From Antitrichia curtipendula (lineage: Eukaryota > Streptophyta > Bryopsida > Hypnales > Leucodontaceae): a stretch of 64,000 nucleotides of DNA. Position 1 is the stretch's first letter. Each line of letters opens with the position of its first letter. This document shows positions 1 through 64,000 of this stretch, piece after piece. The DNA is taken from the NCBI GenBank assembly GCA_951230915.1, contig OX579638.1, positions 28,786,696 through 28,850,695 on the forward strand, in the 5' to 3' direction. Under the pieces are notes generated by a model, which saw nothing but the letters and a program-made list of their open reading frames with translations, had not been told where the DNA came from and did no database searches. Position numbers and translations under genes: made by a program.

Positions 1-721
1 GAAGGAATCTAGTTTTTTTGTACCTTGTTCAACTACATTTTTTGGCTTTGAGCTTTTTTAACTTAAAATTTTGCTCTATTGATTTTGAATTTCTAATTTA
101 ACATGATGAAGAATTGAGTTGAGAGTCTAATTTTTTTTTTAATTTTAAAAACACCTAGTTTTCACTTATTAAAAAATTGTTAAGTAGAAGTAGGTTCAAG
201 ATTGAAGGAAAAATTAAATCATTAATAGCTCTGAGATAGAATTGAAGTATACTAATCTCAACGGTGAGATTGTTCTAGCAAGAAATCTTGACCTTGTGAA
301 ACTTTTTTTTTTTTTAAATTGTTAAAATTGAGTTCAGAAATGAATCTTACAAGTTATTTTTTCAAAAAGATGCTCTAATTGCCAAAAAAATAAGATTGAC
401 CATAACTTTTGCATTACAAATCCAAATGGAATGAATCAAAGCTTCCCATGTAAATAAAAATAAAATCTACATGGAAAAAAAAATTTAATTTTAATTTAAA
501 GTTTTTTTGAGGATTTTTTTCTGTCCACTGAACTAAAATTTGGGGTTTTTGTGCCATAATTTTTGCTCCCAAGCACCGATTGATATAAAAATTACATTTT
601 TGGAAAGCTAATTTGATTCCCTATCTTCACAAAAAAAAAATTCAAAAAATCACAAAAATATTGAGACCGTAGGAGCCTGCCCGAAACCGACAATGGGACT
701 TTAGGGGTTAAAATGTACAAA
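1..721 (+). mobile_element. TTAA-flanked non-autonomous element, family B, left part outside window
   Basis: This stretch matches 17065-17791 almost base for base over its whole length, ending in TTTAGGGG followed by TTAA at 718-721. The homologous complete copy (16875-17791) starts with TTAA-CCC, so this is the right three-quarters of the same element, cut by the window edge. It carries no coding frame. A short block just before the end, present in the other copy as a CCCCCAAGGGG stem, is deleted here. piggyBac-like termini are inferred from the TTAA and the C-rich start. Confidence 0.75.
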
Positions 722-3153
722 TGTATCCTATACTCCTATAGTAAGTCTCATGTTGTTTCTAAAGTAATCGCTAGTGAAGTACCCTCGGAAGTACCCTAGT
801 AAAATTCAACTTTATAGTAATTATCAATAATTTGATTGTTTTGAATATTTTGTCATTTGTAATTTAACCGCAAGTATTGAACCTTACATCAAATTGAAAA
901 TCTAAAAGATAAACAACACAATCCAACCTCCACTTTCAACTTTCAACTTTTAGAATTTAAAGAGCATCAAATGCCCAATGCCCAATGCCCGATGAATAGA
1001 TAATTGAAGATCAACTTGATTTAAAATTTATTAAATAGTAGGATTCCATAAGGATAAGTGAGACTACTTACTCACCTTAAATATCCATATTGTCGCATGT
1101 TAACCATGTCCATTTTCTAAACACAAACTACCTTCAGGACATTCATTGCATGTGGTCATTTTGCGGTTCCTCTTTTGCGGTCACCATAATTACGTCTCAA
1201 GGCTAAACCAGAAAATACTATGCCACGAGTTCTGCATGTGTTGGAGTGTGGAGAGTGTCCTAATTATCTGAATCCAAAAATACGCATGCCGGCATCAGAC
1301 TTCAGCAATGTCTTATCAGTTCTCCCCAAGTGGATCTCCCGAAGTATCTCAGTCTCATCGAAGCTCAGATCCCCATCAACACCAGAACACTAGATTGAAA
1401 TTATCTAAGGCATCACTATTCCCATAATTGAATCCTATCGATCGAGATGCTCGCACAATTCCTGACTTCCTGTCAATGAAAGCAGAAGATCCGTTCTTGC
1501 GCGCATTTGCCCCCAAAACTAAATAAAACTAAAAGGAAAGATCCATCGCCCAAATGTCTCAAATCGTTTTCATACCACTCGGTTTCTATTCGCAGATTGC
1601 CAATTCGCATGTAGAACTGAGCCACGTTCATGAGATGAAATCGGATTCGCATGGGAAGGAATGAATGATTGCAGTCCTCGGTGTAGACCTGTGATTGCTG
1701 GAAATGGAATGATGGATCCTCAAGTCAAAGTTTCCTGGCCCCCCAAAATATTGGCAGAATCTACAGTGAAACGTGCATCGACGAAGCAACTCCCCAAATG
1801 TACGAGCACGGACCGACTCAAAGCAGTACTCATTTGCAGAAGTGGTCTTTGAATTATTATTATCTCGTATATTGCGTTTTATAATAGAAGAAGGGGTTTC
1901 AAGAGGTTTTCAGACGACAAGTAACATACTAAAATAGGATTATTATATTGTTTCCAAACTCAAATCCGAAGCTGAGAATAAGAAAATTGATGCGTGCTGT
2001 CGGAGTGGTGTATCACTGCTGGGCCATGGGACTTGGTGCTGGAGCACGCGCAGGACTTGGATTGGCACGCCCCAGCGTCGACTGTATCGTCATGCCATGC
2101 GTGCAGATTGCAGCTAGTTGCCATCGAGTTGCTTATTCATATTTCTTTCCTTTAACAGCAACTGACAATTCTTTCCACTCCCCATTGCGCTCATGTACTC
2201 AATTCTCATGTGCACAGATCGATAATTCTAGATAGGGACTTGAGAATCGAGAATTCATGTGATTCTAGGGACATGAATGAAGAGAATTCAATTCGATCGG
2301 CTGCATGGGATGAGGGGGGGAAATTAAATACGACACGAGCACATGAAGTTCACTTGAATTCCGTGAAATTGGCGCGCTGGACCCTCAGGAAAGGAAGGAA
2401 ATAAAATGCATGATTTAGGGATTCTGCATGGGGTTGGGGTGGAAATTCTGGCTAAGCGTGCTCAATAATGTGGATGAAATGCAATCTGCATATATAGACA
2501 TTGGCTTATCTATTGGCACATCCTGCTAATCAAAATTGGCGCACGGAATACCGCCAAATTAATTACGTTAGTTAAGATTACCGAAGAACGCTACTTTGTG
2601 CATAAATGCCACACTGACTAGTACAATGATGACGTTGTTAAGACCAGATTGAATTGATTGTGTGTGTGAACTTTATTAACATGAAAAAATGATATGAAAC
2701 AATTGATTGCTTGTGTACACCCAGTATAACGCACGATCCAAAGGTGGCAGAAATGGGGGCCAGTCTCTCTGTCCGTCACCTTCTAACTAACAAAAAGTCC
2801 AGCTCAAACTTGATATAAAATCAAAGTCAACTAGTCAAGCATGGAAGAGAGCTGTTTTGGTGCAACCACACCCTGAAATGTAAACCCCTGGTACATTCAC
2901 TCCATCGAACTTCCACGTACGGGTATCACCTGAGTTGCTCCCCTAGCTCTTTTCCTTAGAGACGAACCGCATCACAAATTCTCAATTAAGTAACAAGGAA
3001 TGCGAGCTATCCCTGTCGTCATCACAATCCAGGTTCAGAGTACGCTCTTGAATGGGAATTGCTGGAAGGGATAAAAGTAGCTCGGAGTCCTAATCAATCA
3101 AAATACACTGAGGCTAGGTCGGTATGGATTCTGCAAGAGCACAACCATTCATT
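722..3153. other. Intergenic region; 3' flank of the MYB-CC gene
   Basis: I see no convincing gene. Several short open frames lie around 1661-2404 but have no recognisable domain or codon pattern. A small tandem of AATGCCC units sits near 968-990. Base composition rises towards 1100-3150 compared with the AT-rich repeats to the left, as expected for host flank. The part next to 3153 must include the 3' UTR of the minus-strand gene. Confidence 0.4.
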
Positions 3154-4335
3154 TCATGAAAATGCAGCCGCCCTGGGGTTGAATTGGGTCGACCTCCAAG
3201 TGCCAGGGAAGAGCTGAGGTGATGGGGAAGAAATTGAATAGGAAGTTCCGGGGTCTTGAGCTTCCCAGCCTGCTGCAATATTTGGAGCTGGTGATAGTTT
3301 GGAGGGGCTGTTATGCACAGGATTGTAGTACGAGACGTCGGGTACTATTACAATGTTGGGAACCTCCACACGATTTCGTCTTATGGATGGACCAGGATCA
3401 GCTGAAGGTGTGCTCATACTCGCTCTAGCATCCCAGTTACTGCTGCTGGCGCGTGCAAAGAATTCGCCGCTGGCGATTTGTTCTGCGGGAATGCCCAATA
3501 CTTGTCCCAGTTCCACTTGAGCGTCTATCATCCTCCGCAAGTTGGCGGCCTGCTCCTCAATTCGTAACTGTAGCTGCCTCTGAGTCTGTTTCAGGGCCAA
3601 CGCAATTTAGGATGCCTGGAATTTCTACATTTCTCAATATTGCATAGAAAGTTGATTGTCTTGCATTTTACACTCTCAGTAGTGCAGAGTATTCACAGAA
3701 TACAGAAAAAAAATCCGAAATTATCATAGAAGCAATGCTGCAGATGTACAACCTCCAGGTGCTCCTGAAGACGCATCTCCACCGCCATTTGCAACTGACG
3801 AGCTTGTGCCTTTCTGGCTCTCGAATTTTTTCCTGCGTTCGACATCTGTGGAACGAGGCGATACTTTTGCAAGTGGCTCTTCACATGATAGATAGTGATA
3901 TCGTTGCAGTCCATCAGACGAAGCACCGATTTGGGCGTTGCTCCTGAAAATTAGAAAGCCACGTGCACGTCATATCGTCAATATCATCCGTAAGTCGGAG
4001 CTTTCAATTAATTAGAGATCGAGCAGATCCATTTCCAACTTTGAACACAGGGGGCTCATATTGCGTTCCCAGTGGGGAAAACTTGGAAAATTCCCGGTGT
4101 TTCTCTTTGTTACGAAGCGAACACCAGGGCGGCTGAAGAAGATATCGAAGAAGATATCCAAGAGTCAGATTCGAATTCACTGATGCTCAAACTTGGATTG
4201 AAATTCATGCACTAGTTAGCTAGACTTACTGTCGGGACCACCGAGCTTGGCGACAGCGGCCACAAACTTGCCGTGCAGCTCCGGAGTCCAGCGTAAGCGC
4301 GCCTTAGCAGCCTCGGCAGCTGAGCACACGGGCAG
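3154..4335 (-). CDS. MYB-CC (PHR/PSR1-type) transcription factor, first exon unresolved
   Basis: This is a GARP-type transcription factor, the family that includes PHR1/PSR1 phosphate-starvation regulators, acting in the nucleus as a dimer. Three minus-strand exons can be joined. Exon 4335-4230 encodes [20 protein letters not shown]; exon 3943-3753 completes the MYB domain with [10 protein letters not shown] and the SHLQKYR signature, then begins the coiled coil; exon 3585-3154 gives [11 protein letters not shown] and the Ser/Pro-rich tail, ending in TGA. Splice sites are GACA|GTAAGT, TTTTCAG|GA, CTGGAG|GTTGTA and AACAG|ACT, and phases agree throughout. The LHEQLE motif appears as LQEHLE. The frame upstream of 4335 meets a stop with no ATG, so a further 5' exon must exist. 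A CTCAG acceptor before 4335 could join a short exon ending near 4858, but this is a guess. A decayed copy is possible though nothing in the three exons is broken. Confidence 0.85.
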
Positions 4336-7300
4336 CTGAGAATACTTTCCCAAGGAAGAGCTTAGACTTCCTTCCCATATCGTTTCTGCGCATTACCCAT
4401 TTCAACCAGAGTCTAGTGATGCGTGCATATATAATGCGCAATTAATCTCCAAACCAGGTATCTAACTCATACAAACATTTCGAAAACACCAAAACTAGCT
4501 ACACAAAACGGAACAAGTGCAAAACCTGAGAGCTCTTGCTCGGGCTTCGGTTGTTGCGAAGTGATCAACCCTGGCGAGGAATGAGCCGCCGACGGAGACT
4601 TAGTGAGCGGCAGTTGGAGCTGTTACATACAAATTCCACTCACAGGATTATTATTTAGAGAACTAGCTCGCCCATTCCAATCATATATGTCACACAGAAA
4701 AGCTTCACACTCAAAACCTTCACCTTCTGTAGCCTACGAGCCGACAACCTTTCCATTGCAGCCAAGCATTTTTCATTAATTACTTAAGTACAGAACCAAA
4801 GTGATGCACAGCACTTGCTTAAGTGCGAAAACGAGAAGGAGAGGATTCACCAGATCAGAATCCGGTACGTCCATACAGTCGGTGAGATCGGGCCAGAGGA
4901 TGAGATACATCGTGAGAACTGAGATTTCGAAGGCATCGTTGGATTTCGTGAGCTTAGTGAAGCTAAAGAACAATCTCGTGCAACGGGAACTCCTTTTATA
5001 GCAAAGGCCAAAGGGGTTTGATTCGTTTCGACATTGACGGTTCCTACCGAGGGACCACATACAATGAACGTTGAATCTCCTGGTATTTTTAGCACCGGGG
5101 TTTGATCGTTAAAGACATTGATCCCTTGGAAAGCCTGATACAGTATAGTAAGGAGGCTTTTGGTTTGGCCATATCTGGAGGGGAAGAGTGACCAAATGCA
5201 ATGAATATACTTTTGTCTTGTTCACTTTGGATAAACGTCAACCCTGTCTTAATGCTTATATGGAGTTAGGGACCAAAATGGCCATTGCCTTTTGGAGATT
5301 TGCCTTGAAGAAGTAATCTTAGAGGCTCTTTCAAGCCCATGATTCCAATGTTTATGGAAAGTGGAGAATCATCTCTACATTGGTTTAGGGCCTACTTGCT
5401 TCAACCGGAAACTTAACCTTCCTAAAAAAAATTTGAAGGAAAAGAAGTTGATATTTTTTCTCTTGGGGTAGTAGCGAGAAAGATTTGTATGGCCGGAGTA
5501 CTATTTTCCACCACTCTTTATGTACGGAAGTATTTTTTAAGCACAACTTTAAAAATAATACTCCAATGTAGTTGAAATTCATATATAATGAAGGTAGATA
5601 CGACCATTTGAAATTTATTAAAAAATATATATTATTTTTAAAATTAATATGATAGGAAATATTAATTTTCAAAATTATGTCACACTTGTAGTTTTAGAGT
5701 CTTAGAGTTCTATTGAGTATCTATTCTAAAGAAATTTAGACTAGCTCTAATAGTGTGAAGGAATTTCAAAAATAATTAAACAAAAAATTTTACATTCTAT
5801 ATGGCAAATCTACTATAAAGTTTTGTTTTGTTTTTATATGCATTTTGAACATGATAGAAATAGTATTTGGCGGTCCTTTAAATGAATGACCATCTTGAAC
5901 ATAAAGGTTTAAATTCATTATAAATGACATTTTTTTTATATATTTATATTCATTTTTTTTACAAATTATATTGTCAAAGTGCATTTTTTAAAAATTAATT
6001 TCATTGTTTTAGTTCTCCTATTACAACAATTATTCTATTCTTGATCTTCATAGGATACAATATCTCTAAAAATCTCTTTAATACAAATCTACCATGAGCT
6101 AAATTGGTTTTTGACACTTTTAATCTCTAGAAGACTAAAGAACCCATTTTGGATTTTTAGATAACTTGGGCAAGCTCTATAACCTCTATTGACTTCATAA
6201 TTGAAAATTTTTGTGTAAAACTTTTTAGGATGGATGCTAATCATCGCAGTTTGCATGTGAAACTTTGATTTATGTCATACCAATAAATAATGCAAAAGTT
6301 AGAAGTTTTTTTTCAATTTCAATGTCAAAAAGGGGGATAAAATTATATTCTAATTTTTTTTATTAATATTGTTCAATTTTATAGATTGATATGTACTCAA
6401 AAACATTTGAACCATTCAATTCCAAGTATTAAGATGAAAGTTATGAGGAGTTTTGTTTTGCGGGCAATAATGGTAGAAAAAGTATATAAAGTTGTTTTTT
6501 GAACTCAACATTGAAAATTTTAAAACTTATGAATTGGAATGAATGATTTCAATATCTTGTAATAGTTATTAGTAATCTACTTTTTTCTTTCAATTTGTCT
6601 TACTTTCTGCTTTACTTTATATAATTTTTATAAAGATAGATATGAAAAAAATTTAGTCAATTTCTAATAGTTATGAAAAAAATAGAAATGAAAAAAATTT
6701 AGTCAATTAACTAAGGGATCCTATGATTGGATTTGTTAGAAAATCAATATAGATGAAGATTTTAGCCTTACTTTAGATATAAGTACTCCGAAATAGTTTT
6801 GGACCTCAAAACATGAAAGAACTTTAGGATGTAAGTATCAGTTTCAATGCAATTTGTGTTAGATTTAACTCAAATTCAATATAAAACCATTTAGTCAATA
6901 AGGGGTGGATTTGAACTAGTGTTTATAGTCTATACATTTATTTGATATTTTTCAAGTATTTTAAAATATTTTTCTAATTTCTATTAGAATAGTATAGAAG
7001 AAAATTATGAGTGATATAACAAATGAGAGAACAAATGTAACAATACTACTAGGTCTTTTTTGCAATCACTCTTATGTCATGTTTCAGAATTACAAAAAAA
7101 GATTGCCTTGTAAAAGAAACAATCTCATAAATTGTGAGCTAGCAAAGCTCATGAAATTTAGAAACAAAGATCTCAACCTTGATCATAAATTTGTCATTTT
7201 GTTGAATTATGTGAAAAATAAGAATAATTTTGAATGCATTATTGTGTATGGTTTATGATTTGTTGCAAATGGCTAAACATCCAAAGCACCTAAAGATGTT

Positions 7301-8094
7301 TTAAAAAATCTATATGACTATAAAAAAAACTAATATTAATTGATGATATTGTTGATAATATTTCATTCATTTTTTTCAAGGGTCTAGTTTACTTTTTGAT
7401 ATTTAGGATTGATAATATTTGTAAATTTGTAGACATTTATTGTTTATTATTCCATATTTGTTATTGTACTAGCATACTTTTAAATACTAAATATTTTTAT
7501 TACTAATATAGTGATGACACTACATGACATCTAGTCTTTATATGGATCTATATCACTAATGCTTATTTCATTTTGGAAAAAATCATTCTAATGGAGAACT
7601 AATCATTAGCAAAAGAAATTCCAAATTTTTTGTTAATATATAGATTTTTTCATATCTTAATTGACTCCTTCATTTGCTAGACTTTATCCTTAATTTATAA
7701 AGAATCCATAGCAATCCCTTCATGTGTGCTAAAATCAAAAGTAATCATTTTCTTAGACAAACAAATTGGATGTAAAGATAAATATTAGTATCTTTCTAAA
7801 GAGATAAACATATGAACTAGAAGCATATTAATTTTCATCATTGAAACCTTTTCCATATATATTTTATAGTATAAAAGAGTTTGAATTTCTACTATGACTT
7901 TTAAAAACAGCTCTTGTTGCTTCAACTTTGATAGGTTCGTTTTTCAACTTAATTTCTCCACCAAGCATGTTTTGATAAGTTAGTTTCTCACTTTAGAGTA
8001 GGATAAGTTAGTTTAAGAATCTAAACCACGTTACTACGTGTTTGTACACTTGTATCATTTTCTTGTCTTTGATTTGTACCTTAATTTAATCTTA
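4336..8094. other. Upstream region of the MYB-CC gene, then AT-rich sequence without genes
   Basis: 4336-5100 is of mixed composition and probably holds the promoter and first exon of the MYB-CC gene. From about 5400 to 8094 the sequence is very AT-rich and shows only short accidental frames, for example 7007-7258. I found no domain, RNA gene or clear repeat boundary. Confidence 0.35.
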
Positions 8095-8455
8095 TCAACA
8101 CTTCCACACTTTAAAATAGTAACAAATGCTTGCTTCATATTTTGATATTGTTATTACAAAACCAATGAGGGCATTTGAATATAATTAAAAGTCTTATTAC
8201 ATCTAATAAATTTCAAGGTAAGTAAGCTAGGTTCATTGATTTCACCATGTTGATCCATTGACAATTTTCTCAATGCTATTTGTAACTTCAATCTTGGTAA
8301 AACTTCCACACTTTTATACAGTAACACTAAATGTCATAGATCATATTTTTAGTATTGACATTACTTTCTCAAACTTGATTTTTGGATACAATTAGCAATA
8401 TTGTAAACACCTTATAAACTTCAAGGCAAATAAATCAATTTGATTGATTTGACAT
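8095..8455. repeat. Two degenerate direct repeats of about 187 bp
   Basis: The blocks beginning CTTCCACACTTT near 8101 and near 8288 align over most of their length: both continue with AGTAACA, a TATTGNNATTAC block, an AATAAATTTCAAGG / ATAAACTTCAAGG block and a TTGATT-TCAC / TTGATTTGAC end. They lie directly before the 84-bp minisatellite and may belong to the same locally duplicated array. Confidence 0.5.
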
Positions 8456-8465
8456 TAATTGTTGC

Positions 8466-8630
8466 TTACTTGTCTTACATTCAAATCATTGAACCTTGAC
8501 TCTTATTGTTAGGTTGAGGGAAACATAGCATACTTGCACATGTTGTCTTGTACTTGTCTCACATTCATATCATTTGACCTTGATTGTGACTATAAGATCA
8601 AGGGAAACATAGCATACTTGCTAATGTTGT
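8466..8630. repeat. Minisatellite, ~84-bp unit, left two units
   Basis: Two units share CTTGTACTTGTCTCACATTC, CATTTGACCTTGA and AAACATAGCATACTTG (at 8522 and again about 84 bp later). The array is interrupted after 8630 by the CACTA element and resumes at 15037, so it was present before the insertion. Confidence 0.75.
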
Positions 8631-10229
8631 CACTACAACAAAACATGTATTTTATGGTTGCAAAAATATGATTAGGGATGACTGGCCACTGCTTGCAGTC
8701 ATATTCTTAGAGGCCATTACCTTGGAGAAAAATATGATTGCAAATATGACTGCCAATTATATTTTGGCCTTGTAATTCATGGGTGTATAGTATATTTCCT
8801 TTGGAAACGCTAAAATACTTCATAAGGGACATATTTGGGAAACACTTGGTCATATTTTCCAATCATATGTTACTTTTAAATTACTATAGGAATATGTTTG
8901 AATGCCCCATATTTTAGTTTTTACTATTATAGAATATAAAAAAATGGGTGGATTTTTATATTTTTTAAATTAAGGATATATCTATTATAAAATAATAACT
9001 AAATAGACCCCATATTATAAAAAAATCGACGCACATATATAGATTACGAGGTATAGCAAAGCACCTGGGATTAAATACATCTAAATCAAGTCATAAAAGA
9101 ATCTTAAAATTAGATGACATTTAGAATTCAATCTGAAAGTAAAAATTAATTTAAACTTATAGGCTAAAAAAAATGTTTGATGAAGTCTTGGAGGATGAAT
9201 TAAACACAAAACTTCATCCACCCATAATTTTTGCTAAATATATTCTAGTATAAAATTTTATTATTTTAGAATAGGCATACAATGCTCTACAACTTAAGCT
9301 AACAAAAAATTTGAATTTCTTAACTTGGATTTGGAAGTCTAGAGTTTTGGCCTAGATTGGCTAAAAGCATCTCCCTCCCCTCCCAAACCTGTAACTCTTA
9401 CAATTTGTGTCAATTTTATTTAAGTGTGAACCACTTACAATTTATCATTAGAATTTTTTATTAATTTTTTAGAATGCCAATTAAACAACACTTAAATATC
9501 CAATTTAGGATTTGAAGCCCATCAACACAAAACATGATTGTACATGCTTTATTTCAAGGATATACAGAAAATGCTCACAACCTCATACATGTCATGTATT
9601 GAAGTTTGTTTCAATTTTAGAAAGGTTCTCAACAATGTCATATAAGCTACATTTATAGAAGATCTCTATAGGCCCTAAAAAAGTTACAAAATTATTCATA
9701 TGAAGATTGAGGCTCACCCTAGGCATGCCCATGCTTGTATTGCAATTAAAAGAGGATTGTTTGAATTTTCTTACAAGGATATAGAATATAAAAGCTTTTA
9801 AATAGTGCCTATTTGTTTCAAAGATGCTTTTAAATAGTGCCTCTATCAAATGCTTTTGCTCCTACACACTTTATGCATGGACATAGATACTTTGACAAAC
9901 GTATGGCATTTTTTTGGATATCTTTTAGGGCCATAATTGTAGGTGCTTAAGGCCTTGCAAATTCCCTTCAAGTATTTAATGGAGTTGTAGTATCACCATG
10001 TATCAACTTTGGACGAAATTTGGTTGTTAAAATAGCTTAGTTGCTTAGTATAGTCATATTTGGTCAATTGCATGACTACGTCAAGTTACATGACTAGAAA
10101 AAGTCATGTGCATGATTGGAAAAAATCACATGGCTAGCGTTTTAAAACCCTAGTTGCCATTGATTTTGGGATTTTTAATCCTAGCCGCAATTTTTTTGCA
10201 ACCATCCTCTCAAATTGTAACATTTTACA

Positions 10230-10520
10230 TTTGACTATTTTTTCTTCTTCTTCCTTGTTTTTTGTTACCCGAGTTCTTGCCTCCTAGGTTTTTATTTTTG
10301 TTGCTTCCTAGGTTTTTATTTGTGTTGCCTCCTAGATTTTGTTTCTTGTTGCTTTTTAGCTTTTGTTTTTTGTTGCCTTTTAGCTTTTGTTTCTTATTAT
10401 CCCTTAGTTATTTTTTCTTATTATTTTTCACCTCAGTTTTTTTGTGCTTCTTAATTATTGCTTCTTGTTGCTTATTAGTTCTTGACTCTTATTTCTTCTT
10501 TAGTTCTTGTTCCTAGTTTC
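10230..10520. repeat. Pyrimidine-rich simple repeat inside the CACTA element
   Basis: Degenerate tandem units such as TTGTTGCCTCCTAGGTTTTT and TTGTTGCTTTTTAGC. A similar T/C-rich array (TTCTTGCTTCTTG) lies at 13487-13720, so the pair brackets the 10520-13480 cargo. They may be one array split by an insertion. The open frame here (10262-10516) is only a by-product of composition. Confidence 0.5.
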
Positions 10521-12819
10521 CTCTTATTATATTGTAGTGTGACATGGATTTTGTTTTTGTAAAAACAAAATAATTATTATTTTTACCTGAAGAGGTTCGT
10601 TTTTGTTTAAATAGAATAATGATGATTTTGTTTTTGTAAGTACATAATTATTAAATTTTTCGTCATACATTCATTTTGAATGAAATATCGCGTCTTTTCA
10701 AATTTAAAGGGACAATCAAGGTGAATGAAAGTGGAGTGGGTTTAACGGATTTTAATTGAATTGGAACGGTTGAAGCAGTAGTGGTTTATTTATTTGCTTT
10801 TATTAGCCAATCAAATTTATTTGAATATACCAATATATAGAATGCCAAGCCTTATAGACAGGTTTACTAAGAGCATTCAATTTGGAGTTTCAAGTAGCAT
10901 CAATGGAAGCAAAATGCATAATGCTCTTTATTTTCCAAATCTCAAGCGGTTGCTATTGAAGAGACTCAAGTTGAATTTGAAGAGGAAGTGGATCCTGAAG
11001 AGATTGTAGAGGCATTGATGGATAAATTTTTAAGTTTGAGTGAAAGTAAGAAACCTATTCATGGATCAAGAGGTATAAGCTTGAAACAATTAGCTAGGAA
11101 GAAAAAGCACTAGATTTGGATTTGAAAAGATGCTTGAGTATGGTAGTGAATGAATAGTGAATATGCAATGTACTACAACAGATTTATTAAAAACATTTTG
11201 TGTTGCCAAAGGACAATTACTAAACTTTTCGTCATATCTCTTCCTCATTTTTCACACATTCCGTTATTTGCTTCCTACCATTTTCTGGAAATTTGTTCTT
11301 TACATTTTTGAATTAATAAAAATCAAAACCTGTGTCACACTACGGTGTCGGGTAGAGAGGAGTGCACTTAGGGAACACACGAGGTGTCTGGGTGTAGGTT
11401 GTGAGTGTAGATGAAAGGTAAGTAACAAAACTTGAATCTTCACTTAATCTTCTCTTCAATCTTCGCTTGATCTTCACTTCAATCTTCCGTTGACCTATCC
11501 TGTGGTGGTTCTATAGGGCCAAAGATAAGGGTATGTTATAACAAACAAGGCCTCGGACGGGTAAAACGGGACGGCCAAATCACGAGTTGGCCGTCCGAAA
11601 GATTGGCTCCTAAAATCAAACCCACGGTGACCAAGAAGCGCCTTTCACCGGTGGGAACAACAAATAAGATCGACCATGTGGGCCATTAACCCCACTTTGT
11701 CGCCACAAACACGAAAAGGAGCGCTTACTGGATAACCACGGCTCGCAACAAGTTTACAATGTAGAAATTGAATTGCAACTAGCCTCCAAATCCGGCTAGG
11801 AATAACAGAAATGAAAACGAACAACAAGCCACAACAGATTGGAGACCCTCAAAGTTCTTCAAATCTTCATCTTCAAGTCATTAAGCCTTCACATCTTCAA
11901 AACTCTAAAAGAACTCCAACTTTACCCTCAAACTACCTAAACTCCACTCAAAAAAAGAAGGCAGCAGACCTTCATATGCTTCCATACTCATAACTTTTGC
12001 ATTTCTTCTTCAAATTAAAAGATTGATATCTTTTCTGAGAGCTAACAAAATTTACTATCACTCCTACAACTTTCAAGTCATTTCAAAACTCTGTCCAACT
12101 TCTATGACCTCTTAAAGTTTCGGTCCATATATGGTAAAAACAAGAGACTCTTTCACCTTCCCACACTCACAACTCACTCATAAATGCTCCAAATTGAATG
12201 AATGATAGCTTTATAGAAAGCTAACAACATGTACTACACTCCATCAAAGTTTCATTTTAAACAAAAGACCTATCTATTTTCTATGGTCGGTCGAAGTCTC
12301 AGCCCCTCTTCATAGGAGGCAGCAGACCTCCCTCCACTCAAACAAGCACAAATCACAACTCACAACTTCAAATAAAGCAAGAGAGAACAATTTGAAAATT
12401 TAACAATATAATAAAAAACTCCTCCAACTTTCATTATCAAATTACAAAAACCCAATACACAATGAGCTTCCAAACACTCGGTTCCCCCAAAACAACATTG
12501 GGAGAGAAGATGAATAGTGTCCATCTTTTCCTCCCCTTTTTCAAAACCTTTTGCCCCACCTAAACAAGTGTACATCAGCCCTTAACTCCCTCCTAAAGTC
12601 AACTTACACCTAATGGCCTTCATATTTGGCCCCACATCTATATCTTTATCTTTAACTTAGAAGGAAAATCACTTCAAAGTCCAAACTATTTCCATTCTTT
12701 CCTTCTACAACTATAACCAAACAAAATAGTTTCAACAAAATACTTCAAATATGGATTGAAGTACTAACATTAAACCAATGCCTACTAGAGGTAAAAAAAC
12801 TAGAATTCCAAGATTAATT
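10521..12819. other. Interior of CACTA element without recognisable gene
   Basis: AT-rich to about 11300, then a segment rich in C and A on the plus strand (11400-12780) with AATCTTCACTT-type repeats near 11430-11490. This may be the 3' flank of the minus-strand frame at 12820-13278. No transposase, splice pattern or RNA gene is evident. Confidence 0.3.
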
Positions 12820-13278
12820 TTACTCCATCTGCAAGAACTTGAGAATGCGCTTGATAGTCGCAGCGATGTAATCAATACGACCCGCCTTCGTTAAAGGATT
12901 CACTGGCCCTTCTAACCAACGATGGTAACCACGACTTCCTTTAATAGGCTTCATCATGCAGTAATATTGATCGACGTTGAGACCTTCGAAACATCCTTCA
13001 AATGTCACATCTCGACTACCAGACTCAACACATCCAACCTGCAACAAAATCACCAGTGCCCGAGCGTCACATTGAAGATTCCCGTGCCATCGCCACTCCA
13101 CACGAGGTTGCTTTGGCGGACGAGAAGGCCCAGCTTCTTCTTGTGGACGCTCATGCGGCGGCGCAAGACTTAGTGGCAGAAGAGGTTGATCCGGTAGTTG
13201 TGACAATGAAAATTCAAATCCAGGCTCCGATTCTACTTCTTCCTCTTGGGACTCTGAAAAAACCCTCCAGTTCAACAT
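12820..13278 (-). CDS. Uncharacterised 152-residue protein carried inside CACTA element
   Basis: I do not recognise the family. The frame opens upstream of 13278, but I chose ATG 13278-13276 because a TATTTAAA box lies at 13347-13354, about 70 bp before it. The N-terminal 60 residues are acidic then Pro/Arg-rich (SQEEEVESEPG, PPHERPQEEAGPSRPPKQPR), as in a disordered linker. The C-terminal part looks globular, with VEWRWHGNLQC, EGLNVDQYYCMMKP and GYHRWLEGPVNP. Composition is clearly richer in G and C than the flanks, suggesting cargo acquired by the element. There are no internal stops. A splice site after LVILLQ (CTGCAG|GTTGG) is possible but weak. It could be a fragment of a larger host gene. 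Confidence 0.45.
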   Translation of the reverse strand: MLNWRVFSESQEEEVESEPGFEFSLSQLPDQPLLPLSLAPPHERPQEEAGPSRPPKQPRVEWRWHGNLQCDARALVILLQVGCVESGSRDVTFEGCFEGLNVDQYYCMMKPIKGSRGYHRWLEGPVNPLTKAGRIDYIAATIKRILKFLQME

Positions 13279-13346
13279 TCTGACTATAAAGTGGAAAACT
13301 AATATCACTAATGGACTTCAATGAAACTCTAAAGCAAAGCCGTCCT

Positions 13347-13354
13347 TTTAAATA
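13347..13354 (-). promoter_or_regulatory. TATA box of the 12820-13278 frame
   Basis: On the minus strand the sequence reads CTATTTAAAAGG, about 70 bp before the chosen ATG. Just upstream lie two direct repeats of the CGTCA..TGAAGTTAYTCAACAA type (13377-13427), which could be binding sites. Confidence 0.4.
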
Positions 13355-13486
13355 GATGACATGTACCTCCACGAAACGTCATCTTGAAGTTATTCAACAA
13401 AATAGCGTCACCATGAAGTTACTCAACAATACATATAATAATATATTTTTATACTATGAACAAATTTACAACAGGACAACGATATG

Positions 13487-13720
13487 TTAATTCTTGCTTC
13501 TTGTTTCTTTTTTAGCTCTTGCTTGTACTTTCTTCTTTTTAACTCTTAGTTTTGCTTCTTGCTTCTTATTTCTTCTAATTTCTTCTTGTTGCATCTTACT
13601 TGTGCTTCTTGTTGTTTCTTGTTGTATCTTAATTCTTGCTTTTTCTTGCTTTTGCTTTCATCTTATTGCATCTTAGCTCTTACTTGTTGTTACCTTTTAG
13701 TACTTGTCACCTTTTTTTCC
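13487..13720. repeat. Pyrimidine-rich simple repeat, second array
   Basis: Degenerate units of TTCTTGCTTCTTG / TTCTTGTTGCATC. It corresponds in style to 10230-10520. No coding value despite two open frames. Confidence 0.5.
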
Positions 13721-15036
13721 CTCTGTTACTATTTTAATTATTTTTTCTTGTTTATTTGCGATTTCTATAAATATAGTGGTTATGACTTTTTCTTATCTTA
13801 AACTTGTACTACATATTTTGTATTGCCTTAAATCTTTTAAGGTTAAGCTATATTGCTCATTCACTAAGAATTAACCTCTTTGATTGTACATGTAGGCATT
13901 AGAAGTTGAAATGAAGTTATTGGAGGCTACTTGCAACACCAAAGAGGCAACATCTTTACATTTTTGTAAGGTTTATAGTTTCTATAAGCGCATGGAAATA
14001 TACATTTCATGAGTGTCATTGTGATATATTTTGTGTTAGTGACTAATAAATGTCATTGAAAAGAGTCACATTTTTTCTTACATTTTCTCTCTCCAATATG
14101 ATTGTTTATTGTGCATCTCAAAAATCATACATATTTGTTTTTAATTGGATGGACTCATTTATTTAGCTACAAATCCATACTGATGCATGACTTTAATGTG
14201 TCATGTCCATTTAAAAAGTATGAAAAATGTGACTATAGTTTGTGACAAAAGCTACTATAAACCTCAGTCACTTCAGTTACAAACCATGCACACAAATCTA
14301 AGAATTGTGACTTTCAATGATGGGGAATACCACTTGCTTGAGTCATATTTCACAATTTATTTTGGCTAAAATATGTCTAATTGTAGTCATACATTGCTCA
14401 TAGTTATGCCCAAAATGTGATTTTATACTTTTAAAAATATGACTACATTCAATCATAAAATGACTAGTAACATTCTATGTGAATTGCCACATCAGCCAAA
14501 ATATGACTCATAGCATTCATATTTTACATCAACAAAAAATATGACTCATGAGGATCATATTCTACATCATTAAAAAACATGACTCACGAGAATCATTTCT
14601 ACATTAGTAGATAATATGATTCGCAAGAGTCATATTTCACTTTAGCCAAAATATGACTATACAAAGTCATATGCCACGTTAGCCAAAATATAACTCACTG
14701 TAGTCATATATCATGTCAGTTGAAAATATAACTACATGGAGTCACATGCTATCTAGACTTTTTTTGGTGTTTGCCTGAGCAGATAAAGAGAAAGTCAAGC
14801 TTCCAAGGATAGTCAATATATATGCCATGTTGGCAAAATATGGCTAATTTGGGCTAATTAGACCCCCGAGAAATATGACTGCCAATATGACTCATGTTCA
14901 AAGCAACTTATTGGTAATAAATGGACCAATCATATTATATATCATCTACAGTGATTTTTGCGCGAGTTATATTTTGAGATTTTATGACTCACCACAATCA
15001 TAATTTGCAGTCATAAATACCTACTTTGTTGTAATG

Positions 15037-15285
15037 TGTCTTGTACTTGTCTCACATTTAGATCATTCCACCTTGACAAGGGCCTTGATTCTAATTATTA
15101 GATTAAGGAAACACAATATACTTGCAGATATTGTCTTGTACTTGTTTCACATTCAAATAATTTGACCTTGGCTCTAACTGTTAGATCAAGGGGGAACATA
15201 GCATACTTACCAATATTTGTCTCACATTTAAATCATTTGACCTTGATTGTAATTGTTAGATTAAAAATTTGATGTTGTTATGGTA
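15037..15285. repeat. Minisatellite, right three units
   Basis: Continuation of the array at 8466-8630. Units share TCTCACATTTA, TTTGACCTTGATTGTAAT and GTTAGATTA. The first unit carries a short extra piece (AAGGGCCTTGATTC). The last is truncated. Confidence 0.7.
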
Positions 15286-15803
15286 ATTTTCAAAAATATA
15301 TTGTCTAAATGTTTAGCATATTGTAAACTTCTAATGCATTAATTAATGTATAATCTAATTAAATGATTGTAGAATTATGAAGTAAAACGCACTTTGTGTT
15401 GTAATACATGTAACTGAGAGAACTAGAAGTCTTATATTTAATTTAAAAAAACTAAACCATGATATTATTTAACTAGCTCTTTTAAGTACATCATATGAGA
15501 ATTACAATGTAAAATGATCAAATGATGGTATTTTTTTTTTTTTTTTTTACATTTGTTCAAATGCTTCTCAAATGTATAGTCCACCTATCAAAAAAATTTA
15601 TGATAAAATTATTGTGTTTTCCAATTAGTATAAAGTGCTTATATTTATTTGAAAATACACAGGGATCTTTTATTTGAAAATTCACTCTAAAATTTAAAAA
15701 AAGAATTCATTATACTCCAACTACCAAGCATTCAAATATGAAAGAGTAAATTGAATATTATTTTATATGCACTAATCCAAATTATATGACACTTGATTTA
15801 TAT
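15286..15803. other. AT-rich spacer
   Basis: No gene or bounded repeat seen. It contains a T18-type homopolymer near 15531-15548. Confidence 0.3.
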
Positions 15804-16737
15804 TTAACCCTTAAAGTTCCATGACTATGTTTTCACCAAAAACACTCAAGAATTGTCATATTTAGTACAAGTACCAATTTTTTGAAAAAAAACTTTTTTG
15901 ACACATGTAACCATAGGATCTTACAGTATACAATATACTAACTTGAGAACATGTGGTAAAAATTTCAGAAATTTCCACTATGTGGATTGCAAGATATAAG
16001 CATTCAAATTCACTCAAGTCATTTTTTTGGCCTTGCGAAAAACAGGACAACTGCACTTCACAAGCTCACTTTTTTATTAACAAATGTCCAAAATGGTGGT
16101 GCTTCTTTGGATTAATTTTTCTAGATAAGTTGGCTACATGCTTAAAAATTTTCACATCATTTGGAATTGCACAACATATAGGAAAAAAATAGTAAGTAGA
16201 AAGTAGTAGAGAATGATTCAAAATACAAAATTGTTAAGAATTTGGTTATGGAATTGAAAAATGCCAATTCCAATGGTTGAAATGTTGTAATAAACAATCT
16301 ACATCCTAAGATTTTATTTTTTTCCAAAAATATTAAAAATTGAGTAAGATAAAGGACTTTAAAGTTTATTTTAGAGTAGAGAATCTATAACTACCCGCAA
16401 ACTAAAATTCCTCGTAACTTTTGACTCATTGGTCAAAATGGAATGATTCAAAGCTTTCTACATATATATAACTCTAGAAAATCAATTTCAAATTTTTGTT
16501 TTTGAAAAAAAAAAATTTTAATCTGCCTGAACTATGTGCCCAAGAAAAAAAGTAACATATTAGGCCATAACTTTTGACTTGTATCTCTAAATGTCATGAA
16601 ATTTAATGCATATGAAAGACATTCTTTGCGCACAACTTCTATTAAAATTTCAGCCAAAAATATGCAAATCTCTGGTCACAGGTACTTGCCCAAAATTTCT
16701 ATATTGCCAAAAAACGCATGCTAGTCCTTTAGGGATT
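15804..16737 (+). mobile_element. TTAA element family A, diverged copy (A1)
   Basis: It begins TTAACCCTTAAAGTTCCATGACTATG and aligns along its whole length with 26182-27134 and 54577-55531. Shared blocks are the CACTTCACAAG...CAAATGTCCAAAATGGTGG stretch and AATAGTAAGTAGAAAG. The right end has decayed to CCTTTAGGGATTC. The frame 15953-16192 is a family-conserved stretch without a known domain. Confidence 0.75.
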
Positions 16738-16874
16738 CAGACAATCCTTGTATTCATCCACATTTTTAAATATCAATCCAAGAATAAAAAATTTGCAACA
16801 AAATTACATGACCATAATTATTAAAAGCCTAAAGTGAACTTGTTAGTTATTTAAATGTTAATCATTAGGGTCCT

Positions 16875-17791
16875 TTAACCCATAAAGTCCCAAGGCCATT
16901 TTTCCATCAAAAACCACTCAAAACTGCCATTTCTAGAGCTAAGAGCAAAAAAAAAAATGTTTTTTTTGTATGTTTAACCATAGGATATTGTACTAGACTA
17001 GTGTAAGAATGTGTAGAAGAAATTTCAGAAATTTCAGTAGATTGGAAGATATTTGCATTTAAAGTGAAGAAATATAGTTTTTTTGCACCTTGCTTAACTA
17101 CATTTTTGGGCTTTGAACCTTTTTAACTTAAATTTTTTGCTCTAATGGTTTTGAATTTCTAATTTTATATGATGAAGAATTGAGAATCTAGAAACTTTTT
17201 TTTTAAAAGAAACACTTAGTTTTCACTTATTAAAAAATTGTTAAGTAGAAGTAGGTTCAAGATTGAAGGAAAAATTAAATCATTAATAGCTCTAAGATAG
17301 AATTGAAATATACTAATCTCAACGGTGAGATTCTTCTAGCAAGGAATCTTGACCTTTTGAAACTTTTTTTTTTTTAAAATTGTTAAAATTGAGTTCAGAA
17401 ATGAATCCTAAAAGTTATTTTTTCAAAAAGATGCTCTAATTGCCCAAAAAATAAGATTGACTATAACTTTTGCATAACAAATCCAAATGGAATGAATAAA
17501 AGCTTCCTATGTAAATAAAAATAAAATCTATATGAAAAAAAAAAATTATTTTTAAATTTAAAGTTTTTGTGAGGATTTTTTTTTACCCGCCGAACTAAAA
17601 TTTGGGGGTTTTGTGCCATAACATTTGCTCCCAAGCACCAATTGAAATAAAAATTACATTTTTGGAAAGCTAATTTGATTCCCTATCTTCACAAAAAAAA
17701 ATATGGAAAATCACAAAAAATATTGAGATCGTAGGAGCCTGCCCGAAATCCATTTTGTCCCCCAAGGGGACAATGGGACTTTAGGGGTTAA
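16875..17791 (+). mobile_element. TTAA element family B, full-length copy (B1)
   Basis: It starts TTAACCCATAAAGTCCCAAG and ends GGGACTTTAGGGGTTAA, flanked by TTAA on both sides (16875-16878 and 17788-17791). A CCCCCAAGGGG stem lies near the right end. It shares the block AAAAACCACTCAAAACTGCC with the family at 53625-54219. It is non-coding. Confidence 0.8.
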
Positions 17792-19963
17792 AGGCTAAAT
17801 GTCAAGTCTATTCATGTTGTAAAAATTTATCAAATATCATATTAAAAACTAATAAGAAGAAAAAACCAATTTCAAAGGCTTGTAAGTTAAAATAATGTGC
17901 TCTTATGGCTTTCAACTTTTAGAATTATGTTAACAAGTTTGTTAAAAGCATGTATAAAAAATTTCATTACAATTAGACCTATTTATTATTGTTGCCCAGA
18001 ACTTTCTGTAACTAAAAGAAAATTTCCAATTGAGACATAGTGTAATCTAAAATTTTGCTTTCCACGCAAAACCCTGGATCACTAGTATGGGGGTTCAAAT
18101 CCAAGGAATGGTCAAATCGTCTATCGTATTGTGACTAAAGTCACTTGTATTCTAGAATAACATAGGATATTGGTGTAAATATCTTGTGCAAGTTTTTTAA
18201 TTACTGGTTATGATTTCACCATTTACAATTTGTCTAGTCACTAGTTAGCTAGTCTAATGACTAAATTAACATGAGTGTCAAATCAATCCCAGTATCATGA
18301 CAAACTGTCCCTATCTAATGTAGGAAATGAGGTGTAATACATCTCCTCGTTAAATATTATCCTCAAACCACAGTCAAATGGTCATTGTGTTAATCTTGTC
18401 TGTCTACGTATATTCTCTTAGCTCTCTTATTTCATCCTTATAATTGTATTTCCTATACATAAGGGCAAGACAACTTGTCACTGGGTAACTCCACACTTCA
18501 TTACACTCCTAGAGGAGTGTAGGCAATTTCCCTCAATTTTCTAAAATATTTACTCAATACATTTCACCAACAAATTGTCTTCTGAAATTTCAAAGTTAAA
18601 GATTACTCCCTGTGATGTTCCATTTCCTTCTCAACTTCTTCCTATTAGTCTGGCTGCATCGCCCGGCTCCAACATCTGCTCTCCGTCGATTTGTCTGGTT
18701 TACACTTGACGATTCGTTCACACTGCTTGATATTCCAGCTTCCAAGTGCATGGAGACCAATTGCCACTTTGCACACCATCAATTAGACGCTACACCAGAT
18801 TCTTGACCCATACGACAATTTGACGAAATTCAATCACATAAAGAGAATTTATCCAATTTCACACAACAAGACAAATAGTTGATTTATGCTTGTACAAATA
18901 AATCCAATCACATGAATTGAGTACAAGACAAAGAAGAATTACAGACACAAACTCCATGTTTCAATCACTGGATAAATGCAAACAATTTGTCAAGTGCTGA
19001 CAATTTCACAATTAATTTCACAAACAACTCGTCGTTACACATTCTACAATTTCTTTACCCAATCACTGGGATTTATATTCATTGTAAATACAACTTCGGG
19101 CTTTCTAATTTTCATAGACAAATAGTCAATTTCACACAACTACACAACACTTATTTAATTTATTCAATTTGCACTTAGATGGCAAGTCCAATCACTGGAT
19201 CAATGCCACCAACTTAACAACTTATCCACTTCACAAACAAATCTCAATCACAAATAATTCAACTAAGCACAAACACACAATGAGATCCAATCACTGGATT
19301 CTCAAACAATTTATTAAATTTCCACACAATTAAGAGGATCCAATCATTGGATCTTGATTGTGGATATGCACACTCAAAGTTAATCCAATCACTGGATTTA
19401 ACTATTAAAACTACACTCACAGTAACCCAATCACTGGGATTTATACATTAATTCACAAGTGTACAAGGACAGTCAATTGAAGACAAATTGTATTCTATTA
19501 AAGTCTGAAGTACAGACAAATTGTCAAGTGCTAAAAAAAAAAGAAAACTAGAGGGGAAGAAGAGGGTGAAGAAAAAGACGAATTGCCAGCCTATATCACC
19601 TACAAGAAAATAATTGTTCACTTAAAAGGTTTTCTCTCACAATTTGCTACTCTTGGAATCTAGGCTACTCAAGACGTTTGAGATCCAATTACATAGACAA
19701 TTAGCCAAAAATATTCTAGCAATGTAAAATCAGTTCGGCAATTAGTCTCCTTTCACACTGCAAAAAACAAATAGATAAAATTTAAAAAATTGAGATGACC
19801 ACACATAGCTTCCAGGATTGGTTTGAAACTTTTAGGCATTAAACTACTACTAGAATACACTATTGGTAAACTTTCACAAGAATTCAACAAATATTGCAAT
19901 GGGAAGGACCTGCCCAAAAGTGAAAAATGGCCTGAAATCATGCCTCAAGGCTTTAAGGGTTAA
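17792..19963. other. Repeat-derived region, possibly one larger TTAA element
   Basis: The region ends with CCTCAAGGCTTTAAGGGTTAA, similar to the right end of element C (55822), so it may be an old element that began beside B1. No gene is clear; 18600-18810 has a coding-like composition but only a 64-codon frame. A tRNA B-box-like GGTTCAAATCC near 18093 is not supported by a foldable tRNA. Confidence 0.3.
18958..19440. repeat. Seven interspersed copies of the inverted-repeat motif ATCCA-ATCAC-TGGAT
   Basis: Copies lie near 18960, 19058, 19187, 19285, 19337, 19382 and 19425. The centre AATCACT is nearly constant (one copy has AATCATT) and the arms are complementary. Where an arm changes to CCC (19058, 19425) the opposite arm becomes GGG, so pairing is kept. 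The copy at 19337-19353 is a perfect 17-bp palindrome. The spacing shortens from ~130 to ~40 bp along the array. Confidence 0.75.
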
Positions 19964-22936
19964 TAAACAAAAATTAATTCAAATCTAGTATTTCATACAA
20001 ATGAGATTTCAATATGGGAATTCTTTCAATGCATCAATTTGTGCAAGAATTTATTCACTCAAAGAGTCAAAGTTATGAAAGATCTTCAAATATTATAATA
20101 TAAATTTATAATAAACTAATGATATGCTTATATATGATAGTATATGATTGTAAAAAGACAAAAAGTTACTCTAGATTAGATTGACAAAAATTAAAGGACT
20201 ACTTATTTTGGGTCTCATGGAATACTTTATTGAAGGAATCAAGTGAAACCAAGACTATGTATCTCTATTAAGGAGTCTATTAAGAAGGAGTCATTGTAAT
20301 AATTATTTTATAATTTGTAATGATGTTGTGAGCTTGGAAATAGAATGGGTGGTTTTTAAAAATTATATTGCTAGTTAATCTTGAGGTGAGAGTATGTACT
20401 TTAATATGGATGCAATTCACATTTCAAGTTTCATTTTCTAGAGATTATGAGAGTATTGTTTGATTTTGAAGGTTAACATTTGATTTCAATCTTGTAATAC
20501 ACATGTCAGTCAACACTAAAGGCTTGTAAAAGCATACCCCCTGTGCCATATGTACATGAATAACTCTTTCTACATTGAAATTCAACATAAAATTTATGAA
20601 AATATATATGATTGTAGACTAGAATACAAAATCCATAGAAACTACTTTATCTACATTAACACCAGCTATTCTTATATTAAAACTAGATTGTGGCAAACTA
20701 ATTGTACTATTGATTTCAAATGTTCAAAATTATTTGGTTGTAGTGTGAGGGACAAATAGTAAAATCTAGTTACTATATAGAAACATTTTTGATTAAATTT
20801 TACATAGTTTATTTCATTATTGAAGTCTCCATAGATCAAACTTTTATGACTTAATGGCATTTTTTGACATGAAGGATGTACCATGTTCATTCATCTATAA
20901 AATTTTGCATTTCTTTTTTAAATGTATAAAAAAAAGTTGATGAAGAATTTTTTGACTTGCATATTTGTTCATAATTCAAAAACTTCTGCTATTAATATAA
21001 TAAATAAAAATTTCATTATAAAAATATTAAAAATATATATACACCCAATGGTAAGAATATTTAGTAATGAAAATTTCATGTCTAATGGATATTCCTTATT
21101 TAAGTGTTTTTTTACACTTGATGAAATTGAAGAAAAATTTTAATTGTCTTAAATGTTTGATTGACTATCACCTCAAAAGAGACAGTAATTGCCTGCATTA
21201 TGGTGCTTGCACTATCCCTTGAAAAGAGGCAAGCAAGACTTATTCCTACAATTTTTTCCTTTTTTTTTTTGAAAAATCTAGAGTTGTTGATGTGCTAAAA
21301 AATTGCAATCCCCCTTTCCAAGCCGTTGATCTAAAACAAAAACAAAATGAGATGTGAGTATTAAAGGAGGCCACAAAGAAGCAAGAAGGTGGCCATTCAT
21401 GTCTGCGTGAATGTGAAACGTTGGTGGTAGATTGGCTCATTGTGCAATGACGCTCCCTAACCTCCCTTCCCAATCTTTTGACTTCCTTGCATGATCTTCC
21501 CCATGTAAGCATTCTAGGATACTTTATCTCTCTATGCAAGCAATATTTGAATTTTTCTATATTTAGATGCCATTTTTAATGCAACGTATTGAGTCCTATA
21601 TCTTGTTTTTTCTTATTATGCAATACGACTAAGCTTATAGAAGAAGACAAAGAAAAATACAAAATGCGGCCCAAAGATGAAACAAAGTGCTTCAAAGATT
21701 CTTGTAAGTCTTCAACTATTATTTGCTTCTACATTGTTTTGTATTCTACTTGAAATTGAATCATTTTGATATTATTTTCAATAGTAGCCAACCAACCTGA
21801 TGCATGTAGAGGAGGATTTGGGGATGCAATGTTTGGTTAGTCAAATTGCACCACTGCATATAGTGTTTGGATACAAATTGGGAGGGTTAGGATTTGGCGA
21901 ATTATATCTCAATTTGTGCAGGTGTTGATGCTTTGGATTGTGAAGGAATGGGATGCTCGTGAATTTTGCGTAAGGAGTTTAGTATTAAAGTGTGTTGTAG
22001 ATTTTGAATGCTCAAATTTTATAATAGTTCTATAATTATTATTTGGTGGTCTTTGTTATTTTTATTGTTAATCAATGCTTTATAATTAATTTGTTTGTAT
22101 ATTTTTGAATGCATTTCTTTCATCATTTGTCGACAATTTCAAGAGTTGGAAGGAGTCAAAGAAAGAAAAGTAGAGATGAGATTGAAGAGAAAAATGTTGA
22201 AGAGATTAGGATTTAGGACTGAATGTAAAAGTTTTACATTTAATGGAAAAATGCATAATTGAATTTTTTGATGTAATTTAAGATTTGTTGCACAAAAAAA
22301 AGAATTGAGAAGGAGGGAAGCTTGGAGGGAAGGTAAATTTGGAGTTCAATGTTTCAACATAGGAAATTGGAAATGATTTTCATCCAATAGCTACATGCCA
22401 CATATACAAAATTCCTTCATGACTACCCTTGTATTGGATTTGTATGTAGTTTTATACTATCACCTCAAAAGATGCAGTAACTGCCTCTACCACCAAAATT
22501 TGTTTTGTCTTCAATGTCTTGATCCTTTATAACTTTAATTTTATTGAATAGGAAGATTAAATAATTTTATTCATAAAATAGATTAAAATTTGAAAATATA
22601 TTTATCTTTTTTTGCAATTAGAATTCTTGAGGGATTTTGGGTATGATTGTTGAATTTTAGAAAGGATTCACTATAAAATATTTTATTTCATAGTCATTTT
22701 TTGGCACATGATTGAAGATCCACAATTTTTGGATCTACCTCTTCCCAAATCCCTTTTGATTTCAGCTTTATTTTGCAAATGTTCTACCACATTTTGACTC
22801 TCCTCATCTCTCGCAGACTTGAGTGGCCTTCCTTGCGTTGGTTGTTTTTGCTTACCTGAGGAATGCATATTTGTTCAATGGAAAAAGGTCTTTAATAGAA
22901 TTATGTGTACCCCAAAACTAGCATCTTTACAAAGTA
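19964..22936. other. AT-rich region without genes; one dispersed direct repeat
   Basis: A ~35-bp direct repeat with the core CTATCACCTCAAAAGA, followed by CAGTAAYTGCCT, occurs near 21166 and 22457. It may mark the edges of a ~1.3-kb duplication or insertion, but no other structure supports that. The remainder shows only short frames. Confidence 0.3.
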
Positions 22937-23170
22937 AATGCAGCAAGTTGAGGATCAATTGTATAGCAGGCTTCTACAAAACATCTGTGAGGATAAATTC
23001 ATGCTAGAGGACTTTGACCTCCTCAATTTGTGCTTCATGTCTAACTTGCGTTTGAACTTGATACAACCTTCGTGGGATGATGTGACATACATTGTGCCTC
23101 AAAATAGTTTTTGGCCCATGATTAATTGGCATAACATTGAACACAACCTCAAGAAGACAAGGCAATCATA
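22937..23170 (+). pseudogene. PIF1-like helicase C-terminal fragment
   Basis: The frame reads VEDQLYSRLLQNICEDKFML, then EDFDLLN, and SWDDVTYIVPQNSFWPMIN. This matches the layout of the late helicase segment in PIF1/Helitron-type helicases: 'small-loop, EDxxLL, W-x-APIIVxxNxxRxxIN'. It lacks Walker motifs and ends in a stop soon after, so it is a remnant. Recognition is by pattern memory only. Confidence 0.45.
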
Positions 23171-24884
23171 ATTGACCATTACCATGACCAACTCGTACAA
23201 CAAACAACCTTAGGCCAGATGTCCAATTGTTTATCCGATAAATATTCCTCCCTAAAAAGAGACATAATCATTAGATGATTAATGAAGCAACTACAAAACT
23301 ACAAGTTTCTAAGATGTTCCCATAAGCTTGCCTTTGTTGTTGGTTATTGCTAGAACAAAACTAATGCAATCAAAAGATTACCACATCAAATGAGAAAAGT
23401 GTTGTATCCTAATAGTAGCTTCAATTTAAATTAATAAAAAATAAAATAAAATTCAAACAATCCATTAACGGGTTGTTGTAAAAAACACTTGTCCTTTTTT
23501 TGTCCCCTTGGCTTTAGACAAGTGTATTTTTGCTTATAACTTTTGCGTCGTAGGTTCATTTTTTATGAAATTTGAAATGAAGGTACACGTAGTTGTTGTA
23601 GACATCAACTATATTTTTTTAATTTAAAAAAATTAGTTTACTATTTTAAAACTTCCCTCAATTGGATGTCTACCTTGACCATTTGGAAGGGATTTAGTAC
23701 TATTTTCAATCCAAAAATGCAAATTTGAAGGTCAAAATTGGGATACAAGGGTCTCTACTAAAGTTTCACAAGCCTACAAAGAGATTTTTCAAAAAATAAT
23801 AAAATGCCAACCTTCCATATGTGCTCAAAGTGCACTACCTTTTGTGTACGTGCAAAGAACACAATTTTTTTTCCTAAGATACAAATAGTTGAGAAGAAGA
23901 ATCTTCAAGTTAGAAAAAATGAATTTTTTTATTTGAATTTTTTTGATTATTTTCTAAAAATAAAAATTTCAAATATCTATTTTTTGGCATTTTCCGTCAC
24001 TCTTTTTTGTACATAACTTTTGGAAATAAACTTTTCTAGGCCTAATTTTTCACATACTTACTATTTTATATGCTTTACAAATTCTTCAGATTTTATTTCA
24101 TTTAAAATTTTCTTTTCTAAAAGTCAGAGTGTTCCATACTAAAGCCATTTTGAGCCAAAAACAGCAAGAGTTTCTTCCAACTATCCTCACAATCCCATAA
24201 ACCGCTTATCTACTTATCATTTGACCATCTACCATGTAGAAATTTTTTGATGGCAAAATGAAGGAATGAATTCATTCACATTAAGTGAAAATGAAGAGTG
24301 GAAAGCAAGGGTTTCTTTTAACAAAATTTTGCCACACTGTCAGAAATCTGACTACTCTAACTTTGTCCCTCCCAAAACTAGCCTCTATAGTAAAACAAGG
24401 GGACACGTGTTCCAAAAAAAAGCCCTGGTAGAAAGGTTGTTTTTATAATGAAATGTATTTTCTATCATGAATCCTCAAAGGATATGGGATAATTTGAAGA
24501 TGATCACTAATTGCCAAAACATAGGAATTGTGTTCAAAGTAGAATTTTAGAACTCATTTAGGCAGAGTAAAGTAATTTTTTTCCAAAAACTTTGAACTAA
24601 GAAAACACTACTAGAAAATTTATGTCCAAAACAACAAAAATTCATCAAAAAAATGTAAGTTGATTTTATTTGTTGATTTGGACGTGTTGACTTGGATAGT
24701 ACATAACAAGCACAACTCCTTCCCTACTAACCTTCGTTTTCAATAACTTAGAACTGAATGTGATGCTACAAACCTCATGTCATCAATTCCTCTTTGTCCA
24801 TTCACTTCCAACAAATCAAATAGCCCCCCGAAAAATGTTGATTTGGTTGTTGATTTGATCAATTGCTCTGGTAGACCATACAAA

Positions 24885-25010
24885 ACTAACCATGTGGCAG
24901 TCCCACACGCTATGTGGGTAGGTCACAGTGATCACCCACCGGGTTCAAACCTGTGACGTCATGGTTTAAGGGCCCAAGCCCCAATCACCACACCTCCAAT
25001 TGCATATATA
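24885..25010 (+). repeat. Possible tRNA-derived SINE-like segment
   Basis: It contains GTGGCAGTCCCAC and, about 50 bp on, GGGTTCAAACCTG, close to a Pol III B box. It is GC-richer than its surroundings. The T-arm folds poorly and no tail or second copy is seen, so the assignment is weak. Confidence 0.25.
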
Positions 25011-25095
25011 ACATAAAGAATTTTTTTGCTTATACATTTGAAGTTTTTTATTCTTTCAATTCAGCATACTTCAGAGGCCATTTAGACATGAGGCC

Positions 25096-25290
25096 ATTTA
25101 GACATAGTGGAATAACTTCTTCTTTTTAAAATTTGAACCAAAAAAAGTTGGAAAATGAAGCTAACTTTCATCTCCAACAATCCATTTGGAATTTTGAATC
25201 TCCAATCAAAAGTTGTGAAAAAAATTTAGAGAGGATATTCAGAAATGTTAAAGAAAATGTTCCTTGCTACCCCTCTTTAAGTTTGTCCAT
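25096..25290 (+). repeat. Dispersed repeat shared with 41440-41610
   Basis: Both segments share the order GTGGAATA, AAAAAAAGTTG, TTTCATCTCCAA, TCTCCAATCAAAA / TCTTCCAATCAAAA, TTAGAGAGGAT / TCAGAGAGGAT. The termini are not defined. Confidence 0.55.
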
Positions 25291-26181
25291 AACTTTTGAT
25301 TGGAGGCTCAAAATCTCAAACAGATTTTGGGAGATGAAATTTAGCTTGATTTTCCACATTATACTAGTTCAATTTTCTTTTGAAAAATGTTATTCTACTA
25401 TGCTTAAGGGTCATTGCAAGTAACACCCACCATTTTCTATAGCGCTTTGGTAAAATCTACATTTCAACCCCAATGTACTAGGAGTAGTAGTAATACTACC
25501 ATAGTGAAAAAAAATCTTAAACGTTGATTGGAAAAATTGGCGGCTAAAAGTACCATTGCAATTTACAAGTACTATGGACTACTTGCAAGCACTAAAATAG
25601 TACTATGGGATCAAAAAAAGAAGAAGATTGTTACATAAAATAGAAACAATGAGGTATTAATTAATAATAAATAAAAATCATTAACAAAACTAAATAAAAA
25701 TTAGCCTTTTGTGAGACTTGATGGTGATCACCAAAAAATTGAAGTTGATACCATCTATAATGCTAAGAAGTGCTTGAGCATGGAAGCCCTATTTGCATGG
25801 ACATAGAGGACATAAAATAATATATTTTAGATGCCCCTTGGTCCACCTAGTGTGGAAATAGACCACCAAAATTTCAAGTCTAGATCATTCAATTTGGATA
25901 TGCCAAATGTAGTGAAAACCACTAAACCTCAAAGTGTAAAAAAATATGAATATTCAATTATAATTTCTCAGAAAAACAATTAAAAATAAAATAAAGAATG
26001 TGAGTACCATCAAGTTAGACAGGTCCACTAATTATTTCATATTCTTAAGACTTGAGAATCAAAAGTATAGCGGAAGAAAAAACTCACTTCAATTGTGATG
26101 GATAAAGGGATTGGTATTTCTTGCAAAAACCTCCTAAATGAGATCTTAAATTCTACTTTAAACACAATTTCTACTTTTGAC

Positions 26182-27134
26182 TTAACCCCTAAAGGTTAGA
26201 GACTATGTTTTTACCAAAATCACTCCGAAACTGCTATTTCTAATATAAGTACCAAATTTTACAAAAAAAAATATTTTTTGGAAAAATGTAACCACAGTAT
26301 CTTGTATTAAGCTAGTTTGAGAAGTTGTGAAAAAAATTCCAGAAATTTCCACCTTGTGGATTGCAAAATTCCAGAAATTTCCACCTTGTGGATTTGCAAG
26401 TTGCAAATCCTTTTTTTGTCCCTGCGAAAATCCAGACAGTTGCACTTCACAAGGTCACATTTGTATGAAAAAATGTCCAAAATGGTGGTACTCTTTGGAT
26501 TCATTCTTCAAGGCAAGTTTTCTACATGCTTAAAAAATTTCAGATCATTTGGATTTGTAAAAGATATAGAAAAATAATAGTAAGTAGAAAGAGGTAGAGA
26601 ATGTTCAAAACACTAAACTGTTAAGAATTTAAATATGGAATTAAAAATGCCAATCCAACAGTTGTAATGTTGTAATAAAAAATCTACACCCAGTTTATTT
26701 ATTTATTTTTTAAACATTGAAAATTGAGTTAAATAAAGGACTTCAAATTTTATCTTAAAGTAGGGATTCTATAACTATCCTCAAACTAAAATTCTTTATT
26801 ACTTTCATTTCATTAATCAAAATGGAATGATTCAAAGCTTTCCACATAGAAATAAATCTAAAGAACCAATTTCAAATTTTTATTTTAAAAAAAGCGATTT
26901 TTAAAGAAGTTTTTTTAGTTGCTTAGGCTGCCTATTAACCAATGAAAATGACATATCATGCAATAACTTTTTAACCTTGTAGTCAAAACTTATGAAAATT
27001 GTTGGGCCTTAAAGTTACTCCTTGGGCACATCTTGTGTGAAAATTTCAAAGAAAGTAAATAAAAATTATGGTCATAGTGAGCTGCCCAAATTGCTATGTT
27101 GTCAAAAAATGGTGTTTGGTCCTTTAGGGGTTAA
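26182..27134 (+). mobile_element. TTAA element family A, full-length copy (A2)
   Basis: It runs from TTAACCCCTAAAGGTTAG to CCTTTAGGGGTTAA, flanked by TTAA, 953 bp. It matches A3 (955 bp) throughout. A tandem 35-bp duplication of TTCCAGAAATTTCCACCTTG is seen at 26335-26390. No intact protein; the frames 26317-26577 are shared family sequence. Confidence 0.85.
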
Positions 27135-28597
27135 CTATGACCAGTTGAGCTCCTACTAATCCTAATTTATTTATCCCACATGGGTTGTTTTGCCTACTAT
27201 TATCCCACTAGTATAAAAAGCTTGTCTTTTCATCTCTTCACTCTCACAATAAGTGACTTTTGAAGCTATATGACATAGTTGCCGAATATGTTTGATATTT
27301 TAGATTTAGTCTCGGATTTAATGCCAATTTTTTCAAAAATTAGTGTTGAAGCTTAATGATTGGTAGAAACATAATAGCATAGAATACCTAGGCCATTATC
27401 CCTCCAATCATCAACATTCTTGAGAAGCATTCATAAGCTATTTAAGAAAAATCCAATGATTTAAGTGGAAACTTTTGGAATTGGTGAAGAGAGATTCTTT
27501 GCAACACATCTCCATGCATCCATCCACATAACTCCTAGTTGATTTTCCTACCTTTAGTACCGGTCAACCTACCCTCTTAGACATCTAATTGTTGGATTGG
27601 GCCAAGAACATTGTGCCCATTACGTTTGTTTTCAAACTCATTGGTACCTGTAGGTCACCAAGGAATTCAAGCACAACAAGATGTTCAAAATAAAGAGGTT
27701 TCAATTGCCTTTGATCTAGTTTTCTACCTCACCAACTACAAGGACAAGGGTCAAATATACATCCATTTGATTGTCGACTTGTAGAGCCCACTAAATGAAT
27801 GTCTTCTCAACATGCACAATATCTATGTCACCTTCTCTCAACTCCAATCCTTCACCAACCTTGTCGGGTGGAAGTACACTAATAGGAGCCAACTTGGACG
27901 TAATACCTTTTTTTTTTAAGAATCTTCATTCTAACTCTTGAATATAAGTTGAAATATAAAAAAAAATTGAAGAGCATTGTCTCTTAGTTATGGCTACATG
28001 ATATAATGTAAAACAAAATTAATTATGTTAAATTTCTAAACATCAAAAGGGCTAAAATGTAGTTGTAACCACTGCATAATTCTGCTTAATTGGATTCAAT
28101 AAAGATCCATTATAGATGATTTAAAGATTATTTTAGATGAATAAACAACAATTTTTGGTAGAGTATTGCAATAAGAACCCATTACAAATGACTTAAAGAC
28201 TATTTTAGATGAATAAGCGACAATTGTTTGGTGGAATATTCCATTAAGGACCTCTATAAGCACCTCAATAACGTCTACAAGTGGCTCCTATTAGCGTACT
28301 TCCACCCTGTCATCCTTCAGGACATCATGTACCAAGCTATGAATTGTTGCAATTTCAAGAAGGGTTGTGCGGAATACATGCCAACTCCCAATCTTACTTG
28401 ATAGTCCACAACATATGCCCTTCGATTGGTTCAATGAAGCACCAGAGTTGACGAGCGAGGAATCAATGAATAATTTGACATAAAAACAATGCAAGACTCT
28501 ACCAAGAAAAAATCCTCTTTCATGTCCTCCCAGTGTTCCTTTGAAGGTAAAATAAGAATACAATTGTACCATCTACCATAGCTTGGAGACCTTAGCA
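27135..28597 (+). pseudogene. Degenerate coding-like sequence flanking the 19.5-kb element
   Basis: Plus-strand fragments such as DLVFYLTNYKDKGQIYIHL (27713 onwards) and ILQDIMYQAMNCCNFKKGC (28311 onwards) look protein-coding but are interrupted by stops and by a MITE. Related degenerate coding-like sequence resumes right of the large element (48145-48800). I cannot name the family; a retroelement gag-like remnant is one option. Confidence 0.35.
27866..28307. mobile_element. Foldback MITE with ~29-40 bp terminal inverted repeats
   Basis: The left end GGGTGGAAGTACACTAATAG is repeated inverted at 28279-28307 with one change, followed by imperfect pairing further in. TGTC flanks both sides (27862-27865, 28308-28311). 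Taking it out joins two coding-like fragments in a plausible frame. Inside, a ~80-bp direct duplication holds TTAAAGAYTATTTTAGATGA twice. Confidence 0.7.
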
Positions 28598-28630
28598 TTA
28601 AAACACCGAATTAGACATTCTTGCACTTGG
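28598..28630 (+). repeat. Left terminal inverted repeat of the large element
   Basis: Inverted copy of 48112-48144 with one mismatch. Its inner end TTGCACTTGG recurs directly at 28642-28651, which suggests tandem protein-binding sites. Confidence 0.85.
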
Positions 28631-28912
28631 GGGGCGCGACATTGCACTTGGCTAGTACGGCATCAAAAATGGACAATCTCAAATGTTGTGGGGGGGAGCG
28701 ATTATTGCAAACATCATTTGCTCTTAGTAGGAGAAATTGCTTGGTGAAAAGTTGTCAAACACTCCATTTTTTATAATTACTTCATAAAAACCTTACACAT
28801 TTTTCACTCCACACTACTTTTAAGACTTATTAGTCTACGCTTCACACTCAAGTACTTCTACATACCTACAACTACAAGTACGTCGAACAACAATGTATAA
28901 TATCATATCTCA

Positions 28913-30664
28913 CTAGTACCTATTCAAATCATTCTGCAGACGTTCGTCATCTAGGTTCTCCATCTGCATTGCCATGTACTCGAGAAGATGTGCTTTAGCC
29001 TCTACTGGAATGATCACTGTCTCCTCTGTATTCACGCCATACATTGTAATCCTGGAATCTATAACATGACCACTTCTCCCTTGACGAGGGACATCCGTCC
29101 ATGAATATATAGCGGCTTCCTTCTCGGTCCAGCCCAACATCTCACCAGACGGTTCCCACGTTGACTCCATACAGTTCGTGTACCTCACTCGGTTACTACC
29201 CGCTTCATCATGTGCTCCAGGTCTCATAGTAGGCCAATACCACAGGACCTTCATCTTCGAGGCCCACGTCCCTTGACCGAATTTGAGCACCTTCCCTAAA
29301 AAAAAAAGGACTCCTCCTCTTACTTCCGCTAGTTCTACGGTAAGGGCTATGTACTGCCCTACAACAACGTCATTCTCTGGATTGAATGGAGGAAACGGAT
29401 CTTCCTCTGCATCTTGTCGTACCTCTGGTACAACTACATTCCTTCTGCCTCGAATCCTTCCCGCAGTCACTCTTCGTGATGTTGCTTGTACAGGTCTATC
29501 TCTGCGAGGTCCGAAATACCCCCTCCTCTCAGGATTTGGCATTGTCGCCATAATCCTGTCAACGACTGCACTCTCCGTCGTATTCCCATCCTCATCATCA
29601 ACTGCACTTGGAATTGTACCTCCTTCCACGTCAGGAACAATTCCATCATCCCTGTTCTGGTTCAAAACATCGCTGGGCCAAAATGGTAAATCACGGACAC
29701 CTTCCCTATTTCTTTGTGGAAATTCCTCCAAATACTCCTTGAACTGTTCTATTTCGTCCACCACTTCCATGTTCCTGATCGGGTTCAAGCCTCTGTCTAT
29801 CATCTTCTTCTTGTATGCAATGAACTCGTCCAATGCTTTCAATTCCCTCTGATCAGCTGCAAACATCTCCGCGAGGTCCGGTTTCTCCGCTACGCTAGGC
29901 AATGAGTTCAAACACAAATGCCCTCTCGCTGGGCCCCACTCATCAGTGCAAAAATGCTTGTGTTGCACACGGACCAATCCATTCTCCACGTAAAACCTCA
30001 TATGATGTGGAAATGTGATGCCCGTCAGTGATTCCCCTCCTCGTAGTAAATGGGGTGTGATAAATGCCTTCCAGTCGCGAACGTGCTCAAGCTTGCGAGC
30101 ACTTACAAAGGCCTCCGTGTACGACGTTCCCTTCTCCACCAGCTGCAACATCTCTGTCAAAGTGTCTATGTCTCTCCTCTTCAGTACATTCGAAATCACA
30201 CTGAACCTCTGATCGATGTCCTCATGTGTGTGGCCCACTATCAAAAAACAAAGATGCACTTCCTTGAAGAAACCAAGCCCCACTAGTGCACCACACATGG
30301 CAAACATGTAAGCGTTCTTGTTCTCCCTCGTAGTGTTATCCGCTTGAATCCTCAATGTCGGTGGCAATGATCCCTTCCTTCGCTTCACGTCGCATATGAC
30401 GTTCATCACCGACGTTACGACTTGATTGCTATCATGCTTGTGGTGAGCATCTATCCACACGTCCGCATACAGGCCGATACCATGTACAAGTACACCACAC
30501 AAATGAGTCTTCACAAACCGAGATTCGATGTTCTTCACGGTCTGCCTCATCTTCGGTATCATGGTCGTATTCTGATCCATACCGTCAACAATCAAACACA
30601 TAAAAAAATCCGGAGTGATCATCGCGGACCTCTTGAACAACCAATAATCTCGCCTCTCTTCCAT
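28913..30664 (-). CDS. DDE-like recombinase core (DUF7869-like), C-terminal part of broken gene
   Basis: The 583-residue frame starts at MEERRDYW and ends with TAG. Near the N-terminus is IVDGMDQNTT (Asp27, Asp30), then IQADNTTRENKN (Asp109), then FLIVGHTHEDIDQRFS (Glu148, Asp149, Asp151). The D-82-D-38-E spacing fits an RNase H-fold DDE recombinase, and the motifs match the family I know as DUF7869 from plants and animals. The C-terminal third (from about 330) has a disordered Arg-rich linker and a Trp-rich domain (VLWYWPTMRPGAHDE). Frame and content run straight on from 30671-32116: a lone TGA at 30671-30673 separates them. So this is most likely the second half of a ~1066-residue protein. 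The actual start, if translated alone, is uncertain. The large antisense frame 29283-29852 is a shadow. Confidence 0.75.
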   Translation of the reverse strand: MEERRDYWLFKRSAMITPDFFMCLIVDGMDQNTTMIPKMRQTVKNIESRFVKTHLCGVLVHGIGLYADVWIDAHHKHDSNQVVTSVMNVICDVKRRKGSLPPTLRIQADNTTRENKNAYMFAMCGALVGLGFFKEVHLCFLIVGHTHEDIDQRFSVISNVLKRRDIDTLTEMLQLVEKGTSYTEAFVSARKLEHVRDWKAFITPHLLRGGESLTGITFPHHMRFYVENGLVRVQHKHFCTDEWGPARGHLCLNSLPSVAEKPDLAEMFAADQRELKALDEFIAYKKKMIDRGLNPIRNMEVVDEIEQFKEYLEEFPQRNREGVRDLPFWPSDVLNQNRDDGIVPDVEGGTIPSAVDDEDGNTTESAVVDRIMATMPNPERRGYFGPRRDRPVQATSRRVTAGRIRGRRNVVVPEVRQDAEEDPFPPFNPENDVVVGQYIALTVELAEVRGGVLFFLGKVLKFGQGTWASKMKVLWYWPTMRPGAHDEAGSNRVRYTNCMESTWEPSGEMLGWTEKEAAIYSWTDVPRQGRSGHVIDSRITMYGVNTEETVIIPVEAKAHLLEYMAMQMENLDDERLQNDLNRY

Positions 30665-30670
30665 TTGAAA

Positions 30671-30673
30671 TCA
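30671..30673 (-). other. Single in-frame TGA joining the two halves
   Basis: Context on the minus strand is CTGCACATT-TGA-TTTCAAATGG. Both sides keep the same frame with no other stop across 3.2 kb. It could derive from CGA by loss of a methylated C. The known CUAG readthrough context is absent, so recoding is unlikely. Confidence 0.7.
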
Positions 30674-32116
30674 AATGTGCAGCACGTACAGCTCTTTTAT
30701 CTTCACCTTTGCGACTGCATTTGTCGTAGATTCCATCCCACACTTATACTCCCAACAATGATAACACTTCGAAAACCGAGAAAAAGGTGGAATTTGCACA
30801 TGCGGAAATTCCTTCCGCCAAAGCCGACGAAACGAAGACATTGACAACTCCGACCCGTCCACTAGTTTCTTCACTTCTTCGTTCACATACTGAAAAACAT
30901 CCAACTTGCTAGTATTCATTGGCAACAAAATCAACGAGAGAACCGCACTGTCCATTTTCCTGCGAATCGATCGATGGGGCTGTTGACAACCGGCTTCATT
31001 GAAAAAAACGTTGAGGCTTTCTCTAGCTGCAGACATTTTTGCACTTTCCTTGTGCTGACACCTGTTTCCATGAACGGCTGCCACTCTGCCATATACAGCA
31101 TGTGCTGTCTTCAATTGCTTCAAACGCCTTTGAGAATAACCCAACGCAGCGGCGTAGCATGCATTGCACACGACCCTACCATCTAGTTTTGTCACGTACT
31201 TGTCTCTTGTAGGACCCTCCGTGCGAGTGTAAAAGGCATTAAGCATTTGCATTATCCAAGTAGTACGTTCTTCGTACTTCTGTCCCCAAGCCATATATCG
31301 TTGGTCCAATACATACTTCGCATCTACATCACGCAAACAATTGCGTTTACATGCTCCCCTTTCCTTCGCACACATAACACTGTCTAGAGTAATTTTCTGA
31401 CTAGCAGACTCTCCCCTCTCCCGTGGACTTCTCACCCTTGCCCTTCGATTTGCCATTGAATATCGCCTCCTTAGTGTAAGCTCAGGTAGTCCTTCTACTC
31501 TTGTGAAATCCGGAGTGCTACCTTCAGAGCCTAACGTCACAGGATAACTTCTTTCTTCTGTGTTTCTTCCACCTTGACTTGGTGGCGTGCATTCGGAAGT
31601 GCTTGGGTTCTCTTCTACGTCATGAAAATCAAACTGTGGTGCTGAAATTGGAGGAAACGATGAATTCTGCCCCCCCATCGAATTTGTTGCTGTCGTTCTC
31701 ACCTCGTATGGACGTGCAGAACGAACGGAAGCACGACGCCATCGTATAATTTTATCTACACAATCTCCCATAGTCTTCCCTACCAACTCACCAACCCATT
31801 CTGTTTCCTGTACAGCATGTGTGACACGAACCGCAATCTCAAAAGGACGTAATTTCTCTCGATGGAGTTCATCACCGCATGCAAAATTTGTATCCACCAC
31901 GCCCACCCCCACAACTTGACTTTCGTCTCCAAGAAGTTGAACCATGCCATTGATAGATTGAAAATCTCCATGCGCAGGTGTATGACCTTGTTCTTCGAAT
32001 AGTCTTCCTCGTACCACACGCGCCAATCTGTCCCCTACGCTCCTTCGTTCAGTAGCAACCACTGTTGTCGCTACCGCATTGAATACCACTGGACTTCCAA
32101 ATGCTTCTGCTGCCAT
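30671..32116 (-). CDS. N-terminal, Cys-rich half of the recombinase-like protein
   Basis: 481 residues from ATG 32116-32114 to an in-frame TGA. Residues 1-130 form one globular block; 130-240 are low-complexity. A Cys cluster follows (C249, C256, C260, then VVCNACYAAALGYSQRRL at 315-332, C353, C377), like the zinc-binding N-terminal part of DUF7869-bearing proteins I recall. The last stretch, FSRFSKCYHCWEYKCG (447-460), adds CxxCx4C and leads into the DDE core after the stop. The natural reading is one gene with a nonsense mutation. Upstream on the same strand, 32416-32126 holds a coding-like stretch ending HFFIVSFVNENTERIVVWED, which may be a lost 5' exon but is separated by two stops. Confidence 0.7.
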   Translation of the reverse strand: MAAEAFGSPVVFNAVATTVVATERRSVGDRLARVVRGRLFEEQGHTPAHGDFQSINGMVQLLGDESQVVGVGVVDTNFACGDELHREKLRPFEIAVRVTHAVQETEWVGELVGKTMGDCVDKIIRWRRASVRSARPYEVRTTATNSMGGQNSSFPPISAPQFDFHDVEENPSTSECTPPSQGGRNTEERSYPVTLGSEGSTPDFTRVEGLPELTLRRRYSMANRRARVRSPRERGESASQKITLDSVMCAKERGACKRNCLRDVDAKYVLDQRYMAWGQKYEERTTWIMQMLNAFYTRTEGPTRDKYVTKLDGRVVCNACYAAALGYSQRRLKQLKTAHAVYGRVAAVHGNRCQHKESAKMSAARESLNVFFNEAGCQQPHRSIRRKMDSAVLSLILLPMNTSKLDVFQYVNEEVKKLVDGSELSMSSFRRLWRKEFPHVQIPPFSRFSKCYHCWEYKCGMESTTNAVAKVKIKELYVLHI

Positions 32117-34423
32117 TTCTCAATTTCACGCTTGATACATAATAGTCATGTATTTCGTGAAGAGCTTTTGTGATTCACTATCTTCCCAAACCACTATCCT
32201 CTCTGTATTTTCATTCACAAAAGACACAATAAAAAAGTGGTTTTCCACAGTTTCCAAATGACAACGACCCCCCCCCCGACCTAGACTACTTTTCAAGACC
32301 TCATACAAAAGACTACAAAAAAGAATCCAATGATTTTGTTTCTTTTTTTCCTTCATTTGCTTTACCAAAGTTTTGTAGATGTACTTGTCCATCATATTGA
32401 AGCACACATTGCACACTCTTTATACAACTCCCACTTAATGAATTCTTATTAACCTAACTATTTTTAATGTCCATTTCGTTGAACTGCGTAACACAAACAC
32501 ACTACGTATAAAGGACTACATTACTTTTTTTCTATATCAGTTATTGATATAGTTTTTTAAATACACAGTTTCTATACTAATATGCTTGTATTTTTAACTA
32601 CAAACATCATACAATTTCATTTGAATCCCTATACATTGGCCACTTCATTGTAAACATGCAAACAACACCATCCCATTACAACTTCTGGTACATGCGTAAT
32701 CAAATTGATAACATTAATAACATTCGTCATGCTCTCATTCTTTCGGAAGCTTCTCTTATGAAAGTTCAAACCCCACAGACTACATATCTAAATTGCTAAT
32801 TTGTGAATGCCATATGCCTCTCATAAGAATCATGGACTGTACACATAATTTAAAGAAACGCCACTGATAAAATACTGAAAGATGAATTCGCACTTTCCAT
32901 TCTACATGTTTTACGTTTTTTCACACCAGTGTCAATTAAATTTACTTCTTCAATCCAAAAAGCATAAAATAAACCCTTCAAAATATTTTAAAACATGAAC
33001 ATCCTCTTTGGACTTCTTTAGTTCTATCTGTGCATGAATACTGTGAAATGAAAGGTACTCATTCTATTCTATGTATATAGCTTTTTATATTGTCCTTCCT
33101 ATTAATATTGCTAATTTCATAGGTATTTTTTGGGTACTACAGTCATACCGCACAATCACAAATTTGTTCTAAGTATTCCAATTTTTTCAAAACACATGCA
33201 AAAAAGACTACCCACTTACACATACATAAACCTTTGATTTCACAATAATTCATAGAAGAAGCAATACGTACTATTACCACAACAAAAGTATGCAAGAACA
33301 GCATATGAAGTTCTCTTGTACAGTCCATTTCCAAAACCTTTAATAAAAAAATTGCAATTTTTTTCCTTTCATAATGCAAAATTATTTTTGTTTTCAACTT
33401 TTTTTTAATACATTTAAAAAGCTTTGAATGTTTGCATCTCATTCTTTCACACTACACAAATTGCATATTTAATGAATAATGTTGAAGACTTCAACCTACA
33501 ATAAACAAAGAAATTTCAATAGAACACACTTTTTACAATCCTCTTAAATTACTCCCTCCATCCAAATACTCTATTCATTTTTGTCTACATTTTTTGTTTA
33601 TAATAATGTCCGCATTTCACTCCGTAACATTGTCAACAGGTGAGATTAGTTTACATATTGCTATTTGGAATACAAAAAACCATTTTTAGTAATAGTTCCT
33701 CTACCTTCCATGCAACCATTAATTACATGACAAACAAAATGACTATACAGATCAGTTCACTGTTCATTCATTAATTTCTTATATCTTTGAGTTCTTCCTA
33801 GTTTAAGGAGGTGAGATTTTGGAAAGGCAGATTCAAGAATTGCACATGGTCTATGGCATATACTAAATGCATAAAAAAAGGAAACTTCATACTCAAAAAT
33901 GAATTGACCAATGCTAGTCTTCTAAAATGCCAAAGAAAAACTAACTCTCAATATTGTAAAACTACAATTCAAATAAGTTGTCATACAGTTTTAATGAATG
34001 ATAGAAAAACAATGAATTCAAATTATAGCGGAAAATTGGTTTCTAAAATGTATTATGTGACGTAATCAAGACATTCTGTCAAACATAATGATCATTTTTA
34101 AATAGAAGAGGTAATAGAGTAGATGTACTTTAAGAATTTAGTGGTTAAAAAATATTTCGTTCCAATGCAGGGATTATTATTGATGTCATTAGACTTCATA
34201 GGGGTTTGTAAGGTAAGAGGTTCTGAAATGGATCGGGTTCTAAAACCAATCAAGCTCTATATGTACATTTTGCACTTCCCGATGTACAAGCAGCGTGTAT
34301 TTAAGGAAGTGGTCAGCTTTAGAGATTTTAGAAATGCACTTTTCTGCAACTTAAGAAATTCATAACTAATTCCACAAAGATTCAAAAAATATGAAACAAC
34401 TTGGGTTAGATGCCAATATTTAC
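32117..34423. other. Upstream region of the recombinase gene inside the large element
   Basis: AT-rich, without a supported gene apart from the coding-like remnant at 32126-32416 (minus). A C9 run lies at 32270-32278. A segment near 34350-34400 resembles 36165-36220, suggesting an internal duplication around the inserted elements. Confidence 0.3.
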
Positions 34424-34591
34424 CGTACTGGTGTGAATAGTGGCTCCAGCTGTCATCCCAATTGTTTGGTAAGCAACCAACTCGATGATAAACCTCTGGA
34501 GAAGCACTGCCAAAGCAAACGTCACTTCTAGCATAGCAAATTAGTCACCCACACAATTGCGAGGCCCCACAATGCATGGAATATACCTACA
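34424..34591 (-). pseudogene. CYP97C: CYP97C-type cytochrome P450 exon fragment
   Basis: The minus strand encodes YIPCIVGPRNCVGD, a stop (TAA, 34543-34541), FAMLEVTFALAVLLQRFIIE, then IGMTAGATIHTS. This is the haem-binding loop (PRxCxGD, Cys ligand present) plus the C-terminal end of a P450. The tail 'ELVxxQTIxMTxGATIHT' is characteristic, as I recall, of CYP97C1/LUT1, the carotenoid epsilon-ring hydroxylase of plastids. The stop replaces the Gln seen in GDQFA. Only about 55 codons remain, ending at a GGTAAAT that may be an old splice donor. It lies inside the large element, so it is a captured or invaded host fragment and not functional. Confidence 0.75.
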
Positions 34592-34991
34592 TCCACCACA
34601 CATGATTACATTACAGGTCTTAGTTTCGGTAGTCAACAAGACGTGATCCTTGGGATTAGTAGGTCACAGCAGTCACAGACGGTATTATGAAAGACAGCCA
34701 TCTCATAAATATCATCAATTCTAGAACAACAAATTTAGCCCCAAGAAGCCCATATTCATCCTCATGTTCTTTTTAGCAGTTCTGAGTAGATTTTATAGAG
34801 GTTTTCTATAGTCCAACTACATAGTTATTTTGACCACCACATCATTCATTGTAGTGATGTAAAATTTGGCCACATCCAAATTCTTGATTTTTCAAAATAT
34901 AATCATCCAAAATCGACAAACTGAAACGATGAAACCTAGGTTTTCTATGGGATTAGACACTAAGGAAGGAGGCTGTAAAACAGAGCGGACA

Positions 34992-35944
34992 TCAACCTCT
35001 GAAGGACCAAACATTGTTTTCTGACAACATAGCATTTTTGGACAGCTCCGCACGAATGGAATTTTTATTTTTATTTTTTGAAACTTTCACACAAAATTTG
35101 CCTAAGGAGTAGCTTTAGGGCCCAACATTTTTCATAACATTTGATTCCATGGTTAAAAAGGTATGGTATGATATGTAGTTTTCATTGCTCGGCGGTCAAC
35201 CCGGACAGCAAAAAAAAATTCTTTCAAAATCTTTTCCTAGAGAAATATAAATTTGAAATTGATTCTCTAGATTTATGTGTACAAGGAAAACTTTGAATCA
35301 TTCCACTTTGATTTATGAGATGAAAGTTATGAGGAATTTTAGTTGTGGGTAGTTTGTGGGTAGTTATGGAATCTGTACTCTCAAATAAACTTTAAAGTCC
35401 TTTATTTAACTCAATTTTCATTATTTTAGACCAAAAAAGTATAAACACAAGGTGTAGATTGTTTATTACAACATTACAATCATTTGGATTGGCATTTTTC
35501 AATTACATAATTAAATCCTAAACAATTTAGTGTTTTGAATCATTTTCTACTTCTTTCTACTTACTATTTTTTTCCTATATGTTGTACATTTCCAAATGAT
35601 CTGAAATTTTTCAAAAGCGTTCCTAATTGGCTTTGAATAATGAATCCAGAGAGTTACCACCATTTTTGACATTTCTTCATACAAATGTGACCATGTGAAG
35701 TGCAGCTGTCAGGTTCTTCGCAAAGACAAAAAAAGGGTTTTTGTCACTTCAAATGCTAATATCTTGCAATCTACACAGTGGAAATTTCTGGAATTTTTCC
35801 CACATCTTCTCAAACTACTGTAATACAAGATCCTACGGTCACATGTATCCAAAAATGTTTTTTCCAAAAATTTCGTAATTGTACTAAACATGGCAGTTCG
35901 GGAGCGTTTTTTGTGAAAACATACTCAAAAACCTTTAGAGGTTT
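34992..35944 (-). mobile_element. TTAA element family A, inverted copy (A4) inside the large element
   Basis: Reverse complement of the 26182-27134 type, 953 bp, from TCAACCTCTGAAGGACCAAAC to GAAAACATACTCAAAAACCTTTAGAGG. Both TTAA ends are decayed, so it is older than A2 or A3. Confidence 0.75.
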
Positions 35945-36391
35945 TTGATGGACCCTATAAATGGCCGTGAAATGGACATGGGATGGTTGTGAAATGCACT
36001 AGTACATTCATTGAATGAATCAAGAAAAAAGTCTAATTACTTGCAACTTTGCAAGAGCCAATCGTTCTCTTCGCTTTTCCCATTTTCATTCAGAATTGCA
36101 AGTGAACCGTTTACGAAAGACCTGGGGTCACAAATAGGGACCTATGACCCAACATGTTTGAAAATTCATAAGTAATTCTAAAACGATTGGAAAAATACAA
36201 AACCACTGAGGTTAAATTCGTCATCAATTTCTCTAGGAGCTCGTCAATGAAGACTGAAATGCATAGCACTTTATATGTCACTCTTCTAGTTAGCATGTGC
36301 CAGATTTTCGATGTGCAGTGCTCAGATTTATTGTATCTGTTAGTTCGCCTTCCATTTTAATTTGTACCTTTAAAAGATTGTCTGTGATAAC

Positions 36392-36938
36392 TTAACCCCT
36401 AAGCGCTCAAACGACCATTTTATGGTCGCTGCCCGACTTCGGGCAGATTTTTCGGGCAGAAAAAAACTTTTTTCAATTTTTTATTTTTTTATTTTTTTAA
36501 GAGATTGGATTGTCTTTCAATATTTATATTCAAAACTAAGATCGCTACGGTCAAACAAAAACTATAAGAGAAATAGCACAAAGAGTCTAGTATTGTCTAG
36601 TGTTGAAAAACTTACTATTTGGGGAAAGTGTTGGTGTTTTCATTACTGGATCTTATGCATTTTTTCACAAATCAATAGAAACCACAATTTTGACCAATCA
36701 AAAAAAAATTCAATTGCTAAAGATAGAAATTGTATTTTTGGTGAATTTTTGAAGTTATATCTTCAAAATTCATTTGAAGAGAATCTAAGAATAATTTTAT
36801 AATTTTGACCATACGAATATTTTCTTCTTTTTGTGCTTCACATTATCTATTTTAATGCAAACTTCAAAAAAGTTGTAGAACTTATATTTTATAACACATT
36901 TGTGTTTTGTCCAAACCCCTTGGGCTTTTAGGGGTTAA
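36392..36938 (+). mobile_element. TTAA element family D (547 bp) inside the large element
   Basis: It begins TTAACCCCTAAGCGCTCAAA and ends CCTTGGGCTTTTAGGGGTTAA, with TTAA at both edges. A stem ATGGTCGCTGCCCGACTTCGGGCAG follows the left end in part. The interior differs from families A-C. Non-coding apart from a chance 126-codon frame. Confidence 0.75.
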
Positions 36939-36973
36939 GGAAGTATTTCCTCTTGACTTCCGGGAGCTCGAAT

Positions 36974-37405
36974 CTGTCGACAAAATCACCTCGACTTCTA
37001 CCTGGACAAACAGTGTGGCCGAATTTAACGACACACAATCTGCCAGCCAGCTAGACTTCTAGCTCGACAAACAATGAGCTCTGTCGACACTTTCAAGTAG
37101 TCGACAAATAATGTCGCCGACTTTTACGACAAACACTCCGGCGGCACTACGGCAGCCAGGTCGACTTCTACATCGACAAAAAATGAGCTGGCTGTGTCGA
37201 CAGAATCAGCTAGACCTCTAGCTTGACAAACCATGTGGCCGAATTTTAAACCAAACAGTCCTGCGGACAGCTTGGCTTCTACCTCGACAAACACTCAGCT
37301 GTGTCGACACAATGAGGTAGACTTCCAGCTCGACAAACCTCTGGCCGAATTCTACGACGAACACTCTGGAGGTCGCCTCGAGTTCTACCTCGACGGAGTC
37401 GACCG
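36974..37405. repeat. Four tandem units of ~107-113 bp
   Basis: Units start at TGTCGACA near 36974, 37081, 37194 and 37301. Each has TCGACTTCTACCTCGACAAAC-like arms around GTGGCCGAATTTNACGAC. The unit is GC-rich and full of GTCGAC sites, unlike the AT-rich surroundings. The last unit runs into an open frame (LDKPLAEFYDEHSGG), so it may descend from a repeated coding sequence. Confidence 0.8.
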
Positions 37406-39420
37406 CATAGTTGTACAGCGACGGTGGGTACGCACAGTGCACAGCGATGTACAAGCAAAATTCAGAATTCGCAAAGAGTGCATTCTGCAGAACAGAGGGT
37501 CGGTTTAGACAGCAGAGCGACGGTGCTAGTTAAGGGGTGCGGTGAATCTGCTAAACCTACACGGTGTGAGAGGCGTTGATCTGCGGAAGCTTCAAAACAG
37601 AGAACCTTCAGCGCCTAGCACGTCGTTTCCTCCATAAGATCTCCCTCTGCACTCTCGTCGAGTTCATCCTCACTCAGATGTACTTTGGGAAGGGTTTACG
37701 GTGTGTGAACAGTGATTGTCATCAGACCCCCCGCGCGTGGAGGGGGTCTGATGACAATCACTGTTCCCACATAGAGCTGAAGTCGAGAGACATGTAGGTA
37801 ATCCCTTTTCAAATTTAAAAATAGCCGCCCGCTCTTTGGGGTTAGTTTTGCAGGTGCAAGGCTGTGCGAATGTGACATACCTCAAGAACGCGGGACCACG
37901 CGTTGAATTGCCGCAATTGTTCCTCCGCTGCGCTGCTCGCTCCACCGTCGCCTACCGTCTTCAGCAGTCGATTCGTCCTCCTCCAGTCGCAACCTGCGAT
38001 TCAAGCGTGCAGCAGAATTTTGAGCGAAGGAGCACACATTCTCTTCGCTCCGTTTGAGTTCACTAAAGGACGTCTGCATCGTCATAGGAGGAGCCGAGTT
38101 GCAGAGGTAATTTCAGCGAAGAAAACTTGATTTCCGTAGGGAACATGAGGTCATGAAATTTCGGCAGGAAGGTGAACAGCTACGCGTTAGTTAGAGAAAT
38201 ATTTGTTCCCCTTTCCGTAATCTGCTTGCAGAATGCACCGAACAATGAAGCAGGGAATTGAAGATTTTCAGACTTTCAAAGTGTGGCCGAATTTCAGTAC
38301 CTTTCTTGACTCCGCCTGTCGATGTGTTCTGCAATTCCGCAGGTCTTCTTATCTTGCAATCCAGGTACAGTGATAAGCATTCAGGGAAATTAAAACTAAA
38401 TAGCGTGTCTGCGTTATGAAGGTAAGGAAGTCAAGCGGCGGGGGATTCTGAACTTACCGGTCATCGTTGCTAGCACATCGCGTGTGCATGGCAGGGAAGA
38501 AGTAAACAGTTTTCCAAGCTTGAACTGGTAACGAGTTTTCGTGAGTCAACTTCAGACTCTCATGAAGTTTTGAAGTTCGTAGTTTCATTCAATTGAATAA
38601 ATACTGCTGGGCTGTTCTGGGCGTCTTTGTATGTGACGCCTGGCTTGAATTATTTTAAATTACATTAAATTAATGTGCTTAGATTCTGCCACGCCTGACA
38701 GAACAGAGCAGTAATAACTATATTTCGCACACAGAGAGAACAATTTCATGAAGCTCATTTTTGAATTTCAAATCCAACATCCCACTTAGACTAAGGCAAT
38801 ATTTCAAATACTAATTACGTAGCTACACACACACACTTGCGAAGCTAAATAGTTGCCTTGGACAGGGGTTCATATTCATTTCTTGTGACGCCATTTCCAA
38901 TGTTCGCAACTGGTCAACTTGCTTAGCATGAGTCAGCGTCGACATCCCCGCCGGCCATTTCCAACGCTTCGAACAGAACACGCAGTACCTAGCTAACTTT
39001 GTGGAAACTGAATGAAGTTTTCGGTGATCGATTGAGATGCAATGGATTTCATAGTCCATTATTTTTCCGGGAATTGACAAGTCATTGAAAGTGTTGCAAT
39101 TGAAGTCACATAGATACGGTTTGTACTGTAATAGAGCGACCGAGGTCGTGGACAAATGCGCATTCAAAGAGCTTGAACTAGGATCCCAAGTAGTGACTAC
39201 TCGATTGACAGCAAGGAATTTCTTTTGTTATCACGGACTGAGTTCAATTCGGCTGCTCGCTACACCTAGCCATCATACAATCAAGGCCGCGAACAACTAT
39301 AATTTTGCTAGGAAGTTGAAAAGGTCGCCGGTACTTTTACAAGGATTTTTCTCACTGTCCCAATTTGCCTGCAGAATTCGCCGTAATTGCAAGTTCAGAA
39401 GTGGCGAGTGATTTGAAGAT
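37406..39420. other. GC-richer segment without recognised gene
   Basis: Unlike the rest of the element interior this looks like host gene or promoter sequence. Short frames on both strands (37836-38057 plus, 38823-39167 minus, 39085-39411 plus) have no domain I know. It may be a captured host 5' region or the shared control region of the two divergent genes, although 5 kb or more separates it from each. Confidence 0.3.
37707..37766. other. Perfect 25-bp hairpin with 10-nt loop
   Basis: GAACAGTGATTGTCATCAGA plus CCCCC pairs with its exact reverse complement at 37742-37766. Weaker pairing continues outward (GTGTGT with CCACAT). The arms are identical, which suggests a recent or selected structure. 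It might act as a small-RNA precursor or a binding site. Confidence 0.8.
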
Positions 39421-42400
39421 TCCCAATTTCCTGCATTTTCGGTACCTCATTTTCTGTACCTCATTTTCCGTTGTTGTTTATGTATTCCGGAGTTAGTGCT
39501 CTTCTTATCCTTAGTCAGGAAGGCAGTGGTCTTATTATCCTGTAATGAAAGTCAGGATTAATAAAATAAATAAAAAGTATGGAAAGAAAAAAATAGTTTT
39601 CTTCAATTTTTTTCATGAACATAACATGCAAGAGCCTTTAGAGAGGTTGCCTTTGCCAAAAGGAAGAATTAAAAATAGAAACAAAAGCTTGGAACTTGTC
39701 CTTTCCTTTCTTATTTTTTATATTTAATTTTTAACTTTTTAAAATCATATTTAAATGAAATTAGAATTCATTGATTATAATAAATTTTTGTGATTATTTA
39801 TGTAGTCAATGTACATTAAGTCACATTCCCTATTTAATTACTTTTGCAACATGGTGACTATACAAATGTAGTATGTTTTAAAGTAAACATGCCTATATAA
39901 GACATAATGAGTGTTTTACCTTTATTACAGTTGGCCAAATGGATTGGCATTTTTTTCCATACAAACATAATAGTGAGAAATAAAGAGAGTAGTTGAATTT
40001 TTTATTTACAAAGTACGAATTATTTATAAATTTTTGAAGTATATTGTCCAATTGGCTTAAAAGAGTTTATACACTACTCCAAAATCAACAAAAAGTTAGT
40101 GTATGCTTGATGGCTATCCTTCTACGTAAAGCAGTTACAATATTTTATAACAAGGTCACAACATAAAGGAAGAAAAAAATCAATTACTTTGATGAATTGG
40201 TACTAAAAAGGTAGAAGTTTCAAAATTAATCACTAATAGCTCCATAACCATCACCCAAGACATTGATTTTGGCCACTAACCAACCTAATTAAGTCCTAAT
40301 TTCATATATTGAATTTTTTTTGTCATGGATTTATGTACGACTCTAATGGGTCATTTCCTAGGTGCATGTCATAGGTGTTTTGTCTATCATATGCAAATTT
40401 ATCTTAGTATCATTAGTATTATTCCTTACTTTCAAGTGTAGTCTCAATTCTATATTGACACTTATACAAATAGCCCTAATTATTTTTTAAATATTTTTTG
40501 GGCAAAGAAACGGGTCTAGACTCAAGGTGCAAAGCATGTGTATTTTAATTATAGAATATTTTAGTGGAAAATAAAAATAAAAATAAAAATTCTAATGTTT
40601 TTTCTTGAAGTTTTTTTCTTATGTTGAAATTCTTTTTTAAATTATTCTTTTTTAATTTAAAAATAAATAAAAATCTTCTAGAAAATTTCATTACAATTAT
40701 TTCCAGGGGCTTTATGAACTTATGGCTAGTCACTGCCTTTGTTGCAAATCTGTAATCCCATAAATGAAAAATAATTATTGATTACTGATTAAATTCAGTG
40801 ACAGAACGTAAATCTTTAGTCTAACAGAACAAGCAGACCAGAACTCTCTTGTTTCACTTCTTATCTTGTTTATTTGGAAAATCAAAGAGTTCGTAAATAA
40901 AATAAAAAATAAAATTCTTTTCATCAATGGTGGAGATTTGTTCAATCTAACAGAAGAGCCCAACCTTGAACCCAATCCGGTTGTAGATGGGAAATTGGGC
41001 CACCCGAATCCTTGTCCCCATTGCTCCTTTGGAGCCGAATGGTTTGGCGCCAAAACTATGCCACCTAAGAGGACACGTAGGATGAGTGGTGGTTTCAATC
41101 CGGCCCTAGTATGAAGCCCTTGGGCCAGATTTGTCGAAATTGAGCTATCCTCTTGGTTCAAACTTAGAGAGTTCCGGCCGGCCTTCAATCCGGCCTAAAG
41201 TATGAACCGGCCCTGAGTATTATACCAATGAAATCTAACCATTTGCCATCAACTTATTTTGATTTTTTTGGCGACAAGAGAAGCTTTTTATGCACACTTG
41301 GGGTGGTGGGAGATAGAACAAACTGTGTGGGATATGTAATTTAGAGTTTGTGATTTTTCAACCGCTCATAATTAAGTCTAAAGTAAGAATTGTGTTAAAA
41401 TTATAATTTAATAAATAGTTTAGGCATAGTGGAATACCTTTTTTTTAAAACATTTGAATTAAAAAAAGTTGTGGAATCAAATTAAGTTTCATCTCCAAAA
41501 ATCCGTTTTAGATTTAGATCTTCCAATCAAAACTTATGGACAAATTTCAGAGAGGATGTATCTCATAAATGTCCAGAAATATCCTTTCAAACCTCTCTAT
41601 GAAATTTTATGGAAAAATGCATGTTATGAATAATTTTGAAGTTGTAGGCAAGTGGGATGTATTGATCCATTCCTTATTCTCTCATCTGATTTACTTATAG
41701 ATCATTGCTATTCGGAAGTTGTAATGATGATCGTTCCAGAGAAATGTCACTGACAACTAAGAATTATATTATCTACAATTAAAAAAAATTTAACACCTAG
41801 AAAAAAATTCAGAACCCCCCCATGAAGAAACAAGAATAATGAAACCTCTGCAATCATGCAGAATTTGTTGTAGCGATATACATGTAATTTAGAGGTTCTA
41901 TTTTAGAACATCTAAAAGCACTAATGTTCTATACAAGTGAAATGTATGATTGATCCTTGGAAACGGGTCACCTCAGCTATTGTGTATTTGAATTGCACGA
42001 AAAAAATAAGGTAACAAGGATTGAATGAATGTTCAATATTTTTATTGAAGTAATTGAGGAACATGTTGAAGTTAGAATGGATAAATGTACACTACAAAGA
42101 ACAAAGTGGAAATTTTATATTACAAAATTTGTATGAGTTCATATTCAATAACAGGTAGAAGGTATGTAAATATACTACGTATGATGAAGTTGTCTATCAG
42201 TAGTTTAAAAAGTATTCCAGTAGAACTGCCTTATATTTTGGAGGTTCAAAAGCGCAATTATTTGAAATTGAATTTTTTTTGAATTCCTAATTTTTTGCTC
42301 TGCATAAAATTTCTTTTGCTTTTCTTTTTGAGCCGTTGTTATTGTGTAAGTGGTTCTTCAATTCGTTTTGCTGTTGGAGGATTGTATACAAATATTTTAC

Positions 42401-43192
42401 ATATATTGAAATTGCACTGAAGTTGGATTCTTGTTGTTTGTTTTCATTTATAAATTTATAGTAGAAGTGATGTCTATCATTTACATATACAATTTCTTGA
42501 GCTACTATCAACAAATGAGACACTGAAAGCAAATAGACATTAGATCTTTTATGTAGTTTTATTAAACTTAAACACATTGTCACAGAGAAACATAACAATA
42601 TGTACAAATACTCATTTAAATAAGATAAATGATTTTTGAATTGGGAGTTCAGGAACTGAAAAACAGATTGAAAGTTTATTGTAAGGTAACTTTCACTTTC
42701 AAGTGTGGAAATAATTTTACTTTATTTGATAGACCAAGGAACAACATATAAAGGTAATGATAAAATCATACATGTAATGTTCCACTGAGAAGAGATATAT
42801 AAGATTTTCACATCCCAATCATGTTGAGTTTTTTTGGATTGAAAGTGTAGTGAATTTATTAGATAAAGTAATGTGATATTCATTGTCATGCGTAAAACAA
42901 ATGTCATTGGAAAATAATTGGATTTGATTTCATAAATTGGATTGTTGTTGGAATTGTTTCCTTTTTTTTTCATTGGTAAGTTAGGACCTTTATGTAATTA
43001 CATTTAGTACCCTGGAAAGAATATTCATTTGTCTTAATGAATGAGTTTATGAAAATTCACGATAACAGTAGTGAGTTTTTCAAATTTGATACAATTGGAA
43101 TTATTTATTTTAATTTATTCTAATGCATTTAAATTTTTTTGAAAACTTCAATGAATGCTAAAGTGTTGTTAAACTTTCATTTTCAGGGGATT
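39421..43192. other. AT-rich interior of the large element, 5' region of the right gene
   Basis: No complete gene. 40930-41220 is GC-richer with repeated CAATCCGGCC. It encodes CPHCSFGAEWFGAKT, faintly like a Helitron zinc finger. 41440-41610 is the second copy of the repeat at 25096. Towards 43192 the sequence is pyrimidine-rich and ends in a splice acceptor (TTTTCAG, up to 43186). Confidence 0.3.
43180..43186 (+). other. Probable 3' splice site before the right gene's start codon
   Basis: TTTCATTTTCAG lies seven bases before ATG 43193. It fits an intron in the 5' UTR, common in plant genes. The upstream exon is not identified. Confidence 0.4.
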
Positions 43193-43855
43193 ATGGCACC
43201 GAAGATGCACTTGAAGTGGTTGGAGCACGGATGGTGGATTGTAGTAAACGACAACGACAGGTCATCTTTGTGGATCACAGATTTTCCAATTGGGCAGGGG
43301 CGTTATGAGTCTGCATTGGCATCCTCACATGGAGTCATTGAGGGCCTCATGGGAACCGCTGACGGAGGACTGACTGTGTCGGTGACCACAACAGAAACAA
43401 CGCTTGAGAAATATAAACTGAAGAAGATATTGATGATGGCTCCAGTTCCGCCACAACTTCTTTTAGTTCTTACTCCGATGCGTAGCTTGAGGAATGTGGC
43501 AAAAGATTGGAAGAAAGTGCCTCATGAATTGCAGGTTAAACGAGAGGGAGCGGTTCAGAAATTCATGGGGATGACCTCTGAACAAGTGCGAGCATTGCGT
43601 CATCGATACCGGGAGATTCTAAGCCGTGAAGAATTAGAAAGGACGAACCCAGGTGTTGTGCAAGAGCGGCCTGCACCAAGAGATCCAGAGGACTTGAATG
43701 AAGTATATCGGGATCTTGCTATGCCAGTTAATCCAAATTGGGTTCCACCGGATGAACGGAACCGCAAGCGAGCTGCTGTTGAAAGGGGATTAGGAATGCA
43801 TGCAAATGAGGGGGTTAATTCTGGTGGACCGAGGGCACAGCGTCAACGCCTCTAA
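43193..43855 (+). CDS. Right gene of large element, N-terminal segment
   Basis: It starts at ATG 43193 (MAPKMHLKWLEHGWWIVV) and runs 220 codons to TAA 43853-43855. The frame continues after the stop without a break. Residues 1-100 form a small globular domain with HGWWIVVNDNDRSSLWITDF. Residues 120-220 are charged and include an Arg/Glu-rich helical stretch (MTSEQVRALRHRYREILSRE). I do not recognise a family. The weak likeness of WWIVV..NDND...W..D to FFIVSFVNEN....VVWED, encoded opposite at 32126-32416, suggests a shared module. The first ATG after the probable splice site was chosen. Confidence 0.65.
   Translation: MAPKMHLKWLEHGWWIVVNDNDRSSLWITDFPIGQGRYESALASSHGVIEGLMGTADGGLTVSVTTTETTLEKYKLKKILMMAPVPPQLLLVLTPMRSLRNVAKDWKKVPHELQVKREGAVQKFMGMTSEQVRALRHRYREILSREELERTNPGVVQERPAPRDPEDLNEVYRDLAMPVNPNWVPPDERNRKRAAVERGLGMHANEGVNSGGPRAQRQRL
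43853..43855 (+). other. In-frame TAA in right gene
   Basis: Context CAACGCCTC-TAA-TCTGTAGCAACC. The frame stays open on both sides and the composition does not change. Confidence 0.7.
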
Positions 43856-43909
43856 TCTGTAGCAACCGATGTTGTTGTTCAACCTACAAGTGATACCGAA
43901 GAGGTACAA

Positions 43910-46114
43910 GTGCAAGCGATCGCAGCAGTGAGGCCACCAATACTGGAGTCTTCAGTTGCGGAAGAATCATTGCAATCGAGGGGGGAGGAAACTCAAAATC
44001 TAGTAGTGAGTGAACTCCCAATTTTTCAAGAGCTTCCAAGTGAAGGAGAAGAAGGAGCTCCAACCACAATCACGGAAGTTGGATCAGGATCAAGATCAAG
44101 ACCACAAAGAGTGGGCTCAGGTGCAAGAGTTTACAGATCACGTGTTGTAGTGGCCAACGTGGATGCTGCTAGGATTGCCAATCGTGCAGGACGGAGTGCT
44201 GCGAGGGGACGCGGTACTGGTGGAGGACGTGTTGCTGGTGGAGGACGTGGTGCTGGTAGAGAACATGGTGGGGATGATGTGCAGCATGCTTCTGCAATGG
44301 AAAACGTCGCAGAAGACGAAAGACAGTGTCGCACTCGTGCAATGGATGCTGCAGAAGAGCAAGGCGCCAGAAAGCGAACAGCAGCACAGATACGTTGTCG
44401 AAGAACAGCCTTACAAAGTCGTACTCCACAAGGAAATGATGGCGAAAATGATGTTATTGATGATGATTCCTCTGAAGGTGAACCAGAACAAGAGCCTAGA
44501 AGAGTATTGCCAAAGAGCATTACGAAAGCATCTGTTGTTTTTCCTACTGAGACCGAGTACAGAGCAGGATATATATGGAGACAAAGTCTGATTTTTGATG
44601 CGAGGATCGATAGCATCCGCGATGTGGCTAACGCAGAGACGAACCACAGGGTGCTCATGGATTGGCGTGTAAATGAAATGTACGAGCGCCTCAAGGGATC
44701 CGAAGCTGATGGAGTAAGTGCGATTACCCTTTGTCCTATTGCATATCGCTATGACAGTATCAATGACGAAGGCGAGACGAAGGTGACGGAGGTACCGTTT
44801 AGCCAAGAGGGGACTGCACGTGAATTCGAAGCCTTGTATTTGAAACATTGCCGAGCGGATCCATCGCTCTCGAGCACCGCATTGCAGAGGAGGTGGCTGG
44901 AGAGCAATATTGTGTGGGAGCCAGTAGATGGCCAACATATTGTTGGTGCTTGTAAACGAGCTGAACGGGAGAAGGAACAGGGACATTTATCCAATGAAGA
45001 GTACCATGCGCAGTTTGTGAGCCGGAAAGCAAAGTTTGTGGTATACAACAACCCACAGTTTTATATCAAAGCGTCGGTCAAAATTAATGCAAAGGAGTTT
45101 GACAAGAAATTTTTCACAACGCATTACGAGAATCTCATCAAATTGCGCGACATATGGAAAGCATGTGGAAGTCCAAGTGTGGCTACTCGAGCTGACGATG
45201 CATACAGAGCGAAAGCGTTGGCAATGGCTGCGAGTGCATTACATTTAAGTCAGAGCTTATCAAAGAATGTATCGTTGGGGGAGTTGTCGAGGAAGATGGT
45301 GGACTATACACGCCATGCTTGGCATGAAGACAAGGACTCCTATAAGGCTATATTGCGGGTGTGCAAAGATTATGAGGACGGAAAACTATTTTTCAGCAAG
45401 AAGGCAGAAATTAAATGGAAGAAAATGGCTGGAGATCAAAATCTTGATGTCACAGTGGATGGGAACCCGAAGCGGAAGAGGATGGAGAAGACGTGGTGGA
45501 GGCCATTGAACAGTATCTCTACGGCAAACTATTTACGTGTGGTGAAAGAGATGTCTGCAAAGGATGTGGTGAATGGAAAGCGTCCTTCGCAGCGATACTA
45601 TTTCAATGATGCGGCTTCCGCGAACCCCTCCAAAGGTACAATAGCGTATGCGGTGGACCGAGTACAGCGGAAAGATGCCATCAGAAACCAAATTCGGTTT
45701 CTTATGGTAGAAGCAGGGGATGAAAATCCATCGTCCATGGATGATTTCTTCTCCATCAACGCAAGCAAGTATGGAGATTCAGAAGGAAGGCAGTTCATCT
45801 TGATGGGGAGGACATTGGATAATGACACAAAGACCTCGTGGTGTTTTCTTGCAGTGACGACGGTTCAAATGCTGAGCAGTTTGGAGAATGCCGTCCCAGC
45901 TTTTGTTAGACAATACTTTGTGGATATCCGAGCGGGTCGCAGAGGTTATGCGGGATATGGTCGAGACGTGGAGGATGTATCCAATGCTCGTTGGAATTGG
46001 CAAGTTGCAATTTCAGTAGTGCAACACGAAGAACGTGAAGGCTCATTTCACGTGAAATGTAGAGAAGGGTTCTTTGAGGACGAGTACATTGAACTTGGCA
46101 AACCATGTTTATAG
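43910..46114 (+). CDS. Right gene of large element, central segment with VDGQH motif
   Basis: Same frame as 43193-43855, reopening directly after the TAA. The listed start is the first possible codon used for the track-length frame, not a true start; the frame is open from 43856. It includes an Arg/Gly-rich stretch (GRGTGGGRVAGGGRGAGREH, ~44206-44265), which could bind RNA or DNA. Then a disordered acidic part is followed by a long globular region. That region carries ITLCPIAYRYD and VDGQHIVGACKRA (44934 on), placed as in ParB/DGQHR-fold proteins. Further on it carries KAKFVVYNNPQFYIKASVKI and LMGRTLDNDTKTSWCFLAV. It ends in TAG 46112-46114. Function is unknown; the ParB likeness is a hypothesis. 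Confidence 0.65.
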   Translation: MQAIAAVRPPILESSVAEESLQSRGEETQNLVVSELPIFQELPSEGEEGAPTTITEVGSGSRSRPQRVGSGARVYRSRVVVANVDAARIANRAGRSAARGRGTGGGRVAGGGRGAGREHGGDDVQHASAMENVAEDERQCRTRAMDAAEEQGARKRTAAQIRCRRTALQSRTPQGNDGENDVIDDDSSEGEPEQEPRRVLPKSITKASVVFPTETEYRAGYIWRQSLIFDARIDSIRDVANAETNHRVLMDWRVNEMYERLKGSEADGVSAITLCPIAYRYDSINDEGETKVTEVPFSQEGTAREFEALYLKHCRADPSLSSTALQRRWLESNIVWEPVDGQHIVGACKRAEREKEQGHLSNEEYHAQFVSRKAKFVVYNNPQFYIKASVKINAKEFDKKFFTTHYENLIKLRDIWKACGSPSVATRADDAYRAKALAMAASALHLSQSLSKNVSLGELSRKMVDYTRHAWHEDKDSYKAILRVCKDYEDGKLFFSKKAEIKWKKMAGDQNLDVTVDGNPKRKRMEKTWWRPLNSISTANYLRVVKEMSAKDVVNGKRPSQRYYFNDAASANPSKGTIAYAVDRVQRKDAIRNQIRFLMVEAGDENPSSMDDFFSINASKYGDSEGRQFILMGRTLDNDTKTSWCFLAVTTVQMLSSLENAVPAFVRQYFVDIRAGRRGYAGYGRDVEDVSNARWNWQVAISVVQHEEREGSFHVKCREGFFEDEYIELGKPCL
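46112..46114 (+). other. In-frame TAG in right gene
   Basis: Context CCATGTTTA-TAG-ATTTTTGATTGT. A former CAG would restore continuity, consistent with loss of a methylated C. Confidence 0.7.
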
Positions 46115-46186
46115 ATTTTTGATTGTAGACGTGGAGGTTCGCAAGGGGCGGACATACCTTGGTCGAACGAGGATTACAGCAAGGTT

Positions 46187-47608
46187 ATGCAGCAACTCAA
46201 GAACTGGATGTCTTGCATTTTTCGTTGGAATGGCGTGTTTTTGTTTCCGCCAGGCGTATCCTTTGACGAAGCGATGGAGTCGAGGATGGCGTTGCCAGAG
46301 GGCTGCCACGTGCTCCAAGGTTCTTGGATATTTCAAGCTGAAACCGTGTCCTCATACGTGAATGATCTACGTCATGGCGAGCAACGACGCCGTGGTGTAC
46401 AACCTGTTGGTGGCATTGTCATCATCATGAATTATCCCAAAGAGAGTGGGTTTATGGAAAACCTTCCTAGCGGTACGGATGACTTACATGTTATATTTCA
46501 AGACTCTTGGAGTACAGAAGTGATGCCTCGAGCGCAAGACAAGTTTGAGAGGACACCAACGGAGTTGAAGAGATTGGTACAAATGTATTTGCCGCGGAAT
46601 TGGGGGTTGGTGACATTAGGCATCGCAATGGCAGTGCCAGGGATTTTGGAGACGGGATATGTGGGCAATGATGTTATCATTATGGAAGGTGTCTCGTTGA
46701 AAACGCAATTCGTGTACGAAAAATTGCAAACGATGTATGGGGAGAAGTTGGTGATGGTGAACAGTGTGAGTATGGCCGCCGAATGCAGACCCTCACAGGG
46801 GTTGACTAGAGAAGAGAGCTTGCCCGGTGTTGGTGTTTCTGAAGCAGATGGAGCTGTGCCACCAGGTAGAGTTGAAAGACTACCACGGTCATCTAGGGAC
46901 TCCTCCTCCGAAGAAGGGAGAGTTCAAGCGAGAAGGCGGAGAAGGCGGAAGGGGAAAGCTAAAGCAGTTGATTCGGGAGCCTCATCAACGAACGAAGATG
47001 AGAGTGATGCCGAGCGGACACAGTCTGGCAGATTACCAAGTGCTGGCCGAAGTTTAGGTTCTCGTGACACCGATGCAGTCAGTGACGCCCGTGGGGACCA
47101 AGCAAACTTGATGGAAGTGGAGCAAGACCCGGATTTTGTTGTTCCAGAAGTAGTTGAGGAGGTGGACAACGTGGAACCGGAACAAGTTGAAGAGGCCGTG
47201 GGAGAAAATGCGGATACAACAGAACAAACGGAGTCTATGTCAGCGTTGTCAGCATTCAGTCAATTGGATCAAATGAGCTTCGTCCCGGATGGTGAGGGAT
47301 ATTATCGTAATAGGGACAACGTTCGATTCACTCAGACAGGTGAAGGACCACATTACATTTATCACCGAGTGACTTCCATCTTGGAAGGACCTTCTCTAAC
47401 GCCAACTTTATCAGAAGGAGTGACAACACCCGTTGCAAGCACCATGGTGGATACGGCGTTGCAGTTTATCTCTTCGCCTCCAATGAGTCCAATCGGTGGA
47501 CCAAGTGCACAGGATCAAGCGGAGGCAATTGGTGGAGGAGAAGGAGGAGACTTGGTGCAATTATCTGCACGAATATTAGAGACACCGGATGAAGCAGGAC
47601 CGTTATAA
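46187..47608 (+). CDS. Right gene of large element, C-terminal segment
   Basis: Same frame again, open from just after TAG 46114 (IFDCRRGGSQGADIPWSNED precedes the first Met). Residues 1-200 are globular (SCIFRWNGVFLFPPGVSFDE, VGGIVIIMNYPKESGF, YLPRNWGLVTLGIAMAVPGI). From about 210 to 350 it is acidic, Ser/Arg-rich with a basic patch QARRRRRRKGKAKAV that could be a nuclear signal. It ends LETPDEAGPL-TAA at 47606. With the two upstream segments this makes a ~1470-codon gene with two in-frame stops. The gene stops ~0.5 kb from the right terminus. Confidence 0.65.
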   Translation: MQQLKNWMSCIFRWNGVFLFPPGVSFDEAMESRMALPEGCHVLQGSWIFQAETVSSYVNDLRHGEQRRRGVQPVGGIVIIMNYPKESGFMENLPSGTDDLHVIFQDSWSTEVMPRAQDKFERTPTELKRLVQMYLPRNWGLVTLGIAMAVPGILETGYVGNDVIIMEGVSLKTQFVYEKLQTMYGEKLVMVNSVSMAAECRPSQGLTREESLPGVGVSEADGAVPPGRVERLPRSSRDSSSEEGRVQARRRRRRKGKAKAVDSGASSTNEDESDAERTQSGRLPSAGRSLGSRDTDAVSDARGDQANLMEVEQDPDFVVPEVVEEVDNVEPEQVEEAVGENADTTEQTESMSALSAFSQLDQMSFVPDGEGYYRNRDNVRFTQTGEGPHYIYHRVTSILEGPSLTPTLSEGVTTPVASTMVDTALQFISSPPMSPIGGPSAQDQAEAIGGGEGGDLVQLSARILETPDEAGPL

Positions 47609-48111
47609 GAGACATAGTAGTACGTGTGATGGTAGAATAGGGTGTCTGAGAGTATAGACCTTGTTTGCTAGTTTTGAAAGACTATGAAGATGTTCGAATA
47701 ATTGTATGGTTTTTGATTGGTGTGAGCACATAATTAAAAAATGTGAAGGTAGTTGCTAAACCTTCAATGTCATTTTGGATTTATAAATAAATATTCTAAA
47801 AATTATAGTGAATATTGCTGTACACATGGTATACACATATAAAAATTATAACATGAATGTAATTGCAAAGTGCTGAGCATCAATGTTAATACATGAGACC
47901 AAACCAAATGATTGATAGGAAGAAATATTATGTGTTGGACTTGTATTTCTCTTGGAATAAATGAAATTGCATCCTCATAGAGAGTTTGCATTCGAAGTGA
48001 TAGCATTGCATGATGAAATTTAAAAATTGATCTATTGAAAACCTGGGGGGTACTCAAGTTTTTGATAATACATTTTTTGTGAATAGTTTTGCATACGATC
48101 ATTGCACTTGG
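47609..48111 (+). other. 3' region of right gene up to the terminal repeat
   Basis: AT-rich, with AATAAAT near 47785 as a possible poly(A) signal. The minus-strand frame 47803-48207 reads across the terminal repeat and is a shadow. Confidence 0.35.
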
Positions 48112-48121
48112 CCAAGTGCAA
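48102..48121. repeat. Perfect 20-bp palindrome at the right end of the large element
   Basis: TTGCACTTGGCCAAGTGCAA. It is built from the inner 10 bp of the terminal repeat and its inverse. At the left end the same TTGCACTTGG occurs twice in direct order 21 bp apart instead. Confidence 0.85.
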
Positions 48122-48144
48122 GAATGTCTAATTTGGTGTTTTAA
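48112..48144 (-). repeat. Right terminal inverted repeat of the large element
   Basis: Reverse complement of 28598-28630 with one mismatch, ending GGTGTTTTAA. The last TTAA may be the target duplication. Confidence 0.85.
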
Positions 48145-48874
48145 GTAAATGAGCCAACCATGCTTTTTCCTCTTAGTTGTTGCTTCTCTATTTTTCAACA
48201 ATGACACATTGTAGACAATGGAAAAAAGACCTCATGCTCTCTAAAAAGACAACCAAGGTTTAATGCAATATGGGGAGTCACTCACTTTCCAATACTTAAA
48301 TGCCACATTCAAAGTGTTGTACAACATCAAATTGACAAGATAAGGCTATGCAGTGCGTTAATTATTACTCAATAGACTCTATTAATTTTCACACATTCAT
48401 GAGCATGTGTATGTAATTCATCAACACCCACAACATCCATTGGGTCCTTGCATGTATCACCCCTAATAATGTTTTGCAATCATGCACCATCCACAATTCA
48501 TTGAAGTTGCACACAAAGTAATTGCTTTATGAGGTCAAGTCCAAACTAGAGGACTTGTTGCCAAGCCATGAGGATCTTCAATAATACACCAAGACCTTGG
48601 TTTATGTTGTTTTGATGATGAGGGCACATGTACGAAAATGCCTCAACAATGAAAAGTTCACCTTGTTTCTTGATTGATATCGACAATTATTCTTTAGAGG
48701 TTCCAATATTTGAAATTCACAAAGCAAAAATATCCTTAAAATATCATCACTTTGAACAATATTTTTAATATGTTCAACAACTAAATATTGAAACCTTTAG
48801 TCAATTTAGCAGGTAGTGGAGTCATAGTTATTTATATGTTTACATTGAACCATGATAAGGATGGATACCGTAAA
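48145..48874 (+). pseudogene. Degenerate coding-like flank right of the large element
   Basis: Fragments such as QYGESLTFQYLNATFKVLYN on the plus strand resemble coding sequence broken by many stops. It may continue the remnant at 27135-28597, but I cannot name the family. Confidence 0.3.
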
Positions 48875-49191
48875 CATTACAAAAAATATGAGGCCTCCGG
48901 AAGGCCGTTAAGCCTGGACCCTGTAGTGATACTACGGAGTTTTTTTTCAAAAAAAAAAATTCAGAAACTGAAATTCTGACGTGGTCGAAGTTCCACGCCA
49001 GCGCTGACGTCAGCGCCACATCAGCGTGACGTCACTTTTCAAAAAAAATTCGGAAAAAAAAAAAAAAAAAAAAAGTTATTTTTTTTCAAAAAAAAAAAGA
49101 TTTTTTTTTTTTTTTTTTTCCCGTAATATCACCCGCGGGTCCCGAAAATCAGCACTCACGGCCTTGTTGAGGCCTCATATTTTTTGTAATG
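48875..49191. mobile_element. TA-flanked MITE with 22-bp inverted repeats
   Basis: CATTACAAAAAATATGAGGC (plus CT) at the left is exactly inverted at the right end, with further imperfect pairing (GGAAGGCCGT / AACAAGGCCGT). If the duplication is TA, the repeat proper begins CAAAAAATATGAGGCC, as in Tc1/mariner-type MITEs. Inside are long poly-A and poly-T runs that can pair, and three TGACGT sites. Confidence 0.75.
49001..49016. promoter_or_regulatory. Perfect palindrome GCGCTGACGTCAGCGC with TGACGTCA core
   Basis: TGACGTCA is the classical binding site of plant bZIP (TGA/ASF-1, CRE-type) factors. TGACGT occurs again at 48977 and 49028. The sites lie in the centre of the MITE. Confidence 0.5.
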
Positions 49192-50079
49192 TCAATAGTG
49201 AGCTTGTGGACATTTGAATGAATAGAATTAAAATTAATGTCATTTTAGGAGCCAAAATTAGCAGTTATTCTAAATGGTGGACTGTTTAGTCATTTTGAAT
49301 GATTGTGGAATACTCACTCTATGCCTCTATCCCATAATACTAGTCCTAATTTGTAGTATAAAATTATTCTGAACACTATAAAGATTTTTTATTGCATGGC
49401 CTAATCTCCTTGATCATTCTATTTTTAATGAGAATGTGTTCTCACAAATTAAAAAAGATGAAAATATTCTCAATAAGAATTAAAGAGCTCCAATGTTTCT
49501 ACCTTATAGAATGTGAATAAATTTTTTGGAATTTTCACAAAGGAGGATTTTAGATTCAAAATAATTTGGACTGGCTAATTTATTTATTTTTAAAATGCAG
49601 AATTTTGAAATGTGTTTAAAAAAAACAAAAAAACAAAGGTCTGGCTGCAGTTATTTAGGTCATCGACTCCAAAATACTTTTAAAAAATTCAGTTTTGGTA
49701 TTTTGTTAATAGCCAAAGTAGAGAATCAGCAAACCATCTTCCACTTCAGTTTCAGTTATTCAGATCAAATTCAGAAGAGATCATCTTCACAGACAAGTAA
49801 TTTGGGACAAAAAACCCAACAAAAGGGACTATTACAAGTGCGTCAAATTGTTTTATTCCTTTTTAAGGCTCAAGTTGCAAAGAAAGGATTGTGTTTAAAA
49901 TTTTGGAAGGAGAAAACTCAATGCAATTGAATGCATGCAACAATGATTTGCTATCATTTCCAACAAAACACAATCTGAATGAACCCTTGAAGGTTTTCAG
50001 TGAATTTAGGTCCAAAATTGCTTCAAAGTACTCAAACCCAAAGCAAGGTTAAAATCTTCATCTTTATTTATTCATTAAA
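49192..50079. other. AT-rich sequence without genes
   Basis: Only short frames (49595-49930) of low-complexity composition. No boundaries seen. Confidence 0.3.
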
Positions 50080-52022
50080 AAATTCAACCGTAGGATCCTT
50101 TAGTTAACTTGTTAGAGTACATCCTCCTAAAATTTGAGAATAAGAAACATTACCAATTGTAAGATCTTGTCACTTGGATTTCAAAAATAAGTATTTTCAA
50201 CTCTTCCCAAATGGTTAGATTTCATCGTTCAAACTTTTTACATAAAAACATGTAAATCCTACAACTTGTTACTCTCCATAATATATTGAATATATGTAAA
50301 AATTTCACAAAATATTTTTATTTTCATGCTTGAAAAAATAGTAAGTAGAGAGTATGATTTAAAATACTAATTTGTTAAGAATTTAATTACGGAATTGAAA
50401 AATTCCAATCTCAATGGTTGTAATGTTACTTACAAGTTCAAGAATGTTATTGGGGTACATTATGTGAAGAAATGTCAATTTCCAACCAAAATGTTGTAGA
50501 TTTTCAAAGGGGGTCCACGTGGCAACATCTCATTTGTTGCTAATTTTTCCAAATGGGATATAAACTATCACCCAGTGACCTACCTACCCAGTCACCTGCC
50601 ACTTGGTCATCCGGTCACCCTGCCACCCCCTTTGTATTTCTAGTAGGTAGTTTTGCCACCATTTAATATGGATTATTTCATTTGTACATCTCCATATCCA
50701 AATTTGTAGTCTTTTTTTCCGTATATGTATCTAAAGTCTCTCTATATATCATGTAAACCATATTCGTATCTGCAATCTGTACACACACACACACATATAT
50801 ATATATATAATGGCCAAGATCGTTTCCTCAGGGAGATCACTTAGTATATCTAAAACAAACCACGTGTATTTAAGTGATTTTTTGGACCCTATTTACTTCT
50901 TAATAAACTATAATTTCAACCTATAAATTTTGGGCTTTGTTTAATAATGACTATAGGTTTCTATTGCCGAAAATTCTCAACTCAAATAACATATGAAATG
51001 ATTTCTAGAATAGGTTGAAAAATGAACTGAAATGGCATGTTTTCCAACTCAAATATTTTTAGAGAATGCATTTAGATGACCATTACATCATTATTCAAGA
51101 AAAATGAAATTTCAAAAGAGAATTATTTTTAGCAATTTTTTGTTCATTTTTTAGACAATCTTTTCTTATATAATATAGGATTGTGAAAGTTATTTTCAAC
51201 TCTACATTGTATTTTTTTACTTCAAAATTTTGTAACTAATTATAATTAAAAAAATAAAACATCAATAAATAAAGACATAAACTTTCAAAGTAGGAAAATC
51301 TACTCATATTTTTTTCTTTTCCTTTTATTTAAGTTTTAGGACAAAATATAGGGGGTCTAAAATCTTAGCACATGTAGTTTCTAATGGACACTCTAAATGA
51401 CCTCCTTGGGGTTGTCTCCAATCAACAATGGATGTTTTTTGAAGATCAATGGCACTGGAGAAGAGGGGAAACTATTTCTTAAGAGAGATTAACAACTCTT
51501 GATTTTTCCGGAGAAGGGGGGGGGGAGAAAATAGACGTTTGCATCTTTTTGATACATTTTAATGTTATGATAAACAGTCTACACCCAATGCTTTTATTTA
51601 TTTACAAAAATGATAAAAAGTGAGTTAAATAAAGGACTTGTCAAAGTTTATTTTAGAGTAGAGATTCCATAAGTGCCTTGCAAAGTAAAACTCTTCATAA
51701 ATTTAGTCTTGCTAAATAAAATGGGATGATTAAAAGCTTTCCACATATATAAAAATCTAAAAAAATAAGTTAAAATTTTTATTTCTTAAGAAAGTGATTT
51801 TTTTAGTTGCTTGAGCTACCCGCCTTTACATTAAAAATCACATATCATACAATAACTTTTTAACATGTAGTCAAAAGTTATGAAAATTGTTGCACCTTAA
51901 CTCTACTCCTAGGGCAAATGCATGAAATATTTCAAAGAAGAAAATAAAAATTCCATTTGTATTGAGCTATCCAAAATCACTATGCTACCAAAACCCCGCC
52001 ATTTGGTCTTCTAGGGGGTTAA
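50080..52022 (+). mobile_element. TTAA element family A (A5), split by a 1.1-kb insertion
   Basis: 50335-50428 matches the middle of family A (AATAGTAAGTAGAGAG ... CAATGGTTGTAATGTTA). The match resumes at 51560 (TAATGTTATGATAAACAGTC) and runs to GGGGGTTAA at 52022. The right part is 463 bp, the length expected from A2. The left end is eroded and its start is approximate. Confidence 0.65.
50429..51559. mobile_element. Insertion with 8-bp target duplication TAATGTTA, no clear terminal repeats
   Basis: TAATGTTA stands at 50421-50428 and 51560-51567. Removing one copy and the insert rebuilds the family A sequence. The ends (CTTACAAG and GATACATTT) are not inverted repeats and not TG..CA. It holds a copy of the C/G-rich unit also found at 52440-53340 and an (AC)n(AT)n run at 50780-50808. 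Confidence 0.6.
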
Positions 52023-53340
52023 AATTAAAATATTGATCTTAAAATAAAAATCCAAAAGAAGCTCAAATAAAAAGCATAATTTCAAAAACTTACAAATTAA
52101 CTCTGCAATGGATTGTTAATTATGACAAAGTTGCTTACCACAATAAGAATATCTATATAATTATGGGGAGGACATTTTTGCAAATATATTGTATTTGCAA
52201 TCCAAATTTCTGAACCCCTACTCACTACGATTTTTGGTAGTACTCTATAACGAGCAAAGTTTTTTACCTTAATCCTTCAATGTTAAGACGGTAATTGCTT
52301 CTTTTGAGCTCATTGTCATTGTCGCAAACTGTCACAATAACAATAAGTTCAAAAAACAACAACTGAATTCATTTCATTTGCCCCCCTTTGAGCTCAAAAA
52401 CAATAGTTTAAATTAATTTACATAAAATTCATTTCATTACGGCCCCCTCCCCCCTGCTTGTAATGTTTAGGTGCCATTTGATCTGGCATTTAATATGGGA
52501 TATATCCCAAGGTCCAAGTCCGTATGTATATCCATATCCCGTATTAGTATAGTATCCCATGTTCATACCCATATCATGTACAATATATCGTATCATATCT
52601 TGTATCAATACAGTATCCCATATCCCTTAGTACAATTGTTTTTTGGAGATCAACGGCATCGGAGAAGGCAAATTTTTTTTTCTTAAGAGTGATCAATGGC
52701 TCTTGATTTTTTGAGAAGGGGGGGCAAGAAATGGTAGGAGCATGGGTAGGAACTAGCACGTTTGTTTCTTTTTGCCGCATTGCACATTGTGTTACACTTG
52801 AAGTCTATGGCTATCTGGCTGGTACAGCCACTTTTCAGTGCATTGTGACAAACTGTGTCACAATGCATTGAAACACATACCCTCCCCCCCTTTGTATTTA
52901 AATATAAATTTTTTTATACCTTCCCCCCTCCTTTGTATTTAAATTAATAAATTTATTTTAAATTAAATTAAAATTAAAAAAAATTCAAGAACCCCCTCCC
53001 CACTTTGTAGTTTCCAGGTGGGGGTGGGGTGACAATTGATATGGGACATATTGTGTATTTCGTATTTCGTATTTTAACCACATCTTATGTCCCGTACAAT
53101 ATATTGAAGTCATATCTTGTATCCGTATCCATTCTATATTTATACCATATCCGTATTCAATATTGTATTTTGGATTCATATTTGGATGGCTTGGATTGAA
53201 TCTCACAAAGATCAAGGGCATGTGATTTTTTGAGAAATCAACGGCATCTTGGAGGGAAAACATTTTACTGTTTTTTTAAATCAACGGTCTGTGATTTTTT
53301 TGAGAAAGGGGGGGAGGAACTAATGAACTGAAAAGAGGTG
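50620..53340. repeat. Three degenerate copies of a C-rich to G-rich unit
   Basis: Copies at about 50620-51535 (expanded), 52440-52740 and 52985-53335. Each goes from CCCCC..TTTGTA through a CATTTAATATGGGATAT / GTATCCATATCC part to GATCAACGGCATCGGAGAAG and CTCTTGATTTTTTGAGAAGGGGGG. Two copies are nearly adjacent, so the array may have grown by tandem duplication. No coding frame. Confidence 0.55.
52835..52871. repeat. 16-bp inverted repeat with 5-nt loop
   Basis: TCAGTGCATTGTGACA - AACTG - TGTCACAATGCATTGA, one mismatch. Related half-sites TGCATTGTGTTACACTTGAA occur near 53356 and, with one change, near 52781. Confidence 0.7.
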
Positions 53341-53624
53341 ACAGCCTCTTTTTAGTGCATTGTGTTACACTTGAATTATTTTTTTATAAATTTTGAACAT
53401 TCTTGCTTACATCTTTGTATCTTCCCATTTAAAAAGCAATGCACCACAGAGCTTGGTGTCAAACCTCCTCCATTAACCCATAAATGTCGTGGAAGACATT
53501 TTTTGGCCAATGAATGACAAAGAATCTCTCCGCATAGGACAAAAGTGCAGCTATTGTGTCTTTTGTGTGGAAAGGAAAGATCTTCTACAATAGTTTGTCT
53601 TTCAATGAGTGTTTTTTCATTTTT

Positions 53625-54219
53625 TTAACCCCTAAAGCCCTAAGGGTGTTTTCTGTCAAAAACCACTCAAAACTGCCACTTCTGTTGCATTCACTCAAGA
53701 AAAAGAATAAAGAATATTTTTTTTGCAATCTAACCATCGGATCTTGTACTTAATCTGGCTGAGATCATGCAGTAAAAATTTCATCAAATTTGACCGTATG
53801 GATTGGAAGATATTAGCATTCAAAGTTGGACAAAAAGTTTTTTTCAAGAACAGTCATGCTTAGATTGCCCGCAAAACAAGATTGCCCATAACTTTCTCAT
53901 CCCTAGTCCAAATAGAATCAATCAAAGATTCACATGTAGACAAAAACATACTACTTTAGGAAAAGTTTAAAAAAAAACTGATTGACTTTTTGTGATTTTT
54001 TTGTGCTACTCGCTAACCTCCATTTTGGGCTTGTTGTGCCATAAATTTTGCTCCCAGGCACCAATTGAAACAAAAATTATATATCATAAATCCACAAAGC
54101 TCTAAAAAATCTAGACAACCTTAAAAAATTCAAAAAGATTTACTACAAATTGAGACAATAGGAACCTTTCTGGATCCAAATTATCCTCCAAGGGGACAAA
54201 AAGTGCTTTTAGGGGTTAA
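53625..54219 (+). mobile_element. TTAA element related to family B, internally deleted (B3)
   Basis: It starts TTAACCCCTAAAGCCCTAAG and ends GTGCTTTTAGGGGTTAA. It shares AAAAACCACTCAAAACTGCC and the CTCCCAGGCACCAATTGAAA block with B1, but is 595 bp long instead of 917. Its right TTAA is also the left TTAA of the next element. Confidence 0.75.
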
Positions 54220-55822
54220 CCCCTAAATGCCCAAGGCCTATTTTGAGCTTCTTGAAATTTGCTCTAAATTGAACAAAATGCCAACATTTTAATAAGTTTT
54301 ATCAAAAAAAATTTGAATTGTAATGGTACCAACTCAAACAAGACATGTTAGAGATCTCATAGGAAAAGAAAACACAACAAAATCACTTATGGAGTGAAAG
54401 ATTATAATGTTTGACCATGAGGATGTTAAAACTGCAAAAGTGATGTGAAGTCTTTCAATCCTCATTTCACAAGTCAAATAAAAAAAGTTGGTGACCAAAA
54501 AAATACGAAGTTAAAGGGCCTAACACATATAACCCCAATCAATTTATGGCTTCTTAAAATCAACTCTATAAATTTTTTAACCCCTAAAGGTCAGAGACTA
54601 TGTTTTCACCAAAATCGCTCCAAAACTGCCTTTCCTAATACAAGTACCAAATTTTGAAAAAAAATCACTTTTGAAAAGATAAAACCATAAGATCTTGTAA
54701 TACACTAGTTCAAGAAGTTGTGGAAAAAATTTCAGAAATTTCCGCCTTATGGATTGCAAGATAATAGCGTTTGAATTGACAAAAATCCTTTTTTTGTCCC
54801 TGCAAAAATCCGGGCAGCTGCACTTCACAAGGTCACATTTGTATAAAAAATGTCCACAATGGTAGTTAATCTTTGGATTCATTCTTCAAAGCAAGTTGGC
54901 TACATGCTTGAAAAATTTCAAATCATTTGGAATTGTCAAACATATAGGAAAAAAATAGTATGTAGAAAGAGGTAGAGAATGATTCAAAACACTAAATTGT
55001 TAAGAATTTAGATATGGAATTGAAAAATGTCAATCCCAACGGTTGTAATGTTGTAATAAACAATCTACACCCAATGTTTTTATTTTTTTTCAAAAATAAT
55101 GGAAACGGAGTTAAATAAAGGACTTCAAAGTTTATTTTAGAGTAGAGATTCCATAACTACCCTCAAGGCCTCAACTGAACTAAGAATCCTCATAACTTTT
55201 GACTCATTAATCAAAATGGAATGATTCAAAGCTATCTGCGTATATATAAATCTAAAGAATCAATTTATAGTTTTTATTTTTTTTAAAATTGATTTTTGAA
55301 GAAGTTTTTTGAGCTGCTCGGGCTGCTCGTCAAACAATGAAAATGACGTCTCATGCAATAATTTTTTAACCATGTAGTCAAAACTTGTGAAAATTGTTGG
55401 GCCTTAAAGCTACTCCTCGGGCACATCTTGTGTGAAAATTTCAAAGAAAAAAAAAAAAAAATTTTGTTTGTAGTGAGCTGCCCAAAATCGCTATGTTGTC
55501 AAAAAACGGTGTTTGATCCTTTAGGGGTTAAATGAATTTTGAATGTTTTTTTTTCTCCAAGATCTAGTGTATTTGAGGCTCATATCTAAGAGCTCTCAAC
55601 ACTACGGGAAGTCAAGATTGCAATGAGTACCCTTGTACAAAATCTTGAATAGAAAAATCACTATCATTTATTTTCAAGATCAGATTTTTGATTCTGACAC
55701 TAGACTTCAAGGAGAACTTTCCAAAAATATAAACTCTTAAAAATAGCAACTTGGTTAGGTTTTATTTAACTTCAAGGATTTGCAAACACCAGATTTGGGT
55801 GCCTCGGGCATTTAGGGGTTAA
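54216..55822 (+). mobile_element. TTAA element family C, host of nested A3
   Basis: Ends are TTAACCCCTAAATGCCCAAG and the inverse of TTAACCCCTAAATGCCCGAG, a 22-bp inverted repeat with one mismatch. Removing the family A copy at 54577-55531 leaves about 650 bp of element C. Confidence 0.75.
54577..55531 (+). mobile_element. TTAA element family A (A3), inserted in element C
   Basis: 955 bp from TTAACCCCTAAAGGTCAGAG to GATCCTTTAGGGGTTAA, with TTAA on both sides. Collinear with A2 throughout. Confidence 0.85.
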
Positions 55823-55837
55823 ACCAACAATTCAAAC

Positions 55838-58800
55838 CAGCGTTCCCTAAAGTAGCTAAATTTCGCTCCATTTCTACCCAAATTATTGGTGTGCTAAATG
55901 TACACTGTACAATTTTAATTTTTTTTGGAATTTCAGCACTTTTGCGGTTGTCGTCAGCACTTGCATGACAAATCACCTGCTCATTGAAATTGAGTTTAGC
56001 ATCCATCTGTAGTAAAAGGGAATTAGGGTTAGCAGATTACGTACCTGGACCGTTGGATGGGAGCTGGGCGGCTCCATCGTAGCCGTCGCTTTCGCATTCA
56101 TGAGGCGGCCCGTCCCCTCCACTTGCAGTCAGGGTTTAGCAGAGTATGCTCTTAGATCCTACAAGTTTAGCAGGTCTTCGTTGCATTTACTCCTTCAAGG
56201 TGTACAACAAACGCATTCAATGAACGCTGATTGTATTTCAAATTTCTCCATCGCTCCCGCTTCTTGGCCTTTGAATGTGCGTCGCCTTGTTGGGGGGATT
56301 GGCAATTTGGCACTTCCGGAAGCAGCGCTAGTTCCTTGTTGATGTGAAAATTTGAGAGACGTTGCTCAATTGTCTCCTGTATATTCATTCCAATTGGGAA
56401 ATGGAGGTTGCCTGGCTTCAATGCGGGCATGAAATTTTGATTTTTGGTGGCGGTTTTCTACCAGCGAGCGCTTCACTTTGGGAATTGGTGGAAAACTGGA
56501 GAGTGGAGACGGTCGACAATCTGCGAGCTTAAAAAGACGGGACATCAGACTATTTCCAACCTGAAAACTCGTGATCATGCATTTACTGTTGTGCTTGTGT
56601 TGTTGTTGATTTCCTCGTTGTTTCTGCTGCTTTGTTCATTGTTTCTGCTGATCTGCTTGTGTTTGATGCTGATTTGCTCTCGTCGTTTCTACCGTTCTGC
56701 TTGTTCGTTGTTGTCTTGGGGTGGCGGGGTGTGGGTGCAAGCCTGCAGGGCAAGAGCTTCCGATGGCGCCAAAATTACGATTGCCTGAAAATTTCCGATT
56801 GAGGACTTTTGGTTCATTGTGCAACTCGTACGGTCTTGGGAAGTATCTCCCGACGCCTACTGAGGTGACGATATCGGAAACACGGCTTTTTGATTCCTTA
56901 CTTGAACCGCGAGGCTGCTTTCCTTTGCTCTCGGAGGCCACTGTTGTCTCTGCGGAAGCCCCTAATCCGGTGCCAGAAGTCACCAACATGAAAGAATGTG
57001 CTGCTGCTGCTCCAAAGGTGCAGAAACGTCAAAAAATTTGCCCAACCACGATGACAAGGAGATGGCAAGAAGTATGGGCCTACAGGTTCACTTGAGGGGA
57101 GGGGGATTTCGATGCTTTAGGAAATCTAATTGGGTTTGTTTGCAAGACGTGCATCAGCGTGAGCGGGCGAAAAAAGATTATGGTACCCAAGGGCGACAAC
57201 CTCGAGAAGCATGAGGAGAAGCGCTCCTGCAAATTCGACGGTGAACCTCACACACATCTGAAGAAAGGCAACACCTACGTCAAGTGCAACTGTAAGCACC
57301 TCCAGTTCACGAAACTCTGGGTAGGGCGGCGGGTGGTTGGTAGTATTGCGGATCAGCTTTTAGCTAGTCTCAAAGGCGAAGCCAACAGAAAGGCGGTACA
57401 GTTCTCAACCCTGTTCCAAGTTTTGAGCTCTAGTCGGCCTATGTGTGACTATGAATGGAAGCAATATTTGTTGAGACATTTGAAGGTGAAGAGGGTTCCT
57501 AGGAAGCATTGGTTCGAAACCACGGGTTGGGAAATGAGTGAACACATTCACAGCAGTGTCATGTCTACCTTGAAGTCCGTCGTTCAGTCAGCAAGATTTG
57601 TGTCAATCAGTGTTGATGAGGTCACTGCAGTGGACAATACGTAGTGGACTGGGGTTCACGTGTATGCTATAGAGTCGTGGGAGAGAGTCCCGCACCTGCT
57701 CTATTTGTCTTGCATTTTTGAATGTGGGACCGCAGATCACCTTACTGATGTTATAATGCATGCGCTGGTCAGCGAAGGAGGCTTGTCGCGTGAGGAAATT
57801 GCAGGTAAGCTTATCTCGTTTGGGGCAGATGAGGTAAGCACTTTTCAAAGATTGAAAAATGGGGTGTCCACCCAGATTCGTGAGAAATGGGCGCCTTTCT
57901 GCCAGGGTGCAAGCTGTGCAAGTCACCAAATCAACCTTGTTGTTGAAACGTTCTCTAACTATCCAGTGGTGTCTTGGTTGGAGGCCTTTTGTCAATCACT
58001 GTACTCATATTTTTGTCGCAGCCACAAACGCCACACTAAGTTACATAAGCTTGCTGATCTCATGGAAACTAAGGGTAACAAAATGGTCCGGAATGTTGAG
58101 ACCGAATGGATCTCAATGCGTAGCCCAGCGCAGCGTATTATATTGGAGTACAAGACACTTTTGGTAAAAATGGGCCTTGATATGGAGGCCAAAGCCAGTC
58201 CTGCAGCCACAACCAACTTCAATTACTTGGCTGACGTTGAGGTTCTTCTGTCCCTTGCGTGCTTCATCCCCATGCTCAATGCTGTCCATTGCCTCATAAA
58301 ACTCTCACAGTCTCGAGATGTTTTTATTTGTGACTTCCTCTAGTCGATCAAGGTTTGCCATGCAGACTTGGCGAGGATGTTCATAGACGATTGCACGGCT
58401 TTCACAATGCCGGAGTTTGAACAATACCAACAGCTTGTTTCCTTATCTTGCTGTGAACTTCCTTTGGAGTGGAAGGAGATGCTTGAGCAACCAGGTACTT
58501 CATACCTATACTTTAACCTTGGAATCACCATCGTGTTTCTCCACTGTCACTACAAGTTCACGGGTAATCAAAAATTCGTGACGGAGGAGGACTTCCTTGG
58601 CGCCCAGTCTAGTATACAACGACAATTTGCCGGTATGTCCCCTACTCCCCTTTTTTTGCTTTACATTTTTTTTTCCACTTCTTATTGCTTTGGATTTCTT
58701 TGGATTGATCTTTTCTTATTGCTTTGTATAGGTCTAGATGTGTATTCATTGTATTGCTTTCAGCTTGTTGTACTTTGCTATTGTTCTTAGGTTGCTCTTA

Positions 58801-60306
58801 GCTGGCTCTTACCTTGTTGGTAGCTTGTTAGCTGATGCTCTCCATTTGCAGAGATTGCACAATCCCTTTCGGATGAGCTTGATAGGCGCTTCCCACAGCA
58901 GGAGTTGCTTGACGCATTTGAGATCATTTATCCACAGTACTGGAAGTAGTCGGGTGCGGAAGAGAGCTTCGGCCATCATTTAGTAGTTCTCAAAAAAATT
59001 CTACGCTCACCCTAAAGTTTTAAATGCAAGCAATGCAGTGGATGGAGGGGCGAGTTATATAGCAGTTGAAATGCTGTCTAGTTTGAACCTAGACAACCAA
59101 CAAGGGTTGTTTAAAGTAATGATGAAGGCTAACAGTGAGTCTACTTGTGCATCAACGTTGGATACAAATCCTGTTATCTTGTTGTGGCGGAATCTGGCTC
59201 AATCGTGGCACCTGGTCAAGTTCATTTTTGAGTATTTTAAGTAGGCCGAAATTGGTTGCTGTTTAGTTTTAGGCTTAGTGGAGGATGAATGCTGCTTCTC
59301 CATGTTGAAGTTTCTTAAGTCCTGCCACTGGAACCGCTTGGGAAAACACCTGCCGCTTGTGATGCAGATGTTTGGACAAAAATATTACACCCTCGAGAAT
59401 TTTCCACACAAGGAGGCCATAGAATCTTGGCGAAATGCAGTGAAGGTTGGGCGGCATGGGGATGTGTGATTTGCAATACTTTCAACAATATCCTCCCCCT
59501 TCCAACATCCTTAGTTTTCATGAGATTAAGCTGGCTCTGAACCTCAAATTTCTGTTTCCTTGACATTGAAGCTCACAGGGCTTAGAGTCTTGGACGTGTT
59601 TGGCAATGCACCCAAGGGGGAGAACGGGACAGCAAGCGCCTTCAGCTCTGGAGATGTTTCTGGAGTTAAAATGTGTACTAACTTTTTCTACTAATGTTGT
59701 ATGTATGTTTGTGTTGTGTGTACAGATCATTGACATTGCAGTAGGGCAGACTTGCTCTTGTAGCAAGGAAGGTTCAAATCCCTTGTCAATGTTTTCAATT
59801 TTTGTTTCAATGGCATTGTATGTGCAAGTGCTTGTTGGTGTATGTGACTTGTTTGAAAACTGTCATTCATTGGGGGGTTTTTCCTTAATGTACTGTTGCT
59901 TCTTTGTTGTTTGGGGATTGGGTCCTGTTGGAGGTTTATTCTTTCATTCAGATCCATTTGTCACAAACTCCATTTTGCAAGCACATTTTGAATATCCACA
60001 ACAAAACGTCAAGAAATACACATTTGGTAGTTCAAAATCGCAACTTAAAGAAAAAAAGGAACAGTGACTTAGCAATGGCACACAACAAGCTGGATGAAAA
60101 ATAGCTTCGTCATAACACCGAATTCGTTAGATGTCGCAAACTGCCATCTACCAAAGCCCACAAATTTTATTCAAAAATCAACCAATTTTTGAATACTTTA
60201 TCATACAATTTTTGCCATTGGATACGAAACTTTGCGGAAGAGGCAACTGCTCAAACGCAGTAGTAGCAATAACGCTAAATTCTATACATGTATTTTGGGA
60301 ACGTTG
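55838..60306 (+). mobile_element. hAT transposon with perfect 8-bp target duplication
   Basis: ATTCAAAC occurs at 55830-55837 and 60307-60314. The ends are CAGCGTTCCCTAAAGTA and, inverted, CAACGTTCCCAAAATAC, a short imperfect terminal repeat starting CA(G/A)CGTTCCC. The element is 4469 bp and holds one decayed transposase gene. It lies 15 bp right of element C. Confidence 0.9.
56763..59469 (+). pseudogene. hAT transposase gene, five in-frame stops and one frameshift
   Basis: Exon 56763-58632 and exon 58852-59469 join at GCCG|GTATGT and TTTGCAG|AG with correct phase. In order: MAPKLRLPENF start; a zinc-finger-like GFVCKTC..HEEKRSC region (57135-57240); FVSISVDEVTAVDN with the first catalytic Asp (57597 on); LISFGADEVSTFQ; APFCQGASCASHQINLVVE with the conserved Cys/His; NVETEWISM; and the C-terminal dimerisation end VEDECCFSMLKFLKS with the catalytic Glu, then YTLENFPHKEAIESWR. 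Stops are TGA 57093, TAG 57642, TAG 58341, TAG 58947 and TAG 59242. A one-base gain in an A7 run near 58990-58997 shifts the frame. The catalytic residues survive, so the gene is fairly young but inactive. Confidence 0.85.
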
Positions 60307-60734
60307 ATTCAAACGATATCCAAACATATGATTTCCATGCTGACCGGCTTGTCATTTTAGGATTAAACTATCATGAGGGTTAAACTATCATGGGGATTGG
60401 GGAACAAAAGGAATTTGTTTTGTTTCCTTTGTTTTGCAATTTAAAAAAAAAAAAAAGCATTGGTATAGATGGTCCTCACTACAAAACAAGCATATTGAGT
60501 GTGCTCTATTGTAAATTCAATTTGAAGGCTTCATATACATGAATGTGATCCACTCTGTATGACTTCCCAAGCCTTCCTTCTAAATATGCTCAAACCGACA
60601 TTTGATTTGTGTTTGTTGTTTTGTTGTGGCATGTTGTCAAAGCAAAATGGCACAATTTTGTGGTGTTTCATTGTCGCATGGTTTCATTTCACGTCATCCT
60701 ATATTTTACAGGCTTGACAGGTTTAATGCAATGC
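60307..60734. other. Spacer with no gene seen
   Basis: AT-rich; contains an A14 run near 60443-60456. Confidence 0.3.
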
Positions 60735-61075
60735 CACTACACTAAAAAATATATTTAGTGTTAGCAACACTATTTATGAACCATGGCACTAAATATCATT
60801 AAGCCTACAAAAGTAAGTAACATTAAATGTAATTTCTAACACTAAATATACTCTATGGTAAATCTAAAATCTGAAATCTGGGTTCTGAAATCTGAAATTT
60901 GGGTTCTGAAATCTAAAATCTGAGATCTGAAATCTGAAATTTGAAAAGGTGAAGGCGGCTCATTCAAATCTAACACTACACTAATTACTCCAAAGTTCAG
61001 ATTTAGTGTTGGGTGGGGTAGGCTGGTAATTACACTAAATGCAATTGAACACTAAATATAATTTTTAGTGTAGTG
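60735..61075. mobile_element. MITE with CACTA-type ends (341 bp)
   Basis: CACTACACTAAAAAATATAT at the left is inverted at the right as CACTACACTAAAAATTATAT; both go on TTAGTGTT. No clear target duplication is visible. Interior shorter TTTAGTGTTG / ACACTAAAT repeats occur in both orientations. Confidence 0.75.
60864..60944. repeat. Microsatellite of ATCTGAA / GGTTCTG units
   Basis: About ten degenerate 7-mers inside the MITE, a likely internal expansion. Confidence 0.7.
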
Positions 61076-62025
61076 CCTTTGGCTTCTAGCACTAAGGTAT
61101 ATTAGGAGGTCCATAACCTGCCCATTTAAGAGCTGCAAATTAATTTGGAAAGGTTTCTTAAAATATTTCTCAAGTAAATTTTCCTTGAAAGACAAATGGA
61201 ATTGACATCTAACCCAAGTTGTTTCATATTTTTTGGCACTTCATGAAATTAGTTATAAAACTTTGAAGTTCAAATGTAGTGGTCACTAAAAACGTCCACC
61301 TCCTGAAATGTACACTATTTGTACACTATCGGTGCAATAAGAAAGCAAAACATATTTGTGTTACATGAAGATTTTATAGCCCAATTAGTTTAGTATATTA
61401 GTAAGGTCCTGAACAAACTTCCTTTCACTGTAGATGCAGAAATTGTCAAATAGGAAGCCTCCTCTCCTTTGATCCAAAACTTATACATTGCCTTCTTTAT
61501 AATCAACCACTGGTGTAGTCATATACTTTCTTATGAATGCTTAAAGTATTAGATTCCTTGGTTTGCTTATAGATCCACACCAAATTCCTACGGGTGCTAC
61601 TACCCTTGACGTCAGGTGCTAAAAGATTCCTGATTGGAAATGGAACCACTCTCATCACTCGGTAAGCAAACTGCATTCGACACGGAACGTGACCCAATCG
61701 TATTGTTGGACGTTTCCACGTGCCTACAAGACTCCAATAACTCTCGGTAGCTGCCATGGGAGATTCTTGGACTTGCAGATCCACTTCCCAACCAGGATAC
61801 GGAATCCTCAACAGTCAAAATTTTACTGCCACTTGAATTGCCAGATTCTACAATACACGTGTACGTCGCCGCACCCTGTCCTACTTACCCTACAATCAAG
61901 AGGTCCTGCTCATGGATGGCAGTCCAACTGGCTGCATCCTCAATTCTCCAGGCCCACCAATAAAAATTCTAGCTAAAGAAGGGCTACCCTCACTAAGATA
62001 CACTCCCTACCGTAACGAATCTCAA
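61076..62025. other. 3' flank of the EF-Ts gene, no other gene supported
   Basis: Composition rises towards 61600-62025, which likely holds the 3' UTR of the minus-strand gene. Frames at 61503-61976 on both strands have no recognisable domain. Confidence 0.35.
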
Positions 62026-64000
62026 CTAAGCCTTGGAGCCCGTTTGGGCGGCGACCTCGGCGGCAAAATCGGTGCTGCGCTTCTCGATGCCCTCGCCCAA
62101 GTTGAAGCGCGCGAAACGCCGCACTTGGATGTTCTCGCCCAGCGCCGCCACCGTCTGCTTCACGTAGTCCTTCACCAAAAGCTTGTCGTCCCGGATGTAG
62201 GGCTGCTCCAGCAGCGCCAACTCGTTCAACGTCTTGGCCACACGGCCCTCCACGATCTTGCTACGCACCGCCTCCGGACGCTTGCCCAAGTCCTCCTTGC
62301 CCATCTCGATCTCCTTCTCCTTCTCCACGAACGACGCGGCGATCTCGTCCACCGACACGTATTGCACCTGCACCAGCCAGGCCGCACACATTACCAACTA
62401 CAACCACGCTACCGAAAAGGACATGGCCTGCCACACGACACGAAGGATCGCGTCCCAACGCAAAAGACCATCCAGAGCCAGCTACCGGGCTTGGACACAC
62501 GCCCGAATCACCGATCAAAAAGCCAACCACATATAACATCCGATTTGCGACAGGGTGGAAACCAACTGCTCACCTGTGGGCATGCAGCCACCTGCATTCC
62601 GATGTTGGCCACCAGCTCCTTGAACTGGGCGCTCCGGGCCACGAAATCCGTCTCCGAGTTCACTTCCACCAGCACGCCGATGCGTCCGTCGTGGATGTAG
62701 CTCCCGATCAGACCCTCCGACGCCACCCGGCCCGACTTCTTGTCCGCGCTCGCCAGACCCTTCTTCCTCAGGTAATCCGTCGCCTTCGACACGTCGTTCT
62801 CGCAAACCGACAGAGCCTTCTTGCAATCCATCATGCCTGCCCCCGTCGCGTCCCGCAGCTCCTTCACTGTCGCGGCAGACACGGCGACCTGTTCCGGCTC
62901 ATCACCACCACGACGTCAACCGCCGCTCAAAAATCCACATCATCACACGAATGCCTTGCCAGCCATTCGCCATCGCAACAGAACCCCAGGAAACACGAAT
63001 ACGCACCCAATGGAATCTGGGATATTCACGACCACAGCACGGAAACCAGGAAGGAATCACCGGGACTGCAAAGGATCCCGCAATGCAACTACTCAACGAG
63101 CCCCACCAAAAAACAAATCTCACCTTCGGAGCCTCGTCTTCCTTCTTCGCCTCCTCCACCTGCGGGGGAGCTTCTCCAGCGGGCTTCACGTCGGCCTTGG
63201 CTGCAGTCTGCGCTGCCACCTCCGCTGCAAAATCAGACGACTTCTTCTGGAGGCCCTCTCCCAAATTGAACCGCACGAATCGTCGAATCTGAGCACACAA
63301 TAGTGAAACGAATCGCCTTTAGAACTGTACGCGCACTCCACAACAACAGATCACAACCTCAGTGCCATGTCTTGGTCCTTCACACCTACAATCTCCATGA
63401 AAATCCTCCTCACAACATCAACGTCCACTCATTGGGAATGTCATGCCCAGCTCAGCAAATCCCTTCCGACCAGATGCCACGCGTCGCGCACGACCGCTCC
63501 CTCACAAACACGGACCCCAATCCCTCTCCTGGGCAATCCGAAAACAAAAAGAAGCACAGTGCATGACAAACCTGAACTTTCTCGCCCAGCTTCGCGGTGG
63601 TTTCCTTCACCAGATCCTTCACCGGCATCTTGTCGTCGCGAATGTAAGCCTGCTCCAGCAACGCCAGCTCCGCCAAACGCTTCGCGATCCGACCCTCCAC
63701 GATCTTCTCACGGATCTGGGGAGGCTTGCTCGCCAGATCCTCCTTGCCCATTTCGATCTCCCTCTCCTTCTGCACAAACTCCGACGGCACGTCGTCCACG
63801 CTAACGTAGCGCACCTGACCAATACATCGTCATCACCCGAAACATCGTCAATGACATGTCCTCCCACACGCGGCTCAAACTGCCCCACACCCACAACAGC
63901 ATCAAAAACGACTCAGGCACTCGGAACTCACGTCCGGGCAGGCCACCACTTGCATGCCCATGTCCGCCACCAGCTCCTTGAACTGGGTGCCGCGAGACAC
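62026..64000 (-). CDS. PETs: Plastid translation elongation factor Ts polyprotein, 3' part
   Basis: EF-Ts reloads EF-Tu with GTP; in plants the plastid form is a polyprotein with S1 and two EF-Ts domains. Five exons are visible: 64000-63932 (enters from outside), 63814-63572, 63288-63124, 62888-62574, 62367-62026 (TAG). All introns are GT-AG and in phase 0. The first EF-Ts domain is cut by the window edge ([17 protein letters not shown] onward). The second is complete: [48 protein letters not shown], then VQYVSVDEI and EIEMGKEDL. Each domain ends with [20 protein letters not shown] or [20 protein letters not shown]. An acidic linker ([15 protein letters not shown]) joins them. Exons are GC-rich against the repeats. 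The S1 part and transit peptide lie beyond 64000. Confidence 0.95.

Follow-up and report, generated by a model that had tools for sequence, protein, structure and literature searches.

A worn 19.5-kb transposon in the moss Antitrichia curtipendula, with a DUF7869 gene and a ParB–methyltransferase-like gene, is most likely a variant of giant Sola-like elements

The Sola superfamily of transposons is said to go back to Bao et al. in 2009. In the accessible text of one source, Sola elements have 4-bp duplications and a DDD transposase, most measure 2–9 kb and some exceed 15 kb, and the superfamily is present in a moss (PMC10741241). The accessible part of a second source describes Sola1-1_Ec32 from Ectocarpus (Dinatale et al. 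2025, PMC12477816), an algal element of 21.5 kb whose transposase gene is accompanied by a large gene on the other strand that encodes a ParB–methyltransferase protein of 1104 aa. The methyltransferase is predicted there to make N4-methylcytosine or N6-methyladenine, and self-methylation of element DNA is suggested for ParB–methyltransferase proteins. Excerpts of a further paper name a ParB-methylase of Bacillus cereus (PMC5512222).

We analyzed a window of 64,000 nucleotides (C6:28786696-28850695; C numbers denote contigs) from the 400-Mb, 303-contig genome of A. curtipendula. It contains a 19.5-kb locus that is a real transposon, a worn member of a large family present in this genome (Table 1). 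The first-pass annotation had described 33-bp inverted ends with one mismatch and two long divergent genes stopping just inside them, and both descriptions are borne out: the 33-nt repeats at 28598-28630 and 48112-48144 are 97% complementary, and the gene stops lie approximately 310 bp (left) and 530 bp (right) from the element ends. Each gene occupies one continuous frame, the two on opposite strands and pointing outward. The 29-nt core of the repeat matches the window at the two ends only, allowing up to 3 mismatches, and was found 0 times in 100 shuffles. Because the 4-bp duplications vary among end pairs, the element proper runs from 28602 to 48140, and its 29-nt terminal repeat opens with AACACC. 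Each end of the window copy holds two instances of the motif TTGCACTTGG. The 11-kb centre differs among copies and includes copy-specific stretches; its direct-repeat array was considered as a parS-like site but, having gone undetected in the copies on C4 and C2, counts as no more than a lead.

Table 1. Features of the window copy (positions within the window)
Feature	Position	Strand	Remarks
Left target-site duplication copy	28598..28601	.	4 bp, TTAA here; repeat common to copies starts AACACC
Left terminal inverted repeat	28602..28630	+	29 nt
TTGCACTTGG, second copy of terminal motif, left end	28642..28651	+	Putative transposase site
DUF7869 gene, probable transposase	28913..32116 (32116 to 28913)	-	In-frame TGA 30671-30673
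DUF7869 (PF25273) domain	29942..30523	-	VDGMD, QADN..RENKN and GHTHED in or beside domain
Internal direct-repeat array	36959..37400	+	Between genes; also in C1 and C8 copies
Second gene	43193..47608	+	MAPKMH start 43193; TAA stop 47606-47608; in-frame TAA 43853-43855 and TAG 46112-46114
ParB/sulfiredoxin-like domain	44582..45112	+	Conserved WEPVDGQH; placed by alignment to modelled homologue P0013
Beta-class amino-methyltransferase-like domain	46007..46738	+	Placed by alignment to P0013; DCRR 46121-46132 at expected DPPY
TTGCACTTGG, inner copy, right end	48102..48111	+	Inverted relative to terminal one
Right terminal inverted repeat	48112..48140	-	29 nt
Right target-site duplication copy	48141..48144	.	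TTAA

A genome search with the ends, as the first-pass annotation had advised, gave 286 matches to the 29-nt end (146 + 140) at up to 3 mismatches and 0 with a reversed control. Fifty of the 286 are exact. The end pattern including the leading TTAA occurs in 7 places genome-wide, which include another full-length copy, on C8 (20,317 bp, duplications included), so TTAA precedes 7 of the 50 exact ends. Thirty end pairs were assembled from 100 listed matches of the 286 together with a C4 right end; this non-random sample, drawn mostly from C1–C4, C6 and C8, comprises 19 pairs from 51 typed end matches and 11 others, and its spans run from 17.3 to 38.3 kb. A perfect 4-bp target-site duplication flanks 24 of the 30 pairs, in 16 different sequences, and in the remaining six 1, 1, 1, 2, 2 and 3 of the 4 bases agree; mis-paired flanks matched in 29 of 870 combinations.

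The TTAA that literally flanks the window copy, as first noted, is thus the 4-bp duplication of this copy, but its use as a family trait does not hold. Four pairs have TTAA, each including an end that the search with the leading TTAA had selected beforehand, and none of the 20 other perfect duplications is TTAA. With 16 sequences in 24 pairs, TTAA specificity was rejected. A piggyBac- or Kolobok-like transposon restricted to TTAA would be favoured by the TTAA at either flank of the window copy, yet deserves practically no credence; the left gene, with DUF7869 as its sole Pfam match above the cut-off in a scan of two pieces, also argues against it. EnSpm/CACTA giant transposons have ends starting with CACTA and 3-bp duplications; this assignment was likewise rejected, the ends here beginning with AACACC and the duplications being 4 bp long.

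The 51 typed end matches (three on C3, and otherwise every one of the 100 listed that lies on C1 or C2) also bear on the concern that the ends might occur alone in many places: 38 of them make up 19 pairs. The other 13 have no mate; for at least one of the 13, C3:36849235, the reason is simply that its partner was left untyped. Short deleted copies were absent among the 51, since the only two matches less than 17 kb apart share a strand.

The original reading of the locus as a transposon is upheld. Copies with these ends repeatedly enclose the two genes together, the DUF7869 gene at one end in 29 of the 30 pairs and the second gene at the other end in all 30. DUF7869 profile matches lie 1303–1428 bp from one end in 27 pairs; in the other three, tblastn of the fetched stretch found the gene in two, and it was absent there in one. 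The second gene was present in 20 of 20 sampled pairs, at the expected place in six of seven further pairs (the seventh at C4:9291453), and in the window, C8 and C4:11343140 copies. In a search with the second gene, 60 places (65 rows merged by hand) were scored of 250 candidates, and for 53 of the 60 a DUF7869 match in divergent orientation lies no more than 45 kb away, at a median distance of 15.0 kb. Random placement, with lengths guessed for contigs C5, C7, C9 and C10, yielded 0.44 such places of 60 on average and never more than 4. DUF7869 partners were drawn from 119 of 150 scored rows, above about 149 bits, and seven places have no partner in these 119. The 31 dropped rows hold two partial matches to the same profile end, and C2:20683321, which is divergent, would make the count 54 of 60.

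These data show that the pairing is constant in the copies examined and that the two genes belong together; that they might never be found together, the other outcome the first-pass annotation had named as telling against the element, is excluded. The variable centre with its copy-specific stretches could suggest that two elements without relation to each other came together here by chance, through nesting or fusion. This is very improbable: the gene pair and its offsets are constant across the examined pairs, and co-occurrence at 53 of 60 places contradicts it.

The left gene has 12 database relatives, 49–77% identical and all with PF25273, of which eight have uninterrupted frames of 1053–1066 aa. 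VDGMDQ, HHKHDSNQV, QADN..RENKN and GHTHED are invariant or nearly so in the alignment, and D512, D515, D594, E633 and D634 are invariant across its 13 sequences, a pattern that fits DDD or DDE. The fold model (mean pLDDT 40) was too poor for a structure search, and the role of the protein is therefore read from its motifs, its position between the ends and the size of the family: it is the probable transposase, with motifs that would fit an RNase H-like DDE/DDD enzyme such as the DDE recombinase first suspected. The genome holds 1613 first-look DUF7869 candidates, all 150 of those scored being matches, and none was found in 14 control genomes. Undamaged DUF7869 copies seem to exist, since 8 of the 119 rows used lie in open frames of 1067–1072 codons and match without a stop. 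A probable mobile-element role is thereby assigned to DUF7869, which Pfam lists without a known function and which has many copies in this genome.

The second protein, which had initially resembled nothing nameable and is nameless by sequence, is modelled as a fusion of a ParB-like and an amino-methyltransferase-like domain. A BFVD list gave a phage 'ParB/Sulfiredoxin' protein over 764 columns at E 0.08. Fourteen database relatives were found, with uninterrupted frames of up to 1320–1488 aa in four. Further searches were negative within their scope: IMG/VR gave no relatives of either gene with two short peptide patterns per gene, phage records gave none of the left gene with its second piece as query, and solved structures gave none by sequence for the queries A1 and A2 and chance-like hits only for A5.

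Both genes are under constraint. With codons containing stops or gaps excluded, dN/dS against the window copy was 0.31 (C1), 0.22 (C4), 0.20 (C2) and 0.21 (C8) for DUF7869 and 0.22 (C4), 0.24 (C2) and 0.32 (C8) for the second gene, an overall range of 0.20–0.32. The window copy itself is damaged in both genes: its three premature stops (TGA, TAA and TAG) are most simply damage, because there are database relatives with similarly long, unbroken frames. An alternative genetic code was set aside as the less simple explanation on the same grounds.

Across 20 pairs, whose G and A end types were entered by hand from the end-pair survey, a G at the 29th base of the right end accompanies a second gene 87.5–92.8% identical to that of the window (11 pairs), and an A accompanies one 70.5–77.0% identical (9 pairs). 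The copies at C4:11343140 and C3:36849231 are mixed, their left end being of G type and their right end of A type. Measured against the window copy, the C4 copy has a dS of 0.19 for DUF7869 and of 1.0 for the second gene, and this disparity suggests that halves have been exchanged.

The methyltransferase-like domain seems to have lost its active site. A DPPY-type motif IV is absent in all 14 homologues, the 11 that reach the region having DCRR instead; all ten genomic copies read have DCRR (9) or DCRH (1) at this position, and in these ten the glycine-rich loop is replaced, for example by LGITMAVP. Methylation is accordingly a function that the protein has probably lost. An active domain methylating the element's own DNA would suit the fold model, which matches N6-adenine and N4-cytosine methyltransferases, and the constraint on the gene; given the missing motif and the replaced loop, we regard such activity as improbable.

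We consider it probable that the locus is a giant cut-and-paste transposon of Sola type (Sola1-like), with a DUF7869 transposase and a non-catalytic, ParB–methyltransferase-like DNA-binding partner. The DUF7869 protein would recognize the 29-bp ends, excise the element and insert it at a 4-bp staggered cut with loose sequence preference. The second protein, in which an amino-methyltransferase fold without catalytic motifs is predicted alongside a helical region and a ParB-like domain, would be a DNA-binding partner encoded by the element. Rather than methylating DNA, it would probably load on the element and there mark, protect or bridge the distant ends. This makes an accessory role testable: catalysis is needed for self-methylation and is not needed for binding or bridging. 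A bolder proposal, which we think unlikely, holds that DUF7869 is a transposase lineage of its own and that the giant size is enforced by a non-catalytic ParB–methyltransferase protein required in cis, loading along the element and pairing its distant ends. If true, it would account for the absence of short, internally deleted copies among the ends examined and for the association of each right-end type with its adjacent gene type.

A milder form, that DUF7869 elements are a superfamily apart from Sola which acquired the ParB–methyltransferase gene independently of the Ectocarpus element, is somewhat easier to entertain, though still clearly the less likely reading. No result here ties DUF7869 to Sola, and the term DUF7869 does not occur in the literature collection searched; the proposed link to Sola transposases is one of shared traits. 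Those traits nonetheless agree with Sola and Sola1-1 as the accessible texts describe them: the 4-bp duplication, a length above 15 kb and an opposite-strand ParB–methyltransferase gene (PMC10741241, PMC12477816). The same texts tell against the earlier verdict that the locus matches no known superfamily and is an undescribed system, since they report such duplications and lengths for Sola and the gene in the 21.5-kb Sola1-1.

Taken together, the family, with 286 end matches in a single genome, places a prokaryote-type ParB–methyltransferase protein, under selection and with its catalytic motif apparently lost, in a eukaryotic transposon. Going by the portions of the cited papers available, the bacterial and phage ParB-methylases are likewise single proteins with both a ParB-like domain and an amino-methyltransferase, whereas the moss protein has apparently lost the catalytic motif, bears long extensions on both sides and belongs to a eukaryotic transposon. 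With the Sola superfamily, as partially seen in its description, the element shares 4-bp duplications (24 of 30 pairs), lengths above 15 kb and a reported occurrence in a moss; it differs in lying at the long end only, at 17.3–38.3 kb versus 2–9 kb for most Sola elements. Sola1-1_Ec32 is the closest described element, by description only and as far as the accessible text goes: both are about 20 kb long and carry a transposase gene and a large ParB–methyltransferase gene on the opposite strand, here with a ParB-like domain, an amino-methyltransferase fold and the opposite orientation at 53 of 60 places. The methyltransferase is predicted to be active there, whereas DCRR or DCRH stands at the catalytic motif in the moss element. 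The element is most likely an unusual variant of giant Sola-like transposons rather than a wholly new system.

The element's two divergent genes are separated by a direct-repeat array (Table), within which TGTCGACA palindromes were spotted by eye. Copies of the element on contigs C1 and C8 of the host genome also have this array, with units of ~107 nt in the C1 copy; a search of the C4 and C2 copies did not find it. The array may be either a nested repeat or a site bound by the ParB-like protein encoded by the second gene. A nearly perfect hairpin lies close to the array.

Features of the window
Feature	Position	Strand	Details
Direct-repeat array, between the element's two genes	36959-37400		core 24 nt
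Hairpin	37702-37771		arm 30 nt, 97%; loop 10 nt
Row of open segments, one frame, interrupted by stops	56673-58787	plus	
EF-Ts gene exon	62029-62397	minus	PF00889, E 8e-20

Outside the element, the interrupted row of open segments looks like a worn transposase-like gene; three of its segments were checked against Pfam, with nothing above the cut-off. Further EF-Ts-like frames were seen by eye as far as ~63.8 kb.

A second group of matches to DUF7869, the domain of the probable transposase, was observed in the host genome (for example, C3:4303204-4303689). Among the matches listed, most span profile positions 34-36 to 190-192, many lie in open frames of 643 codons, and none contains a stop, suggesting that the same genome holds another DUF7869 family.

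Two element copies, C4:11343140-11361992 and C3:36849231-36868502, each combine a left half and a right half of different subfamilies, which suggests that halves have been exchanged between elements.
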